Shown piece after piece: positions 1 to 64,000 of a stretch of DNA of 64,000 nucleotides. Below the pieces are notes generated by a model. The model made no database searches. It was not told where the DNA came from and worked only from the letters and a program-made list of their open reading frames with translations. Made by a program: the position numbers and the translations under genes. Each line of letters begins with the position of its first letter. Position 1 is the first letter of the stretch. Source of the DNA: Brachyspira sp. SAP_772 (GTDB lineage Bacteria > Spirochaetota > Brachyspiria > Brachyspirales > Brachyspiraceae); NCBI RefSeq assembly GCF_009755885.1, contig NZ_VYIX01000002.1, positions 62,001 to 126,000 of the forward strand. The letters run 5' to 3'.

Positions 1-75
1 GCACATATAGAGATAAAAGACAATTATAATGGTTTTATGCGTTATAGATTTAATGGAGTAGCTTGTTATGTTTAA
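1..75 (+). CDS. C-terminal end of an unidentified protein (partial)
   Basis: An open frame enters from the left edge and gives 24 codons ending in TAA. It overlaps the first codons of the next gene by 8 bp (the ATG at 68 lies inside its last codons), which is typical of translationally coupled operons. The ribosome binding site of the downstream gene (GGAG near 55) lies inside this frame. Too little is present to name a family. Confidence 0.55.
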   Translation, partial: AHIEIKDNYNGFMRYRFNGVACYV

Positions 76-1111
76 AAATATTTTTATGTTGCTGATTGTA
101 AGTATAGTTGTTTCCTGCTCGAATAATACAGAAGAAATCACATCACCTGCCATAAATAAAAGAAAAAAACCGCCAAGAATATCGACTCTTTATAAATCTG
201 ATTCATACAACTTAAGAATTAATTATATAATACTTCATTACACTGCATTAGATGATGATATGTCTTTAAAAGTATTAACAGACCCCGGAGTATCTTCTCA
301 TTATTTAATAACAACAAGAGCAAATGAACCTATATATAAACTGGTAGATGATACTAATAGAGCTTGGCATGCAGGAATTACAATGTATCAAAATAGATAC
401 AGCATTAATGATAGCTCTGTTGGAATAGAGATTGTAAATTTAGGATATATACAAAAAGTAACCAACACTCCTCAGCAGCTTGCAAGAATGACTAAAAGAC
501 AGCTTGAAAACTTATATTTTACTCCATATGATGAATATTTAGAGTATGATGAATCACAAATAGAAAAAGTAGCATATCTTCTTAGAGAGCTGGTAGATAA
601 ATATGGAATAAGACCTTACAATATATTAGGACACTCAGATATAGCACCATACAGAAAAAAAGACCCCGGACCAAAATTCCCTTGGAAAACATTATACGAT
701 GAATATGATTTAGGTATATGGTATGATGAAGAAGATTATAGCAACTTTATGATGAGTAATGATTATAGAACTGCTACTGTAATAGATATAAAAAATGAGT
801 TTATAAAATATGGTTATACAAGTATGCCAACTAACAATATATGGGATTATGACTCAAGAAAAGTGTTATATGCTTTTCAATGCAGATTTAGAACCAACGA
901 TATAGACGGCAACATAGACAAAGAAACCTATAGCATAGCAAGAGCTTTAAACCTAAAAGTTAAAAAACTTAATGAAGCTTATGAACGCTCTAAAGCTAAT
1001 AACTTCCTTACAAATACATTCTTTACAAATATATTTATAAGCAATAATATAATAAATAATAATTGGGATTATATGCATACCAATAAAAATATTATAATGA
1101 GGAGAAAATAA
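68..1111 (+). CDS. Lipoprotein N-acetylmuramoyl-L-alanine amidase (AmiD-like, Amidase_2)
   Basis: Predicted outer-membrane or periplasmic lipoprotein. Residues 1-17 form a signal peptide ending in a VVSC lipobox (Cys17). Residues ~50-205 match the zinc-dependent Amidase_2 fold that cleaves the amide bond between MurNAc and L-Ala in peptidoglycan. The visible zinc ligands are His57 (LHYT), His189 (GHSDIAP) and Asp199 (DPGPKFPW), with catalytic Glu121 in GIEIVN. The tail, about residues 240-305, resembles a peptidoglycan-binding helical repeat (FIKYGY...DYDSRKVLYAFQ), the arrangement seen in AmiD. A GGAG ribosome binding site precedes the ATG. It is co-transcribed with the preceding partial gene and probably with the methylase 4 nt downstream. 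Likely role: cell-wall recycling or turnover. Confidence 0.88.
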   Translation: MFKNIFMLLIVSIVVSCSNNTEEITSPAINKRKKPPRISTLYKSDSYNLRINYIILHYTALDDDMSLKVLTDPGVSSHYLITTRANEPIYKLVDDTNRAWHAGITMYQNRYSINDSSVGIEIVNLGYIQKVTNTPQQLARMTKRQLENLYFTPYDEYLEYDESQIEKVAYLLRELVDKYGIRPYNILGHSDIAPYRKKDPGPKFPWKTLYDEYDLGIWYDEEDYSNFMMSNDYRTATVIDIKNEFIKYGYTSMPTNNIWDYDSRKVLYAFQCRFRTNDIDGNIDKETYSIARALNLKVKKLNEAYERSKANNFLTNTFFTNIFISNNIINNNWDYMHTNKNIIMRRK

Positions 1112-1115
1112 TTTG

Positions 1116-1790
1116 ATGCCTGTAGTTTATATAGCTTCCAGAGATATTGGTAATTACAAAGATAATACTGAGAGGCTTAAAGAAATATTAACAGAAAGCG
1201 ATATTATATTGGTTGAAAGTTTTAGAGAGGCTACTACACTTTTTAAAAATCTTAATCTTAATATAGATAAATCAAAATTAATAGAATTCAGTGAGCATAC
1301 AAAAAAAGCTAAAGATATTGATGATATAATGACAAAAATATTAAATTGTAAAACTGTTTCTCTCATCAGTGATTGCGGCACACCTGCTTTAGAAGACCCG
1401 GGAAGAGAGCTTCTTGAATATTGTTATTCTTATAATATAAAAGTAAAACCTATACCCGGTGTAAGCAGTGTTACGGCAGCTATTATGTGTTTGCCTTTTA
1501 ATTTTAGAGAGTTTTATTATGCTGGACTTTTGCCTAGAGATGACAGAGAAAGAGAGAGAAAGTTAATAGAATTAAAAAAATTGAATGTTCCTGTTATAGT
1601 GTTGGATACTCCTTATAGGCTTTCAAAAGTGCTTAATGCTGTAAAAAAAATATACTCAAAAAATAAAATTGCTGCTTTATGTATGGATTTAACTTTACCT
1701 ACAGAAGAGATTATAATAGATGAAATTGGAGTTCTTTGTTCTAAATATGCTGAAAACAAAAAAAGAGAGTTTGTATTAATTATAAAATAA
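1116..1790 (+). CDS. RsmI-like tetrapyrrole methylase family protein
   Basis: A SAM-dependent methyltransferase of the tetrapyrrole methylase fold. The motif ISDCGTPALEDPG (about residues 85-96) parallels the ISDAGTPCISDPG signature of 16S rRNA 2'-O-methyltransferase RsmI, and PGVSSVTAAI follows where RsmI has its PGxSA loop. A clear RsmI orthologue is present at 49.1-49.9 kb, so this copy is a divergent paralogue of unknown substrate. At about 225 aa it is shorter than RsmI (about 260-290) because it lacks part of the C-terminal region. GAGGAG at ~1099 serves either a TTG at 1113 or the ATG at 1116; I prefer ATG. It follows the amidase by 4 nt, so the two are probably one operon. Confidence 0.8.
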   Translation: MPVVYIASRDIGNYKDNTERLKEILTESDIILVESFREATTLFKNLNLNIDKSKLIEFSEHTKKAKDIDDIMTKILNCKTVSLISDCGTPALEDPGRELLEYCYSYNIKVKPIPGVSSVTAAIMCLPFNFREFYYAGLLPRDDRERERKLIELKKLNVPVIVLDTPYRLSKVLNAVKKIYSKNKIAALCMDLTLPTEEIIIDEIGVLCSKYAENKKREFVLIIK

Positions 1791-1853
1791 TAAATGTTTA
1801 TTGCATTAAGTAATATTTTATTCCGAAATATATATAGCTAAAACGGAGAGAAT

Positions 1854-2993
1854 ATGTTTAATATACAAATAACAGAACTTAAAGAAGGAATGAAAATAGC
1901 TTCTAATGTATATGACAGTAATGATAATATTATAATAGATATGGGCTCTATTGTAACAAAAAGCACTATAGAGTTATTAAAAAAAAATTCTATTGAAAAA
2001 GTTTCTGTTGTAGAGTTAATAGAAAATAAATATGAAAACAATTTTGATAACAATATAAAAGATCAATTAAATAAAAAAGTGATAATAGAAGAAAATGGAA
2101 GAAATATACTAAAAATTGATAGTGAAAAAGCATCAGATATAAATAATCTCACAATAGAAAAAACTAAAAATGCTTATAATACAGCAAAAAATAACGGCTC
2201 TGTTAATTTTATAGAATTAAAAAAAGATGTTGATATTATGCTTAATTCTATATTAGAAAACAGGGAAGCTCATTCTTATTTAGCTATATTAAAAAGAAAA
2301 GATGAATCTATATATAAGCATGCGGTAGATGTTGCTGCATTATCTGCAATTACTGCAATAGAGATGAATTTAACAAAAGCTGATATAGCTAATATTATGC
2401 TTGGTGCTTTACTTCATGATATAGGAAAGATGCTTGTTCAGGAATATTTATTAAAGAAAAAAAATTTAACAGCAGATGAAATTAATATGCTTAAAAGACA
2501 TGCAACGCATGGATATAAACTTGCTAAGAGAGATAATTTAGAAGATAATATTGCAGATATCATATTAGAACATCATGAGAAATATGACGGAACTGGTTAT
2601 CCTTTCGGCAAAGGAAATAGAGATATAGGGCTTTACAGTAAAATAGTTTCTATATCAAATAAGTTTAATAATCTTATTGTTAATGGAAATGATGGTTTAA
2701 TTTGCACTGCAGACAAGGCAATGAAAATAATTATATCTCTTTCAAAAAAAGATTTTGATATGGATATAGTAAAGCATTTTCAGAAGGCTATAGGTTTTTA
2801 TCCAAATAATACAAAAGTAAAATTATCTAATGGGCAAACAGCAAGAGTAATACAGCAAAATACTAATTTACCTTTAAGACCGATACTCTCTATTGAAAAA
2901 AATGAAGACGGCACTGATGCTAATTATCTTGATATTTTAGACCTTTCAAAATCAAATAATGTGTTTATAAAAGAAGTGCTTTATTATGTGTGA
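1854..2993 (+). CDS. HD-GYP domain protein, probable c-di-GMP phosphodiesterase
   Basis: Residues ~1-60 form a small N-terminal domain of the kind often found before HD-GYP domains (ITELKEGMKIASNVYD). Residues ~135-290 hold the HD-GYP domain, with His156, the His188-Asp189 pair (LLHDIGK), His216, His240/His241 and the diagnostic HHEKYDGTGYP. All metal ligands and the GYP element needed for hydrolysis of cyclic di-GMP look intact. No receiver or membrane segment is visible, so it is probably cytoplasmic. ACGGAGAG just upstream (1844-1851) is a good ribosome binding site. In spirochaetes such proteins commonly affect motility and attachment; the specific role here is inferred only. Confidence 0.87.
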   Translation: MFNIQITELKEGMKIASNVYDSNDNIIIDMGSIVTKSTIELLKKNSIEKVSVVELIENKYENNFDNNIKDQLNKKVIIEENGRNILKIDSEKASDINNLTIEKTKNAYNTAKNNGSVNFIELKKDVDIMLNSILENREAHSYLAILKRKDESIYKHAVDVAALSAITAIEMNLTKADIANIMLGALLHDIGKMLVQEYLLKKKNLTADEINMLKRHATHGYKLAKRDNLEDNIADIILEHHEKYDGTGYPFGKGNRDIGLYSKIVSISNKFNNLIVNGNDGLICTADKAMKIIISLSKKDFDMDIVKHFQKAIGFYPNNTKVKLSNGQTARVIQQNTNLPLRPILSIEKNEDGTDANYLDILDLSKSNNVFIKEVLYYV

Positions 2994-3046
2994 ATTAAAA
3001 TGAATGCATACTAAAAAAAATTTATGATATTAGTATTTTAGGCTAA

Positions 3047-3138
3047 AAAATGCAGTTCTTTTGGTTCTTTTATACCAATACCGAGTAGGTGCCTATCGGC
3101 AAAAGAACTGGGGTGCGGGGCAAAGCCCTGCAAGTAAC
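3047..3138. repeat. Family A intergenic repeat, forward copy
   Basis: A relatively GC-rich island in A+T-rich spacer. It starts TGCAGTTCTTTTGGTTCTTT and has an inverted segment AGTTCTTTT...AAAAGAACT enclosing a second palindrome (CCGAGTAGG...CCTATCGG), then a GGGGTGCGGGGCAAAGCCCTGC tail that folds on itself. The same layout recurs at eight other places in this window in either orientation. It lies between convergent genes and may act as a structured transcript end. Confidence 0.85.
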
Positions 3139-3147
3139 TAAAATAAA

Positions 3148-3180
3148 AAAGAGGCTTAAAAATTAATTTTAAACCTCTTT
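3148..3180. terminator. Bidirectional rho-independent terminator
   Basis: Arms AAAGAGGCTTAAAA (3148-3161) and TTTTAAACCTCTTT (3167-3180) pair with one mismatch around a short loop. U-rich sequence follows in both directions. It sits between the convergent HD-GYP gene and the ankyrin gene and can end both transcripts. Confidence 0.75.
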
Positions 3181-3205
3181 ATTGTTTTACTTAATTATTA
3201 TTATT

Positions 3206-5188
3206 TTACCACCACTTCTTAGATAAATCTCTTTTCTTGTTATATTCTGGAAGAACTATGTTTTGATTAACATCTTCTGTAGCAGTAGTAACATTATTTT
3301 GATTATCATAATTTACAATACCGCCTAAATATTCAACTATAGTATAATAAGAATTGTTAGCAGCTATATCTGAAGCAGTAAGATTATCACCATTTACTAC
3401 AGTTTTGTCAGCATTAAACTCTTCAACCAACAACACAACAGCTTCCATATTTCCATAATTAGCAGCATAATGCAATGGAGTGTATCCTAAAGAATCTTTT
3501 TTATTAATATCTATTTGTCCGTTAGTGATTAATGATGATAATATGTCATTATCGCTTACAATGATAGCATAATAAATAGGAGTGATTCCTTCATTGTTTT
3601 CTACGCTTGCCAAAGAAGAATCTGCATCAAGTAAAGCATTAATAGTATTAACATCTCCATACATAGCAGCATAATGTAAAACAGTATTTCCGTCAGAGTT
3701 TGTAAGTTTTGTATCTGCACCATTTTCTAAAAGAAGATTGATAGTGTCTGTTTGATTTTTTATAGAAGCCCAATGCAATGGAGTATCTTTCATATTATCT
3801 GCTTCATTTATGAGAGTGTTATCTTTATTTAGAAGCATAGTAACAACTTCATTATTTCCATTTGCAGAAGCTATATGTATAGTAGTTGCACCGTCTATAT
3901 CATCTTTTGCTCTTATGTCGCTTCCTGCCTCTATTAAAGCATTAACTATATCAGCATTACCAGTATATGAAGCAACAAGCAAAGGAGTAGCTCCTCCTAA
4001 ATACCAATCATCAACACTTGCCTCATAAGGAAGTTTCATTTCTGTGTCTATATCTTTGTAGCTAAGTAAAACATTAACTACGTCCAAATTGTCATTTAAT
4101 ACCGCTCTGTGTAATGGAGAATAACCTTCTTCATCAGCAAAATTAGGATTAACATTTTCTTTTAATAATGCATTAACCGCTATAATATCATTATTTTTTA
4201 CAGCTATTAAAAGTTCTAATTGTTTAGGGTCTAAATCTACAACATTAGGAGCAACTATGCTTCCATTTTGAGTAGTATCTAATTCATTATTATTCAATTC
4301 ATCTTCTGTAACAGTTTCTTCTGTAGAATCTTCAGCGTTTTCAGTAGTTTCTTCCGTTGCTGGAGTTTCTTCTACTTCTTCTGTTTCTTCTTCTACAACT
4401 TCAGTATCTTCTCTGTCTATTTTACCGCCAGATAAATAAGTTCTTATAGTTTCATCTTTAGCATAATTAGCAGGAATGTTGCCGTCTATTGAAAGGCTAT
4501 TTTTATCAGCACCATTATTCACTAAAGCCTCAACTGTTTGAAGTGAAGAAAAAGCAGCAGCATAATGTAAAGCAGTCCAATTATCTACATCTTTAGCCTC
4601 TATATCAGCACCATTCTCAATAAGAAGCACTACAGTATCAGCTTTGTCTTTCATAGAAGCCCAATGTAATGGAGTGTTCCCCTTATTGTCTACTTCATTT
4701 ATAATTGTAGCATCTCTATCTAATAAAATCTCAATAACATCATTCTTTCCGTTTGCCGCAGCTAAATGTATAGCCATACAGCCATCAACATCATCTTTTG
4801 CTTTAATATCTACGCCTTTCTCTATTAATGCATTTGCAATATCAGTATATCCTAAATATGAAGCTAGTATTAAAGGTGTAGCCCCTCCTAAATACCATCC
4901 GTCTATTGAAACTTCTATTCCTAATTTTGAATTAATATCAATATTCTCATTTTTTAAAAGTTCCATTACAGTATTTAAATCATTATTAACAATAGCTCTA
5001 TGCAAAGATGTGTATCCTTCCATATCAGAAGCATTTATGTTAATGTCTGGAGAACTATTTAGTATTGTAGAAACATTTTGATAATCTTTTCTATTTACAG
5101 CATCAAATAAACTTTGTTCAGCTTCTGTTAAAGCAAACAATGAAAACTTAAAAACCAATAACAATAATAAATATTTAATATACTTCAC
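3206..5188 (-). CDS. Exported ankyrin-repeat protein with internal duplication
   Basis: Residues 1-19 form a signal peptide (hydrophobic run ending in LFALTEA). The rest is two homologous ankyrin arrays separated by an acidic Thr/Glu-rich linker at about residues 250-310. Both halves contain the same unusual insert (DGWYLGGATPL or DDWYLGGATPL) and the same order of repeats (EGYTSLHRAI, DVDGCMAIHLAA, GNTPLHWASMKD in the first half), so the gene arose by duplication of an ancestral ~270-aa protein. A 275-aa paralogue with the same insert lies at 51.3-52.1 kb and resembles one half. The start codon is GTG, preceded by CGGAG at a good distance. Ankyrin arrays bind proteins; a periplasmic or surface location is inferred from the signal peptide. 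The partner is unknown. Confidence 0.87.
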   Translation of the reverse strand: MKYIKYLLLLLVFKFSLFALTEAEQSLFDAVNRKDYQNVSTILNSSPDININASDMEGYTSLHRAIVNNDLNTVMELLKNENIDINSKLGIEVSIDGWYLGGATPLILASYLGYTDIANALIEKGVDIKAKDDVDGCMAIHLAAANGKNDVIEILLDRDATIINEVDNKGNTPLHWASMKDKADTVVLLIENGADIEAKDVDNWTALHYAAAFSSLQTVEALVNNGADKNSLSIDGNIPANYAKDETIRTYLSGGKIDREDTEVVEEETEEVEETPATEETTENAEDSTEETVTEDELNNNELDTTQNGSIVAPNVVDLDPKQLELLIAVKNNDIIAVNALLKENVNPNFADEEGYSPLHRAVLNDNLDVVNVLLSYKDIDTEMKLPYEASVDDWYLGGATPLLVASYTGNADIVNALIEAGSDIRAKDDIDGATTIHIASANGNNEVVTMLLNKDNTLINEADNMKDTPLHWASIKNQTDTINLLLENGADTKLTNSDGNTVLHYAAMYGDVNTINALLDADSSLASVENNEGITPIYYAIIVSDNDILSSLITNGQIDINKKDSLGYTPLHYAANYGNMEAVVLLVEEFNADKTVVNGDNLTASDIAANNSYYTIVEYLGGIVNYDNQNNVTTATEDVNQNIVLPEYNKKRDLSKKWW

Positions 5189-5279
5189 CTTTATACTCCG
5201 AGAAAATATTATTATATAAGTATATTAAATAATCTATAAATAGCAAGCACAAAATATTTACAATCCTCAAATATATTAA

Positions 5280-5492
5280 TTATAGTTTCTGCCAAATCTT
5301 TTTCAAAAATGCTACACCTATAACAGCAAAAATACCTAAAACAATAAGCTCAAATACGCCCTCTACTATATCATCTAAATTATCTAATAAATAATAATTT
5401 AAATATCCTGCATTTCCTCTAAACATAAAAAACATTCCCGCAATTATAAATATAAAAAATATTGATACCAAAGATATTATTACATATTTCAT
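5280..5492 (-). CDS. Small membrane protein, unknown function
   Basis: A 70-aa protein with two hydrophobic segments (about residues 2-24 and 46-65) and a basic end. AAGGAG lies at ideal spacing before the ATG, which supports a real gene. Its second half (LDNLDDIVEGVFELIVLGIFAVIGVAFLKK) resembles the region after FDLIEDT in the next two upstream genes, so the three may be distant tandem paralogues. I do not recognise a characterised family. Confidence 0.65.
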   Translation of the reverse strand: MKYVIISLVSIFFIFIIAGMFFMFRGNAGYLNYYLLDNLDDIVEGVFELIVLGIFAVIGVAFLKKIWQKL

Positions 5493-5535
5493 ATAATACT
5501 CCTTTTTTAATTATATTTAGTTATTTAATTTATTT

Positions 5536-5829
5536 TTAATCATCTTTATTTCTTTTAATATCATAAACTCTAGCACCGTTTCTTTTTACTATACCAGTTC
5601 TATTGTCTTCTTCTTCATCTTCATCTCTGCGGTAAGAAAATCTCTTTGAACTGCTTGAATCTTCTCTTAAAATCTTTTTAATAAAATACATAGCCACAAG
5701 TATCATAGCTATAATACCAAATATCTGAGCAACATCTTCAAATATAAACTCAACAGTATCCTCTATTAAATCGAAACCATAAACAAAATTATATGATATT
5801 ATAAATATTCCTATAATTATTTTCTTCAT
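5536..5829 (-). CDS. Small exported membrane protein, FDLIEDT family
   Basis: A 97-aa protein. A cleavable-looking signal (residues 1-18, ending near YGFDL) is followed by an acidic amphipathic stretch FDLIEDTVEFIFEDVAQIFG, a transmembrane segment (about residues 36-50) and a charged cytoplasmic-type tail rich in Ser, Arg, Asp and Glu. The FDLIEDT.EFIF(E/D)D.A motif is shared with the adjacent 61-aa protein, so these are tandem duplicates. No characterised family is recognised. Confidence 0.68.
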   Translation of the reverse strand: MKKIIIGIFIISYNFVYGFDLIEDTVEFIFEDVAQIFGIIAMILVAMYFIKKILREDSSSSKRFSYRRDEDEEEDNRTGIVKRNGARVYDIKRNKDD

Positions 5830-5865
5830 TGTCTCTCCAAATAATAGTTATCTCAAAATACTAAA

Positions 5866-6051
5866 TCAATTAGACTTTTTTGAATGCTTCTTTACAAAAT
5901 AAACTATAATAGCTATTATCACTATTATTCCAATTACCTTCGCTAAATCATCAAATATAAAATCAAAAGTATCTTCTATTAAATCAAAACCATAAGCTTT
6001 TAATCCGACAACAAAACTCATAGCTAAAGTTATTAAACCAATATTTCTCAT
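5866..6051 (-). CDS. Small exported membrane protein, FDLIEDT family
   Basis: A 61-aa protein with the same plan as its downstream neighbour: an N-terminal signal (residues 1-20), the motif GFDLIEDTFDFIFDDLAKVIG, one transmembrane segment and a short Lys/Ser-rich tail. It lacks the long charged tail of the neighbour. A GGGAG-type ribosome binding site lies just upstream (minus-strand reading of 6058-6064). It begins a three-gene run of tiny membrane proteins on the minus strand. Function unknown. Confidence 0.65.
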   Translation of the reverse strand: MRNIGLITLAMSFVVGLKAYGFDLIEDTFDFIFDDLAKVIGIIVIIAIIVYFVKKHSKKSN

Positions 6052-6220
6052 AAATAATCTCCCTTTTTTATATATTTAAGGAATTATTTAACCTTATATT
6101 ATAATTATAGTATATTTTAATTGTTTTGTAAAGAAGTATAAATTAATTTTACAAAAAAATATGTATTGTAAATATAATGTAAACTAAAATACACTACATT
6201 TTATACAAATTTTAATAAAT

Positions 6221-7075
6221 TCACTTAGCTTTTAACTTGTAAAAATACACAATTAACGCAGCCGAAATTGTTAGAATCATTCCTACAATAGAATAGACAT
6301 CTATTAACTCATTAAAAAATAAAACGCTTATTAAATAAGAAAATATAAGTCCGGTATAATTGAATATGCTTACAGTAGAAACAGGAGCTTCTTTATAAGA
6401 AACTGTTAAAAAGAATTGTCCAAAGCCAGCAAATACGCCTATTAAAATAAGCATTAAAAACTCATGCAAATTAGGCATTACAAAACTTTTAGCAAAAATT
6501 AAAGAGAGGATAGTAGATATTAAAGAGAAATAAAGTATTATAATAGAGTTTCTTTCTTTTCCTTTGAGAGAACCTATCATAGTGTAGGCTAACCCAGCAA
6601 ACATTGCCCCAGATAATGCTACTAAAGAAGGAAATATATTAGAATTAAAAGAAGGCTTAATAACAAACATTGCTCCAATTATAGCTATAATTAATGCAAT
6701 CCACTGTATTTTAAAAATTCTTTCTTTTATTATGAGAAATGCAAAAAATGTTGACCAAAAAGGAGAAGTATTTTGAAGTATAGAGGCATCTGCTAAAACC
6801 ATATTATTAAAAGCGTAAAATGAGGCCACGACTCCCAAAAAACCAAATAAAGACCTTAATATTAGAGGTATAATGCTTTCTTTATTTGGTAAAAAACTTT
6901 CTTTATTTTTTAATAACACAATTATACTAATTATCATTATTATTAAATTGCGTGAAAAAACCTGCTGCATTACAGGAATGCTTTTACCAGAGATTTTTAC
7001 GCTCATCTGCATCAAACTAAAAGATAAAGCAGAAAGTATCATCAAAAATATTGATAATTTAGTTTTGTTTTTCAT
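6221..7075 (-). CDS. EamA-family drug/metabolite exporter
   Basis: A 284-aa integral membrane protein with about ten hydrophobic segments in two homologous halves, the layout of the EamA/DMT superfamily (10-TMS, RhaT/YdcZ type). Typical elements are the SLMQMSVK opening helix, the LLRSLFGFLGVVASFYAF helix and the second-half FNYTGLIFSYLISVLFFNE element. Members export amino acids, nucleosides or other metabolites; the substrate cannot be read from sequence. GGAGAT precedes the ATG. It is separated from its neighbours by more than 150 bp and is probably monocistronic. Confidence 0.82.
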   Translation of the reverse strand: MKNKTKLSIFLMILSALSFSLMQMSVKISGKSIPVMQQVFSRNLIIMIISIIVLLKNKESFLPNKESIIPLILRSLFGFLGVVASFYAFNNMVLADASILQNTSPFWSTFFAFLIIKERIFKIQWIALIIAIIGAMFVIKPSFNSNIFPSLVALSGAMFAGLAYTMIGSLKGKERNSIIILYFSLISTILSLIFAKSFVMPNLHEFLMLILIGVFAGFGQFFLTVSYKEAPVSTVSIFNYTGLIFSYLISVLFFNELIDVYSIVGMILTISAALIVYFYKLKAK

Positions 7076-7146
7076 AAATCTCCATTTATTAGATTAATTA
7101 AAAAATTTTAAGTTTATAAAAAATCTATTTTTTATTTTAATTATTT

Positions 7147-7213
7147 TCGGGGACTAGTCCCCGAACCCCTACTTCTTTTATTGGTATAAAAGAAGCAAAA
7201 GAACTGCATTTAT
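7147..7213. repeat. Family A intergenic repeat, reverse copy
   Basis: Reverse-orientation copy. GGGGACTAGTCCCC is a perfect palindrome, followed by ACTTCTTTTATTGGTATAAA and ending AAAAGAACTGCATTT. It is in the spacer between the exporter and the TPR gene, both minus strand. Confidence 0.8.
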
Positions 7214-7301
7214 TAAGTAAAATATAATATCGTATTAAGTTTCATATGTATTCATAACATATTAGGTTAAAAAACTTGCATTTTTCACAAAGCGTATAAA
7301 A

Positions 7302-8462
7302 TTATTTCATTCTATTCTCTATAGACTTTATTTTTATTTCTGTCCTATTCTTTTTAGCTGTGTATTTATCATAAAGTGAAGCATTAGGTTTCTCATTGTT
7401 TATAATATACAAATGATAGTTCACAGCTTCCATAAGTTTATTATAATAAAGATAAGCATTATCATAATCCCCAATAGATTCATAAAGTTTAGCAAGCTCC
7501 TCTATTGCCTCATCATCATTATTATCTATGCTAATTATTTTATTAAGATATTCTATTATTTTGTTTGCATTCTTATTAAAATCTCTGTTTAATATATTTA
7601 AAACTTCTTTTATTAAATCAGTGTTATTATTATTCAAAGCAATTGCATTCTCATAATATTTCAAAGCATTGTCATAATCATTTTTAAGCAAATAAGCCTT
7701 AGCTAATTTCTCATTATATAAATAAGAATTAGGTTTTAATTTTATAGCCTCCTCATAATTTAAAATACTCTTTTCTATATCATCATATATAACATTTACT
7801 TTATAATCATTATAATATTTTATTCCAAGTACATAAAAATAATAATGATTTTTTTTATCAATACTTTTTAATATATTAGAAGTCAAATCATCTTCTTTTT
7901 CATTGTTAGAAAATAAATACTCCAAATAATCCATATTAAAATAAATATTATCTTTATGAAAAGTATAAAACAAATTATAAATATTTTCATTAGACATAAT
8001 CTCTGAATAATATCCAATAAGAGAAATATATTCATTTTCTTTTACATAATCATCTCTAGAAACATTTATATTATTCATTTTATAAAAATCAGCTAAAACT
8101 TTATTAACAGCATTAAACATATTAGTTTCTCTAAAATAATATTGATTCTCATACCAACTATTAGAATTATTATAAATAATATAATCAAGCAAAAAACCAT
8201 CTCTAAAATTTTTTATATTATATAAAATAGAAATATCTGAATTATTTTTAAGAGTTAATTCTTTTATTTTAGATTTAACTTGATTATAATTATTATTCTC
8301 TTTTGTTTCTATAATTTTAAAATCAGAATAAAGAAAAATATTTTTAGTAACCAAATCATAGAGAGCCATATGCATATAATCGCTATTATTTTGAAATACC
8401 ATTACAGAGTTTTGTGCGAATGTTATAGTAGTTATTAACAAGAATACAAAAAATATTTTCAT
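7302..8462 (-). CDS. Exported TPR-repeat protein
   Basis: A 386-aa protein. A signal peptide (residues 1-16, ending FAQ) leads into a non-repetitive region (to about residue 210), then at least three tetratricopeptide units between about residues 215 and 350 (e.g. YLYNEKLAKAYLLKNDYDNALKYYENAIALN and EAIEELAKLYESIGDYDNAYLYYNKLME). TPR arrays are protein-binding scaffolds. A periplasmic location is inferred from the signal. It lies 13 nt after the PAP2 phosphatase gene, so the rex-PAP2-TPR genes look like one operon. Confidence 0.78.
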   Translation of the reverse strand: MKIFFVFLLITTITFAQNSVMVFQNNSDYMHMALYDLVTKNIFLYSDFKIIETKENNNYNQVKSKIKELTLKNNSDISILYNIKNFRDGFLLDYIIYNNSNSWYENQYYFRETNMFNAVNKVLADFYKMNNINVSRDDYVKENEYISLIGYYSEIMSNENIYNLFYTFHKDNIYFNMDYLEYLFSNNEKEDDLTSNILKSIDKKNHYYFYVLGIKYYNDYKVNVIYDDIEKSILNYEEAIKLKPNSYLYNEKLAKAYLLKNDYDNALKYYENAIALNNNNTDLIKEVLNILNRDFNKNANKIIEYLNKIISIDNNDDEAIEELAKLYESIGDYDNAYLYYNKLMEAVNYHLYIINNEKPNASLYDKYTAKKNRTEIKIKSIENRMK

Positions 8463-8475
8463 GCCCTATATTATA

Positions 8476-9180
8476 TCAAAGATGACCAATCATAGGAAGA
8501 CCTGTTATATAACAAAAAACTAAATTAGTACATGCCCCAATAACAGTGCCTGATATTATTCCAGAAACAACATCAAAAGGATAATGAAGTCCAACATAAA
8601 CTCTGCTGAATGCTATTAAAAAAGCGATACTGTAAAACAAGAAAAATGAATATGAACTATAACTTCCCATAGAAAAAGATATTGCAAAAGCAACCATTGT
8701 ATGCCCAGATGGGAAAGAATGCTTATCTGGAGGATACATTATAGGAATTTTCCCATGCTTCTTGTATGGGCGAATACGGCTGAAAAAACTCTTTGTATAC
8801 AAAAAAACAAATATACATATAACAGCTGCAGTTAATGCCCGAGAAAAATATATTAAAGGATACTCTATTCTAAACATATAAAATATAAGATAAATCACAG
8901 GCCATACATAACCATCACCAAGCCTGCTCATAAACTTCATAAAACTCTTAAAAGGACCCTTTCTATTATCTTTAAAAATCTTTAAAAATAATTTGTCATC
9001 TATTTTGGATAATAGTTTTATTAGAGGAAGACTATTGATATATGCTATTCTTTTTTTCTTTCTTTTTCGTTTTAATATTTTTTTTAATTTTTTTCTTTTA
9101 AGCCTCTTTTTATGCAGCTCTTCATCATTATCTTTTTTTATATCTTCATCGTGATTGTTTATATTATTTTGCTGTTCCAT
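8476..9180 (-). CDS. PAP2-family membrane phosphatase
   Basis: A 234-aa membrane protein with a strongly basic, charged cytoplasmic head (residues 1-47), then about five hydrophobic segments carrying the three PAP2 phosphatase motifs: K-x6-RP (Lys130 to Arg137-Pro138), PSGH (157-160) and SR-x5-H-x3-D (SRVYVGLHYPFD, 192-203). All catalytic residues are present. Family members dephosphorylate undecaprenyl pyrophosphate, phosphatidic acid or phosphatidylglycerophosphate; which one applies here is not evident. It lies 13 nt downstream of rex. Confidence 0.85.
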   Translation of the reverse strand: MEQQNNINNHDEDIKKDNDEELHKKRLKRKKLKKILKRKRKKKRIAYINSLPLIKLLSKIDDKLFLKIFKDNRKGPFKSFMKFMSRLGDGYVWPVIYLIFYMFRIEYPLIYFSRALTAAVICIFVFLYTKSFFSRIRPYKKHGKIPIMYPPDKHSFPSGHTMVAFAISFSMGSYSSYSFFLFYSIAFLIAFSRVYVGLHYPFDVVSGIISGTVIGACTNLVFCYITGLPMIGHL

Positions 9181-9193
9181 AATCTAAAAAAGC

Positions 9194-9841
9194 TTATTTT
9201 TTCTCTTTAGATTTCTTGGGAGAAGGTAATTTAACATCATTAATAAAATAGAATAGCGACTCTATTTCATCTGCTATATTAACATCATTAATAATACAAT
9301 CTGGTCTTTCTAATAATTTTATAGGAGCGAAGTTTAATACTCCCTTAATACCAGCATTACATATTACATCAAACATTCTCTGTGCTTCTAAATCTGGAAC
9401 TGTTAATATTGCTATCTCTATTTTGTTGTTAATAATAAAATCTTTTAGCTCATCTATAGGAAGTATTGGAGTAGGAGCCTCTCTGTCTATTTTTTCTGGA
9501 TTATGGTCAAAAGCTGCTATTATTTTTATAGACTCATTTTCAAAACCTCTATAATTAACCAAAGCTTTACCTATTTTTCCATAGCCTATTAATATTATAT
9601 TATGTGATATTTGTTTGCCTAATATATTATCTATTTGGTCTAATAAATCATCTATATTATATCCGCCTTTCTTATTGCCTGATATATTAAAGAGTGAAAA
9701 ATCTTTTCTTACCTGAACAGAGGTTATTCCTATTGCATCGCCCAAGTTATTAGAATATGCTTTGATAAAACCAAAACTCTTCATTCTTCTTAATGCATTT
9801 TTATATTTTAATAGTCGCATTATCTGTGTTCTACTAATCAT
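9194..9841 (-). CDS. rex: Redox-sensing transcriptional repressor Rex
   Basis: A 215-aa protein. The N-terminal winged helix (residues ~1-75) includes the Rex signature SVQVRKDFSLFN. The Rossmann domain has GYGKIGKAL at 86-94, then the paired AFD acidic residue that contacts NADH. The C-terminal swapped helix (LFYFIND) is present. Rex represses fermentative and respiratory genes at low NADH/NAD+ and releases DNA when NADH rises, as expected for an aerotolerant anaerobe. It heads a short minus-strand run with PAP2 and TPR genes, and the NAD-consuming sirtuin lies divergently upstream. I did not find a convincing Rex operator in the flanking spacer. Confidence 0.93.
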   Translation of the reverse strand: MISRTQIMRLLKYKNALRRMKSFGFIKAYSNNLGDAIGITSVQVRKDFSLFNISGNKKGGYNIDDLLDQIDNILGKQISHNIILIGYGKIGKALVNYRGFENESIKIIAAFDHNPEKIDREAPTPILPIDELKDFIINNKIEIAILTVPDLEAQRMFDVICNAGIKGVLNFAPIKLLERPDCIINDVNIADEIESLFYFINDVKLPSPKKSKEKK

Positions 9842-10128
9842 TTAAATACCTCTACAGTCTTTTTTATTACATATAGTTATTATATTATATCATAAAAATA
9901 TTACTGTCAATGATTTATCATTATTTATCTGATTGATTAATAATACAATAATATCATCTTTATATATTTTATTTTGGTATAATATATTATTATATGTATA
10001 TTTAAGTATATAAAATATAAACAAAAAGTAAATTATAAATATACATTTTTTTTTATTTTTTATTAAATAACAGAATTTATTCAAAAATTATTGTGGAAAT
10101 AATATCTTTTTATTATATAATAATAAGT
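9842..10128. other. A+T-rich spacer between rex and the sirtuin gene
   Basis: Divergent spacer with no supported gene. It should contain the promoters for rex (minus) and the sirtuin (plus), but the sequence is so A+T-rich that no site stands out. A 64-codon minus-strand frame inside it looks fortuitous. Confidence 0.5.
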
Positions 10129-10860
10129 ATGATAGATTATAAAGAAATAGCTAATAAAATAAAAACATCAAAATATGCTGTGGCATTCACAGGTGCAGGC
10201 ATAAGTGTAGAAAGCGGGGTTCCTCCTTTTAGGGGAGAAAATGGGCTTTGGGAAAAACATGGAAGCCAATTCGCTGAAATTTCATATTTTACTAGACACC
10301 CTAAAGAAGCTTGGCACTCATTAAAAAAAGTATTTTATGAGCCTATAGATAATGTTAAGCCTAATAAAGCTCATTTAGTATTAGCAGAATTAGAAAAAAA
10401 AGGCATAATGCGTTCTGTAATCACACAAAATATAGATAATCTTCATCAAGAGGCAGGAAGTAAAATTGTATACGAACTTCACGGCACTGCACAATATGCT
10501 GTATGTATGAAATGTCATAATAAATATAAAATAGATAAAAAAATATTAGCGATGGACCCGCCTAGTTGCGAGAATTGTAATGCTATATTAAAGCCCAATT
10601 TTGTATTTTTTGGAGAGGCTTTACCAACTTATGATTTTCAAAGCTCTGTAGAAGATGCTCAGAAATGTGATTTATTTATTATAATAGGCACAGGTGGGGA
10701 GGTTATGCCGGCTGCTCAGATTCCTCATGTAGCAAAGAGAGCTGGTGCAACAATAATGGAGATTAATCCGGAGCCTTCTAGTTTCACAAATTCAATAGTT
10801 GATATTTATGTTAAAGAGAAAGCAGGCGTTGCATTCACAGAAATAGAGAAATATTTGTAA
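10129..10860 (+). CDS. NAD-dependent protein deacylase, sirtuin family (CobB/SrtN type)
   Basis: Removes acyl groups from lysines using NAD+, releasing nicotinamide and O-acyl-ADP-ribose. Starting at the ATG at 10129 (243 aa) it shows GAGISVESGVPPFR (22-35), QNIDNLH (100-106), catalytic His118 in YELHGT, a zinc ribbon with Cys126, Cys129, Cys147 and Cys150, and the GTGGEVMPAAQIP nucleotide-binding turn. A GTG 36 nt upstream would only add a hydrophobic leader, so I prefer 10129, although no strong ribosome binding site precedes either. It is next to rex and a nicotinamidase-like gene, an NAD-related neighbourhood. Confidence 0.92.
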   Translation: MIDYKEIANKIKTSKYAVAFTGAGISVESGVPPFRGENGLWEKHGSQFAEISYFTRHPKEAWHSLKKVFYEPIDNVKPNKAHLVLAELEKKGIMRSVITQNIDNLHQEAGSKIVYELHGTAQYAVCMKCHNKYKIDKKILAMDPPSCENCNAILKPNFVFFGEALPTYDFQSSVEDAQKCDLFIIIGTGGEVMPAAQIPHVAKRAGATIMEINPEPSSFTNSIVDIYVKEKAGVAFTEIEKYL

Positions 10861-10924
10861 TTTTTTATTTTAGTATTGTACATTATGATATATTAAATAA
10901 TATTCTTAGAATATAAAACTTTTA

Positions 10925-10971
10925 CATTTGCACTTTTTGGTTCTTTTTGCGGCGGGAAAAAGAACAATAAA
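10925..10971. repeat. Family B intergenic repeat, forward copy
   Basis: Core of family B: GCACTTTTTGGTTCTTTTTG, then CGGCGGGAAAAAGAACAA. Its arms (GTTCTTTTT and AAAAAGAAC) pair around GCGGCGGG, giving a terminator-like hairpin. It is between the convergent sirtuin and nicotinamidase-like genes. Confidence 0.8.
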
Positions 10972-10990
10972 AAAATTGATAAACTAATAA

Positions 10991-11881
10991 TTATATCTCT
11001 ATCAAGTTGATGCCGTATTTATTTGACAACTCTTTATACTTCAAATTGCATTTTATTTCATCGCCTATAGAACTGCAGCAATTCATCATCACATAAAGCT
11101 TACTTCTAACACTGCTGTCATATTCTTCGCATAATTGCTTAACAGTCTCATAAACGCAATAATCTTTTGCCTCTCCGCATATATATATTTTATCATAATC
11201 TTTCATTGTATAAATCCAAGTATGAGAGTTTTTAGAAGTATACTTGCTTACAACTTCTTGTTTTATAGCTCCATACATTTCGCTGAACTTATCTGTGCCT
11301 TTGACTATTCTATTAACTGAAGTATTTTTTGCTCTCTCATAAAAAAGAAGCATATTAGATAATTGTTTTTCTATAAGCCAGCCGTCTGTAGCGTATATAC
11401 AATGATAAGGCCAAACAATTAAATTTTGACTGCCTTGCGATTTTAATGTTTTTACATAATCAATTTGAATATCTTCAAAAACAGGTATTACTTCTTTATT
11501 TTCTATTTTGTCTATTGTAATTTCTGTGAAAGGCTTAACATCATTACCTTCTTTATCTTTCCATAAACAAGGATGAAATATAGCATCATATCTATGAGTG
11601 TCTATTGTGGTGTATATTGCTGAAATTGAGTTTATATTCTCAAAAATAAATTTAGTTATCTTTGCAATATCTTGTTTAGCTCCGCGTACAGGCAAAGCAC
11701 CTTTTTCTGTATCTACAAAATCTCTCTGTGCATCAACAATAAGCATTGCATAATTATTTTCTGAGTTTTTATTATTGCTGTTGCTTGCAAACTCTTCTGC
11801 CAATTTATATATATCGCTTTGTTTGATTGGGTTTTCTTCTTTAGCTATATAATCTTCGTTAACTATTTGTTTGTATTCCAT
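10991..11881 (-). CDS. Nicotinamidase-like cysteine hydrolase (isochorismatase fold)
   Basis: A 296-aa protein. The opening strand is MLIVDAQRDFVD with Asp50, followed later by WPYHC (157-161), Lys194 and Cys242 in GEAKDYCVYETV. This is the Asp-Lys-Cys triad of the PncA/isochorismatase family. It is longer than classical PncA (about 180-215 aa), with an extra 40-residue N-terminal segment and insertions between residues 100 and 220. This resembles a family of larger bacterial nicotinamidase-like proteins. The inferred reaction is nicotinamide to nicotinate plus ammonia; other amide substrates are possible. GGGGAT precedes the ATG. It is convergent with the sirtuin, which would supply nicotinamide. 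Confidence 0.78.
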   Translation of the reverse strand: MEYKQIVNEDYIAKEENPIKQSDIYKLAEEFASNSNNKNSENNYAMLIVDAQRDFVDTEKGALPVRGAKQDIAKITKFIFENINSISAIYTTIDTHRYDAIFHPCLWKDKEGNDVKPFTEITIDKIENKEVIPVFEDIQIDYVKTLKSQGSQNLIVWPYHCIYATDGWLIEKQLSNMLLFYERAKNTSVNRIVKGTDKFSEMYGAIKQEVVSKYTSKNSHTWIYTMKDYDKIYICGEAKDYCVYETVKQLCEEYDSSVRSKLYVMMNCCSSIGDEIKCNLKYKELSNKYGINLIEI

Positions 11882-11977
11882 AAATAAATCCCCTTATAGA
11901 AGCTTATTTTATATACATAATAATATAATAATAATTTTTGTAAAGCATTTTTGTTTTATAATTGTCATCTAAGTTTT

Positions 11978-12028
11978 TATTTTATTCAACTTTTTCCCGC
12001 CGCAAAAAGTTGCAAAAAGTGCAAATTA
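11978..12028. repeat. Family B intergenic repeat, reverse copy
   Basis: Reads AACTTTTTCCCGCCGCAAAA, then AGTTGCAAAAAGTGCAAA. It is the reverse complement of the forward family B layout, with TTGC in place of GTTC in the arms, so the pairing arms have covaried (AACTTTTT and AAAAAGTT). Confidence 0.75.
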
Positions 12029-12160
12029 TAAATAATTTAAATATTCATTAATTTAGTATTAGAAAGAAATATATTTTATATACTTTGATAAAAACTTTAT
12101 TTGCCGAGAATTTATATTGAAAATATATATTTAAATATTACGATGCAAAATTAAAGTAAA

Positions 12161-12275
12161 AATGCAGTTCTTTTGGTTCTTTTATACCAATACCGAAGGC
12201 ACTTCCTACGGTCGTAAAAGAACTGGGGTGTGTACCCTAAGGACACGCTTCGCAGGGGGCTAGTCCCCACAAATA
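12161..12275. repeat. Family A intergenic repeat, forward copy, long form
   Basis: Starts TGCAGTTCTTTTGGTTCTTT like the copy at 3047. It carries an extra GC-rich segment (GGCACTTCCTACGGTCG and ACCCTAAGGACACGCTTCGC) before the GGGGGCTAGTCCCC palindrome. The inserted modules are shared with family B copies, so the two families exchange segments. Confidence 0.8.
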
Positions 12276-12435
12276 ATAAAAATAAAAAAATAATTTTTTG
12301 ACAAAACATAGTTGTTTAGGTATATACTAAAAATTGAAATATCTATAATAAATTAAAGTTTGGTTTTACCTTAAATTAATTTTTTAAAATAAATACCAAA
12401 CCATAAAATTACAAATGATATATAATATTATTTAT

Positions 12436-13008
12436 TTAAGTTTTATTTGAAATCATATCAATAAAAAATTTATGTACTGATAAATCATTATTAAGCTCTG
12501 GATGAAATGATGTTACAAGCTGATTATCCTCCAATGCCGCTACAATATGATTATCAACAATAGCCAAAGCTTTTGCATTTCCATTTACTTCAGCTATATA
12601 CGGTGCTCTTATAAATGTCATAGGAATTTTACCAATACCTGCAAAATCTCCTTCAGTATAAAAACTCCCAAGCTGACGCCCATAAGCATTTCTGACTGCA
12701 GATATATTCATTGTAGCTAAATGAACCCTGTTATCATTTTTTATTTCTTTTGCAAGTAGCAATAGCCCAGCACAAGTACCAAAAACAGGAAGTCCTGATA
12801 CTATATAGTTTTTTAATTCATCATAAAGCTCAAGCTCTTTAATTAATTTGCTTTGTACAGTGCTCTCTCCTCCCGGAATAATAAGCCCATCAAAAGAATA
12901 ACTTAAATCCTTCTTCTGCCTTATCTCAATAGAAGAAACATTAAGCATATCTAACATTTTTCTATGTTCTATAAAAGCTCCTTGAACTGCAAGCACAGCA
13001 ATACGCAT
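12436..13008 (-). CDS. pdxT: Pyridoxal 5'-phosphate synthase glutaminase subunit PdxT
   Basis: A 190-aa class I glutamine amidotransferase that feeds ammonia to PdxS. Visible are IPGGEST (44-50), the nucleophile Cys79 in FGTCAGLLLLA, and the His169-Glu171 pair in SFHPEL that completes the triad. It starts 2 nt after the pdxS stop, so the two form an operon. Together they make PLP directly from ribose 5-phosphate, glyceraldehyde 3-phosphate and glutamine (DXP-independent route). Confidence 0.95.
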   Translation of the reverse strand: MRIAVLAVQGAFIEHRKMLDMLNVSSIEIRQKKDLSYSFDGLIIPGGESTVQSKLIKELELYDELKNYIVSGLPVFGTCAGLLLLAKEIKNDNRVHLATMNISAVRNAYGRQLGSFYTEGDFAGIGKIPMTFIRAPYIAEVNGNAKALAIVDNHIVAALEDNQLVTSFHPELNNDLSVHKFFIDMISNKT

Positions 13009-13010
13009 AA

Positions 13011-13886
13011 TTATTTACCTCTTTCAGACATCAAAATACTTATTTCTTCTTCATTTATTCCAACCATAGCTTCTCCTAAATCTTCAGAAATTTCTGCAAG
13101 CATTTTTGCATCTAAAAAATTAGTAACAGCTTTAACTATTGCCGAAGCTCTCTTTTTAGGGTCCCCTGATTTAAAAATACCAGAACCAACAAACACCCCA
13201 TCAGCTCCCAACTGCATCATTAGTGCTGCATCTGCAGGAGTAGCAACACCGCCTGCAGCAAAATTTACTACAGGAAGTTTTTTATTATTTTTCACATACT
13301 CTAAAAGCTCATAAGAAACTTGAAGCTCTTTTGAAGTATTAAAAAGTTCATCTTCAGACATAGAACCTATTCTACATATTTCAGATTGTATCATTCTCAT
13401 ATGCCTCACAGCCTGCACAATATTACCTGTTCCTGCTTCTCCTTTTGTTCTTATCATAGAAGCCCCCTCATTTATTCTTCTTAATGCCTCTCCTAAATCT
13501 CTTGCACCGCATACAAATGGAACATTAAACTTTCTTTTGTTTATATGATACTTATCATCTGCAGGAGATAAAACCTCTGACTCATCAATATAATCAATTT
13601 CAATAGATTCTAATATTTGTGCTTCTACAAAATGTCCTATACGGCATTTAGCCATAACTGGTATAGATACAGCGGCTTGTATAGATTTTATTAATTTAGG
13701 GTCGCTCATTCTTGAAACCCCTCCTGCAGCTCTTATATCAGCAGGAATTCTCTCTAAAGCCATAACTGCACAAGCCCCTGCCGATTCTGCAATTACTGCC
13801 TGCTCAGCACTTGTAACATCCATTATTACCCCGCCTTTTAACATTTGGGCAAGATTTTTATTTAATTCATATCTGTTCTCTTGCAT
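13011..13886 (-). CDS. pdxS: Pyridoxal 5'-phosphate synthase subunit PdxS
   Basis: A 291-aa TIM-barrel synthase. The family's highly conserved segments are present: [34 protein letters not shown], the Schiff-base Lys80 in [19 protein letters not shown], and [12 protein letters not shown] with the second lysine near 147. Length is normal (about 290). AAGGAGAGAG lies before the ATG. It is divergent from a PdxR-like regulator gene, with an 89-bp spacer that should hold the control region. Confidence 0.96.
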
Positions 13887-13975
13887 TTTACTCTCTCCTT
13901 GTTTTTTATATAAAAATTCTATAATATATCTGAATATAATAAAATAACCAAAATAGGAGAATTATATATAACCAG

Positions 13976-15073
13976 ATGAAATATATAATTAATACTAAAC
14001 TAAAAACACCGGCATATATTCAGTTATACAATCAAATAAAAAAAGATATAGTAAGAGGTATATATCCATTAAAAAGCAAACTTCCATCCAAAAGAACTAT
14101 GGCATTAGAAACAGGTGTAAGTATAATAACAATAGAACATGCTTATGCTTTACTATTAGATGAGGGGTATATAGAATCTCATGAAAGAAGCGGATTTTTT
14201 GTAATTTTTAGTAAGGCAGATGTTTTTTTATCATCTGATGAAAAAATAATAAAACATAATAATAATTTTAATAACATATTATCAGACTTTCCAATATCTG
14301 TTTTTACAAAGACTATGCGTAAAGTAATGAATGATTATGGAGAAGATATATTTACTAAATCAGATAATTTAGGGTGTATTGAACTTAGAGAAGCTATTAA
14401 AAAATATTTGGCTAGAAACAGAGGAATTGAGGTAGAATTAAATCAAATAATAATAGGTTCAGGCTCAGAATATTTATATAATTTGATAGTGATGTTATTA
14501 GGGAAAAACAGAATATTTGCTATAGAATATCCTTCATATCATAAGATAGAACAGGTATATAGAACAATGGGAGTGAATTTGGAATTTCTTAATCTTGGTT
14601 TAAACGGAATAGAAAGTTCAGAGCTACAAAAAACAAATGCCAATGTACTTCATGTTTCACCATATAGAAGTTTTCCAACAGGAGTTACAGCATCAGCCTC
14701 AAAAAAATATGAATACATAGAATGGTCTAAAAAAGAAAATAATTTTATAATAGAAGATGACTTTGAATCTGAGTTTTCAATATCAAACAAACCTGAAGAA
14801 ACTATATTTGCTCTTTCAGAATATGATAATGTTATATATCTTAATACATTTTCAAAAACCATATCACCGTCTTTACGCGTAGGATATATGGTTTTACCAA
14901 AATGTCTTGTAAATAAATTTATAGATGAACTTGGATTTTATTCTTGTACTGTACCAACATTTGAGCAATATGTATTAGCAGAATTAATATCAAATGGAGA
15001 TTTTGAAAGGCATATAAATAGAGTGAGAAGAAAAAAAAGAAAAGAGATGTTTTCTAATATAAGAAATAATTAA
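13976..15073 (+). CDS. MocR/PdxR-like regulator, C-terminally short
   Basis: A GntR-type winged helix (residues ~10-75: AYIQLYNQIKKDIVRGIYPLKSKLPSKRTMA) is fused to an aminotransferase-like domain with the PLP lysine in NTFSKTISPSLRVGYMVLP. This is the PdxR layout, and its position divergent from pdxS-pdxT supports control of PLP synthesis, with PLP or its precursors as effector. It ends at 365 residues. Typical family members continue about 80 more residues through the small C-terminal domain, so this one appears truncated right after RRKKRKEMFSNI. A family A repeat begins 36 bp after the stop. It may be a remnant, or functional without the last domain. Confidence 0.82.
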   Translation: MKYIINTKLKTPAYIQLYNQIKKDIVRGIYPLKSKLPSKRTMALETGVSIITIEHAYALLLDEGYIESHERSGFFVIFSKADVFLSSDEKIIKHNNNFNNILSDFPISVFTKTMRKVMNDYGEDIFTKSDNLGCIELREAIKKYLARNRGIEVELNQIIIGSGSEYLYNLIVMLLGKNRIFAIEYPSYHKIEQVYRTMGVNLEFLNLGLNGIESSELQKTNANVLHVSPYRSFPTGVTASASKKYEYIEWSKKENNFIIEDDFESEFSISNKPEETIFALSEYDNVIYLNTFSKTISPSLRVGYMVLPKCLVNKFIDELGFYSCTVPTFEQYVLAELISNGDFERHINRVRRKKRKEMFSNIRNN

Positions 15074-15108
15074 TATGATTAAATTTAATTTTTTGTTTTT
15101 TATTATTT

Positions 15109-15226
15109 GTGGTGGCTTTGCCCCCTGCGAAGCGTGCCCTTAGGGTACACACCCCTACTTCTTTTGGCGACCGAAGGAAGTGCCTGTGGGTATGACCCAA
15201 AGAAGCAAAAAGACTGCATTTTAATA
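15109..15226. repeat. Family A intergenic repeat, reverse copy
   Basis: Reads GTGGCTTTGCCCCCTGCGAA...ACTTCTTTTGG...CCAAAGAAGCAAAAAGACTG. It carries the ACCGAAGGAAGTGCC module also found in family B copies. Confidence 0.8.
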
Positions 15227-15298
15227 TAGTATTATTCTTGTATATGACAAAAATGGATATAGTTTTATATATATTTTTTTTAATATATATAATTAAAA

Positions 15299-15460
15299 TT
15301 AATTGCACTTTTCGCGAAGCGTACCCGTAGGGTAAAAACTTTGACGAAGTCCGCACAGCGACCGAAGGAAGTGCCTGCGACTGAAAGGAGTGCCTGTGGG
15401 TGCGACCGTAGGAAGTACCTTTAGGTATTGGTGCGAAGGCGGGAAAAAGTTGAATAAAAC
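15299..15460. repeat. Family B intergenic repeat, forward copy, expanded
   Basis: The longest family B member seen. It opens GCACTTTTCGCGAAGCGTAC and closes AAGGCGGGAAAAAGTTGAAT. Between these it has four variants in tandem of a module close to GCGACCGAAGGAAGTGCCTG (15357-15430). The internal tandem growth suggests slippage or recombination among repeats. Confidence 0.8.
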
Positions 15461-15562
15461 AAAAACTCATATAAATAATAAAATTAAAATAATCTAAATA
15501 TTCATTATTTGCCGAGAATTATAACAGAACTTTTAATACTTGTTAAAAAACGAGGTGTTGTT

Positions 15563-16723
15563 ATGATGAAAAAAATCTTTGTATTAATCTTAATATCATT
15601 AAACACATTAATACTAAATGCAAACATCAATAGCATATTAAATCAAAATAAAACCTACGAAATATATAAAGCTGATTATAAAGAAAAAACATTCAATGCA
15701 GTAAGATATATTAATAACAATTATTCAAAAGATAAAATAAAAGCAAAAAATATATATTCAACTTCAAGCATAGATGTATATTTAGAAAATGGACTTACAG
15801 TAGATGAAAAAATATTAAAAGAAATATTATCACAAACAATGAAAGCTTATGAATTAGAAAAATATTTATACGGCGATATAAAAACAAAATTAATACTTCT
15901 TATAATGGATATAAACGGCGGACACACAGGATCTAAGCCATATATGCAAGGCTATTCTATATTTGAAGGTAATTACAGTGAGATAGAAAATGAAAACAAG
16001 AATATAATATTTTTAGATTATATAAACGGCTGGGATAATGTTGATTCTGTATTAAACACAATAATTCATGAGCTTCAGCATATAATTCATTACAGCAACT
16101 TAAGAGAAAGCAAAAAAACAGATTTTGATGTGTGGGTGGACGAGGCATTATCAGAAGCGGCAGTAATAGCATATAGAGGATACTTACCAGAAAATCGTCT
16201 TCAATACTATAACAGCGATTCTATGTATCTTATCACCAAAGGAGATTATTTTGTTAATTGGTCTGGAGGATACACTGTGCATAAATATGCAACTGTTTCG
16301 CTTTTTATGTATTGGCTAGCTATACATTCAAAAAACGGCTTTGAAATATATAAAGACATAGCAAACGCCCCAGAAGAATATAAACACACTTACAAAGCAA
16401 TTCTATACGCTGCAAATAAAAACATAAAGCAGTTTAAAGATTGGAGCGAACTATATGCTACATGGCTTGAGGCTAATTATAGAAATGAAACAAGCGGTTT
16501 ATACGGATATAAGGGAATAATAAACACAAAACCAAAAGTTATAACAGCATCTGCGAACTTCCCGATGTCTCCGGGTTCTGCAATATATATACAGGGAGAT
16601 TTTTTCTCTGATGATAAACTTCTTAGATATGTTGAGCTTGGCAACAATGTTTATGTGGTTTATAATCCAGATGTTAATGCTAAAGGCAAAGACAGATATT
16701 TAATACTAAACTCATATTATTGA
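15563..16723 (+). CDS. Exported zinc metallopeptidase, M30-like
   Basis: The best start is the ATG at 15563, with GAGGTG 6 nt upstream. The product is about 386 aa with a signal peptide (residues 1-20, LILISLNTLILNA). The zinc motif is HELQHIIHY, followed by a downstream glutamate helix WVDEALSEAAVIAYRGY. This pattern matches the peptidase M30 (hyicolysin-like) group, which uses HExxH plus a downstream glutamate. The tail contains a beta-rich domain (SPGSAIYIQGDFFSDD...VELGNNVYVVYNPD). It is probably secreted or periplasmic. It is flanked on both sides by family A and B repeats. The substrate is unknown. Confidence 0.78.
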   Translation: MMKKIFVLILISLNTLILNANINSILNQNKTYEIYKADYKEKTFNAVRYINNNYSKDKIKAKNIYSTSSIDVYLENGLTVDEKILKEILSQTMKAYELEKYLYGDIKTKLILLIMDINGGHTGSKPYMQGYSIFEGNYSEIENENKNIIFLDYINGWDNVDSVLNTIIHELQHIIHYSNLRESKKTDFDVWVDEALSEAAVIAYRGYLPENRLQYYNSDSMYLITKGDYFVNWSGGYTVHKYATVSLFMYWLAIHSKNGFEIYKDIANAPEEYKHTYKAILYAANKNIKQFKDWSELYATWLEANYRNETSGLYGYKGIINTKPKVITASANFPMSPGSAIYIQGDFFSDDKLLRYVELGNNVYVVYNPDVNAKGKDRYLILNSYY

Positions 16724-16783
16724 GATATACTTAGGTAATTATATTTTATTACACAATTTTCTGTTTTATTTAAGTTTTTTATT

Positions 16784-16852
16784 TGTGGGGACTAACCCCC
16801 ACACCCCCATTTCTTTTGGTGACCCAAAGAAGCAAAAGGACTGCATTTTTAA
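16784..16852. repeat. Family A intergenic repeat, reverse copy, short form
   Basis: GTGGGGACTAACCCCCACAC, then ATTTCTTTTGGTGACCCAAA and GAAGCAAAAGGACTGCAT. It lacks the long GC-rich insert. Confidence 0.78.
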
Positions 16853-16910
16853 TCAAAATAAATAATTTATAATATATTTAATAAATATTCTATTAATATA
16901 AAACTTTAGT

Positions 16911-16992
16911 ATTTGCGTTTTTCGCGAAGCGTACCCGTAGGGTAAAAACTTTTTGACGAAGTCCGCACCGCGAGAGCGACAAAAAAGTTGAT
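16911..16992. repeat. Family B intergenic repeat, forward copy
   Basis: Reads TTTTTCGCGAAGCGTACCCG...TTTTTGACGAAGTCCGCACC...GACAAAAAAGTTGATA. The AACTTTTT and AAAAAAGTT arms enclose the CGAAGTCCGCACCGCGAGAG module. Confidence 0.78.
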
Positions 16993-17060
16993 AATATATT
17001 TATTAATAAAGATAAAAATCAACAAAATATATTCGTTTTCAATATATACTAAAAACATTT

Positions 17061-18731
17061 TTAAAAATATATGTTTATAACTGCATTAATATTTATTATG
17101 CTAATTGGCTTTGTTGCAAAATTGCTTTTTTTCAGCACTATAAATTTATCTTTGTCAATCTTTGAGTTCTTATAATCTTTTATAAACTTTACTCCATGCT
17201 TGTTTATATTATTATATTTTATATTGAGCGTTAGAGTTTCTTTTTTGCTGTTTAATATATCAAAATAAAATATCTGATTAATCTTATCAAAACTTATATT
17301 TTCAATTCTTTCAAACTCTGTAATAATGATTTTATAATTTTCTCTATTAAAAAAATAATCATAATCAAAACTAATATTTTTTATATCCTCATAACTTTCA
17401 ATAAAAATATCTTCTAAGTCTTTTTTTATAGAATCAATAAACTTAAAATTAACACGCTCTTTTAATTGAAAATTAGTATTTTTGTTTAATGAAATTTTAT
17501 TGTCATTATTGGTTCTAAAATTTTCAATACCGCTTTTATTTTTTGATAAATCTTCTATTGATAAATTATTAATATTTTTTTTTGTATAATTTAATTTTAT
17601 ATTGTCATAAATACTAAAGTTATTATTGCTTTCATAAAAAGTAGGCATTATGTTTGAAACAGAATATATTTCTTTATTATTTAAATTATAAACATAAGAA
17701 GTAGAGCCCATATATCCGCTTGAAAGAACAAATGGATAAGCACCTATTCCAATAAACTCAGAATATCTATTTTCCACATATTTGCTTCTCTTCTCTCCTA
17801 TTAGTTCGTTTAATGTTTCATTGTCTGAAGATTCTATATATCTTATCAAATTATAAATTTTTGCAAGTGTATTAAACATTAATAATTTACTAAAATAAGC
17901 TTTTTTATTAATCATAGCATCAATTCCATTAGCAACACTTCTAAAAAGTTTTGAAAGAGATGGTATATCTTTTATTAATAATTGTGTGGCAATATATTCT
18001 GCCTTATCAAAATCATTTTCATTACATGAATATATTCCCTTTTTAAAAATATCTTCTACAAACGTTTTTGAAAATGAAATTAAATTATAATCTATTTCTT
18101 TATATTCTTCTTTTATCTCTTCAAGATTATTATAAAACTCTTTGTATTTTAATATGGCTGCTATTTTATGATAGCACAAATTATTATCCTTACAAATAGA
18201 GCAGATGGATTTTTCTATGCTGCTGTTTTTTTCAAAATAAATTACAGCTTCTTTTAATTTTATTTCTAATATGTTATCTTCTTTTATGTTTGTTTCTGAA
18301 TTATTTTTAATAATATCTAATGCATATTCAAAGTTTTTTTTACTTGAGAGTTTTTTTAATTCATCTACTGAAGTATTTATTATGTAGTTAAAATTATTTT
18401 TATTAAAGCTCTCTTCTTCTTGAGAATTATAATCTATTTTAGAGAGATAATCTTTTATATAAAGAATTGCTATTATTACATGTTTACAAATAGTTTTTGA
18501 TGGGCAAGAGCATACTGAGTTTTTTATTTCATCATTTTTAAATATTACTTCTACATCTTCAAAAGAGATTTTTATATTATTATCATCTAATTTTAAATTT
18601 ATAGCATCTTTAATCTTTTCAAAATCTTTTAAAGCTCTGTTATATATACCTTTATTTGTAAGAGATACAAGAAAGTCTTCTTTGCAATATCGTTCTAATT
18701 CTTTTAATTTTGGAAACAATTCATCATTCAT
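17061..18731 (-). CDS. SWIM zinc-finger protein
   Basis: About 556 aa from the ATG at 18731. A GTG-free 20-residue upstream extension to 18791 is possible, but it adds only a hydrophobic leader, and neither start has a clear ribosome binding site. A SWIM motif C-x-C-x5-C-x-H lies at about residues 74-84 (CSCPSKTICKH). A second, looser C-x2-C-x5-C-x-H follows at about residue 180 (CSICKDNNLCYH). SWIM domains bind DNA or proteins and usually accompany SNF2 helicases, AAA ATPases or transposases; no such partner is adjacent here. The C-terminal half is Asn/Lys-rich with no family I recognise. Confidence 0.7.
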   Translation of the reverse strand: MNDELFPKLKELERYCKEDFLVSLTNKGIYNRALKDFEKIKDAINLKLDDNNIKISFEDVEVIFKNDEIKNSVCSCPSKTICKHVIIAILYIKDYLSKIDYNSQEEESFNKNNFNYIINTSVDELKKLSSKKNFEYALDIIKNNSETNIKEDNILEIKLKEAVIYFEKNSSIEKSICSICKDNNLCYHKIAAILKYKEFYNNLEEIKEEYKEIDYNLISFSKTFVEDIFKKGIYSCNENDFDKAEYIATQLLIKDIPSLSKLFRSVANGIDAMINKKAYFSKLLMFNTLAKIYNLIRYIESSDNETLNELIGEKRSKYVENRYSEFIGIGAYPFVLSSGYMGSTSYVYNLNNKEIYSVSNIMPTFYESNNNFSIYDNIKLNYTKKNINNLSIEDLSKNKSGIENFRTNNDNKISLNKNTNFQLKERVNFKFIDSIKKDLEDIFIESYEDIKNISFDYDYFFNRENYKIIITEFERIENISFDKINQIFYFDILNSKKETLTLNIKYNNINKHGVKFIKDYKNSKIDKDKFIVLKKSNFATKPISIININAVINIYF

Positions 18732-18929
18732 ATTAGTTCTATAATATAATAAAATAAAAAACTGTAAAGCGAAGTTATTGAAATATTTCATTTATTAAAA
18801 TATACTGATGTTTAACTTTTTTTGCTTAATAGCATTATAATATTAAAAATTAAATTATTGATTTTTTTATAATTAAAAATAATAAAACAAATTAAAAATA
18901 ATATAACGATAAATGGAGATAAATAAAAA

Positions 18930-20168
18930 ATGGAACTACTAGCACCAGCAGGCAATAAAGAAAAATTGGAAGTAGCATATCATTATGGAGCAGATGCAGC
19001 TTATATAGGAGGTGCTTTATTTAATTTAAGACATCAAAGCAAAAATACAACCATAGAAGAACTTGCTCAATGTTCAGATATTGCTAAAAGCCTAAACAAA
19101 AAAATATACCTTACATTAAATGCTTTCTTGCATGAATATGATAAAAATAATTTAAAAGACTATTTAAAAGAGATATCGAGTTTAAATATAGATGCTTTTA
19201 TTGTATCAGATTTAGGGGTGTTGGCAGCAGTTAAAGAAACAATACCAGATGCCACTATTCATATAAGCACTCAAGCATCAGTTACAAATAGCTATTCTTG
19301 CAAAATATATGAAAGCCTTGGAGCAAGCAGAATAATATTAGCAAGAGAATTATCACTTGATGAGATAAAAGAGATTAGAGACAATACTGATTTGGAATTA
19401 GAGAGTTTTGTGCATGGGGCAGTATGCATGTCTTATTCTGGAAGATGCTTACTTTCAAACTTTTTAAATAACAGAGATGCAAACGGCGGAGAATGTTCAC
19501 AAGTTTGCAGGTGGAATTTTAAAACATACATAGAAGAGAAAACAAGACCGGGCGAGTTTATGGAGATAGAAGAGGGAGATGAGCATTCTACTATATTAAG
19601 CAGCAGAGATTTACAAATGGCAGAATATTTGCATTTACTTCAGAAGGCTGGAATTGATTCTATAAAAATAGAAGGAAGAATGAAAAGTGTTTATTATGTT
19701 GCTAATACTGTGAGAGTTTATAGAGTGTTATTAGATTTGCTTGATAAAATTGGCTATGACTCTTACCCTGAAGCTATAAAAAAAGAGCCAATTGCAAGCT
19801 ATTTAAAAGAGTTAGACACTATAAGCAGAAGAGAAAGCGATACAGGTTTTTATTTTGGGCGTGATAATATAAAGCCTACTCTAAAAGGGTATTTAAAAGG
19901 CCGAAGGCTTATGGGTATGATTGCAGATGACAGCGAAGAATATGCAAAAATAACCGTTTATAACACAATTAAAAATGGAGATGAATTGATATATATAGGC
20001 AAAGATTTTTTAAAGCATAATGATAATAGATTTAAGCTTTTTATAAAAACAGAAGAAAATGAGTTTATAGAAGTTGATAATATTAGAAATGTAGATAATG
20101 CCTATATAAAATCAAGTGTTCATGATTTTAAAAAATATGATATTATTACTGTATTGGGGGAAGAGTAA
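18930..20168 (+). CDS. U32 peptidase-family protein (TrhP/RlhA-like, tRNA or rRNA hydroxylation)
   Basis: A 412-aa protein opening with MELLAPAGNKEKLEVAYHYGADAAYIGG, the U32 signature. The conserved cysteine cluster is HGAVCMSYSGRCLLS...GGECSQVCRW (about residues 165-195), followed by ILSSRDLQMAEYL and SIKIEGRMKS. U32 proteins of this length are mostly linked to 5-hydroxyuridine formation in tRNA (TrhP) or rRNA (RlhA) rather than proteolysis; the exact substrate here is inferred by similarity only. GGAGAT precedes the ATG. A membrane glycosyltransferase gene follows 4 nt downstream, so the two are probably co-transcribed. Confidence 0.87.
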   Translation: MELLAPAGNKEKLEVAYHYGADAAYIGGALFNLRHQSKNTTIEELAQCSDIAKSLNKKIYLTLNAFLHEYDKNNLKDYLKEISSLNIDAFIVSDLGVLAAVKETIPDATIHISTQASVTNSYSCKIYESLGASRIILARELSLDEIKEIRDNTDLELESFVHGAVCMSYSGRCLLSNFLNNRDANGGECSQVCRWNFKTYIEEKTRPGEFMEIEEGDEHSTILSSRDLQMAEYLHLLQKAGIDSIKIEGRMKSVYYVANTVRVYRVLLDLLDKIGYDSYPEAIKKEPIASYLKELDTISRRESDTGFYFGRDNIKPTLKGYLKGRRLMGMIADDSEEYAKITVYNTIKNGDELIYIGKDFLKHNDNRFKLFIKTEENEFIEVDNIRNVDNAYIKSSVHDFKKYDIITVLGEE

Positions 20169-20172
20169 TATA

Positions 20173-21372
20173 ATGAATAATAAAAAAACAATAAATAATA
20201 TAATAATAGATTTTATAACTAACAATTATAATAAGATATTTTTAATAACGGTTATTTTGTTATCTTTAATAATAAGACTATATTTTATTCCATGGCATTC
20301 AAAAGATTATAATTCCTTTTTCAAAAGTTGGTTTATACATTTTCAAAACAATGGTTTTTCTGGATTTAAAGATATTTATGATACAGCAAATTATCCATCT
20401 ATTTATATGATAATAATTTGCTTAATTTCATTTTTACCAGATTTCTCTATAGAAGTTTTACCAGATTTATCTATTATATTATATGTAAAATTAATTTCTA
20501 TAATAGCTGATTACTTTATAGCATATATGGTATATAAAATAATAAAAAATTATACCAATAAAGAATACATAGCATTAATATCATTTGCATGTGTTCTATT
20601 TTCACCAATAGTAGTATTTAATAGTGCATTATGGGGACAAATGGATGCTATATATTCTTCTTTTGTAATATTATCATTATATCTATTTTATAAGGAAAAA
20701 TACACAAAAGCATTTTTAATATATGGAATGGCTTTTGCTTTTAAATTACAAAGTATATTTATATTTCCATTCATAATTTTACTATATATAAAAAATAGAT
20801 TCCATTTTAAATACTTCTTATTAATACCTATTCCACATATAATATCCAGTTTAATAGCTACAATATTTGGTGCAAATTTTATAAAAGTATTAACTGTACT
20901 TGGTAGTCAAAGTTATTCTAATTTAAGCAATAGCGCAGCATCTTTACCAGCTTTAATATTTACAGGAGTTCTATTTGAACAATTTTATAAATGGATGTTT
21001 ATGACATTTTTTATAATCTTAGCAATAATATTATGTGCTATATTCTTACATATATTTATAAAACAAAATAACAAATTAAATATAGATACATTTATATTAT
21101 GGGCATTAACAATTTCTTTTTCAATGCCATTTATATTACCGTCAATGCATGAAAGATATTTTTATATAGCTGAAATTTTAGCATTAATATATGCATTTAT
21201 GAAACCTAAATATGCATATATTACTATACTATTATATTTTTCTACATTTTCAAAATATTTACAATATTTATTTGAAAACTCTTATTTATCAGTAATTCCT
21301 GCTGCTGCATTAATGTTAATAGTATTTATATTACTTATTAGAACTTTAATAAGAGAAAATAAATTTGAATAA
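20173..21372 (+). CDS. GT-C-type membrane glycosyltransferase
   Basis: About 399 aa from the ATG at 20173, with GGGGGAAGAG just upstream inside the previous gene's end. It has ten or more hydrophobic segments. After the first helix comes WHSKDYNSFFKSW, where GT-C enzymes carry their acidic catalytic loop. Later motifs are FNSALWGQMDAIYSSFVILSL and PSMHERYFYIAE, both typical of polyprenyl-phosphate-sugar-dependent mannosyl- or glucosyltransferases of the PMT/GT87 type. It likely acts at the outer face of the inner membrane on a lipid-linked or surface glycan. The sugar and acceptor are not deducible. Confidence 0.72.
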   Translation: MNNKKTINNIIIDFITNNYNKIFLITVILLSLIIRLYFIPWHSKDYNSFFKSWFIHFQNNGFSGFKDIYDTANYPSIYMIIICLISFLPDFSIEVLPDLSIILYVKLISIIADYFIAYMVYKIIKNYTNKEYIALISFACVLFSPIVVFNSALWGQMDAIYSSFVILSLYLFYKEKYTKAFLIYGMAFAFKLQSIFIFPFIILLYIKNRFHFKYFLLIPIPHIISSLIATIFGANFIKVLTVLGSQSYSNLSNSAASLPALIFTGVLFEQFYKWMFMTFFIILAIILCAIFLHIFIKQNNKLNIDTFILWALTISFSMPFILPSMHERYFYIAEILALIYAFMKPKYAYITILLYFSTFSKYLQYLFENSYLSVIPAAALMLIVFILLIRTLIRENKFE

Positions 21373-21394
21373 ATAAAATTAGGAAATCATATTA

Positions 21395-21805
21395 ATGGTT
21401 TTAGGAGTAGATTTCGGACGTAAAAAAACAGGCACTGCTTTTATGGACATGAACATAAAAATTCCTTTTCCATGCAAACTAATAGAAGAAAGCAATGCAA
21501 GAAAAGTAAAACGTGCTTTGATGGATATAATAGAAGAGAAAAAAATTGACACAGTTGTTTTTGGGCTTCCTTTATCCGATGAAGGAAAAGAGAGTGAATG
21601 GTGTACTGAGATAAGAAGGTTTTCAGAGTTTCTTTTAAAAAGCGTAAAAGTAAATGTTGTCTTTGTAGATGAATACGGCACTTCAAAAGAGGCAGATTTT
21701 ATTTTGAGAGGCAAAAAGAAAAGTGTTAAAAAAAAGGCTAATGATTTAATTGCTGCAGTTCTAATATTAGAAAACTATTTGAATATTATAAATAAAAACA
21801 ATTAA
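21395..21805 (+). CDS. ruvX: RuvX/YqgF-family Holliday junction resolvase-like nuclease
   Basis: A 136-aa RNase H-fold protein. LGVDFGRKKTGTAF carries the first catalytic Asp. VVFGLPLSDEG is the signature strand, and VDEYGTSKEADFIL and KKANDLIAAVLILENYL supply the remaining acidic residues. Family members are linked to pre-16S rRNA 5'-end processing as well as junction cleavage. It faces ruvC, whose 3' end lies 25 bp away. Confidence 0.9.
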   Translation: MVLGVDFGRKKTGTAFMDMNIKIPFPCKLIEESNARKVKRALMDIIEEKKIDTVVFGLPLSDEGKESEWCTEIRRFSEFLLKSVKVNVVFVDEYGTSKEADFILRGKKKSVKKKANDLIAAVLILENYLNIINKNN

Positions 21806-21830
21806 TGTAATTGGAATATCACATAAAAAA

Positions 21831-22304
21831 TTATTTCAAAATTCTGTTTCTTGAAGCATGTGCCAAAGCAATGGCTACAGCATCAGCGGTATCATCTTGC
21901 TTAATGTTTGAACCTGTAAAAAGATTAACCATTTTTATAACAGCATCTTTATTAGCATTTCCGTTTCCTGTTATTTGTGATTTTATCTCTCTTGGCTTAT
22001 ATTCTCTAAACTCTATATTGTTTAAAGTAAGTGCTAATATTATAACCCCTCTTGCCTCAGCAACTTTTATTGCTGTTTTGGTATTTTTTGAAAAGAAAAG
22101 CTCTTCTATTGAAGCATTATCTGGTTTGTATTGTTTAATGAGCGAGTCTAATTGAGTGTATATAAATGAAAGTCTTTGATTATATTCTTCGTTTGAAAAT
22201 GTTTCGATAAGCCCAGAATTTACTATTTTGTATTCGTAGTTTTTAGCCTCTACAAAAGCATAACCGCATCTAGCAAATCCCGGGTCTATACCTAAAGTTA
22301 TCAT
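21831..22304 (-). CDS. ruvC: Crossover junction endodeoxyribonuclease RuvC
   Basis: A 157-aa protein of normal length. Catalytic residues: Asp7 (LGIDPGFARCGYAF), Glu near residue 67 (ASIEELFFSKN) and the Asp pair in KQDDTADAVAIALAHA. It cuts Holliday junctions made by RecA and moved by RuvAB. The gene starts 9 bp after the yebC-family gene, so they are probably co-transcribed, as in many bacteria. Confidence 0.96.
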   Translation of the reverse strand: MITLGIDPGFARCGYAFVEAKNYEYKIVNSGLIETFSNEEYNQRLSFIYTQLDSLIKQYKPDNASIEELFFSKNTKTAIKVAEARGVIILALTLNNIEFREYKPREIKSQITGNGNANKDAVIKMVNLFTGSNIKQDDTADAVAIALAHASRNRILK

Positions 22305-22313
22305 TAACTAATA

Positions 22314-23060
22314 TTATTCTTCTTCTATTAAGTTGTCTGTAATCTCTAAGTTAGTAGCTACAGCAGAAACATCATCATGATCTTCAAAAAGTGAAATTAT
22401 CTTCATAACTTTTTTGGCATCATTTTCAGCTATAGTCATAGTATTATCAGCAACGCGTACTATTTCAGCACTTTCTGGCTCGATATTTTTAGCCTTTAAA
22501 GCATCAACTATAGATGATAAAGCTTCCATAGGTCCAGTAATAGTAAATACTTCTTCATCTTGTTCTATATCTTCAGCACCAGCATCAAGTACTATATCCA
22601 TTAAGCTCTCTTCAGTATTGCCAGCAGCAGGAATAATTACAACAGCTTTTTTCTTAAACTGCCAAGAAACAGCACCGTTCTCTGCTAAGTTTCCTCCGTT
22701 TTTGCTGAATATTGACCTTATCTCAGCAGCAGTTCTGTTTTTATTGTCTGTAGCAACGTCTACTATAATAGCTACGCCACCAGGAGCGTAACCCTCATAA
22801 GACATTTCTTCTATATTAGCACCTTCACCAGCACCTGAACCTCTTTTTATAGCTCTGTCTATATTATCATTAGGCATGTTAGTTCCTTTTGCCTTAACTA
22901 TAACCATTCTTAATCTTGCATTTTGATCTGGATCTGGGCTTCCACCTTCTTTTACTGCTATTGTTATCTCTTTTGCTATTTTTGACCAAATTTTACCTTT
23001 TTTTGAATCGTTTGCGGCTTTTTTATGTTTAATACTAGCCCACTTGGAGTGTCCTGACAT
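22314..23060 (-). CDS. YebC/PmpR (TACO1) family protein
   Basis: A 248-aa protein with the hallmark start MSGHSKWASIKHKKAANDSKKGKIWSKI and the internal GAGEGANIEEMSYEGYAPGGVA. Length fits the family (about 240-250). Older literature treats these as transcription regulators; recent work on the family points to help at stalled ribosomes on polyproline. It is located upstream of ruvC on the same strand. Confidence 0.95.
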   Translation of the reverse strand: MSGHSKWASIKHKKAANDSKKGKIWSKIAKEITIAVKEGGSPDPDQNARLRMVIVKAKGTNMPNDNIDRAIKRGSGAGEGANIEEMSYEGYAPGGVAIIVDVATDNKNRTAAEIRSIFSKNGGNLAENGAVSWQFKKKAVVIIPAAGNTEESLMDIVLDAGAEDIEQDEEVFTITGPMEALSSIVDALKAKNIEPESAEIVRVADNTMTIAENDAKKVMKIISLFEDHDDVSAVATNLEITDNLIEEE

Positions 23061-23214
23061 ATTACACCTCTGTTTATTAGATTTTTATTTATAGATTTTA
23101 TTTAAAATATTACTTGCCTAGATTATATAATAAAAACTAACTATTGTCAAATTTTATTTATTTATTTATTTATTTTAAAAACAAATTAAAGTATTAAATT
23201 ATATCAAATATGTT

Positions 23215-24147
23215 TTATACTTCCCTCTTTATATTAGGAGTGTAAATTATTCTTCTGAAATCAGAATCTTTATTGTCCATATCGCCTAAAAATATTCTTT
23301 CATGTTTAGGTACTTTTTTATAAGCCTCTTTTAATAATTCTCTATTATAATCTGAAGGATATACAAGATAATTATGATAGCATTTTATTGCATAATCAAA
23401 AACATTTTCTTTACCTGAAATCTTTTTTATATTTTCTTTTATCTCTTTTAATTTTTCTTTTTTATTTGTGTATTTTAAAGCAAGTTTTAATTTAAGTTTT
23501 GCAAGATTTTCTATTATGATACTATCATCTTCTTTAGGATATAAAATTAATTCATCATTATCAAACATATTTTTTATATTATTAAAGTTATATATATTAT
23601 TGTCATTATATATTGATATTGTTTCATCATCATAAATACTGTAGCAAGTTAAAAATATTTCTTTGCTAGATATATAATTATAAGACTTTCTAAATATAAA
23701 ATAACTTTTACCACCAGATAAATCATATCCGAATTGCTCTTTCATTTTAAAATCAATTGGACTTGCCAAAAATGATACTTTTAATTTTTCCCATTTTTCT
23801 ATTTCTCTTTGAGTAGTTTTATAAATATTCTGCATTTCAGGATTCATTTCTTTTAATATGCTTTTAATGTATTCATAATAATCATCTTTATGCATCCACT
23901 GTGATTCTAAAATTTCAAAATCACCTATACCATGAACATTTAATTCTTCATTATTTTCTATAAATGATACAACCCATTTTTTCTCTAATGCTTTTTCAAA
24001 CTGATAAATATCAAATTTCTCACAAGCACTAACTACACCATCTTCATAAATTGCTAAATTAGAAAGAAAATAAGAACCATTTTTAATAATACCAAAAAAA
24101 CTTCTCCCTTCAACTCTTTCTTTTCTATACACATTATTTTTATACAT
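23215..24147 (-). CDS. Conserved-type hypothetical protein
   Basis: A 310-aa soluble protein that I do not recognise. There is no signal peptide or membrane segment. The N-terminal part (residues 10-60) alternates beta strands (GRSFFGIIKNGSYFLSNLAIYEDGVVSA), then a segment with WMHKDDYYEYIKSIL, a mixed acidic region with repeated Asp/Asn, and a helical Lys-rich tail (residues ~205-300). AAGG precedes the ATG at short distance. It lies between yebC and flaB but has 155-bp and 112-bp gaps on either side, so it may be a single-gene unit. Confidence 0.65.
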   Translation of the reverse strand: MYKNNVYRKERVEGRSFFGIIKNGSYFLSNLAIYEDGVVSACEKFDIYQFEKALEKKWVVSFIENNEELNVHGIGDFEILESQWMHKDDYYEYIKSILKEMNPEMQNIYKTTQREIEKWEKLKVSFLASPIDFKMKEQFGYDLSGGKSYFIFRKSYNYISSKEIFLTCYSIYDDETISIYNDNNIYNFNNIKNMFDNDELILYPKEDDSIIIENLAKLKLKLALKYTNKKEKLKEIKENIKKISGKENVFDYAIKCYHNYLVYPSDYNRELLKEAYKKVPKHERIFLGDMDNKDSDFRRIIYTPNIKREV

Positions 24148-24197
24148 ATATAACCTTGCAACGAAAATTTATATTGATTTTTAATGCAAAAAAAATT

Positions 24198-24232
24198 AAA
24201 GCCCATCAGTATAAAAATACCAATGAGCTTTT
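24198..24232 (-). terminator. Rho-independent terminator of flaB
   Basis: Read on the minus strand, AAAGCTCATTGGTAT pairs with ATACTGATGGGCTTT around TTTT (two internal mismatches), followed by a T-rich tract. It lies 28 bp after the flaB stop. Confidence 0.78.
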
Positions 24233-24259
24233 TACTATATTTGTAATAAGACGACTAAA

Positions 24260-25096
24260 TTATCCAATAATTCTCATTATAGATTGGTTTTTCATATTAG
24301 CATTAGCTAACATAGCAGCGCCAGTTTGTTGTAAGATTTGTTCACGAGTATAAGCAACCATAGCTTGAGCCATATCAGCATCTCTTATAACACTTTCAGA
24401 AGCGATAGTGTTTTCAGTAGCTATCATTAAGCTTTTTACCATAGATTCCATTCTATTTTGAACAGCACCTAATTCTGCTCTTTGAGCAACAACCATTTGT
24501 ATACCTTCATCTATTCTTCCTAAAGCTTGGTTAGCAGTTTCAACAGAAGAGATAGAAAGAGGAGTATCACCACCAACTTGTAAGTTAGCAGCAGTCATAG
24601 CACCTATATTAACAGATACTCTTTGATCCATGTTAGCACCGATGTGGAAAGTGATAGGAGTTTGACCGTCAGCAGCGAAACGTCCTGTTAACATGTTCAT
24701 TTTGTTGAATTCAGCTTGAGAAGCGATTCTGTCAACTTCAGCTACTAATTGATTAACTTCTACTTGAATTAAAGCTCTGTCGCTGTCAGAATATATTCCG
24801 TTAGCAGATTGAATAGCTAATTCTCTCATTCTTTGCATAATGTTAGTAGTTTCATTTAAGTAACCTTCAGTAGTTTGAATGAAAGATATACCGTTTTGAG
24901 CATTTCTAGTAGCTTGTTGTAAACCACGATATTGAGAACGCATTTTTTCAGATACTGCTAAACCAGAAGCATCATCTCCTGCAGTATTAATTCTCATACC
25001 GCTAGCAAGTTCTTGAATTGTTTTTGTCATTTGATTGCCAGTTAGAGTTAACTGCCTGTTTGCATTTAATGCAGAAACATTATTGTTGATAATCAT
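24260..25096 (-). CDS. flaB: Periplasmic flagellar filament core flagellin FlaB
   Basis: A 278-aa flagellin with the conserved N-terminal D0/D1 region (MIINNNVSALNANRQL...GMRINTAGDDASGLAVSEKMR) and C-terminal helix (AQAMVAYTREQILQQTGAAMLANANM). The middle variable domain is minimal, as in spirochaete FlaB proteins that build the core of periplasmic filaments. A strong ribosome binding site (GGAGGGTAGTAACA before ATG) fits a highly expressed protein. It has its own terminator. FlgM, the anti-sigma factor for flagellin promoters, is encoded at 48.8 kb. I could not identify a convincing sigma-28 promoter upstream. Confidence 0.96.
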   Translation of the reverse strand: MIINNNVSALNANRQLTLTGNQMTKTIQELASGMRINTAGDDASGLAVSEKMRSQYRGLQQATRNAQNGISFIQTTEGYLNETTNIMQRMRELAIQSANGIYSDSDRALIQVEVNQLVAEVDRIASQAEFNKMNMLTGRFAADGQTPITFHIGANMDQRVSVNIGAMTAANLQVGGDTPLSISSVETANQALGRIDEGIQMVVAQRAELGAVQNRMESMVKSLMIATENTIASESVIRDADMAQAMVAYTREQILQQTGAAMLANANMKNQSIMRIIG

Positions 25097-25487
25097 TGTT
25101 ACTACCCTCCATGAATAGTCATTAAAAAATTATTATTTCCGAATTTATTATGTTTTAATATATTATTTAGTCATCCCCTACAAAATAATAACATAATATA
25201 TAAACATATTATAATATTTTTTTAAAAAAAGTAAATACTAATTTTTTCAAAAAAAATACCGATAATATTGATTTACATTTAATTTAACAACTTCTTTCTT
25301 TAATATGCTAACAAAAACACTATTAAAATATCATCTCATATCATAGAATAAAACCAAATATAGTTCCAAATTTAATTCATAAATCAACAATATCATAAAT
25401 AAAATAAAAAATTATACTTGTACTATAAAATATTTTTTGTTATACTTAAAAACATCTTAACTTCCATATAAAAAAGGAATAAATTTT
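25097..25487. other. Divergent A+T-rich spacer flaB/purM
   Basis: 391 bp without a supported gene. It must carry the promoters and leader for flaB (minus) and purM (plus). No repeat family A, B or C is present, in contrast with most other large spacers here. Confidence 0.6.
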
Positions 25488-26498
25488 ATGTCTGTTTCTT
25501 ATGAAGAAAGCGGTGTAAGCAGAGAAGAAGGCTATAAAGCCGTATCTCTTATGAAAGAAGTAGTTGCTAAAACTATGAATAATAATGTATTAAATAACAT
25601 TGGCAGTTTTGGGGCTATGTATGAACTTGGAAAATACAATAACCCTGTTTTAGTATCTGGAACTGACGGAGTTGGTACTAAATTAGAAATTGCATTTACT
25701 ATGAAAAAATATGATACTGTTGGAATTGATGCTGTGGCTATGTGTGTTAATGATGTGCTTTGTCATGGGGCTAAGCCTATTTTCTTTTTGGATTATCTTG
25801 CTTGTGGAAAACTTAACAGTGAAACAGCTGCTTTAATAGTAAAAGGTATAGCTGATGGATGTTATGAGGCGGGTGCTGCTTTAATTGGCGGTGAAACTGC
25901 TGAGATGCCCGGTTTTTATAAAGAAGGTGATTATGATATTGCTGGTTTTTGTGTTGGGGTGGTTGAAAAAGAGAATATTATAGACGGAAGTAAAGTTAAA
26001 GAAGATGATGTTATACTAGGAATAGCTTCTTCTGGTTTTCACAGTAATGGTTTTTCTCTTATAAGAAAATTAGTTAGAGATTATAATGCTACATTTGAAA
26101 ATAAAAAAATTGGTGAAGCATTGCTTACCCCTACTAGAATATATGTTAAACCTATACTTAAATTGTTAGAAAAATATAATATTAAAGGTATGGCTCATAT
26201 TACGGGGGGAGGATTAATAGAGAACGTTCCTAGAGCTTTCAAAAAAGATTATAAGGCTGTGATAAACAAAAATAGTTTTAATACGCCTGAAATATTTAAG
26301 TATATTCAGTATCTTGGAAATATAAAAGAAGAAGAGATGTATAATACTTTTAATATGGGTATTGGTTTTGTAATTATTGTTGATAAAGATGAAAAAGAAA
26401 GTATTATAAATGAATTAAGAGAAATGAAAGAGACTGTTTATGAAATTGGACATATAGAAAAAAATAATGGAGAAAGCAGCGGAATATGTTTAATATAG
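25488..26498 (+). CDS. purM: Phosphoribosylformylglycinamidine cyclo-ligase PurM
   Basis: A 336-aa protein that closes the imidazole ring of AIR using ATP in purine synthesis. Typical segments are SYEESGVSREEGY at the N terminus, SGTDGVGTKLEIAF, AMCVNDVLCHGAKPIFFLDYLA, GGETAEMPGFY and MAHITGGGLIENVPR. Normal length. It overlaps purN by 13 bp, so the pair is translationally coupled. Confidence 0.97.
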   Translation: MSVSYEESGVSREEGYKAVSLMKEVVAKTMNNNVLNNIGSFGAMYELGKYNNPVLVSGTDGVGTKLEIAFTMKKYDTVGIDAVAMCVNDVLCHGAKPIFFLDYLACGKLNSETAALIVKGIADGCYEAGAALIGGETAEMPGFYKEGDYDIAGFCVGVVEKENIIDGSKVKEDDVILGIASSGFHSNGFSLIRKLVRDYNATFENKKIGEALLTPTRIYVKPILKLLEKYNIKGMAHITGGGLIENVPRAFKKDYKAVINKNSFNTPEIFKYIQYLGNIKEEEMYNTFNMGIGFVIIVDKDEKESIINELREMKETVYEIGHIEKNNGESSGICLI

Positions 26499-27052
26499 CG
26501 GTATTAATTTCCGGAGGCGGAAGCAATTTAAAGTCATTAATAGACAATCAAAAAGACTATTATAAAATAAATGTAGTGATTGCTGATAGAGATTGCGGAG
26601 GGTTAAATATTGCTAGATATGCAAATATAGATGCCGTTTTAATAGACAGAAAAGAATATAAAGAAAAATTATCACAAAAAATAGACGAAGAGCTTAAAAA
26701 ATATAATATTGATTTAATAGTTCTTGCTGGTTATTTATCTATAGTAGACAGTAATTTTATATCTAAATGGGAAAACAAGATAATAAATATTCACCCATCG
26801 CTTTTACCAAAATATGGCGGCAAGGGAATGTATGGAATAAAAGTTCATGAAGCGGTTATAAAAAACAAAGAAAAAGAATCAGGCTGCACAGTGCATTATG
26901 TAACGGACATGGTAGACGGAGGCGACATCATAATGCAAAACAAAGTAGATGTATTAGAAGATGACACCGCAGAGATACTTCAAAAAAGGGTATTGGTAGA
27001 GGAACATAAGATACTTCCAGCAACCGTTATAAAATTAGCTTCTGAGAAATAA
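26486..27052 (+). CDS. purN: Phosphoribosylglycinamide formyltransferase PurN
   Basis: A 188-aa protein that transfers a formyl group from 10-formyl-THF to GAR. Motifs: AVLISGGGSNLKSLID at the N terminus, IVLAGYLSIV, the catalytic NIHPSLLPKYGGKGMYG (Asn-His pair), and GCTVHYVTDMVDGGDIIMQ with the conserved Asp. The start lies inside the end of purM in another frame. A family B repeat begins right after the stop. Confidence 0.96.
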   Translation: MFNIAVLISGGGSNLKSLIDNQKDYYKINVVIADRDCGGLNIARYANIDAVLIDRKEYKEKLSQKIDEELKKYNIDLIVLAGYLSIVDSNFISKWENKIINIHPSLLPKYGGKGMYGIKVHEAVIKNKEKESGCTVHYVTDMVDGGDIIMQNKVDVLEDDTAEILQKRVLVEEHKILPATVIKLASEK

Positions 27053-27054
27053 TG

Positions 27055-27106
27055 CGGCCTTCGTCAAAGTTTTTACCCTACGGGTACGCTTCGCGAAAAG
27101 TGCAAG
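27055..27106. repeat. Family B intergenic repeat, reverse copy, partial
   Basis: CCTTCGTCAAAGTTTTTACC, then CTACGGGTACGCTTCGCGAA and AAGTGCAAGTG. It begins 3 bp after the purN stop and lacks the CCCGCCGC core half. Confidence 0.72.
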
Positions 27107-27189
27107 TGTTTTAGCTTTATAAATGTCATATCTTTATATATAAGGAATATGTATTAAATATAATGTAATACCTAAATCTGAGTTAAAAA

Positions 27190-27298
27190 AATGCAGCCTT
27201 TTTGCTTCTTTGTGGCATGCCGCAAGGGCACTTCCTTCGGTCGCAAAAGAAGTGGGGTGCTACCCTACGGGCACGCTTCACAGGGGGCAAAGCCCTGC
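27190..27298. repeat. Family A intergenic repeat, forward copy, long form
   Basis: AATGCAGCCTTTTTGCTTCT...AAAAGAAGTGGGGTGC...CAGGGGGCAAAGCCCTGCAA, with the CACTTCCTTCGGTCGC module in the loop. Confidence 0.8.
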
Positions 27299-27349
27299 AA
27301 ATAAATAAAAGAATTAAAACTTTTTGGTATATATTGAAATAATAATTTT

Positions 27350-27410
27350 TTATTCAACTTTTTTGTTGTTCTTTTTCCCGCCGCAAAAAGAACCAAAAAG
27401 TGCAAATATT
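27350..27410. repeat. Family B intergenic repeat, reverse copy
   Basis: GTTGTTCTTTTTCCCGCCGC, then AAAAAGAACCAAAAAGTGCA. The GTTCTTTTT and AAAAAGAAC arms are perfect. Confidence 0.8.
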
Positions 27411-27502
27411 TTGGGTTTATATTCTAAAAATATATATCAAATCTAAAATAACTATAATAAATTTTAGATAAAAATACAGTTTAATATATTTCTTATACTC
27501 AA

Positions 27503-28501
27503 TCAATATCTAAAAACATATTTATAAACTTTTTCAGATAAAGGTATTCCATTTTTTGAGTAATCTCTATAACAAGCTTCTTTTCTCTCGCCCGGTATTG
27601 TTATAGGCTTACTTTCATCTAGTGGAGGCTCTTTTCTTATATCATCTATAAATGATTGAACTGTATCTAAATAATCCTCATTATAAACAAAAGGATCAAC
27701 TACAAGCATAAATGTTGAAAGATTTCTTTTTTTATCCATATCTCCATACATCTTAACCAAATTATTACAATAAACATTCCCTATCAAAAGACCTGTAAAA
27801 GCCTCTATCATAGTCATAATAACATAACCCTTAGCACCACCAAAAGGAGTAACATATTTTATTTTTTTAGGGTCATCTGTAGCATTTCCATTTTCATCAA
27901 CACCCCAATTAATAGGCACTTTTTCATTGTTATCACGTGCTGTAAATATCTTTCCTAAAGCAACCTCGCTAGTAGCCATATCTCCAAGTAAAAAATCTTT
28001 TTTAGCAGGAAAGCCATAACTTATAGGATTAGTACCAAAAAATGCTCTCTTACCTCCATATGGTATAACTCCGGGGTCTGTATTTGCCATTATAAGCGAT
28101 ACCTTTTTTTTATCTATTGCCATTTTATTATAGTATGACAATGCACCGCAATGACTGTTATTTTTTATGCCTATTACAGCAATTCCTTGTTTATCTGCAG
28201 TATCTATTGCCCACTCTGTAGCTTTCTTCATAGCAATATGCCCAAAACCTCCATCTGCATCCATTAATGCAAATGAAGGCTTTTTTGCTTCTATCTTAAA
28301 ATTAGATTTTAAATTTATACCCCCAGCTTTTATTCTTTTTATATAATGCTCAAGCCTCAAAGCTCCATGAGAATGAATACCCCTAGCATCAGCATAACAT
28401 AAAATATCAGCAACAACTTCTGCATCAAACTCACTAACATCTGCTGACATTAATTTTTTTATTATAGCTTCTTTTAATTCTTCAAACCTAACATTTATCA
28501 T
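27503..28501 (-). CDS. Ldh_2-family malate/L-lactate (or ureidoglycolate-type) dehydrogenase
   Basis: A 332-aa NAD(P)-dependent oxidoreductase of the Ldh_2 fold, unrelated to Rossmann-fold malate dehydrogenases. Family features: catalytic histidine region HSHGALRLEHYIKRI near the N terminus, NNSHCGALSYY, MANTDPGVIPYGGKRAFFGTNPISYGFPA (cofactor region) and GGAKGYVIMTMIEAFTGLL. Substrates in the family include malate, lactate, ureidoglycolate and 2,3-diketogulonate; sequence alone does not choose. It is a single gene between repeats and a frameshifted gene. Confidence 0.85.
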   Translation of the reverse strand: MINVRFEELKEAIIKKLMSADVSEFDAEVVADILCYADARGIHSHGALRLEHYIKRIKAGGINLKSNFKIEAKKPSFALMDADGGFGHIAMKKATEWAIDTADKQGIAVIGIKNNSHCGALSYYNKMAIDKKKVSLIMANTDPGVIPYGGKRAFFGTNPISYGFPAKKDFLLGDMATSEVALGKIFTARDNNEKVPINWGVDENGNATDDPKKIKYVTPFGGAKGYVIMTMIEAFTGLLIGNVYCNNLVKMYGDMDKKRNLSTFMLVVDPFVYNEDYLDTVQSFIDDIRKEPPLDESKPITIPGERKEACYRDYSKNGIPLSEKVYKYVFRY

Positions 28502-28570
28502 AACTTTAATTCCTGAATAATTTTTTATACCAAGAATTAAAGTTTACATAATATTTTATTAATGTCAATA

Positions 28571-29205
28571 TCATCTCTTTTCACGTATCAAACTCTTAAA
28601 CTTGTAAATAGCATAATTAAGCCCAAGCCTCAAATAATCATCTTCATCATACTTAGTTAAAACATATCTATCGCTTATTATCTGATACCATGCCTCAACT
28701 ATTATCTTGCCCCAAAAATTAAAAGAAGTATACAAACTCAAAATTCCATCTTCCAAATAACAAAAATCATTTATATTTATATCTCTATTATTAAAAGCAT
28801 AAGTAACCAAATTATTAATTTCGGCTTGCTCTATATAACTTATCTTTATAAAGCTCGCCTCTCTAACAAAAAACTCTTTATCACCTGTGCAAACTCATTA
28901 ATATCTTTTGTGCTCCATTTATCAAGTAAGTTTGTGGCTAATTCATCATTAATCCTCACATCAAGCCAAACAAATATATCATCATCTGTGCTGTTGTTTT
29001 CTTTAGCCTTCACATAATCAAGATTCTCTCTAAAAGTTGGTCTGTTAATACTTATAATGTCTTCATCATTAAACTTCTCCCCCAAAGTAGAACGGCTATA
29101 TATTTTAATTGGTATAAGTTCATTATTATCAGCCTCTTTATAAACTGTCTCTTCTACAATGTATCTATTAAAAAACTCTTTGCATTTAAAAGTATTTTTT
29201 TGCAT
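28571..29205 (-). pseudogene. Frameshifted hypothetical gene (two frames joined at an A6/T6 run)
   Basis: The first part (29205 down to about 28846) encodes 119 aa and runs out at a stop just after KSFLLERRAL. The downstream part (to 28571) is open in another frame without a good start. Adding one T to the T6 run at 28868-28873 (minus strand) would join them as ...AQVIKSFFVREASFIKISY..., giving one protein of about 210 aa. It has mixed acidic character and no signal peptide, and I recognise no family. Either it is a pseudogene, the homopolymer switches expression on and off, or the base count there is a sequencing error. A good AAGGAG lies before the ATG at 29205. Confidence 0.65.
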
Positions 29206-29281
29206 TTAATATACTCCTTTTTTATAGTTTTATAGTTGATATATTTGATTATAAAGATATAATTTAAATAGGTTTTTTATT

Positions 29282-29632
29282 ATGAAAAAAATTTTATTAG
29301 TGCTTATATTTTACAGCGTTACATCATACTCATATAATTTTTTATTCTTTCCAATAAATAATTATTATACAAACAATTTTATTAATAATAATTTATATTT
29401 TAATAACTATTTTCAAGGCTATTTTAAAAACATATATAACAATTTATTTCTTTATCAAAATAACATTACATCAAGCATTTATTATAACTCTTCTATAATA
29501 TCAAAAAATTATTTTAACTTTGATTACAAACACAATAAACAAATTTATGAATATTCAAACAGCACATTTTTATCAAATATGATAATGAAAGAAAAAGACA
29601 AATACAACTCATCTTTCAGAAGTAGGAATTAA
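29282..29632 (+). CDS. Small exported Asn/Tyr-rich protein
   Basis: A 116-aa protein with a signal peptide (residues 1-17: basic start, hydrophobic run, SYS end). The mature part is dominated by Asn, Tyr, Phe and Ser (YFNNYFQGYFKNIYNNLFLY). No characterised family is recognised. The ribosome binding site is weak (TAGG). The biased composition partly reflects extreme A+T content, so a gene is likely but not certain. It is divergent from the frameshifted gene. Confidence 0.5.
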   Translation: MKKILLVLIFYSVTSYSYNFLFFPINNYYTNNFINNNLYFNNYFQGYFKNIYNNLFLYQNNITSSIYYNSSIISKNYFNFDYKHNKQIYEYSNSTFLSNMIMKEKDKYNSSFRSRN

Positions 29633-29690
29633 TTATTGTATATTAAAAATTATTAAGTTTATCAAAAATATTTTTTAAGTTTTTTATTTA

Positions 29691-29803
29691 TGGTGGCTTT
29701 GCCCCCCTGCAAAGCGTACCCGTAGGGTAATACCCCCAGTTCTTTTACGACCGAAGGAAGTGACTGTGGGTATTGATATAAAAGAACCAAAAGAACTGCA
29801 TTT
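29691..29803. repeat. Family A intergenic repeat, reverse copy, long form
   Basis: GGTGGCTTTGCCCCCCTGCA...CCCCCAGTTCTTTTACGACC...AAAAGAACCAAAAGAACTGC. Both AGTTCTTTT arms are perfect. Confidence 0.8.
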
Positions 29804-29847
29804 TATTATAAATTTTATAATTTAATTGTATATTAAAAGGTATTCCC

Positions 29848-29893
29848 CCGCACGTATAAGAAGTTATAATTAAAGCATAGCATTACCGTGCGG
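29848..29893. repeat. Family C element, short (46-bp) copy
   Basis: Ends CCGCACG (29848-29854) and CGTGCGG (29887-29893) are exact inverted repeats. It corresponds to the outer parts of the 82-bp copies at 37.3, 52.9 and 53.3 kb with the middle missing. Confidence 0.65.
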
Positions 29894-29994
29894 CAAGGTG
29901 GTACAGCTCGTACGCGGGAAAAAGTTGATAATATAAAAATGAACTCTTTATATTAAAAATATGTTTTACATTATTAGTAAATTATACTTAAAAA

Positions 29995-31371
29995 TTAAAA
30001 TAACTCCTCTCTGTCTGTGAAGGCTATCAAATAATTGTTCTTCATCTCTATAGAATCTTCTGAAGCTTTAAAATTGTTTAATGAAACTGAAATATCTTTA
30101 GCCTCAATAGTAGGAAAAGAAGGACTTCCAGAAACATCTGCACTCACAAATATAAATGGATAATCCTTGCCTCTAAATTTTGTTTTGCTGTATATTACAA
30201 ATGACTGCCTATCACCATTTAAAACACGATTATAAAAAAGCTCTTTTGACTGGGTATTAAAAACTGCATTACCAGAAAAAGTTAAAGTAAATTTATTATT
30301 TGGAAAATTATATCTCTTTGCTGACACATTAAATTTTTCTTCTTTAGTCCATTCAAAAGCAATAGCAATATCAGAAACAGAAGTAGCCTCTGTTCCGTTA
30401 ATAAAAAGCTTTGTTGGATATTTTGAAGTTTGAGCCATTACAACATCTCTCTCTTCTGCTCTTTCTTCTTTAAGAATGCTATCTTTATCTAAAGTGTGTT
30501 CATCAGATGCCCATAATGAAGAAGTTATTTGTGTTAATGCTTTATTAGCAAAATTAAAACTCATAGACTTACTTTCACAGCCTATATACTGAATGCCTTC
30601 AATATTTTTTGATGAGTCAAATAATGCTAAGTTATAATATTGAGTCTCTCCGAATCTTGGAGAAATTATATTTACAAATCTTGGATATATTTTTTTTGCC
30701 TCTTTGCTAAATACTCCTGTTTCTATAAATCCAACTCTCTTAAAGCTAATTAAATAATTATTTTCTTCCTCTTCAAATTCTCCTAAAAAGTTGGTAAAAT
30801 CTACTTGGTCATTCTTATCACCTGTAATTAAAACTGCTTTTATGTTTTTTATGTTGTTTATAGCATCAATTAATTTTTGCTGAGTCATAGAATCATATAT
30901 GTCAATAAAATCACTATAAAAACCATTTTCATCTTCTCTAATAATCTCAAGCATAGTGATAGTGTTTTCATTTTTATGCATCTTAATAGAAAAATCGCTA
31001 AAACAATTAATGCAAATAATGTTTCCTGTATTTTCTTTAGTATGCACATTAGCCCATATCAAACTCATATAATAAGCATTAGAGTTTACAAAAGCCCCAA
31101 AAGAAATATCTCCCGCATAAGTTGTAGAACCTAAATAGGATTCTGATGAAGGAGAGCCTACATAATCTTTTGTTAAGCTCTCTGTAGCAGGAGTAAGCCC
31201 AACAGAAGAAGGATAAATTAAATATTTTCCTTTAACATCATCGCTTGTAAAATCTACTCTCTCATCTCTGCTCTTTGTCTTAGCAATTCTCACTTTATAT
31301 GAAGAGCCGTTTATAATATTTAAGCCATCTTCATCTTTCATTAAATTTCCTTTTATATCAAATATACTCAT
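29995..31371 (-). CDS. hvp53: GTA tail tube-type virion protein (Hvp53-like)
   Basis: 458 aa, about 52 kDa, the size of VSH-1 protein Hvp53. The N-terminal region is typical of phage tail tube proteins: SSESYLGSTTYAGDISFGAFVNSNAYYMSLIWA, where a beta-rich domain packs into stacked hexamer rings. The C-terminal ~120 residues form a second beta domain (FNVSAKRYNFPNNKFTLTFSGNAVFN). It is the last gene of the head module on the minus strand. In a complete siphovirus cluster the tape-measure gene would follow; here repeats and an unrelated gene follow instead. The VSH-1 assignment is from memory of protein sizes and gene context. Confidence 0.72.
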   Translation of the reverse strand: MSIFDIKGNLMKDEDGLNIINGSSYKVRIAKTKSRDERVDFTSDDVKGKYLIYPSSVGLTPATESLTKDYVGSPSSESYLGSTTYAGDISFGAFVNSNAYYMSLIWANVHTKENTGNIICINCFSDFSIKMHKNENTITMLEIIREDENGFYSDFIDIYDSMTQQKLIDAINNIKNIKAVLITGDKNDQVDFTNFLGEFEEEENNYLISFKRVGFIETGVFSKEAKKIYPRFVNIISPRFGETQYYNLALFDSSKNIEGIQYIGCESKSMSFNFANKALTQITSSLWASDEHTLDKDSILKEERAEERDVVMAQTSKYPTKLFINGTEATSVSDIAIAFEWTKEEKFNVSAKRYNFPNNKFTLTFSGNAVFNTQSKELFYNRVLNGDRQSFVIYSKTKFRGKDYPFIFVSADVSGSPSFPTIEAKDISVSLNNFKASEDSIEMKNNYLIAFTDREELF

Positions 31372-31407
31372 ATAATTAACCTTTTATAATTTTAGTTAAA
31401 AAAAATT

Positions 31408-31683
31408 TTATGCAGTTGCTTCAAGCACAACACTTTCTAATATATCTCTATCTTCAACTGTTATAGTGCCTTGCTTTGTGTTATAGCCTTCTAAACTCAC
31501 CTCATATTGGATAGTGTCTCCTGTTTTATATGCATCAAAATATTTATATTCTCCGTCTATTCTTATAACAGCATTTGAAGGAGTAGAAACAATACTCACT
31601 TTATAAACATTGCCTCTTAAACTTAAATAATCTTTTACCTTTTGATTAACTCTCTCAATATTTCTGAAAAACTTCATCTTCAT
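31408..31683 (-). CDS. Small GTA protein with PEGA-like beta domain
   Basis: 91 aa. After a helical start, residues ~27-80 (VYKVSIVSTPSNAVIRIDGE...TIQYEVSLEGYNTKQGTITV) look like a PEGA or Ig-like surface domain. It overlaps the end of the preceding gene by 29 bp in another frame and precedes the tail tube gene by 36 bp, so it is part of the head-tail operon. It could be a minor tail or tube-associated protein; no family is certain. Confidence 0.65.
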   Translation of the reverse strand: MKMKFFRNIERVNQKVKDYLSLRGNVYKVSIVSTPSNAVIRIDGEYKYFDAYKTGDTIQYEVSLEGYNTKQGTITVEDRDILESVVLEATA

Positions 31684-32218
31684 AACTCCCAGTCATTATT
31701 TTAAAATTTATATAAAGAGAAAAACTCACCCCCCTAATAGATGAGAAATCATTAAACTGTCTCTTACTGTTTTCCACATCAAAAGTAGGAGAATCCCATT
31801 TAATAACAGGAGATAATGCAATTCTCTCACCCTCATCATTTAACTTTGACACCCAATAACGTGAAGCCTGATTTAACGCAATAGGTATCATAGTGTATGC
31901 TAAAAAAGATTCTCCAGCCTTAAGCTCTTTATAAACTTCTGCCTTTAAACATATATCATCAGTAAAACCTGCACTATCTCCTATATATGAGTTTCCTCCT
32001 TTACTCTCACCCTCAGATATAGTAGCCCATAAAAAAGATTTACTCATAGACTTAATATTGCCCAAACTAAAACAGTCAATTTTTAATTTGTCATCTAAAA
32101 GTTTATTAAGCTCACCATCACCTTTAACTTTATTTCCAGCAAAATCTATATAATCATCTGCCATAAAGTTCATAAAATTATCTAAAACATATAAAATGCT
32201 ATTTTTGAAATGTATCAT
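31655..32218 (-). CDS. GTA head-tail/tail completion-type protein
   Basis: 187 aa, about 21-22 kDa, in the position where phages encode tail terminator or completion proteins (after the connector, before the tail tube). Motif-poor. The N-terminal helix (MIHFKNSILYVLDNFMNFMADDY) and the beta-rich C terminus (RGVSFSLYINFKIMTGSY) are compatible with the gpU/terminator fold, but this is inference from position. A VSH-1 protein of similar size (Hvp22, from memory) may be its counterpart. Confidence 0.6.
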   Translation of the reverse strand: MIHFKNSILYVLDNFMNFMADDYIDFAGNKVKGDGELNKLLDDKLKIDCFSLGNIKSMSKSFLWATISEGESKGGNSYIGDSAGFTDDICLKAEVYKELKAGESFLAYTMIPIALNQASRYWVSKLNDEGERIALSPVIKWDSPTFDVENSKRQFNDFSSIRGVSFSLYINFKIMTGSYEDEVFQKY

Positions 32219-32263
32219 ATATATAAAACCCTATTTAAAAAATTTTTAAAAATAAAAAAATAA

Positions 32264-32641
32264 TTAAGGCTTTTTTATATCACCATCAAGCCTCACACTC
32301 TCATAAGATAAATCTCCAGAAATAAATGCTGATAAATCTTTTATAGCAAGTTCTTTTAGCCTTAAGCTCTCATTTCTTATAAAGTTTATTAAATCGCTGT
32401 TTGATACAAAATTAACAGTTAAAAGCCTTGCCACCTCATAGCATATATAATTTTTTATAGCTATATACGGAAGCTTATTTTCTTCAGTAGGCTCTGTATA
32501 GTTCATATTAAGAATTGTTTTTCTAAATTGTAGAGTATAATTTTTTAATTGACTTTCAATAAAATCTAAATCCATATTATCATAGTCAAACATTGTAAAT
32601 ATGCTTTTAAAATAATTTAAATCTGGTTCATATACATACAT
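32264..32641 (-). CDS. GTA head-tail connector-like protein
   Basis: 125 aa, mainly alpha-helical, soluble, with a conserved-looking central segment YIAIKNYICYEVARLLTVNFVSNSDLINFIRNESLRLKELA. Helical proteins of this size following the major capsid gene are usually head-tail adaptors (gp6/gp36-like). A good AAGGAA precedes the ATG. A family B and a family A repeat separate it from the upstream 103-aa gene. Confidence 0.6.
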   Translation of the reverse strand: MYVYEPDLNYFKSIFTMFDYDNMDLDFIESQLKNYTLQFRKTILNMNYTEPTEENKLPYIAIKNYICYEVARLLTVNFVSNSDLINFIRNESLRLKELAIKDLSAFISGDLSYESVRLDGDIKKP

Positions 32642-32698
32642 TTATATTTCTTCCTTTTGTTATTGTTTTAGATACTGAAACAAATATGTTTTATCAAT

Positions 32699-32890
32699 TG
32701 TTTGTTGTTCTTTTTCCCGCCGCAAAAAGAACCAAAAAGTGCAAGTGAAAATGGTATTAAATCTTATCAATTATATTTTAAATAAATTATTCAATCTAAA
32801 CATAAGCAAATATAGATTTCATTAAATAAAGCCTTTTTGCTTCTTTGTGGCAACAAAAGAAGTGGGGGTGGGGGGCTAGTCCCCGCAAAT
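32699..32890. repeat. Family B (32699-32746) plus family A (32826-32890) repeats inside the GTA
   Basis: The B copy (reverse) reads GTTCTTTTTCCCGCCGCAAA with AAGAACCAAAAAGTGCAAGT following. The A copy (forward, short) has CCTTTTTGCTTCTTTGTGGC and a GGGGGGCTAGTCCCC palindrome. They interrupt an otherwise compact virion operon. Confidence 0.78.
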
Positions 32891-32935
32891 AACAAAAAAG
32901 CCAAAATTGATAAAATGCAACCTTTTCAATATATA

Positions 32936-33238
32936 CTAAGCCTCAAGCGACTTTATCTTTTCCTTTAAACTTCTATTTTCCTCTTTCAAATAATTTATCA
33001 CATCATTAGGTTTCATCTTCTCACGTACAAGCTCCTCTGCCTCTTCTTTGCTTATTATTACAAAAGAATCCGTAAGAGAAATATTTAAATCACTCTCTAT
33101 TAAAACCTTGCACCTTCTCTCATGAACATCTCTAAAAAAATACCCCACCTTAGCAACAACATAATCATTAGCCTTAATATCTTTATGAACTATACTAGCG
33201 TCTACAAAATGAAGTAAAGACTTTTTATTATTCATCAT
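32936..33238 (-). CDS. Small GTA-operon protein with C-terminal coiled coil
   Basis: About 100 aa. The TTG-initiated longer form (33247) would place its own start within the GGGAGAG ribosome binding site, so an ATG at 33238 or 33235 is preferred. The N-terminal part is beta-like (ANDYVVAKVGYFFRDVHERRCKVLIESD). The C-terminal 30 residues form a heptad-patterned helix (NDVINYLKEENRSLKEKIKSLEA). It is located directly after the major capsid gene, behind a terminator-like hairpin. Unknown function; possibly a head-completion protein. Confidence 0.6.
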   Translation of the reverse strand: MMNNKKSLLHFVDASIVHKDIKANDYVVAKVGYFFRDVHERRCKVLIESDLNISLTDSFVIISKEEAEELVREKMKPNDVINYLKEENRSLKEKIKSLEA

Positions 33239-33267
33239 CTCTCCCAAAAAACATATATATAAAAAAA

Positions 33268-33298
33268 CAAGAGAAGAAAAAACAATTTTCCTCTCTTG
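33268..33298 (-). terminator. Terminator-like hairpin after the major capsid gene
   Basis: CAAGAGAAGAAAA (33268-33280) pairs with TTTTCCTCTCTTG (33286-33298) with one mismatch around a 5-nt loop. It is 33 bp after the capsid stop and could attenuate downstream genes so that capsid mRNA is the most abundant. Confidence 0.65.
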
Positions 33299-33331
33299 AA
33301 TAAAAATAATAATAAAAAAACTTAAATATGA

Positions 33332-34381
33332 TTAAGCATCTGCTAATTTCAAATCTATCTTACAGAAGCCATAAGGGTTAGAAGCTACTGTGCATCTCTT
33401 TGTTCTGCTTCTCCACAAATTGTTACCCAATATATCAACTTCTCTTATATCATGATTCAAATATACAACCTCTTTTATAGAAGCCATATCCAAAATATTA
33501 GAAGAAGTTGTAAACATATAAATAGAAGAACCTGTCCATATATCTGTAAGGTTTTCTAATTGATACTTCTGCTCAACTTCATGATCATCAGCAACTCTAA
33601 AAGCAGTACCCACAACTGTTATACCGCTTGTTACAGCATTAAATATATCTGGCTTAAATGCTTTATATTTGCCATCATTAGAATTGCCTATCATAGATAC
33701 ATAATTAGAAAATAATCTAAATAATCCCTGAAGCTTCACATAAACATCTATAGGTATCACTATATAAAGTTTCTGCCCATTGTTTTGCACTTCCATTTGG
33801 TCATTAAACAAATTGCCGCCTACAGCATAATTTAAATATTTTGCCAAATCTATAAAAGAACTAAAGAAATTATCAATATCAGTTTCTGTCCAAGAGCTTA
33901 TAGCCTTAGCAGTTAAATCTACTGTATTAGAACTTCCATACAAAGAAGCATCTGTAACTTTTGCAGCTAAATTTCTCTCTCTCAAAAGTCCAAGCCTAGA
34001 TACTAACTTTTGTGCTATATAATTTAATATCTCTTCTCCCGCTTTTTTCTCATCTTTAGAATAAAGTTCATTAATCTCTTCTATTCTGTTTATGTCTATG
34101 CCAATATAATATTCTTCAGGCTCCATCTTAAAAACTCTTGACTCATGTCTTGGATAATCATTAAATATATTAAGCCCACCCAAAGAAGTTCCGCCGTACA
34201 TATTTTTGAGATTAAAAGCAGTATTGTCTAAATCCCCTCCTATAGCACCTTGAGAAACTCCTACAAAAATCTCTGGTATATATTTACTTACAAAGTTTGT
34301 CTGCCCCATATATTTTGGAAGCTCTTGATTAATTATAGGAAAAAGTTTATTTTGTATACTTTGAAAATTTGGTACGCTCAT
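33332..34381 (-). CDS. hvp38: GTA major capsid protein (Hvp38-like)
   Basis: 349 aa, about 39 kDa, matching VSH-1 head protein Hvp38 in size and position. The sequence pattern fits HK97-fold capsids of Mu-like phages: an N-terminal helix that could act as a delta domain (FQSIQNKLFPIINQELPKYM), an E-loop-like segment (RHESRVFKMEPEEYYIG) and a long P-domain helix (KKAGEEILNYIAQKLVSRLG). It is preceded by the small decoration-type gene and a Mu gpI-like protease. VSH-1 packages random ~7.5-kb host fragments (known from the literature); this protein would build that small head. Confidence 0.8.
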   Translation of the reverse strand: MSVPNFQSIQNKLFPIINQELPKYMGQTNFVSKYIPEIFVGVSQGAIGGDLDNTAFNLKNMYGGTSLGGLNIFNDYPRHESRVFKMEPEEYYIGIDINRIEEINELYSKDEKKAGEEILNYIAQKLVSRLGLLRERNLAAKVTDASLYGSSNTVDLTAKAISSWTETDIDNFFSSFIDLAKYLNYAVGGNLFNDQMEVQNNGQKLYIVIPIDVYVKLQGLFRLFSNYVSMIGNSNDGKYKAFKPDIFNAVTSGITVVGTAFRVADDHEVEQKYQLENLTDIWTGSSIYMFTTSSNILDMASIKEVVYLNHDIREVDILGNNLWRSRTKRCTVASNPYGFCKIDLKLADA

Positions 34382-34402
34382 TATTACTCCTTATATAAAT
34401 TA

Positions 34403-34765
34403 TTAAATAGTTTTTAAAAGCACTTCTATATGAGAATTGGCATTACCTCCGCGTATAACTATACCAACCCCATTGCCATCTAATGACTTTTTAAATCCAT
34501 CAACTGAAGGCACAACTATATCGCCTGCAGCTAAACTCTCTGCCGCAACGCAATTAACATTTCCGCTGTAGCACACAGATATGCAATTAGACTTAAGTCC
34601 GAAATCCACATAACTATATGCATCTTCTAAGGCAACCCCAACAAAGGTAAACCCTTCCTCATATAAGGCATAAACTCCCTTTCCATCTTTATCTTTGATG
34701 GATACAGGAAAGCCTTTCTTTGGTAATTTATCTTCATCATTACCTATGCCAGATTTTATTATCAT
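34403..34765 (-). CDS. GTA head decoration/stabilisation-type protein
   Basis: 120 aa, about 13 kDa, beta-rich and Gly-rich (LAAGDIVVPSVDGFKKSLDGNGVGIVI), resembling small capsid-decorating proteins encoded just before the major capsid gene in many phages. VSH-1 has a 13-kDa virion protein (Hvp13, from memory) that it may correspond to. It lies 21 bp upstream of the capsid gene on the same strand. A family B repeat lies upstream. Confidence 0.65.
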   Translation of the reverse strand: MIIKSGIGNDEDKLPKKGFPVSIKDKDGKGVYALYEEGFTFVGVALEDAYSYVDFGLKSNCISVCYSGNVNCVAAESLAAGDIVVPSVDGFKKSLDGNGVGIVIRGGNANSHIEVLLKTI

Positions 34766-34837
34766 AGCGACTCCTAATATTATTTTATTTGTTTATATAC
34801 ACATAAATAACTATATTGTGTAATGTAAATTCTTTTA

Positions 34838-34894
34838 TTCAACTTTTTACCGCCTTCGCTGTGCGGACTTCGTCAAAGTTGCAAAAAGTGCAAA
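34838..34894. repeat. Family B intergenic repeat, reverse copy
   Basis: CAACTTTTTACCGCCTTCGC, then TGTGCGGACTTCGTCAAAGT and TGCAAAAAGTGCAAATG. Located between protease and decoration genes in the GTA. Confidence 0.78.
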
Positions 34895-34945
34895 TGTACT
34901 CTCTTCTGTCATAAAAAGAAATGGTGGCGTGGTAGCTAGACCATT

Positions 34946-35836
34946 TTATTTAAACATCCTTGAAATCTCTTCATACCTGTTTTTGCCCATAGCTGATAAA
35001 CTAACTCTCTCATAACCTCCTACTCCAATAGGAACTAAATCATTTCTCACTATAGACATTATTTCTTCTTTGCTTAAACCAGCCTTAAAAAGTTTTTTAG
35101 CCTTCACATAAGTATCACTCTCAGACTTTGAAGAGCATCTTACTGCATTCTGACTTTCTGCATATTCATTGCACCAATCACCATATGTGATAGCAGATAA
35201 ATTAGATTTTGATAAGCTATTTTCATCAATCTTAAACTTCTCTAAAAGTAAATCTATTATCATGTTTTGAAATACTTCATCATTTCTAAATATATTCAAA
35301 AACTCTTCTTTTGCTTTTTCTTTTGTTGCATCATCATTAAGCTTATTTAAAATGTTTTTTATGTTATTTATATACTCTTCATTAACTTCAATAACCCCGC
35401 TCGCACATAATAAATCAACACTCTTACTTGCAGGATATTCAACAGCAGCAATAGCCTTAATCTCACAATTCTCCCAATAAATAAACTCATCATCCTCTTT
35501 AACTTTTTTTCCAACCATTTCTATAGAAGGATAAAATGATTTTTTCTCAGTGATACTTTCATCAAACCATTCTATAGTGGCATATATTCCAATAGCTTCA
35601 TTATCTTTTTCTAATTTTAACACCTTACCAATAGCAGCTCTCTCTTCTTCTTCTTTATGCCCCATATAAACAAACACTTCAACATTCTTCTTTTCAAATG
35701 AAGATATAATCTCCTCTACATTCTTCTCAGTAATCTTATTAGTTTTAGTTTCTGAGAAAGTGTTTTTGGAAACAGCTATATATTGTTTAAAACTATCCCC
35801 AAGAATTTTATATTTTTTTACTTTGTTTTCTTCCAT
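34946..35836 (-). CDS. GTA head maturation protease/scaffold (Mu gpI-like)
   Basis: 296 aa. The first ~140 residues resemble the phage Mu protease I family: KNVEVFVYMGHKEEEERAAIGKVLKLEKDNEAIGIYATIEWFDESITEKKSFYPSIEMV, a pattern of strand-His-acidic cluster followed by the EW/SPS strands. The C-terminal half (residues ~150-296) is helical and charged, as expected for a scaffold domain that is removed during maturation. Position between portal and capsid genes fits. Two roles in one polypeptide is inference. Confidence 0.72.
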   Translation of the reverse strand: MEENKVKKYKILGDSFKQYIAVSKNTFSETKTNKITEKNVEEIISSFEKKNVEVFVYMGHKEEEERAAIGKVLKLEKDNEAIGIYATIEWFDESITEKKSFYPSIEMVGKKVKEDDEFIYWENCEIKAIAAVEYPASKSVDLLCASGVIEVNEEYINNIKNILNKLNDDATKEKAKEEFLNIFRNDEVFQNMIIDLLLEKFKIDENSLSKSNLSAITYGDWCNEYAESQNAVRCSSKSESDTYVKAKKLFKAGLSKEEIMSIVRNDLVPIGVGGYERVSLSAMGKNRYEEISRMFK

Positions 35837-35937
35837 ATGGAATTCTCCTTTTTTTTATAGTTTTATAATTTTGTAGTTTTGATAATTGTTATAGTTTTTA
35901 TAATTTTGATTCAGATTTTTTTAATAAAGAAAATAAA

Positions 35938-35967
35938 AAAGAGATTAAGCAAAAACCTAATCTCTTT
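35938..35967 (-). terminator. Rho-independent terminator after the portal gene
   Basis: Perfect 10-bp arms AAAGAGATTA (35938-35947) and TAATCTCTTT (35958-35967). On the minus strand the second arm runs into a T-rich tract. It lies 36 bp after the portal stop and just upstream of the protease gene. Confidence 0.78.
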
Positions 35968-36002
35968 AATATATTTATAAAAACATGGAGGTTTATAAAT
36001 TA

Positions 36003-37214
36003 TCAATCTTTATTTACTGAATGTTTAATCCTGAAATAATCACATTCTCCTAATAACCTTAAACTTTTAAAATTCAAATCAAAATATCTCTTCATAAAAG
36101 TGTCATTTATATTATTAATTATGCCTTCAACAATATCGCTTGCCATAAGTAATGCATTTGCCTGAGTGAGGTCTGCTAAATTTTTTGTTGCTCCCTTATT
36201 CAAACCTAATGCTTTAATGTCCACTCCCTTATTTTTAAAAAGTGTTGAAAGCATGCTATCTCTAAAGCTATACCATTCATTAGCATCTATACTCTCGATC
36301 TTTTCTATCTTTCCGTATTTTGAAATAAATATTCCGCCGCCATTATTAACAAAATTTCTTATCTCCCTCTCAACCTCTTTTCTCTTGCTGTCATTAAGCT
36401 CGCAATTTGACACAAAATTAAAACTATGCTCGCCTATATTTTTTAAGTTCCTATTAAAGCTATTGTCCATAGATTCAAGCACCTGCCAAAGCGAATAAGC
36501 ACTATACAAAAAAGGCTTACCTATTACATCGCCTGTAACATCTCCATAAGTAGAATAACCTGCTATTGCTAAATCAAAATTTATATTTGTAATAGTAGAA
36601 TTATTTTTATTTATTATGCTAATAGATTCAATCTCATCAATATCTTCTTTTGAAAAATTGAAACTGTTTATAGAAGAAACATCATAAAACTTAAAACCTC
36701 TTAAACCGTCAAGCTTACCCTTAAATCCATAATTCTTTGCAGATAAAACTTCTAACTTCGGAGTAAAAAAACAAAAACCATAAACCAAAGAATTATAAGC
36801 AGCATTAACTATTAAACTCTTAAGCCCGCCTGCTCTTTTAAATTGTTTGTCTATAAAATTATAAGCATTTCTTACCTTTACACTCTCAAAATATTCATCT
36901 GTCTTTTCTAATTCATAATTAAAAGAATTAAAAATACCCCTATAAAATTGAAGTATAGGCTCTAAATAAATAGAGTTCTCCATTCTTTTACAAGTTAAAG
37001 CCCACTTGCTTGGAAAAGAAAAATCATCTCCAAAATCTCCTCTATTAGAGTGCAAATCTGGAACCCCATTATAATAATTATTTGTAGATATTTTATTTAG
37101 CTCTTCATTTAATTTTTCTATCTCTAAAGTTTTATCTTTTAATTTTGTATCATAGCTCTCTATTATTTTCTCTATTACGGTTTGATTGTTTTGAGTTTCA
37201 TTATTCTCAAGCAT
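36003..37214 (-). CDS. hvp45: GTA portal protein (Hvp45-like, Mu gp29 type)
   Basis: 403 aa, about 46 kDa, the size of VSH-1 Hvp45. The core (SKWALTCKRMENSIYLEPILQFYRGIFNSFNYEL ... NNGGGIFISKYGKIEKIES ... LNKGATKNLADLTQANALLMASDIVEGIINNINDTF) follows the portal layout of Mu gp29/DUF935: wing domain, stem helix and a C-terminal crown. The portal ring is the DNA entry vertex. It is the first gene of the head module, 38 nt downstream of the 23-bp motif also found before the tail module. No terminase gene is present on either side. Confidence 0.75.
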   Translation of the reverse strand: MLENNETQNNQTVIEKIIESYDTKLKDKTLEIEKLNEELNKISTNNYYNGVPDLHSNRGDFGDDFSFPSKWALTCKRMENSIYLEPILQFYRGIFNSFNYELEKTDEYFESVKVRNAYNFIDKQFKRAGGLKSLIVNAAYNSLVYGFCFFTPKLEVLSAKNYGFKGKLDGLRGFKFYDVSSINSFNFSKEDIDEIESISIINKNNSTITNINFDLAIAGYSTYGDVTGDVIGKPFLYSAYSLWQVLESMDNSFNRNLKNIGEHSFNFVSNCELNDSKRKEVEREIRNFVNNGGGIFISKYGKIEKIESIDANEWYSFRDSMLSTLFKNKGVDIKALGLNKGATKNLADLTQANALLMASDIVEGIINNINDTFMKRYFDLNFKSLRLLGECDYFRIKHSVNKD

Positions 37215-37252
37215 TTTTTTATTCTCCGTTTTTTAATACTTTATAATATATA

Positions 37253-37275
37253 TAAAAAATATAAGTGATTATAAG
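37253..37275 (-). promoter_or_regulatory. Proposed GTA promoter/operator, head module copy
   Basis: 23 bp identical to 46509-46531. On the plus strand the core is TATAAGTGATTATAAG preceded by TAAAAAA. Read toward the portal gene it is CTTATAATCACTTATA, followed by a TATATATTATAA segment that can serve as a -10 box. The motif edge is 38 nt from the portal ATG, exactly as at the other copy. Confidence 0.7.
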
Positions 37276-37285
37276 TAAATATTCA

Positions 37286-37367
37286 CCGCACGCTAAACAA
37301 AATAAAAAATATTGATAAAATGAAAGTTATAATTTTTATTATAAACAAAGTATTTCTAACCGTGCGG
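37286..37367. repeat. Family C element, 82-bp copy
   Basis: Ends CCGCACG and CGTGCGG are exact inverted repeats. The interior is A+T-rich. Exactly the same length as the copies at 52921 and 53268. Confidence 0.72.
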
Positions 37368-37449
37368 AAAATGTGTGCTAAATAAACAAAAGCTTTGGCG
37401 GAAGTGATTTTTTAATTAGCTTTGATATAATAAATTTTTTAAGTTTGTA

Positions 37450-37544
37450 AATTTTTTATTGTTCTTTTTCCCGCCTTCGCACCCACAGGCACTTCCTTCG
37501 GTCGCTCTGCGGACTTCGTCAAAGAACCAAAAAGTGCAAGTGTT
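37450..37544. repeat. Family B intergenic repeat, reverse copy, long form
   Basis: GTTCTTTTTCCCGCCTTCGC...CACTTCCTTCGGTCGCTCTG...AAAGAACCAAAAAGTGCAAG. It carries the CCGAAGGAAGTGCC module in its loop. Confidence 0.78.
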
Positions 37545-37600
37545 TTTAGATTTATATATTAGAAATATGTGTTAAATAATAAATTTAATCTACCGCCCAA

Positions 37601-37876
37601 TTAGTTTGAATTGCTATAATAAAAATAATTGCTTCCAACTTGTATATTATACCAATTCTGCCAATGAGAAATTTTTATAGTAGCATCTTTATAGTTTTTT
37701 AATAAATCTTTTTTTGTTTTAACATCTTTTATAATATATATTGAAGGAGGAGGAGTTAAATCACAAACATTATTGTTCATACTACTACAAGATAAAAAAA
37801 ATAAATTAATCAATAAACTAATTAAAAGAACTATAAAAATCTTTTTTAATTGTATCAACAATATATTTAGTTTCAT
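37601..37876 (-). CDS. Outer-membrane lipoprotein, probable o-spanin (Rz1-like) of the GTA
   Basis: About 91 aa from the ATG at 37876 (GAGG lies 9 nt upstream; a start at 37891 has no binding site). It has a hydrophobic leader of ~20 residues and lipobox LFFLSC, then a short mature chain with TPPPSIYI, a Pro-rich segment typical of o-spanins. It overlaps the preceding membrane/coiled-coil gene by about 59 bp in a different frame, the arrangement seen for Rz/Rz1 pairs. It would bridge to the outer membrane in the last step of host lysis. The assignment is structural and contextual; no sequence family is claimed. Confidence 0.65.
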   Translation of the reverse strand: MKLNILLIQLKKIFIVLLISLLINLFFLSCSSMNNNVCDLTPPPSIYIIKDVKTKKDLLKNYKDATIKISHWQNWYNIQVGSNYFYYSNSN

Positions 37877-38147
37877 TATCCAAAACCTCATTGGTCATTT
37901 TATTAATAAGTGTTGTGCTGTTTGAAAAACTTTTTATTACACTAATTTGCTTTTCTTTAAATATTAAATCTTTATATAAAAAAGAATTACTGTTATTGAG
38001 AGATTCTATTTCTATTTCTAAGTCATCTATCTTTTTATTTTTACTTTGCAAACTTAAATTTAAAAATAAAATATAAGAGCAAACAATTAATACAAATAAA
38101 ATTATATAAGTATATTTATTTGTTAGAATCTTTATTATTTCTATCAC
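37818..38147 (-). CDS. Membrane protein with periplasmic coiled coil, probable i-spanin (Rz-like) of the GTA
   Basis: 109 aa. One N-terminal transmembrane segment (about residues 11-32), then heptad-rich sequence (SKNKKIDDLEIEIESLNNSNSFLYKDLIFKEKQISVIKSF). The layout is that of inner-membrane spanins. The start is GTG at 38147, overlapping the end of the putative holin by 32 bp. Its 3' end overlaps the lipoprotein gene. With holin and endolysin upstream it makes a complete double-membrane lysis set. Confidence 0.66.
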   Translation of the reverse strand: MIEIIKILTNKYTYIILFVLIVCSYILFLNLSLQSKNKKIDDLEIEIESLNNSNSFLYKDLIFKEKQISVIKSFSNSTTLINKMTNEVLDNETKYIVDTIKKDFYSSFN

Positions 38148-38403
38148 CTTTAATATTCCTTATTATCAAACTCAAATCCACCCCATACATTACAGAAGAA
38201 CATCCAAGCATAAATACTATTATTGATATACTTGCTTCTTTGCTAGGTATTGTCTTATTAAAATATACAACATAACAATATATTATTATGCCGATTGTAA
38301 AGGTAATAAATTTTGTAATAAGGCTTAATTTCTTACCTATGCCTTTAGAAGAAAATATCTCATCTACTTTTTTATTAAAATTTTTACTATTCATTACTAT
38401 CAC
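38116..38403 (-). CDS. Putative holin of the GTA lysis module
   Basis: 95 aa with two clear hydrophobic segments (about residues 29-48 and 57-76) separated by a short charged turn and a basic C-terminal tail (RNIKGDRNNKDSNK), a class II holin topology. The start is GTG overlapping the preceding stop (GTGA). Holins time lysis by opening the inner membrane to the endolysin. The choice between this and the 154-aa neighbour as the true holin is uncertain. Confidence 0.65.
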   Translation of the reverse strand: MIVMNSKNFNKKVDEIFSSKGIGKKLSLITKFITFTIGIIIYCYVVYFNKTIPSKEASISIIVFMLGCSSVMYGVDLSLIIRNIKGDRNNKDSNK

Positions 38404-38864
38404 CCTAACTTATTTGCAAAAAAAACTATGCTTCCTATAATTGTGCTAAGTGCAACTATCACTGCCCCAAGCCCTATTATTATATTTTTTATTTTTATTA
38501 TGCTCTTTGTTGTAATGCTGTCTTGTAATGCAGACTTTATTTCTTTAATGTCTGTTTTAGTTGAAGATATTTCTTCTTCTATAAAACGTCTTGTGTTTTG
38601 ATGCTCTTTTAATATATATTCTAATTCTCCTAATTTAAACTTTATATTATTAATATCTTTATGTATGTCTTTTAAGTTTTCTTTATTTTCACTCACATCT
38701 CTATTAAAACATTCAAGCATATTAATAATTCCGTTTCCATTTGGAGTGCCATTATTATTTATACCTACTATTGTTTCTATTTGAGTTAATCTGTTTTCAA
38801 AATTATTTTTTTTATTATAGCTTTTATTATAATTAAATATTTTTTTATCCAAACTATTATTCAT
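38400..38864 (-). CDS. Coiled-coil membrane protein of the GTA lysis module (XhlA-like layout)
   Basis: 154 aa. A long cytoplasmic helical region with heptads (residues ~45-120: NRDVSENKENLKDIHKDINNIKFKLGELEYILKEHQNTRRFIEEEI) ends in one C-terminal transmembrane segment (IIIGLGAVIVALSTIIGSIVFFA). This is the layout of XhlA-type holin partners found beside endolysins. It overlaps the next gene by 4 bp and follows the endolysin by 11 bp. Confidence 0.65.
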   Translation of the reverse strand: MNNSLDKKIFNYNKSYNKKNNFENRLTQIETIVGINNNGTPNGNGIINMLECFNRDVSENKENLKDIHKDINNIKFKLGELEYILKEHQNTRRFIEEEISSTKTDIKEIKSALQDSITTKSIIKIKNIIIGLGAVIVALSTIIGSIVFFANKLG

Positions 38865-38875
38865 AAAATGCCTTT

Positions 38876-39454
38876 TTATAGATTTTCTATTTTTTTGTAT
38901 CTTCTAATTCTATCCTCTAATCCATTGTACCCGCCATTAATTTTTTTAGTTGCTTTTCTTATATCATCAGTGCCTAAAAGACCTCTGTTTACCCAATAAC
39001 AGCAAGCAACATTAACAGCAACATTTCTATCTAAAAGCCAATCAGGATTATTAACCAAATCAATATTAAGAAGCCTTCCATAATTAATATAATTACTTTT
39101 TCCTGTAAGCTGTATTATTCCTCTTCCTCTGTATTTGTATCCCTCATCAAAATTATTGCCGAGTCTTCCTCCATATACCCTATTAGCAAGTGCTTCATCT
39201 CCTTTAGATAAAATATCTTTTGCCTCTTCAAGAGTACTAAAATATTTTGGAAATACTTTTACTAAAACTTCTGGTTTATATTTAAAACTCTCCTCAAGCC
39301 TTTTATAATTATAGCTTTCATGGCTTGTTTGAGCTAAAAACATCTTTACATCTTTTTCTTTTGTGATGTTATATGCAAGTAAATATTTTTTTAACACACT
39401 CTCCCAAGAAAAATCTATATTAAGAGCATCTAAATATTTTTTTATATCAATCAT
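38876..39454 (-). CDS. lys: GTA endolysin, GH19 chitinase-like lysozyme
   Basis: About 192 aa from the ATG at 39454, which is 6 nt after GAGGTG (a GTG at 39463 would lie within that site). GH19-type features: MFLAQTSHESYNYKRLEESF with the catalytic Glu, then FDEGYKYRGRGIIQLTGKSNYINYG and WVNRGL. Such enzymes cut peptidoglycan glycan strands. There is no signal peptide, so a holin is needed, and one is encoded downstream. VSH-1 has an endolysin gene in the same module. Confidence 0.87.
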   Translation of the reverse strand: MIDIKKYLDALNIDFSWESVLKKYLLAYNITKEKDVKMFLAQTSHESYNYKRLEESFKYKPEVLVKVFPKYFSTLEEAKDILSKGDEALANRVYGGRLGNNFDEGYKYRGRGIIQLTGKSNYINYGRLLNIDLVNNPDWLLDRNVAVNVACCYWVNRGLLGTDDIRKATKKINGGYNGLEDRIRRYKKIENL

Positions 39455-39464
39455 ATATTGCACC

Positions 39465-40064
39465 TCATAATATTTTTTTGTACTGAGCTTTTATATTGGC
39501 TCTAGTATCTTGCAAAGTATTTAATGTACTAATTTGATTTTCACTTAATAACCCTTGCTCTGCTAGACTATTAAGAACATCATCTAAAAGCTCAGCTCTC
39601 ACCCCGTCTAAGTTTTGAATGTATTGACTTTGTCTTTGCTGTATAATATATTCGTTATACTGTTCTACTGTTATTAATCCTTGCTCGTATTTCTCTTTTG
39701 TAGTCTTTTCTGTAATATACTTTTTACCGTTTTCATTGGTTACTATCTTTTTAGTTTTGTCTAATACTTCAAGCCCTCTTTCAATCATCACAATTAAATC
39801 ATCATTATTATTTTTATTTAATTCTCTAATTATACCGTCATCTATCATTTCATTGTCTTTAAGAGTTATAATCTTTTCTTGTACTTGCTGTTCTAAACTT
39901 TTTACAGAGCCGTCTTTATTATAAGCTCTTATATCTGTTTGGCTTAAATCATTACTATTATGCTCTTTTATAACTTCATTAGGCTGTAACTTAAAATCGT
40001 TAATGTTTTGACCTTCAACAAAATAACATTTATAAGTATTTTTATCATATATAACAAATATCAT
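39465..40064 (-). CDS. GTA virion/tail-fibre-associated protein
   Basis: 199 aa, about 23 kDa; may correspond to VSH-1 Hvp24 by size and position (from memory). The N-terminal ~55 residues are beta-rich (MIFVIYDKNTYKCYFVEGQNINDFKLQPNEVIKEH), a pattern seen in proteins next to tail fibres. The rest is helical and Gln/Asn-rich (TTKEKYEQGLITVEQYNEYIIQQRQSQYIQNLDGV). It starts 1 nt after the tail-fibre gene's stop; its AGGAGC binding site lies inside that gene. Confidence 0.7.
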   Translation of the reverse strand: MIFVIYDKNTYKCYFVEGQNINDFKLQPNEVIKEHNSNDLSQTDIRAYNKDGSVKSLEQQVQEKIITLKDNEMIDDGIIRELNKNNNDDLIVMIERGLEVLDKTKKIVTNENGKKYITEKTTKEKYEQGLITVEQYNEYIIQQRQSQYIQNLDGVRAELLDDVLNSLAEQGLLSENQISTLNTLQDTRANIKAQYKKIL

Positions 40065-40065
40065 T

Positions 40066-42432
40066 TTACGCTCCTATAATATCGCCTACTGTTTTTCCAT
40101 CTATTGTAAGCAGTTTATATATTATTATTAATCTATTTTTCACTCTAAACTCATTAGCAGTAGTATAAGCACGTGATAAATCTATGGCTATACCCCCTTT
40201 TGCCGTAGTAGTGCTAGTAACCGCAGAACTCCAGTTATTTGTATTATCAATTCCATATAAAACCCCATACCCATCACTAACAGCTATTAACCCCCTAATA
40301 AAAAAACTTCCTGTAGCATTCCTACCAGCATCACCTTGTATACCATTAACCCTGCCTACATTAGCCAAATCACCTTCCGTCCTAAAATACACACTTTCAG
40401 TATTGAACATTATTTGCCAAGTAGTAGTAATATTATACATTTTTTTGAACCATACAGAAGGCTCCTCATTAGGATTAAAATTACCTTCAACATCTGGATA
40501 TTGTACATAATATGGAGGTATCATATATCTTAAAGCTAAACTCTCTCCAAGCTCTTGGATATTAGTAACATTTTTATAAATAGGATTAACTGAGTAGTTT
40601 TTATTAGGTGTGAGATTTAAAGTAAATACATCCTCATAATTTATTTGACTTCCGTCTTGATATGCTATAATTAAATCTACAGCATTTATATTTAAAGCAT
40701 TTTGAGTAAAATAATATTTTACTGCTTTTCCGGTATTTGATGTAATCTCACTTGTATTTATATAAGATGATGATAAATTAAAATAATTTGCTAATGTACT
40801 TAAAAAACTATATGATGCAGTAAAAGCCCCTATAGCATCACCAGAACCTTTTATAGCACCAACTAACTTTACAGCTCCATTATTATTTTGAAGATTTAAA
40901 TAAGATAAAAAATTTGTGCTGCTGTAATTTCCTATTCCTAAAAAATAAGTATCTATATTTTTTAATTGTCTATTTTTTATATTTAATGTAATGTTATATG
41001 GTTTACGCTCAAAATCACTTAAATCTGCTTTTGATATAATTAAACTCTTTTGTATAAACTCAAATTGAAGATCATCACTTATACCTTCTATGAATATATC
41101 TCCATCATTAACAGTCCATTCATCACCAGATAAAACTTTCCAAAATATATTTATTATATTTAATATTTCAATACTTTCTATACAAGTTTCTATACTCTTT
41201 ATTACTAATGATATTGCTTTTGTTCCGTAAAAGGATTCAATATTATTTAAACTAGCATTAAATGAATAACTTCCGTCTTCTTGTTTTATAATGGATGCAG
41301 GATAATCATTTGTACCATCGGTAAGTAATAAATTAATAGTTTCTGGTATAGTATTTTTAAATTTAGGAAAATCATACTCTCCTGTTTTACAACCTAAATT
41401 AGTTTTAGAATTATCATACAAAATATTGTTTGCTAGATTTGACCCTCCTGTTGGAATTTTATTTTCTACATCTATTTTTAGTTTTTCTATGGCAAGCTGA
41501 ATATTATTTGTATTATTTCCAAAAGAAGTGTTACTGTCATCATAAAATATATTAGATGCTTTTGACAATATTTCTATTTTATTATCTCTTATTAGATTAT
41601 TCCATATAGGTTTTTCTACATAGTCTAAAACCAAATAAAATAATCCATTATTTACTATTATTTGATTTTTATAAAGTTTTTTAATGCCGTCAAACCAATT
41701 TATTATTTCAATCAGAGGTTTAATAAAATTATAAATATCATTTTCTTCGCTATAAATAAAATTTTCGCTTACTACAAAAAAATTATTTTCATACTCTAAA
41801 ATCTCACCTGCATTATAACTGCTACCAGTTTCTAAACTCTTAAAAGGTGTAATAATAGAACAATTAGACACTAAATAATAATCAGAATCATCGCTTAAAA
41901 AATCCTTATTTACTCTATACAAATAACCATTGTGTTTTATAATATCATTTATTTTATAATCAGTTTTACCATAATAGTTTTTTATAGGGTAATCTGTATC
42001 AAGGGTATTAATCTTTTTTGCTATATAATCAAACATCCAAGAGCTTAATGTTGTATTATAAGCTGTAATAGAATATTCAAATTGTTTATTTAAATGAGTT
42101 ACTGACAAAAAAATTATACTCTTAAAATTAACATCATTTTTTATTAGGTATATTTTATTTTCTTCTACCTCTTCCAATTCTCTAATGCAATTAATATCAT
42201 CTAATAAGAGAGGATACACCCTAACACCATCTAAAATAAACTCCATTTCCTCTAAAGCACCGTTTATGCCGTATCCTATATCAACACAAAATAATTTCTC
42301 ACCTTTAAAAACTTTTATCTGCTCATTATCCTCACTTAGTTGCAATGAATTATTTATTTTTTCTAATTTAAAACTATTCTCGCTTATCTTATATTGAAAA
42401 GGAGCTTGTAAATTATTTTCATTAAGAAACAT
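40066..42432 (-). CDS. GTA tail fibre/host-recognition protein (Hvp101-like)
   Basis: 788 aa, the largest virion gene here, rich in short beta segments and Asn/Tyr, with collagen-like or fibre-tip wording near the end (GRVNGIQGDAGRNATGSFFIRGLIAVSDGYGVLYGIDNTNNW). GGAG lies 9 nt before the ATG. In VSH-1 the largest protein is about 101 kDa; this homologue is somewhat shorter. It is flanked upstream by 577 bp of repeats. Role in binding recipient cells is inferred. Confidence 0.68.
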   Translation of the reverse strand: MFLNENNLQAPFQYKISENSFKLEKINNSLQLSEDNEQIKVFKGEKLFCVDIGYGINGALEEMEFILDGVRVYPLLLDDINCIRELEEVEENKIYLIKNDVNFKSIIFLSVTHLNKQFEYSITAYNTTLSSWMFDYIAKKINTLDTDYPIKNYYGKTDYKINDIIKHNGYLYRVNKDFLSDDSDYYLVSNCSIITPFKSLETGSSYNAGEILEYENNFFVVSENFIYSEENDIYNFIKPLIEIINWFDGIKKLYKNQIIVNNGLFYLVLDYVEKPIWNNLIRDNKIEILSKASNIFYDDSNTSFGNNTNNIQLAIEKLKIDVENKIPTGGSNLANNILYDNSKTNLGCKTGEYDFPKFKNTIPETINLLLTDGTNDYPASIIKQEDGSYSFNASLNNIESFYGTKAISLVIKSIETCIESIEILNIINIFWKVLSGDEWTVNDGDIFIEGISDDLQFEFIQKSLIISKADLSDFERKPYNITLNIKNRQLKNIDTYFLGIGNYSSTNFLSYLNLQNNNGAVKLVGAIKGSGDAIGAFTASYSFLSTLANYFNLSSSYINTSEITSNTGKAVKYYFTQNALNINAVDLIIAYQDGSQINYEDVFTLNLTPNKNYSVNPIYKNVTNIQELGESLALRYMIPPYYVQYPDVEGNFNPNEEPSVWFKKMYNITTTWQIMFNTESVYFRTEGDLANVGRVNGIQGDAGRNATGSFFIRGLIAVSDGYGVLYGIDNTNNWSSAVTSTTTAKGGIAIDLSRAYTTANEFRVKNRLIIIYKLLTIDGKTVGDIIGA

Positions 42433-42672
42433 ATAGATTTACTCCAAATATTTTTATTATGATTATTCATTATTCAAAGACTTGTTTCAAAACATATTGA
42501 AAAGAATTAAATATAAAAATGCATTTATTCAATGTATCGTACACAAAATGCAAAAACTTTTTTACTGCGGCATAAAAAAATTAAATAAAAAACTTATATA
42601 ACAAGATATAATTGTTTAGCTATATACTGAAATTTTTAAGTTTGTCAAAATCATATTTTTAATTTTAATTAT

Positions 42673-42738
42673 TTGCGGGGGCTAGCCCCAGAACCCCCAC
42701 TTCTTTTGGTAACCCAAAGAAGCAAAAAGACTGCATTT
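42673..42738. repeat. Family A intergenic repeat, reverse copy, short form
   Basis: GGGGGCTAGCCCCAGAACCC, then CCACTTCTTTTGGTAACCCA and AAGAAGCAAAAAGACTGCAT. Confidence 0.78.
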
Positions 42739-42767
42739 TATAAATATTTATAGCTGATAAAATTAAA

Positions 42768-42925
42768 TTATTCGCACTTTTCGCAAAGCGTGCCCGGAAG
42801 GGCGAAAACTTTGACGAACTCCGCATAGCGACCGAATGAAGTGTCTGCGTTATTAGTATAAAAGAAGCACAAAAATTGCATTCTTTGCACTTTTTGCAAC
42901 TTTTTGCGGCGGGAAAAAGTTGAAG
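42768..42925. repeat. Two family B repeats in tandem, forward
   Basis: First copy 42768-42850 (GCACTTTTCGCAAAGCGTGC...CGACCGAATGAAGTGTCTGC), second 42880-42925 (GCACTTTTTGCAACTTTTTG, then CGGCGGGAAAAAGTTGAAG). Arms of the second (CAACTTTTT and AAAAAGTTG) are perfect. Confidence 0.76.
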
Positions 42926-43009
42926 AAAAATTTCTTTTAAACAAAATATAGCTGTTTCAGTATATACTAAAAAATATTATTAATAGTTTTGAAATAAGTT
43001 TATAAACTT

Positions 43010-43888
43010 TTATTTGCTGCGTACCAAAAAATATAATGTGGCTTTTATACTATTACTGCCATTGTTTTTTAAAGCCAACACTGGTTTTTTATCTTCCAAA
43101 ATAGGAAAGCTCATTAAATTTGGAAGCCCACTAAAATTGCCTATTATGTTCTTTTGAAACTCGCCTCCAAAATATTTATAGCTCGCATAACTTCCAAAAT
43201 AGCCTATCAAAGGAACATTGTCAGAAATATCACTAAAAAGTCCAAATGAAGATAAGCTTATAAGGGCATTGGTATCTCCTTCAACTATTCCGCATACTTG
43301 TAAATACTCTAAATCTTCCCTCAAATTTAATGCCCAATTTTGATTGCCTTCTCCTGTTTTTGTTATAACTTCTTTTAATACAAAAGTAGAATTATTCTGA
43401 ATACTTTCTATTTTGTTGTTTATATTCTCAATATATGAAGGCACTCCAATAGTTCTTTCAAATATATCATTAAGAACGGAACTTGTTATTGATGTTGTTA
43501 CATATCTTCCGCTTACTATTCTAAATTTTTTACCTGCATAGATTGAGCTTAAAAAATAAGTACCCCTTAAGCCTTCTTTGTTAAACCAAAAAACTTCATT
43601 TTCTTTAGGCATATATTTATCATTTCCAATATCTCCTATTACAGGATTTAAATCTGCTATTTTTTTGTTTGTGTTTGGGTCTATTACTTGAAGTATGGAA
43701 TCATTCAAAAAAGAAAGTGAAGTGGTTAAAAGACCTGTGCTTACTGCAACATAATCAGCATTTTTGAATGGGCTTAAAAGAGGTATATCAAAATCTAAAT
43801 CATGAACCTCTTGTAATGCATTCTCATCTGTAAATGGATTATAGGTGTTTGCAAGCCCGAAATAATTTAATATAGTTCCTGATGACAT
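43010..43888 (-). CDS. GTA virion protein (Hvp32-like)
   Basis: 292 aa, about 32 kDa; matches VSH-1 Hvp32 by size and place in the tail module (from memory). No signal peptide or membrane segment. The beta-rich end (IKATLYFLVRS) and the central FVLKEVITKTGEGNQNWALNLREDLEYLQ element suggest a tail-tip or fibre component. AAGGAAA precedes the ATG. It is surrounded by repeats on both sides. Confidence 0.65.
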   Translation of the reverse strand: MSSGTILNYFGLANTYNPFTDENALQEVHDLDFDIPLLSPFKNADYVAVSTGLLTTSLSFLNDSILQVIDPNTNKKIADLNPVIGDIGNDKYMPKENEVFWFNKEGLRGTYFLSSIYAGKKFRIVSGRYVTTSITSSVLNDIFERTIGVPSYIENINNKIESIQNNSTFVLKEVITKTGEGNQNWALNLREDLEYLQVCGIVEGDTNALISLSSFGLFSDISDNVPLIGYFGSYASYKYFGGEFQKNIIGNFSGLPNLMSFPILEDKKPVLALKNNGSNSIKATLYFLVRSK

Positions 43889-43939
43889 AAAATTTCCTTA
43901 AGATAAATTTTTTTAATAATAGAATATATATTATTTATA

Positions 43940-44016
43940 TACTTGCACTTTTTGGTTCTTTGACGAAGTCCGCACCGCGAAGGCGGGAAAAAGAACAACA
44001 AAAAAAAATTGACAAA
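43940..44016. repeat. Family B intergenic repeat, forward copy
   Basis: GCACTTTTTGGTTCTTTGAC, GAAGTCCGCACCGCGAAGGC, then GGGAAAAAGAACAACAAAA. Directly downstream is TTGACAAACTTAAAA with TATATT 16-17 nt later, a promoter-like string close to that of the symporter at 53.4 kb. Confidence 0.78.
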
Positions 44017-44071
44017 CTTAAAATTTTTAGTATATTTTGAGATTAAATTTGGTATTTTTATAGTTTATGAA

Positions 44072-45673
44072 TTAGCTCTCAGAATAGGTTAAAAGACTCT
44101 CCAACTTCTTCCTTCGCTCTTCTTGATCATATAAATAATTAGTTCGTTTTACATTCATCTTTGATAACTCTGCATCAACTGTTAAATGATTGTTTTCAAA
44201 CTTATAATTAATGCTCCTCACATTCATCTCTACAGTCTTAGAACCACAGTCAAAAAAACATATAAACTTCTCATAAAGTATATTGCTTCTCTCTGATGTT
44301 ATTATAATATTTCTCTTGTCATATCCTGAAACATCAAATAAAGCAAAACCATTTTTACAGTACTTTCTTTGTGTATGCTCTCCATCTTCAAGTTGAAGCA
44401 ATGCACTAACATTACTTTCTTTGTCTTCCAAACCATCAGAAAAAAATATAGCTATCTTTGTAATATTATAAACATGATTGCATACATCTTTATAATATTT
44501 GTCTATATCAGAAAGTTTTACGCTGTTTTGCTGTTTATAGTTTGGATATTTTCTTGTCTCTATTTCATTATCAATGTCTATTATATCGCTTGAATAAACT
44601 TCATTTAAATGGCTTTCTATAACTGTAAAATCATTGAAATCTATTACTTTATAAAAATTGTTTGTAGGCTTTAATATACACTCTACACATTCATTTATAT
44701 TAATACCTGTTAAATTATAATTTATGTTTTTTAGCTGAACACTCTCTTTCTTCTCTTGATTTGTTAAAAACTGATAAGCATATTTATAGGCAAGGTCATA
44801 ATTTTCAAGCTTATAATTAAGTTCAAAAATATCTGTTTTTATGCCTATCTCTTTTTCTAATGGTATGGCAGGATATAGTTTATCTGCACCAACTATTTTT
44901 GGAAGAGCTCTATAAACTTCTTTATCCTCTCCATTTTCATCTGTTATGCTGTCTTTCATTTTTATTATGTATCTGCTAACTAAATCTGAAGAGTCCTCTG
45001 TATATTCACTCTCTGAAAAATGATTATTATGCCAATTAAGTTTTTTAGTTGGAATATTAGAAAACTCTTTAAAATAAAATGTATTATTGATATCAACTCC
45101 CCAAGAGTAACTTTTTGATATATTCTCTTCTACTTCATCGAGTATATCAGAAACATTCTTTCCGCTAAAAGACATTGTTATTTGTTTATCATTATTTAAA
45201 TCGATGTTTTTCTCATCAAAAATTATACCCATCTCTTCTATTTTTTCTCTAAGAGATAAAACTACATCAAGAACTCCGCTAGTAGATTCTAAAATTAAAT
45301 CCCCCTGTATGTACTGATGAAGAAGCCTTCCCCATATAGGTATAACTGTAACATTCAAACCAGAATTATCTATGCTTTCAATATAGCCTACAAACTTTTT
45401 AGTGCCATTTAAAAAATATTCTACTTTATCATTTATATTTATATTATCTAATGGAATATTAAAACTTATTTTGCCAGAGCTTCCGCCTCTTTTATTTAAA
45501 TTAAACTCATAGGTTTTATAAAAATTTTCTGTATATATTATCTCTCTTTCAGTATAATATTTATTATTATAGTATGGGATTATTTTTATATAGCTTCCCG
45601 TTTCTTCAAATTTTTTGTACTCACTTGGAGGAAGCTTATATATACCGCTTAAAAAATGATAAGGCATAATCAT
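44072..45673 (-). CDS. GTA tail hub/baseplate-like protein (Hvp60-like)
   Basis: About 533 aa (~62 kDa) from the ATG at 45673, which has AAGGGGTG upstream and overlaps the previous stop (ATGA). A longer start at 45715 lies inside the upstream gene. The first half reads like a gp27/hub-type tail protein (KRGGSSGKISFNIPLDNININDKVEYFLNGTKKFVGYIESID; VSDILDEVEENISKSYSWGVDINNTFYF). It may correspond to VSH-1 Hvp60 (from memory). The C-terminal part is beta-rich. Confidence 0.72.
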   Translation of the reverse strand: MIMPYHFLSGIYKLPPSEYKKFEETGSYIKIIPYYNNKYYTEREIIYTENFYKTYEFNLNKRGGSSGKISFNIPLDNININDKVEYFLNGTKKFVGYIESIDNSGLNVTVIPIWGRLLHQYIQGDLILESTSGVLDVVLSLREKIEEMGIIFDEKNIDLNNDKQITMSFSGKNVSDILDEVEENISKSYSWGVDINNTFYFKEFSNIPTKKLNWHNNHFSESEYTEDSSDLVSRYIIKMKDSITDENGEDKEVYRALPKIVGADKLYPAIPLEKEIGIKTDIFELNYKLENYDLAYKYAYQFLTNQEKKESVQLKNINYNLTGININECVECILKPTNNFYKVIDFNDFTVIESHLNEVYSSDIIDIDNEIETRKYPNYKQQNSVKLSDIDKYYKDVCNHVYNITKIAIFFSDGLEDKESNVSALLQLEDGEHTQRKYCKNGFALFDVSGYDKRNIIITSERSNILYEKFICFFDCGSKTVEMNVRSINYKFENNHLTVDAELSKMNVKRTNYLYDQEERRKKLESLLTYSES

Positions 45674-46470
45674 ATTAAAACACCCCTTCTGTATCTTATA
45701 TAGGCATTTGTGCAAGTTTGATTGGTATCTAAATAAAATATATTATCTCCAACATTAAGCTCTGGCCTTATACCTTTATAATCATATACAATCCCATTTA
45801 CTTTTAAAACTTCTCCGTCAAAATCAACTGTGCATCTAGTGGCATTTATATTATTTATGTTGGCCTCTATACCGAAATTTTGCTTGTTTGCAAATAAGAA
45901 ATAAAGCTCATTTCCTATTATATTATCAAACTCCAAACTAAATGACACAGCAGTAGGAACTAAACTTAAAGATTTATAATATATATCCTGTTTATTTTCA
46001 TTTGTGATATTTAATTTATAGGTGTCTTCTTTTTGCCTTAGAAAAGTTTTGTCTAACGATTCAAGAGAAATGTTTATAACGCCTAAATTATTTATATATT
46101 TTACAGTGTATCCTCCAACAGAAGTCATTATATGTTCTGCCTCATAAATCTCATTTTCAAACTCTATTCTTATAAAATATCTATTTGAGTTATTTGAAAG
46201 AATCATAGTTGTATATTTTGTATATTGAGACTCTATTTTTATCCATTTTCCTAAATTATCTTTATATTCAAAAATAGGTATTGCAAAATCAAGCCTTCTC
46301 CCTGATGATATGATTCCTATACCAGATTTTATTGATGTGTATTTATTGCCTTCTATTGTTTTTAAGTCTAGTTTTATATCTGATAATTTTATCTGAGAAC
46401 TTAAATCTATTAAATCCAAAATTTCTTCATTATGTCCATTTCTAACAATTAACTTAAAATTATATGACAT
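45670..46470 (-). CDS. GTA distal-tail-type protein (Hvp28-like)
   Basis: 266 aa, about 30 kDa, in the position of distal tail proteins that precede the hub protein. It is beta-rich throughout (MSYNFKLIVRNGHNEEILDLIDLSSQIKLSDIKL...). GGAGAG precedes the ATG. It is the first gene of the tail-lysis module and lies 38 nt from the proposed GTA promoter. It may correspond to VSH-1 Hvp28 by size. Confidence 0.68.
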   Translation of the reverse strand: MSYNFKLIVRNGHNEEILDLIDLSSQIKLSDIKLDLKTIEGNKYTSIKSGIGIISSGRRLDFAIPIFEYKDNLGKWIKIESQYTKYTTMILSNNSNRYFIRIEFENEIYEAEHIMTSVGGYTVKYINNLGVINISLESLDKTFLRQKEDTYKLNITNENKQDIYYKSLSLVPTAVSFSLEFDNIIGNELYFLFANKQNFGIEANINNINATRCTVDFDGEVLKVNGIVYDYKGIRPELNVGDNIFYLDTNQTCTNAYIRYRRGVLI

Positions 46471-46508
46471 ATTCTCTCCAGATATGTTATTTTCTTATAT
46501 AATCTATG

Positions 46509-46531
46509 TAAAAAATATAAGTGATTATAAG
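46509..46531 (-). promoter_or_regulatory. Proposed GTA promoter/operator, tail module copy
   Basis: 23 bp identical to 37253-37275 and at the same 38-nt distance from the start codon (46470). Similarity continues beyond the identical core toward the gene (ATAATCTATG against ATAATATATA on the plus strand). Confidence 0.7.
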
Positions 46532-47002
46532 AATTGTTAATAAACTGTTGATAAGTGCATAACAATTATCAACTTACTAACTAAATTTTAAAATAAATTT
46601 TTTATAAATTTTATTTTTGAATTTATGAAATTTAGGAAATTAAATATTTGTTTATAATAAATAACTTATCAACATCTTATAAAATAGTTTTTTTAGTTTC
46701 TTCTTATATACAAAACTTATCAACATATTAACGCTATAATAATAACAATAAATTTTTAAAATTTAAAAATATATTATATTAATATATAAAAGCATCTAAT
46801 GGTTTAAAAATTGAATTCAAATTTAAAAAATTACTTAATGAATTCAATAATTAAATATGTTGATAAGTTGTTTATAATGTTGATAAGTTTAAATAAATAT
46901 TATAAATTCTTAATTAAAATTTACATTATAAATTTATAATATAAATTTATATTATAAATTCATTTTTTGAATTCAAAATTAGATTTTTTAAAATTTGTAT
47001 GT

Positions 47003-47008
47003 TATAAT
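47003..47008 (+). promoter_or_regulatory. Candidate -10 box of the ATPase/LuxR operon
   Basis: TATAAT lies 6 nt before the ATG at 47015. If used, transcription would begin at or near the start codon, giving a leaderless mRNA. This fits the absence of a ribosome binding site there. Confidence 0.4.
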
Positions 47009-47014
47009 AACAAC

Positions 47015-47755
47015 ATGAGAAAAACTCTTTATACTAATAAGAAAATAAAATTACTTATATCTAACATTATATATGATATACAAAACTATAATTTCACAAT
47101 ATCTAAATACGCAGAAAATATTGATAAAACTGAAGAAATAAAAGAAGATAAAGATTCAATTATAAGACAGTCTTTTCTCATAAATACTACTATGAAAGCC
47201 TTTAATGATTTTAATGATATAACACTTGGTAATTTATCATTAAATAAAAATATAGAGAATATAAATATATTAATGAGTAATGTAATAGATAATTGCTATA
47301 GTTTATTTATTTCAAAAAGAGTAAAAATAAAATTGGGTGAAGAGATAAGCAATAATTTTAATATTTTAATAGATAAAAATAAAATATCCAATTCTATATC
47401 CTATGTTTTTATGTTTATTTATAATTTAATAAAATCTAATAGTTTTATAGATGTAGCATATAGTTTTGTTAATTATGAAGATGAGAGATTTTTATTTTTT
47501 AGTGGGAATAGTTCTTTATTAAATTTTAGTAAAGATAATGTTCTTATAAGTATTAGTTTTGATTCTAATAATATACCTGAAGATATAAAAAGAAAGCTTT
47601 TCAAAACACCATTAATAAGTTATAATGGCAGACATTTTAATAATATATTTTTGTATACATCTTATTATATTATTAATAGGCATTCTGGAAATATTTGGTT
47701 TGACAACATAGGAAGTAAAACAAGAATAAATATTATATTTCCTATTAAAAAGTAG
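47015..47755 (+). CDS. GHKL ATPase-domain protein (histidine kinase-like, atypical)
   Basis: 246 aa from the ATG at 47015. A start at 46967 would extend into the A+T-rich box region. The C-terminal ~130 residues have a histidine-kinase-type ATP-binding layout: an N-box-like region SISYVFMFIYNLIKSN, then a possible G1-like SISFDSNNIPEDIKRKLF and a terminal YIINRHSGNIWFDN...GSKTRINIIFPI that is typical of HATPase_c ends. The N-box Asn and Gly boxes look degenerate and no phospho-acceptor His motif is obvious. The next gene, 4 nt downstream, is a membrane LuxR regulator, so the two may form an unusual signalling pair. It is divergent from the GTA. Confidence 0.65.
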   Translation: MRKTLYTNKKIKLLISNIIYDIQNYNFTISKYAENIDKTEEIKEDKDSIIRQSFLINTTMKAFNDFNDITLGNLSLNKNIENINILMSNVIDNCYSLFISKRVKIKLGEEISNNFNILIDKNKISNSISYVFMFIYNLIKSNSFIDVAYSFVNYEDERFLFFSGNSSLLNFSKDNVLISISFDSNNIPEDIKRKLFKTPLISYNGRHFNNIFLYTSYYIINRHSGNIWFDNIGSKTRINIIFPIKK

Positions 47756-47759
47756 GTTT

Positions 47760-48722
47760 ATGAATTATATATTTAATTATTTGCTTTTAATATTTTACTT
47801 ATTATCATTTATAATAGGTTTTTCAACTATATTTTATTCTATTGTATACTATATAATAGAGAGAGTTCTATGGCTTAAATATTATATAGTATTTTTATTT
47901 ACATTTGGCATATTAATTTTTATAAGAACTATAAGACTAATAACACTTTTAACGCTCCCTTCTTTTACTTCCAATAACATTTTTAATATGCTTTATTTCT
48001 TTATATTAACTTTAGCTATGGCATTGATGCTTTATTTTATACCTGCATTTTTATACAGGTTTTTAAAGATAAAATGGAGTCTAAAAACTAATTTATCTTA
48101 TTTAATTTTATCTATATTTTATTTTGTATTAAGTATTGTAGGAATACTTACATCATTTAATATATATATTTTATCTAGTATGATATTTTATGTATCTATA
48201 TTTTATTTATTAATAGTAGGATTTTTGAATTATAAAAATATAGAAGATAAAACTTTTAAGTTTATAGTAAAGGTTTTGGGTATAATAACTATATTAATTT
48301 ATCCTGTATTGATTTATCAATTAATTATTTATAGAAAAGAGTTTATGAATATAAACTCTATAGATGTAACTTTAATGCTATTTTATACATGGTGGAATTT
48401 AGTAATGTTAGGTTATTTTCTATGGTATTTTATAAGCATGATAAAGTCTAATAATAAAAGAATTTCTGATAGTTTATCTAATAATAATGATGAATCAGAT
48501 AATAATATTAAATTAGAAGAAAAGTTGGAAGAAAATGATTTTAATTTAACTAAGAGAGAAAAACAGATATTGTCTTATTTACTTTCAGGAAAAACTAATA
48601 AAGAAATATCTTTAATTTTTGATATATCATTAAATACAGTTAATAATCATGTAGCAAATATATATTATAAATCTGGAGTAAAAAACAGAGTAGAACTTGT
48701 AAATAAATTTTCTAAATATTGA
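47760..48722 (+). CDS. Membrane-bound LuxR-family regulator (7TM-HTH)
   Basis: 320 aa. Residues ~1-230 form about seven hydrophobic segments. A polar Asn/Asp/Glu-rich linker follows, then a C-terminal LuxR helix-turn-helix (about residues 258-318: LTKREKQILSYLLSGKTNKEISLIFDISLNTVNNHVANIYYKSGVKNRVELVNKF). The HTH contains all usual LuxR landmarks (TKRE, GKTNKEI, NTVNNHV). There is no receiver domain, so the signal is probably sensed in the membrane. It follows the ATPase gene by 4 nt. GTA control is a reasonable guess from position only. Confidence 0.83.
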   Translation: MNYIFNYLLLIFYLLSFIIGFSTIFYSIVYYIIERVLWLKYYIVFLFTFGILIFIRTIRLITLLTLPSFTSNNIFNMLYFFILTLAMALMLYFIPAFLYRFLKIKWSLKTNLSYLILSIFYFVLSIVGILTSFNIYILSSMIFYVSIFYLLIVGFLNYKNIEDKTFKFIVKVLGIITILIYPVLIYQLIIYRKEFMNINSIDVTLMLFYTWWNLVMLGYFLWYFISMIKSNNKRISDSLSNNNDESDNNIKLEEKLEENDFNLTKREKQILSYLLSGKTNKEISLIFDISLNTVNNHVANIYYKSGVKNRVELVNKFSKY

Positions 48723-48744
48723 ATATGAATGATTTACTATAAAA

Positions 48745-48771
48745 AATAGTAAGCTAATAAAGCTTACTATT
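48745..48771. terminator. Bidirectional rho-independent terminator
   Basis: Arms AATAGTAAGCT (48745-48755) and AGCTTACTATT (48761-48771) are perfect, with loop AATAA and U-rich flanks on both sides. It separates the convergent LuxR and flgM genes. Confidence 0.8.
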
Positions 48772-48803
48772 TAATAATTTTTTAACTAAAAATAAATTTA
48801 TTA

Positions 48804-49100
48804 TTATTCATCTATAGGCATAACATCTATAATAGAGTTAGCCAAAGAGTTTAGTACTTCTTTTCTTAAAGCACCGTCTTTCATGTACATTTCTAATCTT
48901 TTTTTAGCCTCAGCAACTTTTTCTTCTCTAATATCAGGAGATTGTTTAACTAACTCAACCAATCTTTTATTTTGCAAAGCTATTTTAGATTCATTAGATA
49001 TTTCAAGTCTATCAGAACCTAATTGAGATGTTTTATCTGAATATTTTACTTTAGAATTAAATTGTATATTTTGTGTGCCGCCTATTTTATCAATTGTCAT
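48804..49100 (-). CDS. flgM: FlgM-like anti-sigma-28 factor
   Basis: 98 aa from the ATG at 49100, which is preceded by AAGGAG at ideal spacing (a longer frame to 49256 runs inside rsmI and is rejected). MTIDKIGG at the start, SKIALQNKRLVELVKQSPDIREEKVAEAKKRLEMY and the C-terminal helix match FlgM, whose C-terminal half binds and blocks FliA until the flagellar hook is complete. It overlaps rsmI by 11 bp. The flagellin gene at 24.3 kb is a likely target of the system. Confidence 0.82.
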   Translation of the reverse strand: MTIDKIGGTQNIQFNSKVKYSDKTSQLGSDRLEISNESKIALQNKRLVELVKQSPDIREEKVAEAKKRLEMYMKDGALRKEVLNSLANSIIDVMPIDE

Positions 49101-49869
49101 AATTTGACTCCTTACATAATATATTTTCGGCATTAGCTTTGCATACTTTAGATTTTCTATTGTCAATAACGATGCAAAATTCTCCTTTATCAAGTATACT
49201 ATTATTGGTAAAAAAAGCAAGTATATTAGAAGCTTTGTCTCTTGTAATTTGTTCAAATTTTTTAGTTAGTTCTCTTCCGATAACAATGTAAGTATTTTCT
49301 CCAAATATGTTAACAATATCTTCTATGCATGATTTTATTCTATGAACAGATTCATATAGCACTATAATATTTTTTTCATTTGTATATAATTCTTTTAATT
49401 GATTTTTTCTTTTACCAGATTTATTTGAAAGAAAACCTACAAATAAAGTGTTGCCGGAAATACCAGAAGCAGATAGTAAAGTAGTAAAAGCAGATATTCC
49501 TCCAACAGGAATAATTTTAATGTTGTTCTCTATAGCCTTACTTATGATGCTTACACCGGGGTCACTTATACAAGGAGTACCAGCATCACTTACTATAGCA
49601 ACGGAGCTTCCATTTAGAATATTATTTATATATTCATTAATTTTTTTCTCTGTTGAGTGGCTATGGTAAGAATAAACAGTTTTTTTAATATTGTAAGCAT
49701 TTAGAAGTTTAAGAGTTACTCTAGTATCTTCTGCTAAAATGAAATCAACATTATTTAGTATTTTTAAAGCTCTTATAGTTATGTCTTCCATATTTCCTAT
49801 AGGAGTAGCAACCACGTATATAGCAGATTGTTTTATGTTTATGTTTTCATTTAAGTTAATATTTTCCAT
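49090..49869 (-). CDS. rsmI: 16S rRNA (cytidine-2'-O)-methyltransferase RsmI
   Basis: 259 aa. YVVATPIGNMEDITIRAL, ILAEDTR, SYHSHSTEKK, SDAGTPCISDPG and PVGGISAFTTLLSASG are all classic RsmI elements; it methylates C1402 of 16S rRNA. Normal length. It is located upstream of flgM on the same strand with an 11-bp overlap. A divergent paralogue is at 1.1 kb. Confidence 0.95.
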   Translation of the reverse strand: MENINLNENINIKQSAIYVVATPIGNMEDITIRALKILNNVDFILAEDTRVTLKLLNAYNIKKTVYSYHSHSTEKKINEYINNILNGSSVAIVSDAGTPCISDPGVSIISKAIENNIKIIPVGGISAFTTLLSASGISGNTLFVGFLSNKSGKRKNQLKELYTNEKNIIVLYESVHRIKSCIEDIVNIFGENTYIVIGRELTKKFEQITRDKASNILAFFTNNSILDKGEFCIVIDNRKSKVCKANAENILCKESNYDN

Positions 49870-49912
49870 GTATTTATTTTAATTTATAAAATATAATTTG
49901 CAATAGTTTAAA

Positions 49913-49928
49913 TGTTTCACATGAAACA
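49913..49928. promoter_or_regulatory. parS-like site 1
   Basis: TGTTTCACATGAAACA differs at one central base from the widely conserved ParB/Spo0J-binding parS site TGTTTCACGTGAAACA. It is in the 255-bp divergent spacer between rsmI and the cupin gene. Confidence 0.65.
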
Positions 49929-50040
49929 TTTTGCTTTATTTTTTAAATATAAATATTTAGAAAGATTAGTTATATAAATATTTATCTCTAAATTTAAATA
50001 TTAAAACAGTATAAATATTTATTAATTCATTTTCTAAATA

Positions 50041-50056
50041 TGTTTCACATGAAACA
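50041..50056. promoter_or_regulatory. parS-like site 2
   Basis: An identical 16-mer to the site at 49913, same orientation, with the start positions 128 bp apart. Two exact copies in one spacer make chance unlikely. Confidence 0.65.
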
Positions 50057-50124
50057 TTTTTAACCCCACCATTGCTAATTTTTAAAATGTTTTATCCGAA
50101 ATTTATAGCTAAGAGGATGATAAA

Positions 50125-50451
50125 ATGACTGAGCAAAAGTTTTACTATAAATCTAATACATTAAAAGAATTTAATTGCGATAACAATGACGAGAAATTAA
50201 TACATATCTTAAATAATAAAGGTTATAATATATACTCTATTAAACAAAAAACTAATCAGCTTATACCTTACCATGAACACCCATCTGAAGAAATGGTAAT
50301 AGTTTTAAGCGGTAAAATTAGATATGTAGTAGAAGAAGAAGTTGTAGACCTAGAAGAAGGGGATGTTATTAAAGTAAAACCGCATTCTATACACTCTATG
50401 ATTAGTGTTGCAGAAGAAGCTTATTCTAACCTATTATTAATATTTCTTTAA
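50125..50451 (+). CDS. Small cupin-domain protein
   Basis: 108 aa. A single cupin barrel: YHEHPSEEMVIVLSGKIRYVVEEEVVDLEEGDVIKVKPHSIHSM shows the two cupin motifs with metal ligands His-x-His-x3-Glu and a later His. Small cupins serve as isomerases, dioxygenases or ligand sensors; none can be chosen. Its 3' end overlaps the convergent nuclease gene's end by 4 bp. Confidence 0.82.
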   Translation: MTEQKFYYKSNTLKEFNCDNNDEKLIHILNNKGYNIYSIKQKTNQLIPYHEHPSEEMVIVLSGKIRYVVEEEVVDLEEGDVIKVKPHSIHSMISVAEEAYSNLLLIFL

Positions 50452-51251
50452 TTGTTAATTAATAGTTCATCTGTACTGCCTATTATATTTTCCGTATAGT
50501 CGCCATTACATATCTTATTAAAATCACAATACTCGCAGTGTGTGCCTACCCTTTTATCAAAAACTCTGTCGTATCTTATATCGTTTATTATTTCGTCAAA
50601 CCACTCACCTATATATTGTATTGATTCTTTTGTAAAGTCTATTGTATCGAATTTATCTTCATCAAAATGATAATATGAACCATTGGTTACTTTAAAGTTT
50701 AATGAATCTAATATAAAAGCATAAAGTTTAAGCTGAAGTGTTTTTCTCTCTCTTTCCGTATTATCTTCACCCAAATCATAATACTTGTTTGTTTTATAAT
50801 CCACTATCTGTAAACTACCGTCTGCAGATAAATCTATTCTGTCTATACGTCCAAATAATATATAATCTTTTATTTTTGTTTCTTTGTAGCTTTCTATTTG
50901 ATAAGGCACTTTTTGACCAAAAGAATTAAAGAAATTTGAAAGCATGTATAATCCCTTCTCTCCAAGCTCTTTCTCTTCTTCCCTGCTATTAAAAAAAGAC
51001 CTTATGCCGCTTCTCTTCCAAACCTCTCTAAATATGTTGTGCAAGCTATCTAAATTCCTCTCTTCAGCACGTAACTGATAAAACTCTTTGCAAGCTAAAT
51101 GTATAGCATTACCAAATATGAAATATACATTTACTCCCCTCTTATATTTTTTAAAAGGTTTCTCTATATAAGTGTATCTATACTTTCTCGGACAAAGTAA
51201 ATATGTGGACATACTATATTCGCTAAATCTTTGAAGTTTTTTTGATTCCAT
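50448..51251 (-). CDS. PD-(D/E)XK nuclease, RecB/Cas4-like with Fe-S cysteines
   Basis: 267 aa. QRFSEYSMSTYLLCPRKYRY at the N terminus with Cys20, GNAIHLACKEFY with the motif His, ILFGRIDRIDLSADGSLQIVDYKTNK with the catalytic Asp and DYKT, and a C-terminal cysteine trio (Cys239, Cys242, Cys248 in HCEYCDFNKICNG). These four cysteines bind a 4Fe-4S cluster in AddB, Cas4 and related nucleases. No CRISPR array or cas gene is nearby, so it is more likely a DNA-repair nuclease of the PDDEXK_1 group. It lies 4 nt after an ankyrin gene. Confidence 0.83.
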   Translation of the reverse strand: MESKKLQRFSEYSMSTYLLCPRKYRYTYIEKPFKKYKRGVNVYFIFGNAIHLACKEFYQLRAEERNLDSLHNIFREVWKRSGIRSFFNSREEEKELGEKGLYMLSNFFNSFGQKVPYQIESYKETKIKDYILFGRIDRIDLSADGSLQIVDYKTNKYYDLGEDNTERERKTLQLKLYAFILDSLNFKVTNGSYYHFDEDKFDTIDFTKESIQYIGEWFDEIINDIRYDRVFDKRVGTHCEYCDFNKICNGDYTENIIGSTDELLINN

Positions 51252-51255
51252 ATTT

Positions 51256-52083
51256 TTATCTATTTGTATATTTGCTTAATAGTTCCACTATATCTGTATC
51301 AGAACTTAAATCAACAGCTTTATCATCATTTACATTTTCTAAATTGGCATTAGCATTATTTTTTAATAATATCTCAACTGCCTTATAACTCTGTGAAGCT
51401 GCCGCAAAATGTAAAGCACTCCAACCATCATAATCTTGAGCATTAATATTAGCACCATATTTTAATAAAGTATTTATTGCTGCTATTTCATTATTCATAG
51501 ATGCCCACATTAAAGGAGTTGTTCCTGTATCATCTTCTATATCTACAAGGTTATTTATTTTCTTTGCAGAATATGATTGCATTATAGTTTCTATTATATC
51601 TGAATATCCTTTTGACGCTGCTATATGTATTGCCATGGCAGAATCTATATCATCTTTTGCCTCAAGATTAGCACCATAATTTAGAAGCATTTCAACTATT
51701 TCATTATATCCATAATAACAAGCAAGAAGAAGAGGAGTATCTCCGTCTGCATACCATTTATCATTACCATTAGTTATTATAGTGTCTTTAGGAAGCTTAA
51801 CTTCCAAATCTATTTTTTTATTTTCTAGCAGCTCTTTAATTACTTCTTTATTATTATATTGAACAGCTCTATGCAATAAACTCCAACCATACTCATCTTT
51901 TATATTAACATCAGTCCCAAGTTTTATTATATTTATAGCAACATCCGTCTTGCCGTCTTTTAATGCATTAAATAATCCTTTGTCATCAGTATCATATTTT
52001 AGATTATTGTTTTGAGCATAGATATTTGAAATCGATAAAATATTAAATAAAATTATGAAGAACAACGCTATTTTTCTCATCAA
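51256..52083 (-). CDS. Exported ankyrin-repeat protein, paralogue
   Basis: 275 aa. A signal peptide (residues 1-23, ISNIYAQ) is followed by six or so ankyrin units. It shares the unusual insert DKWYADGDTPLLLACYYGY (compare GGATPL in the protein at 3.2-5.2 kb) and the repeat order LHRAVQYN - DDIDSAMAIHIAASKG - GTTPLMWASM - DGWSALHFAAA. It therefore corresponds to one half of the larger protein. Periplasmic or surface location inferred. It is upstream of the nuclease gene by 4 nt but functionally unrelated by appearance. Confidence 0.86.
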   Translation of the reverse strand: MMRKIALFFIILFNILSISNIYAQNNNLKYDTDDKGLFNALKDGKTDVAINIIKLGTDVNIKDEYGWSLLHRAVQYNNKEVIKELLENKKIDLEVKLPKDTIITNGNDKWYADGDTPLLLACYYGYNEIVEMLLNYGANLEAKDDIDSAMAIHIAASKGYSDIIETIMQSYSAKKINNLVDIEDDTGTTPLMWASMNNEIAAINTLLKYGANINAQDYDGWSALHFAAASQSYKAVEILLKNNANANLENVNDDKAVDLSSDTDIVELLSKYTNR

Positions 52084-52257
52084 GCCAGCCTCAAAATTAT
52101 GTTAATTTATTTATATTATAATACATTTTTACACAATTATCAATATATCATATAAATATCTTTTTAAATAATTATATATATTTTTATATAACATTTAAAA
52201 TATAAAAATAGTGAAATTATATTATAGAAAATAAATATACTATAAATATATATTGTA

Positions 52258-52869
52258 TTAACTTTTGTGCGGCTTATATTTATCTAATAGTCTTTTTATA
52301 GAATCATATTTAAAACCCTTTCTCATTAAGGTTTTAATAATATAATCATTTCTTTTATCTTTATTTTCATAGATTTTATAATATTTTCTAATGGCATTTT
52401 TTAATGATCTTATTTCATTTTTTTCTGTTATTAGATGAGATACTCTCTCTATTGTTTTGTTTTTTAATTTAGCTTTTCTAAGTGCATCAAGAATATATTT
52501 TTTGCTTTTGCCTTTTAACTTCAAACTGTTAACAGTAATTTTTGCAAATCTTTTATCGTCTATAAGTTCATATTCTTTGCAATAAGCTATGGCATAATTA
52601 ATAAATCTTTTTTTATGACCTTTTTTAAGTAACTTATCTCTAAGCATACCTTCACTTAAAAAACCTCTTCTTAATGCACTAACAGCAGATTTTTTAGCAG
52701 CAGCCTCATAAGCTTTCATTCTTATATGCGGTATTTCATCATATTCTAATTCCATACCCTCATAAATATCAAGTTCATAAGTACCGTTTTTTGGTATAGT
52801 GAAATATTCTCCGCCGGAAACTTTTATATAGATTTTATCATTTTTTAATTTCATTTTAAGAATAGTCAT
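52258..52869 (-). CDS. recX: Recombination regulator RecX
   Basis: About 203 aa from the ATG at 52869; a start at 52926 would add a hydrophobic 19-residue extension overlapping a repeat. The C-terminal 150 residues hold the RecX helical repeats: ALRRGFLSEGMLRDKLLKKGHKKRFINYAIAYCKEYELIDDKRFAKITVNSLKLKGKSKKYILDALRKAKL. RecX binds RecA filaments and limits their activity. An extra N-terminal ~55 residues (beta-like KIYIKVSGGEYFTIPKNGTYELDI) precede it. No recA is in the window. Confidence 0.87.
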   Translation of the reverse strand: MTILKMKLKNDKIYIKVSGGEYFTIPKNGTYELDIYEGMELEYDEIPHIRMKAYEAAAKKSAVSALRRGFLSEGMLRDKLLKKGHKKRFINYAIAYCKEYELIDDKRFAKITVNSLKLKGKSKKYILDALRKAKLKNKTIERVSHLITEKNEIRSLKNAIRKYYKIYENKDKRNDYIIKTLMRKGFKYDSIKRLLDKYKPHKS

Positions 52870-52920
52870 AAATATAATATATATCAAAAATATCAGTTTT
52901 TCAATATTATAGTTTGATAA

Positions 52921-53353
52921 CCGCACGGTAAGTGAAACAAAAAATATAGAATAGTTTTAGATTGCATTTTCAATTAATTTTCTAACTTTGCTCAGCGTGC
53001 GTGAAACAGACTCAAAAAATTTAATAAAAGCTTGGGCGGGCTTTAACATTTCTAATTAAGCAAAAAAACAAATAAAGATTAATTTTTTAAATAAAAACAT
53101 CAAATTTTAAAGGGTGGGGAATTTTAGTAAATTTTAAAATTTAAATTACATACCCCACCCTTTAAATATCTTTATCTCGTCTCTTATTTTTACTTAATTT
53201 TTCTTTTTTGTTTTTAAAAGTAATTCTTGCCCCCACCCTAGATTTTTTTAAATTTTTTGATTATACACCGCATGGTAAAATTAGCAAAAAATAAAAAATA
53301 ATATTAAATTCCAACTCTAATTATTTTTCTAAATTCGCTTAACGTGCGTAAAA
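52921..53353. repeat. Two family C elements flanking a long hairpin
   Basis: Copy one is 52921-53002 (CCGCACGGTAAG ... CGTGCGT) and copy two 53268-53349 (CCGCATGGTAAA ... CGTGCGT); both are exactly 82 bp and in the same orientation. Between them is a perfect 14-bp inverted repeat TTTAAAGGGTGGGG (53106-53119) / CCCCACCCTTTAAA (53153-53166) with a 33-nt A+T-rich loop. The 506-bp spacer between recX and the symporter gene holds nothing else except the symporter promoter. Confidence 0.75.
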
Positions 53354-53366
53354 GCTAATCTTAATT

Positions 53367-53394
53367 TTGACAAACTTAAAAATTTAAGTATAAT
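53367..53394 (+). promoter_or_regulatory. Sigma-70-type promoter of the symporter gene
   Basis: TTGACA (53367-53372), a 16-nt spacer, then TATAAT (53389-53394): both boxes match the consensus exactly. The symporter ATG is 38 nt further on. Confidence 0.75.
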
Positions 53395-53432
53395 CTAAGC
53401 ATTAATATAAATATCATAAGGAGTTAATTTAT

Positions 53433-54824
53433 ATGTGGGGCTATACAGTCATAAATATAATAGTTTTGCTTTTAATAATATCACTATTATATTTTATGGA
53501 AAAGAAGCATTTAAATTTCACAGTTAGGGTATTAAGTGCATTGATATTAGGTTTATTATTAGGTTTTGTATTAAGAAATATATATGCACAAAATACAGAT
53601 GTTATAACTAATACTATGATTTGGTATAATGTTGTTGGAAGCGGTTATGTAAGATTATTACAAATGTTAGTTATGCCTTTAATATTTATTTCTATTACTA
53701 TGGCATTGTTAAACATAAAGGGTGATTCTAATATAGCAAAGATGACTATGATAATAATAGTAATCTTGATGATAACAACAGCTATATCAGCTTTAGTTGG
53801 TATATTAATTTCTAAAGGATTCGGATTAGACGCTTCAAAGATACAAGCTATAGTTGGAGATTATTCTCAAGGAGCTTTAAATTATGAAAACAGATTAGAG
53901 GCATTTAATTCTAAACCTGTACCTCAGCAATTATTAGAGATTATACCTACAAATCCATTTAGTGCTTTAGCAGGCGGCGGCGGCTCACCTACTTTATCTG
54001 TTGTATTTTTCTCTGCTTTTGTTGGAATGGCTGCTTTGGGTATTAAAAAGAAAAAACCAGAAGTTTTTGATTTCTTTAGAAAGATAATGTTCTCTTTACA
54101 TGAGATAGTAATGAGAATAGTTACTATAGTAATGAGATTAACTCCTTATGGTGTATTAGCTTTAATGGCTAGATTTATGGCTACTAGTGATTTAAAAGCT
54201 TTTGCACAATTAGGTCAATTCTTATTAGCTTCATATATAGCAATACTTATCATGCTTGTAGTTCATAGTATCATACTAATGATATTTGGATATAATCCTG
54301 TAAAATATTATTCTAAAGCATTACCTACATTAGCTTTTGCTTTTTCATCAAGAACTAGTGCTGGTACTTTGCCTATGACAGTAGATACTTTAAAAAACAA
54401 GATGGGTATATCTGAAGGAGTATCTAACCTATCAGCTTCACTTGCTGTTACTATAGGCCAAAATGGATGTGCTGGAATATATCCTGCTATGGTTGTTGCT
54501 ATGATAGCACCTACTTTGGGAATAAATATTTTTGAACCTGTATTTTTAATAAAGGTTGTAATAATAATAGCTATAGGAAGTTTTGGTATAGCTGGCGTTG
54601 GAGGCGGTGCTACTAATGCCGCTCTTATTACACTTTCTGCTTTAAACTTCCCTGTTGAATTGGTTGCTATACTTTTAGGAATAGAGCCATTAATTGATAT
54701 GGGAAGAACTATGCTTAATGTAAATGATGGTATGATAACAGCTGCTGCTGCTGGAAAGATTTGTAAGGAAGTAGATATGAGTAAGTTTAATTCAAATATT
54801 GCAGCCAATTCTGAAAATTCTTAA
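53433..54824 (+). CDS. Dicarboxylate/amino acid:cation symporter, probable L-cystine transporter (TcyP-like)
   Basis: 463 aa, about eight membrane helices plus two hairpins, the DAACS/GltP fold. The long variant with LLYFMEKKHLNFTVRVLSALILGLLLGFVLRNIY and the LQMLVMPLIFISITMALLNI segment resembles TcyP L-cystine symporters (about 463 aa); FSSRTSAGTLPMTVDTLKN is the first hairpin and GVGGGATNAALITLSALNFP part of the second. AAGGAG precedes the ATG and a perfect promoter lies upstream. Its 3' neighbour is a convergent rhodanese-CstR fusion, which would fit sulfur/cystine control. Substrate is inferred. Confidence 0.82.
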   Translation: MWGYTVINIIVLLLIISLLYFMEKKHLNFTVRVLSALILGLLLGFVLRNIYAQNTDVITNTMIWYNVVGSGYVRLLQMLVMPLIFISITMALLNIKGDSNIAKMTMIIIVILMITTAISALVGILISKGFGLDASKIQAIVGDYSQGALNYENRLEAFNSKPVPQQLLEIIPTNPFSALAGGGGSPTLSVVFFSAFVGMAALGIKKKKPEVFDFFRKIMFSLHEIVMRIVTIVMRLTPYGVLALMARFMATSDLKAFAQLGQFLLASYIAILIMLVVHSIILMIFGYNPVKYYSKALPTLAFAFSSRTSAGTLPMTVDTLKNKMGISEGVSNLSASLAVTIGQNGCAGIYPAMVVAMIAPTLGINIFEPVFLIKVVIIIAIGSFGIAGVGGGATNAALITLSALNFPVELVAILLGIEPLIDMGRTMLNVNDGMITAAAAGKICKEVDMSKFNSNIAANSENS

Positions 54825-54846
54825 AGTGTAAAAAATATAAAAAATA

Positions 54847-54883
54847 AAAAGCCCTCCTGATTAAAAATGTCAGAAGGGTTTTT
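54847..54883. terminator. Bidirectional rho-independent terminator
   Basis: AAAAGCCCTCCTGA (54847-54860) pairs with TCAGAAGGGTTTTT (54870-54883) with one mismatch, followed by T-run on the plus strand and, on the minus strand, by TTTTTATTTT. It lies between the convergent symporter and fusion genes. Confidence 0.8.
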
Positions 54884-54896
54884 TATTATAAAAAAT

Positions 54897-55502
54897 TTAT
54901 TTTATCAATTTTTTCATATATCTAAAGAAGTCTTCTTTTTCTTTTGGTGAAATCATACAAGTATTTAAAAACACTTCCATAATCTCCTGATTAACACTAG
55001 CCATAGCAGCCTTAACTGCCAAAGCCTGATTAAGTATATCTCCACAATATTCACCTTTAATGAGCATTTTTTTCATTCCATTTATCTGACCTTCTATTCT
55101 ATTTAATCTAATTATAAGTTTTTTTCTTTTTTCTACAATTTCCTCTCTTCCAAATTTAGAAACTTTAGTATCATCTCCTAAATATTTGTTCCAAGCTTTA
55201 AGTCCGCCTTCAAGTACATATAAATTATCAAAGCCTACACTTTTCATATATGAAGCAGCATCAATACTTATTTTACCAACGGAACAATAAATTAAGTAAT
55301 TGATATTTTTATCAAGTTTTTCTACTTCTCTTTTAAACACTCTAGGTCTTAAAAAATCTATTAATAAGGAATTTTCTATCATTCCCTCATAATTATGCTC
55401 TAATTCTGTTCTTACATCCAAAATTATAAAATCATCTAATTCTTCCATTTTTTTTTCAAATTCTGAAGGTGTTAATACAATAACTCCGTTGTCTAATGTC
55501 AT
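54897..55502 (-). CDS. Rhodanese-CstR fusion, probable persulfide-sensing repressor
   Basis: 201 aa. Residues ~10-110 form a rhodanese domain (FIILDVRTELEHNYEGMIENSLLIDF, active-site loop with Cys73 in IYCSVGKIS, then VLEGGLKAWNKYLG). Residues ~120-201 form a CsoR/FrmR/CstR domain (RLNRIEGQINGMKKML). The sensor part has Cys153 and Cys182 only; their 29-residue spacing equals that of Cys31/Cys60 in S. aureus CstR. The His that copper-binding CsoR needs near the second Cys appears absent. So a sulfurtransferase that produces a Cys-persulfide is fused to a repressor that reads persulfides. It is convergent with a cystine-type transporter. Confidence 0.83.
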   Translation of the reverse strand: MTLDNGVIVLTPSEFEKKMEELDDFIILDVRTELEHNYEGMIENSLLIDFLRPRVFKREVEKLDKNINYLIYCSVGKISIDAASYMKSVGFDNLYVLEGGLKAWNKYLGDDTKVSKFGREEIVEKRKKLIIRLNRIEGQINGMKKMLIKGEYCGDILNQALAVKAAMASVNQEIMEVFLNTCMISPKEKEDFFRYMKKLIK

Positions 55503-55633
55503 ATGAAATCCTTGAACTTTTAAATAATATCATTATATATTATATAACAAAAATTAGTTTTTACAAAATATTTTGTATTATTTTTTAATTAAAATAAGAT
55601 CTTTTAATATAATAAAATATATTAATAAATAGT

Positions 55634-56803
55634 TTATTTTTTTAATGTTATTCTTATTCCAAAAATATATATAATTTTTTTATCTTCAAAATTATCTATA
55701 CCAAATAACTTTATTTTGCTATTTTGTTTCTCTATAATATTATTTATTTTACTATCTAATAATTTAATTTGTTCAAATAATTGTTTTTGTAATAAATATT
55801 TTTCATAAGTATCATTGTTTTTTATTAATAGATATTCTAAATATTTATCTTTATCTATATCAGTTTTAGAAACATGTATTTTAGAAATAAAATTATGTAT
55901 GTAACTATAAAATGCTGCTTTATTATTTTCTGTTGATATATTAAAAACATAAAAACAAGAAGCAAACACATTTGGATATAAATCGTTTAGTAAATCAGGT
56001 ATTCTTTCATTATAATATTTGATAATATTGTTCATATTATCAATTATATATATTGACCTATTTATTTCTTTTTTGTATTTATCTACTATAGAATTTTTTC
56101 TTATTCTATAATAATATATAGCCTTATTATTATGAGATAATTTTGGTGCATGTAATAATATTCTAAGTGTTAATTCTGTATCATATCCTGCCCCTATTTT
56201 AGCTTCATTAGAGAATAAATTGTTTTTTATTAGAAATTCTTTTTTATATAATTTAGCCCATAAATTAAAATTTGTAGTTTCTATATTTTTTTTATAGAGT
56301 TTTTTTAAAGAAGCTTCTGACTCATATTCTATGTAATTTGAAATATTATTTTTCTGCTCGGCAGATAAAATATTTTCTATATGAAGCCAGTATTTATTTA
56401 ACTTTCCATTTGTATTTGTATATATATTAAGAGTCTGTACAATATCAGAATTGTATTTTTTTGCTGTATTATACATACATTCTAAAAAGTTCAAAGAAAT
56501 ATAATCATCAGGATCTATGAAATATAAATATTCTCCTTTAGCTAATTTTTCTCCTATATTTCTAGTATATCCAACTCCTCTGTTTTCATCGTTTTGTAAT
56601 ATTACGATTCTATCATCTTTTTTAGCATATTCATCCAATATTTGATAGCTATTATCAGTAGAACAATCGTCTATACATATTATTTCAATTTCTTTTAATG
56701 TCTGATTAATTAAACTATCCAAACATTCTTTTAAATAAGGCTCTACATTATATACAGGTGCAATTATTGTTATTTTAATATTTTCCATAGATGTATTATC
56801 CAT
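55634..56803 (-). CDS. GT2 glycosyltransferase, tandem paralogue 5
   Basis: 389 aa. Family 2 GT-A fold: TIIAPVYNVEPYLKECLDSLINQTLKEIEIICIDDCSTDNSYQIL at the N terminus and the DXD-type FIDPDDYISL near residue 95. It is the last of five tandem genes with nearly identical first ~70 and last ~60 residues and divergent centres. An ATG at 56788 (MENIKIT) may be the true start. The C terminus NSKIKLFGIDNFEDKKIIYIFGIRITLKK is not part of the GT2 fold and is shared by all copies. It likely decorates a surface glycan or lipid-linked polysaccharide. Confidence 0.82.
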   Translation of the reverse strand: MDNTSMENIKITIIAPVYNVEPYLKECLDSLINQTLKEIEIICIDDCSTDNSYQILDEYAKKDDRIVILQNDENRGVGYTRNIGEKLAKGEYLYFIDPDDYISLNFLECMYNTAKKYNSDIVQTLNIYTNTNGKLNKYWLHIENILSAEQKNNISNYIEYESEASLKKLYKKNIETTNFNLWAKLYKKEFLIKNNLFSNEAKIGAGYDTELTLRILLHAPKLSHNNKAIYYYRIRKNSIVDKYKKEINRSIYIIDNMNNIIKYYNERIPDLLNDLYPNVFASCFYVFNISTENNKAAFYSYIHNFISKIHVSKTDIDKDKYLEYLLIKNNDTYEKYLLQKQLFEQIKLLDSKINNIIEKQNSKIKLFGIDNFEDKKIIYIFGIRITLKK

Positions 56804-56805
56804 AA

Positions 56806-57957
56806 TTATTTTTTATTTTTTAATGTTATTTTTATTCCAAAAATATATATAATCTTTTTATCTTCAAAATTATCTATACCAAATAATTTTATTTTGCTAT
56901 TTTGTTTCTCTATAATATTATTTATTTTACTATCTAATAATTTAATTTGTTCAAATAATTGTTTTTGCAATAAATATTTTTCATAAGTATCATTATTTTT
57001 TATTAATAAATATTCTTCATATTCTAAATATTCTTTTATATTTAAAATAGCCAAATCTTTTCTTATATGTATAGATAAAGCAAAATCATGTAAATATTGA
57101 TAACATTTTTTTCTATTAATTTCATTAGATAGTGAAAATAAATAATAAGGGCAATTCCAAGTTTTTATATATATATAATCCAAATATTCTATTTTATTTT
57201 GTTTATAATAGAGTATTGTATTTTGCATCTGTTCTATAGTAATGTTCCAATATTCTACATCTTTTATAGATGTATCAATAGAAGAATTATCTCTTGTCCT
57301 ATAATAATATTTTCCTAAATTATTGAATGACATTTTAGGATTGTTAATTATCATTCTCATTATGAAATCTGCATCTTCTGAAGAACCTATTTTATCTTCA
57401 ATAAATGATAATTTGTTTTTATTTATAAATTCTTTCTTAAAAATTTTATTCCAAACAGCATATGTAATAAGATCTTTTGATAATATATTTATATTTTCTA
57501 TTTTTGTTTCTGATTCATATTCAATATCTAATTTTGATATTTTATTAAAATTATAGTAATGGTAAGATATTTTAGAATTAGTATCTGAATATATATTTAT
57601 GTTATTGCTAATATCTGAATTAAATTTTTTTGCTGTATAATATAAAGATTCAAAATAGTCATTGGATATATAATCATCAGAATCTATAAAACCAATATAT
57701 TCTCCTTTTGAATTATTAATGCCTTTATTTCTAGATTTACCAGCACCACTGTTTTTTTCATTTTGAAATATTCTTATTCTACTATCTTTTTTAGCATATT
57801 CTTCTAAAATCTGATAACTATTATCAGTAGAACGATCATCTATACATATAATTTCAATTTCTTTTAATGTTTGATTAATAACACTATCCAAGCATTCTCT
57901 TAAATATGGTTCAACATTATATACAGGTATTACTACACTGACTTTTATATTATCCAC
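56806..57957 (-). CDS. GT2 glycosyltransferase, tandem paralogue 4
   Basis: 383 aa, 2 nt upstream of the next copy. N-terminal VSVVIPVYNVEPYLRECLDS and DXD-type FIDSDDYIS are intact. Its C-terminal ~65 residues (YLLIKNNDTYEKYLLQKQLFEQIKLLDSKINNIIEKQNSK...) are almost identical to the downstream copy. The centre (residues ~110-300) differs, so donor or acceptor preference probably differs too. Confidence 0.82.
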   Translation of the reverse strand: MDNIKVSVVIPVYNVEPYLRECLDSVINQTLKEIEIICIDDRSTDNSYQILEEYAKKDSRIRIFQNEKNSGAGKSRNKGINNSKGEYIGFIDSDDYISNDYFESLYYTAKKFNSDISNNINIYSDTNSKISYHYYNFNKISKLDIEYESETKIENINILSKDLITYAVWNKIFKKEFINKNKLSFIEDKIGSSEDADFIMRMIINNPKMSFNNLGKYYYRTRDNSSIDTSIKDVEYWNITIEQMQNTILYYKQNKIEYLDYIYIKTWNCPYYLFSLSNEINRKKCYQYLHDFALSIHIRKDLAILNIKEYLEYEEYLLIKNNDTYEKYLLQKQLFEQIKLLDSKINNIIEKQNSKIKLFGIDNFEDKKIIYIFGIKITLKNKK

Positions 57958-57973
57958 AATAATTTTCTCCTTA

Positions 57974-59101
57974 CTATTTTTTTAATGTTATTCTTATTCC
58001 AAAAATATATATAATTTTTCTGTCATAAAGTCTCTCAATACCAAAAATTTTAATCTTCTTTTTTCTTTTACTAAGAGCATTATTAATTTTTTTATCCAAT
58101 TCATCTATTTTATTAAATAATTCTTTGGTCAATAAATATTTTTCATAAGTGTTATTATTTATTATTAATAAGTATTGGTTATACAAATTTTCATATGTTA
58201 TAGATTTATCTAAAAATATACTATTAGCAAATTCATATAAATGCTCATAAAACAAAGGGTTATTTCCTGATAGATTAAATAATCCATTTATATCACGCCA
58301 ACATATTTTGTATATGTGTCTTAATAGTAGATCATTATTTTTTTGTTTGCAATAATTTATAGAGTTATACAGGTGCTTTATAGCTTGAACATTATTTTCC
58401 AGATTATTTTTAGATGTTTGAACTATTGAATTAGGATTTATTCTATGGTAATATATAGATTTATGATTATATGAAGTTTTAGGATTATTTAACATAAATC
58501 TATAATAAAAATCAGCGTCTCCCCATCTTGCTTTTATTTCCATAAAAAATAATTCATTGTTTGTTATGAATTCTCTTTTTAATAAGTGATTCCAGACAGT
58601 TACGAAAGGATATTCTTTTTCTCCATATTTTTGGTTTAAAATGCTTATTGTTGATTCGCCTTCTAATATGTTTTCAGATATTATTTTTTCTGAGTACAGA
58701 AGATAATAAGATATTTTATCATTTTCTATTTTTAGAATATTTAAATTACTTACCATATCTGAATCGTATTTTTCAGCAGTTATGTATAATTGTTCTATAT
58801 AATCTAATGATAAATAATCATCAGCATCCATAAAATATAGATATTTTCCTTTTGAGTTTTTTATTCCTATATTTCTAGTTATTCCAACACCAACATTATT
58901 TTCATTTTTTAATAAAATTATTCTGTTGTCTTTTTTAGCATATTCTTCTAAAATCTGATAACTATTATCAGTAGAACGATCATCTATACATATAATTTCA
59001 ATTTCTTTTAAAGTTTGATTAATAACACTATCCAAGCATTCTCTTAAATAAGGCTCAACATTATATACAGGTATTACTACACTGACTTTTATATTGTCCA
59101 T
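57974..59101 (-). CDS. GT2 glycosyltransferase, tandem paralogue 3
   Basis: 375 aa. The first ~60 residues are identical to paralogue 4 (to EEYAKKD), after which the two diverge. DXD-type FMDADDYLSLDY. Its C-terminal tail is a variant of the shared one (KKKIKIFGIERLYDRKIIYIFGIRITLKK). A 16-nt gap separates it from the next gene. Confidence 0.82.
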   Translation of the reverse strand: MDNIKVSVVIPVYNVEPYLRECLDSVINQTLKEIEIICIDDRSTDNSYQILEEYAKKDNRIILLKNENNVGVGITRNIGIKNSKGKYLYFMDADDYLSLDYIEQLYITAEKYDSDMVSNLNILKIENDKISYYLLYSEKIISENILEGESTISILNQKYGEKEYPFVTVWNHLLKREFITNNELFFMEIKARWGDADFYYRFMLNNPKTSYNHKSIYYHRINPNSIVQTSKNNLENNVQAIKHLYNSINYCKQKNNDLLLRHIYKICWRDINGLFNLSGNNPLFYEHLYEFANSIFLDKSITYENLYNQYLLIINNNTYEKYLLTKELFNKIDELDKKINNALSKRKKKIKIFGIERLYDRKIIYIFGIRITLKK

Positions 59102-59117
59102 AATAATCTTATCCTTA

Positions 59118-60281
59118 TTATTTTTTGATTGTTATTTTTATTCCAAAAATATATATAATCGTTTTATCATTAAATTTTTTTATACCAAATAATTTTATTT
59201 TGTTGTTTTGAATTCTATTTATTTTGTCATCTAATTGATTAATTTTATTTTCAATATTATTAATACATTCAAATAGTTTTTTTTGTAATAAATACTTTTC
59301 ATATGTATCATTATTTTTTATTAGTAAATAATCTATATAAAAAAATTTAGGTGATATTTCTTTTAATAGAAAAATAGTATTAGTAAAATCATGTACATAT
59401 TTATAAATAATTTCTTTATTAACAAAATTCTCAAATCTATAATGTATGGACTGAAATACTCTTAAATATATATAATTTAACATATCTGAATTATTATTTT
59501 TGTATAAATCTATAGAGTTATTTAATAAATTTATTGCTACTATAATAGTGTTTGTATCTCTAGTTGATATATCAACAGAAGATAATTTTCTTTGCCTATA
59601 ATAATAAATAGAATTATGATTATATGATGTCGTTGGTTTATAAAATAATATTCTATATATAAAATCTACGTCTTCAGAATATGATTTCTCTCCAAAAAAG
59701 AATAAATTATTATTAATTATAAAAGATCTTCTATATATTTTATTACAGCTGCTTACCCAAAAATGCTCTTTATTCATATCTTTAACATTAACTAAATTAA
59801 TATCACTTTTCCCATCTATACTATATTTTAATTCTTTTTTTTCTTTTTCTGTTATAAAATTATATAAATTCAAATTATCATGATATGATTCTTTACCTTC
59901 AACTGATTTCCAAATATTGCTTGTATATGAGATATCAGAATTATATTTTTTAGCTGTATTATATAAATCATAAAAATAATTTTTAGAAAGATAATCATCA
60001 GAATCTATAAAACTAATATATTCGCCTTTTGATTTTTTTATTCCCTTATTTCTGCCAAAAGAAGGCCCGCCTACATTTTTTTCATTTTGTAATACTATTA
60101 TTCTATTATCTTTTTTAGCATATTCTTCTAATATTTGATAACTATTATCAGTAGAACAATCATCTATACATATAATTTCAATTTCTTTTAATGTTTGATT
60201 AATAACACTGTCTAAACATTCTCTTAAATAAGGTTCAACATTATATACAGGTATTATTACACTTATTTTTATATTATCCAT
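59118..60281 (-). CDS. GT2 glycosyltransferase, tandem paralogue 2
   Basis: 387 aa. Intact nucleotide-sugar site (VIIPVYNVEPYLRECLDS; FIDSDDYLSKNY). A GGPSFGRNKG loop replaces the GVGITRN or GAGKSRN of the other copies, a position that in GT2 enzymes is near the sugar donor. Common C-terminal tail. Confidence 0.82.
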   Translation of the reverse strand: MDNIKISVIIPVYNVEPYLRECLDSVINQTLKEIEIICIDDCSTDNSYQILEEYAKKDNRIIVLQNEKNVGGPSFGRNKGIKKSKGEYISFIDSDDYLSKNYFYDLYNTAKKYNSDISYTSNIWKSVEGKESYHDNLNLYNFITEKEKKELKYSIDGKSDINLVNVKDMNKEHFWVSSCNKIYRRSFIINNNLFFFGEKSYSEDVDFIYRILFYKPTTSYNHNSIYYYRQRKLSSVDISTRDTNTIIVAINLLNNSIDLYKNNNSDMLNYIYLRVFQSIHYRFENFVNKEIIYKYVHDFTNTIFLLKEISPKFFYIDYLLIKNNDTYEKYLLQKKLFECINNIENKINQLDDKINRIQNNKIKLFGIKKFNDKTIIYIFGIKITIKK

Positions 60282-60292
60282 AAAAAACCTAA

Positions 60293-61441
60293 TTATTTTT
60301 TCTTTTTTATTGTAATTTTAATTCCAAAGAAATATATAATTATTTTATCATGCATATTATAAATTCCAAAGAATATTATTTTACTACTAATATTATCATT
60401 AATTAAATCAATTTTATTTTTTACATAGTTTAAATCATCAAAAATAAAACTATTTAATAAAAAATTTTCATATTTATTGTTTAATTTTATCAACATATAT
60501 TTATAATATTTTAATTTATCCATTAAAGTTTCATTTAATATAAGTTGATTAGCTAATTTGTTAATATTATTATACTCTTTTATTTTGTCTATGTTTTTAT
60601 AAAATGTAAAATGTGAATAGAAGTCATTGAACATAATAATTTTTATTCGTTCTATATTATCATTATCATCATTCGTACTATATCTATTTAGAATATCAAA
60701 TATTCTTTTATAAAATGGATATAAACTTATTTTGCTTCTAGATAGAGAATTATTTAATATTCTTTGATAGTATATAGCATTATGATTATAAGAAAATGTT
60801 AAATTTTCCATTAATATTTGGTAAAAGAAATGATTATCTTCAGAGCCATCATCTTTTCCATCATAATAAGGCATAAATTTTATTCCATTATTTATAATAG
60901 AAGTTTTTTTATATAATTTATTCCAACAAACAAGATATGGGTATTCTTCACTATTATATTTTAATTGTTTGATATTTATATTAGATTTACCTTCTAATTT
61001 ATTTTTGTTTTTTATATGTTTATTAATATTATACCAAGAATATGTTATATCATTATTTTCATTAATATAATATACATTAAGAGTGCTTACTATATCAGTA
61101 TCATATTTAGTTATAGTATCATATAAATTTTTTATATAATCATTTTTTATATAATCGTCAGCATCTATAAATCCAATATAAGTTCCTTTTGATAACTCTA
61201 TTCCTTTATTTCTAGCAGTAGAAGGACCACCTGTATTTTTTTCATTTTTGAGTATTATTATTCTATTATCTTTTTCAGCATATTCTTCTAATATTTTGTA
61301 ACTATTATCGGTAGAACAATCATCTATACATATAATTTCAATTTCTTTTAATGTTTGATTAATAACACTATCCAAGCATTCTCTTAAATATGGTTCAACA
61401 TTATATACAGGTATTATTACACTAACTTTTATATTACTCAT
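60293..61441 (-). CDS. GT2 glycosyltransferase, tandem paralogue 1
   Basis: 382 aa, first in the operon. The N-terminal GT2 core is as in the other copies (VSVIIPVYNVEPYLRECLDS; GFIDADDYIKNDY; GGPSTARNKG). Its centre and tail are the most divergent (SKIIFFGIYNMHDKIIIYFFGIKITIKKKK). The promoter of the five-gene operon should lie in the 231-bp spacer to alaS. Confidence 0.82.
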   Translation of the reverse strand: MSNIKVSVIIPVYNVEPYLRECLDSVINQTLKEIEIICIDDCSTDNSYKILEEYAEKDNRIIILKNEKNTGGPSTARNKGIELSKGTYIGFIDADDYIKNDYIKNLYDTITKYDTDIVSTLNVYYINENNDITYSWYNINKHIKNKNKLEGKSNINIKQLKYNSEEYPYLVCWNKLYKKTSIINNGIKFMPYYDGKDDGSEDNHFFYQILMENLTFSYNHNAIYYQRILNNSLSRSKISLYPFYKRIFDILNRYSTNDDNDNIERIKIIMFNDFYSHFTFYKNIDKIKEYNNINKLANQLILNETLMDKLKYYKYMLIKLNNKYENFLLNSFIFDDLNYVKNKIDLINDNISSKIIFFGIYNMHDKIIIYFFGIKITIKKKK

Positions 61442-61672
61442 AAAAAAAAATAAATCCGAACAAAACTTTAATTTATTATTAATTCTTGTAATTATAAATC
61501 AATATATACTATTGTCAATTGCAAAATATATATAAAATTAGTTTTATTATAAGGTATTACATAGTTTATTTGTAAATTTAGCTTGCAAAACGGGTGATTT
61601 AATTATATTATTAATGAATAAATTTTTAGTATAGTAATTTTATTTAATATATAATGTTATAGTGGAGATATT

Positions 61673-64000
61673 ATGACACATTTAGAGTTGAGAGAAAAGT
61701 TCAAAGAGTTTTTTAAAAGTAAAAAACATGCTATAGAAAAATCATCATCATTAATACCAATAGATGACCCAAGTTTATTATTTACAACAGCGGGTATGCT
61801 TCAATTTAAGCCATACTATGCTGGTATAAAAAAAGCACCATATTCAAGAGTTGCTACTATACAGAAATGTTTTAGATTGTCAGATTTAGAGAATATTGGT
61901 AAAACAGCAAGACACCATACATTTTTTGAGATGTTTGGTAATTTTTGTTTTATGGGTGATTATTTCAAAAAAGAGGCTATTGAGTTTGCTTGGGAGTTTT
62001 CTACTCAGGTGATAAAGCTTCCTGTTGAGAGAATATATGTATCTGTTTATGAGAAAGATGATGAGGCATTTAAGCTTTGGAATGAGCATATAGGAATACC
62101 AAAAGAGAAGATTGTCAGGCTTGGAAAGAAGGATAATTTTTGGGGACCTGCGGGAGATTCTGGAGCTTGCGGACCTTGCAGTGAGCTTTATATTGATATG
62201 GGTGAAGAGAAAGGGTGTGGAAAACCTGATTGTTTTGTGGGCTGTGATTGTGAGAGATATTTAGAGTTTTGGAATTTAGTATTCAATGAGTTTTTTCAAG
62301 ATGTTGATGGCAATTTAACTCCGCTTCAGAATGTTGGTATAGACACAGGAATGGGGCTTGAGAGACTTTGTTATATTGTACAGGGTGTTGAGAGCAATTA
62401 TCAGACTGATGTAATGAAGCCTATAGTTGATGCTATTTTAAATAAGCTTAATGTTAAATATGAAGGAAACAATAAAACAAAAATAAATTTATTAGCTGAC
62501 CATTTAAGGGCGTTGGTATTTGTTTTGGCTGAAGGCTGTAAACCGTCTAATGAGGGAAGGGGATATGTTTTAAGAAGACTTTTAAGAAGAGCTTTAAAAA
62601 CTGCTAATGATTTAGGGCATAAAGGAGCTTTCTTAAATGAGCTTACTTCTTCTGTAATTAATGTTTATAAAGATATATATGATTATCTTCCAAAAGAAGA
62701 AGAGAATATTAAAAAGATATTAAAAGAAGAAGAGAATAAATTTTTAAGTACAATATCTGCTGGTATGAATAAGCTTTACAGTGTAATGGAAGAAAACAAA
62801 GAAAGCAAAGTAATATCAGGTAAAGATGCTTTTATGCTTTTTGATACTTATGGACTTCCTTTTGATATCACAGAAGAAGAAGCTAGCGACCATGGTTTTA
62901 CTGTTGATAAAAAAGGTTTTGAAGATGCAATGGAAGAGCAGAAAAAAAGAAGTAGAGGAACAGGAGAAGATAAAAAATCGAAGTTTGGTTTTGTTGAAAA
63001 TTATGAAACAAAATATGTTGGCGAAGATAGAGAGAGTTTAATTAACGGAGTAAAATCAAAGATAGTAGCTTTATATGAGAACGGAGAGAAGAAAGAGAGT
63101 TCATCATCTTCTAATGTTGTTGTAATTACAGAGTCATCGCCTTTTTATGGAGAGATGGGCGGACAGGTTGGAGATAATGGTTTTATAGAAATTTCTAGCG
63201 GAGAAAGTTTAAAAGTAGTAGATACACAGAAAAAAGAAAATACTATTATACATATAGTTGATTGCGGCAACAAAACTTTAAAAGTTGGAGAAGAGATAAA
63301 ACTCATAGTTAATTTCAACAGAAGAAGTGCTATAAGAAAAAACCACACAGCCACTCATATACTTCAAAAAGTTTTAGAATTAACGCTTGGAAATCATATT
63401 AATCAGGCAGGAAGTTTTGTTTGCGAAGATTATTTGAGATTTGACTTTACTCACCCTGATTCTATTAATGAAGAGACTCTAATAAACATAGAAAATCAAG
63501 TTAATGAAATAGTATTTAAATCAATGCCTGCAGTAATAAAATATATGCCGAAAGAAGAGGCAATAGCTTCTGGGGCTAAGGCATTATTTGGAGAGAAGTA
63601 TCCAGACACTGTAAGAATACTTGATATTGGCGAAGGATTTTCTGTTGAGCTTTGCGGGGGAAGCCATTTGACAAATACATCTGAAGTTGGTTATTTTCAT
63701 ATAGTAAGTGAAGGTTCTGTTGCAAGCGGTGTGAGAAGAATTGAAGCTATTACTGGGCTTAATGCTGCTAGAGAGGCTACTAATTTATTTAATAAAGTAA
63801 AAAGTTTAAGCCATATACTTAATGCAAATAAAGTAGAAGAGCTTACAACTAGAGCTGAAAACTTACAAACAGAAATAAAAAAATTACAAAAAGAAAATAA
63901 ACAATTAAAAACATCTGGTTCATCTTCTAAAGCATTTATTGATAATTGTGAAAATTTAAATGGAATTAAGTTTTACAATTTAGAGTTTGATGAAGATATA
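61673..64000 (+). CDS. alaS: Alanyl-tRNA synthetase AlaS (3' part beyond window)
   Basis: The ATG at 61673 has GTGGAGATATT just before it; the frame is open for 776 codons to the window edge. Class II catalytic core: SSLIPIDDPSLLFTTAGMLQFKPYY, ARHHTFFEMFGNFCFMGDYFKKEAIEFAWEF, DNFWGPAGDSGACGPCSELYID and VDTGMGLERLCYIV. The editing domain has HTATHILQKVL (His-x3-His) and CGGSHLTNTSEVGYF. The C-terminal oligomerisation region begins with a coiled coil (TRAENLQTEIKKLQKENKQL). It charges tRNA-Ala. Divergent from the glycosyltransferase array. Confidence 0.96.
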   Translation, partial: MTHLELREKFKEFFKSKKHAIEKSSSLIPIDDPSLLFTTAGMLQFKPYYAGIKKAPYSRVATIQKCFRLSDLENIGKTARHHTFFEMFGNFCFMGDYFKKEAIEFAWEFSTQVIKLPVERIYVSVYEKDDEAFKLWNEHIGIPKEKIVRLGKKDNFWGPAGDSGACGPCSELYIDMGEEKGCGKPDCFVGCDCERYLEFWNLVFNEFFQDVDGNLTPLQNVGIDTGMGLERLCYIVQGVESNYQTDVMKPIVDAILNKLNVKYEGNNKTKINLLADHLRALVFVLAEGCKPSNEGRGYVLRRLLRRALKTANDLGHKGAFLNELTSSVINVYKDIYDYLPKEEENIKKILKEEENKFLSTISAGMNKLYSVMEENKESKVISGKDAFMLFDTYGLPFDITEEEASDHGFTVDKKGFEDAMEEQKKRSRGTGEDKKSKFGFVENYETKYVGEDRESLINGVKSKIVALYENGEKKESSSSSNVVVITESSPFYGEMGGQVGDNGFIEISSGESLKVVDTQKKENTIIHIVDCGNKTLKVGEEIKLIVNFNRRSAIRKNHTATHILQKVLELTLGNHINQAGSFVCEDYLRFDFTHPDSINEETLINIENQVNEIVFKSMPAVIKYMPKEEAIASGAKALFGEKYPDTVRILDIGEGFSVELCGGSHLTNTSEVGYFHIVSEGSVASGVRRIEAITGLNAAREATNLFNKVKSLSHILNANKVEELTTRAENLQTEIKKLQKENKQLKTSGSSSKAFIDNCENLNGIKFYNLEFDEDI

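Follow-up and report, generated by a model that had tools for sequence, protein, structure and literature searches.

The two elements and the genes behind them

The window, i.e. the whole 64-kb stretch of DNA that was analysed, carries the head, tail and lysis clusters of the gene transfer agent (GTA), a virus-like gene-shuttling particle, known as VSH-1 or BhGTA (Brachygtaviriformidae). The head operon opens with a portal gene (36003..37214, minus strand) that has relatives throughout the genus but no family match. It continues at 29995..35836 (minus strand) with protease-like (34946-35836), cement-like, major-capsid-like and tail-tube-like genes, which have weak family matches (PF18906 at 1e-5 for the tail-tube-like gene). 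The tail/lysis operon begins with a distal-tail-like gene, dit (45670..46470, minus strand), and the rest of it (37601..45715, minus strand) includes a GH19-type endolysin at 38876-39463. The names portal and distal tail, used in the original prediction, are assignments by gene order. For dit they are backed by weak fold matches to phage baseplate chains (phage 80alpha baseplate and monocin tip); for portal, the sequence-family search gave no meaningful match and the predicted structure was too poor to use.

It had been proposed that both operons are preceded by one and the same 23-bp motif. This is indeed the case, since positions 37253-37275 and 46509-46531 both read TAAAAAATATAAGTGATTATAAG, and each copy lies 38 nt before a minus-strand start codon, at 37214 and 46470 respectively. 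The equal distance is true of these two copies, but the interval between motif and ATG is not conserved in relatives, where the start of the motif lies about 49-81 nt (portal) or 45-68 nt (dit) from the ATG. As predicted, no third copy was found in the window, either exact or with one mismatch to the core, and matches with two or three mismatches were close to chance level (11 in all against 6.5 expected). In the own genome as a whole (G000), the exact 22-mer is present exactly twice. A third exact 16-mer, at G000:C1:40699, was rejected as a promoter and attributed to chance because it lies inside an 830-aa ORF.

In the transcribed orientation, the element runs CTTATAATCACTTATATTTTTT-N8-TATAnA. 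The head-operon copy (37254..37275, minus strand) covers the -35 region and is made of the direct repeats CTTATAAT (37275-37268) and CTTATATT (37265-37258, both minus strand) with a 10-bp period. It is followed after 8 nt by the -10 box TATAAA (37240..37245, minus strand), invariant in five own-clade genomes. The tail/lysis copy (46510..46531, minus strand; CTTATAATCACTTATATTTTTT) has its direct repeats at 46531-46524 and 46521-46514 (minus strand) and, also after 8 nt, the -10 box TATATA (46496..46501, minus strand). These -10 boxes are the TATA-like segment in which the similarity had been seen to continue.

The consensus of 74 sites is (C/a)TTATAAT(c/t)(a/n)CTTATA(T/a)TTTTT(A/G)N7TATA, in which positions 2, 4-6, 8, 12 and 14-16 are invariant. 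The -10 box stands at a fixed offset, with TATA positions 31-34 matched at 67-70 of the 74 sites, and the 8 nt between motif and -10 are likewise fixed in relatives. The two CTTATAWT direct repeats sit, with their 10-bp period, where a -35 box would be expected; 17 bp upstream of the -10, the corresponding hexamer reads TCACTT and not TTGACA. A palindromic reading of the element was set aside as the weaker one, since self-identity over 99 distinct sites reaches 84% at the 10-bp direct register and 59% for the best palindrome. Moreover, the same substitutions are allowed in both repeat units, namely A/T at base 7 and T to A at base 3, and the repeats are perfect at sites before the large-terminase gene (TerL), e.g. 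CTTATAATTACTTATAATTTTT.

Other boxes were observed as well. GC-rich ACCGTGCGG-type boxes, in an AT-rich genome, occur in the window at 29885, 37286, 37359 and 52922; they recur upstream of portal in the other clade and, in the own clade, upstream of TerL. Beside the dit promoter, 341 AT-rich bp (46546-46886) contain five perfect TTATCAACA boxes (DnaA-like), conserved in the own clade. We considered these as a GTA origin and rejected the idea. Similar box groups are found beside the same LuxR gene (pair) in several relatives with dit elsewhere (in G007 they straddle contig ends); because the boxes travel with the LuxR gene pair, they look like the chromosomal oriC. The GTA tail promoter abuts this putative oriC in the own clade.

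Copies across the genus and at unlinked genes

The comparison covered 26 Brachyspira genomes, with record names including B. pilosicoli, B. hampsonii, B. innocens and B. alvinipulli. The element lies upstream of the GTA structural operons in relatives too: before portal in nearly all, and before dit in most, of the GTA-bearing Brachyspira examined, and at both genes it is conserved genus-wide while the surrounding spacer diverges. In the second clade dit forms a separate locus, in an operon that carries a tape-measure-like gene, and is still preceded by the element. In that clade portal is also separated from the rest of the head operon, and a second copy, in many genomes behind a terminator-like stretch, precedes the protease-like gene. 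Split operons usually have one copy per half. The diverged genome G019 has altered versions of the element, with the same -10 spacing at portal and at the protease-like gene. The portal reading frame is broken in two genomes, by two stops at G002:C10:21080-22290 and by one at G020:C12:6238-7461, which suggests GTA decay with persisting promoters, or assembly errors.

A genome-wide search, proposed with the original prediction as a way to find further GTA pieces, showed copies before the small and the large terminase as well as before the dit operon. The small-terminase gene (TerS, L047) was reached via one-mismatch matches of the first genus scan. It is present in 23 of the 26 genomes; in the own genome it lies at G000:C2:348844 and is followed by TerL (Terminase_3, PBSX type), both about 240 kb from the window and both preceded by diverged copies. 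Where TerS and TerL are separated by 23-30 nt (loci from G018, G020, G002 and G019), TerL has no copy before it; where the gap is at least 213 nt, TerL usually has its own. The exceptions (L087/L095, L089/L096 and L105) are loci at which one of the two sites scores poorly. At own-clade TerL the -10 box is of poor quality and lies only a very short distance from the ATG. A tape-measure-like gene of 369-398 aa carries a C-terminal motif like FAFGTTGYTIPEGGSAIVGEMGAE and has a single weak PHROG match. In the own clade it stands behind TerL, in the second clade behind dit. In the own genome it is found at L093:10516-11655 (G000:C2), downstream of TerL and unlinked from the tail operon of the window.

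The element also precedes a gene with an HTH_36 profile (PF13730) and PHROG matches to phage replication initiation, both in the own clade and in most genomes of the other. In the own genome this gene is at G000:C2:833590-834633, with the site CTTATAAATCATTATAAAAATT-N8-TATAAA, and its 22-mer and -10 box are identical in five own-clade genomes. Some sites near the HTH gene point away from it without a clear ORF. Strong copies with no clear ORF behind them were seen near intact or decayed HTH genes (L036, L037 in G018, L050/L216 in G002, L217 in G020); such ORF-less copies possibly mark decayed genes or a small RNA. In some genomes (L189, L191, L195), a separate copy of the element precedes a radical-SAM/SPASM gene located near the HTH gene. 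A few matches in relatives precede nothing recognisable (L198, L199/L203). A variant site, TTAATAATCTCTAATATTTTTT-N8-TATAAA, occurs at L203:3944 and L199:828. The L203 site has a second lysis/tail-fibre-like cluster and a tyrosine recombinase in its vicinity, and belongs perhaps to a related prophage using the same type of promoter.

The element is specific. Among 84,980 species genomes, the exact pattern gave 37 matches, of which 33 were in Brachyspira; the other four look accidental (three antisense inside ORFs, and one in Rhizobium without evident meaning). In a scan of Spirochaetota, 23 of 296 genomes were positive, all of them Brachyspira. Abundant copies at unrelated loci, named beforehand as the finding that would speak against a GTA promoter, were almost absent from these scans. 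G001, which is without portal, TerS and the HTH protein, gave no element match at E<=1e-4; the phyletic control rests mainly on this one genome, the only well-assembled GTA-less Brachyspira available. The viral contigs (viral_contigs) gave no match to the exact pattern, so no parent phage was found.

When the own genome was scored with model R1, dit, portal, TerS and TerL took the top four ranks, followed by noise, a ranking that is partly circular because R1 includes some own-clade TerS and TerL sites. A model built only from the portal and protease-gene sites of the other clade also ranks portal and dit first in the own genome, and in relatives it recovers the sites of dit, TerS, TerL and the HTH gene. 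With a matrix from the other clade, the scores are 40.8 for portal and 32.3 for dit, values for which no chance occurrence is expected in 3 Mb. TerS (12.6) and HTH (13.8) fall in the range of 12-14, expected by chance 3-6 times per genome, and TerL (7.6) is below the level expected a few times per genome. For these three diverged own-genome copies, the support comes from position and from conservation in near relatives.

A proposed GTA-dedicated promoter and its possible reader

The reading of the element as a promoter, made from the window alone, holds up in silico with the conservation, the fixed -10 spacing, the gene association and the specificity described above. The sequence has the features of a class II type activator-dependent promoter: no consensus -35, a putative site over the -35 position and N8 to TATA in nearly all sites. 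The fixed spacing, the absence of a -35 consensus, the tandem repeats, the single copy per unit and the genus-long conservation argue for a promoter needing a dedicated factor. We therefore propose, with a probability of roughly 85%, that the element would be the regulatory half of a GTA-dedicated promoter, common to the separated units and read most likely by an activator or sigma-like factor. A protein of this kind would recognize the two head-to-tail CTTATAWT units, one helical turn apart, which would stand in for the -35 box, 14 bp before a standard -10. It might then recruit RNA polymerase simultaneously to the genes for head, tail/lysis and terminase and to the replication-initiator-like gene. 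From the sequence we infer promoter function, positive action and the reading of all copies by one factor; that the element "fires" the GTA pieces together, as first proposed, would follow from these.

A sub-case of this explanation is that an alternative or phage-type sigma factor reads the element as its own -35 plus -10. The long invariant block in the -35 region, at fixed spacing to the -10, is compatible with such a factor, and GTA activators elsewhere have sigma-factor-like parts (GafZ, PMC11150451). However, the -10 box is TATAAT-like, as is normal for sigma-70, a repeat of two units at 10 bp would be unusual for a single sigma, and no candidate sigma was identified, so that we regard this sub-case as possible rather than probable.

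The element might instead be an operator for a repressor (phage-repressor-like or LexA-type), the promoter being otherwise ordinary and the GTA kept off until DNA is damaged. VSH-1 has been described as inducible by mitomycin (PMC3163572), and a repressor, too, would be expected to block at the -35 position that the site overlaps. Its half-sites are, however, direct and not inverted repeats, and there is no near-consensus -35 left to mask. Nor did the own-genome scan show a further set of sites of the kind an SOS box would give, its matches falling to noise below the four GTA units. Repression in this form seems less likely than activation.

It is less probable still that the HTH protein (G000:C2:833590-834633) is the master activator and regulates itself through its own copy of the motif. 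This solitary chromosomal gene does carry the motif in the two clades as described above, its product is predicted to bind DNA (PF13730), and GafA of Rhodobacter binds its own promoter and has an N-terminus that was compared with DnaA (PMC9638019). On the other side, no homologue was found in G017 (99% complete) or G019 and the copy in G018 is broken, while motif sites persist in all three genomes; the PHROG matches, moreover, point to replication initiation and not to regulation. The protein was therefore rejected as a universal regulator, and is probably itself regulated. A LuxR-like membrane protein encoded next to dit (47760-48722) was also rejected as the regulator, since it is genus-wide, including in the GTA-less G001, and does not track the GTA. 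Finally, chance or a dispersed repeat without regulatory role, to which the AT-rich sequence and the chance-level number of three-mismatch matches to the core might point, is hardly credible, being contradicted by what is seen across the genus: a conserved element, specific to Brachyspira, at a fixed distance from a -10 box and tied to particular genes.

Under the preferred reading, a dedicated promoter shared by the separated units, the signature provides a testable definition of the VSH-1 regulon, including its unlinked genes, and a means to find missing pieces. It adds independent support for the idea that the unlinked TerL and TerS may package GTA DNA, nominates the tape-measure-like and replication-initiator-like genes as GTA parts, and could serve as bait for isolating the regulator. 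More tentatively, an undescribed, lineage-specific class of regulator might read the tandem CTTATAWT. Its regulon would include a phage-type replication initiator, so that GTA induction would also trigger phage-like DNA replication or amplification, and each operon split would retain a new promoter copy, so that a scattered virus genome would stay one regulon. The data suggest that one switch may turn the scattered GTA pieces on together, a case of a domesticated phage, broken into pieces, that is able to stay under one control.

Relation to known systems

In class II activator sites built from tandem direct repeats (PhoB box, SARP boxes) and in T4 MotA-type promoters, repeats of about one helical turn replace the -35 box at a fixed distance from a sigma-70 -10. 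The arrangement of the Brachyspira element is alike, whereas its sequence is unrelated.

Regarding VSH-1 itself, the title of Stanton et al. 2009, as cited in PMC3163572, refers to a divided genome, and an unlinked single-copy terL has been proposed as part of the Brachyspira GTA (PMC9662315). To this literature our analysis adds an element that terS, terL and a replication-initiator-like gene share with the structural operons. No description of this motif, of a shared promoter of the Brachyspira GTA or of Brachyspira transcription starts was found in the searchable literature, a scope outside which the original VSH-1 papers lie.

By analogy only, the situation can be likened to two GTAs of other bacteria. 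The RcGTA of Rhodobacter capsulatus has dispersed loci under one dedicated activator, GafA, which binds around -35 and at its own promoter (PMC9638019); dedicated activation of dispersed GTA loci would be the common point. In RcGTA, however, putative GafA sites are reported at only two of the three unlinked late loci, whereas here the copies are near-identical 22-mers of an unrelated motif. In Caulobacter, GafY, GafZ and IHF provide GTA-dedicated activation at the -35/-10 region, with an activator-dependent -35 (PMC11150451), as might also be the case here. There, the GafZ element lies between -35 and -10 and is palindromic, in contrast to the tandem direct repeats that lie over the -35 position in Brachyspira.
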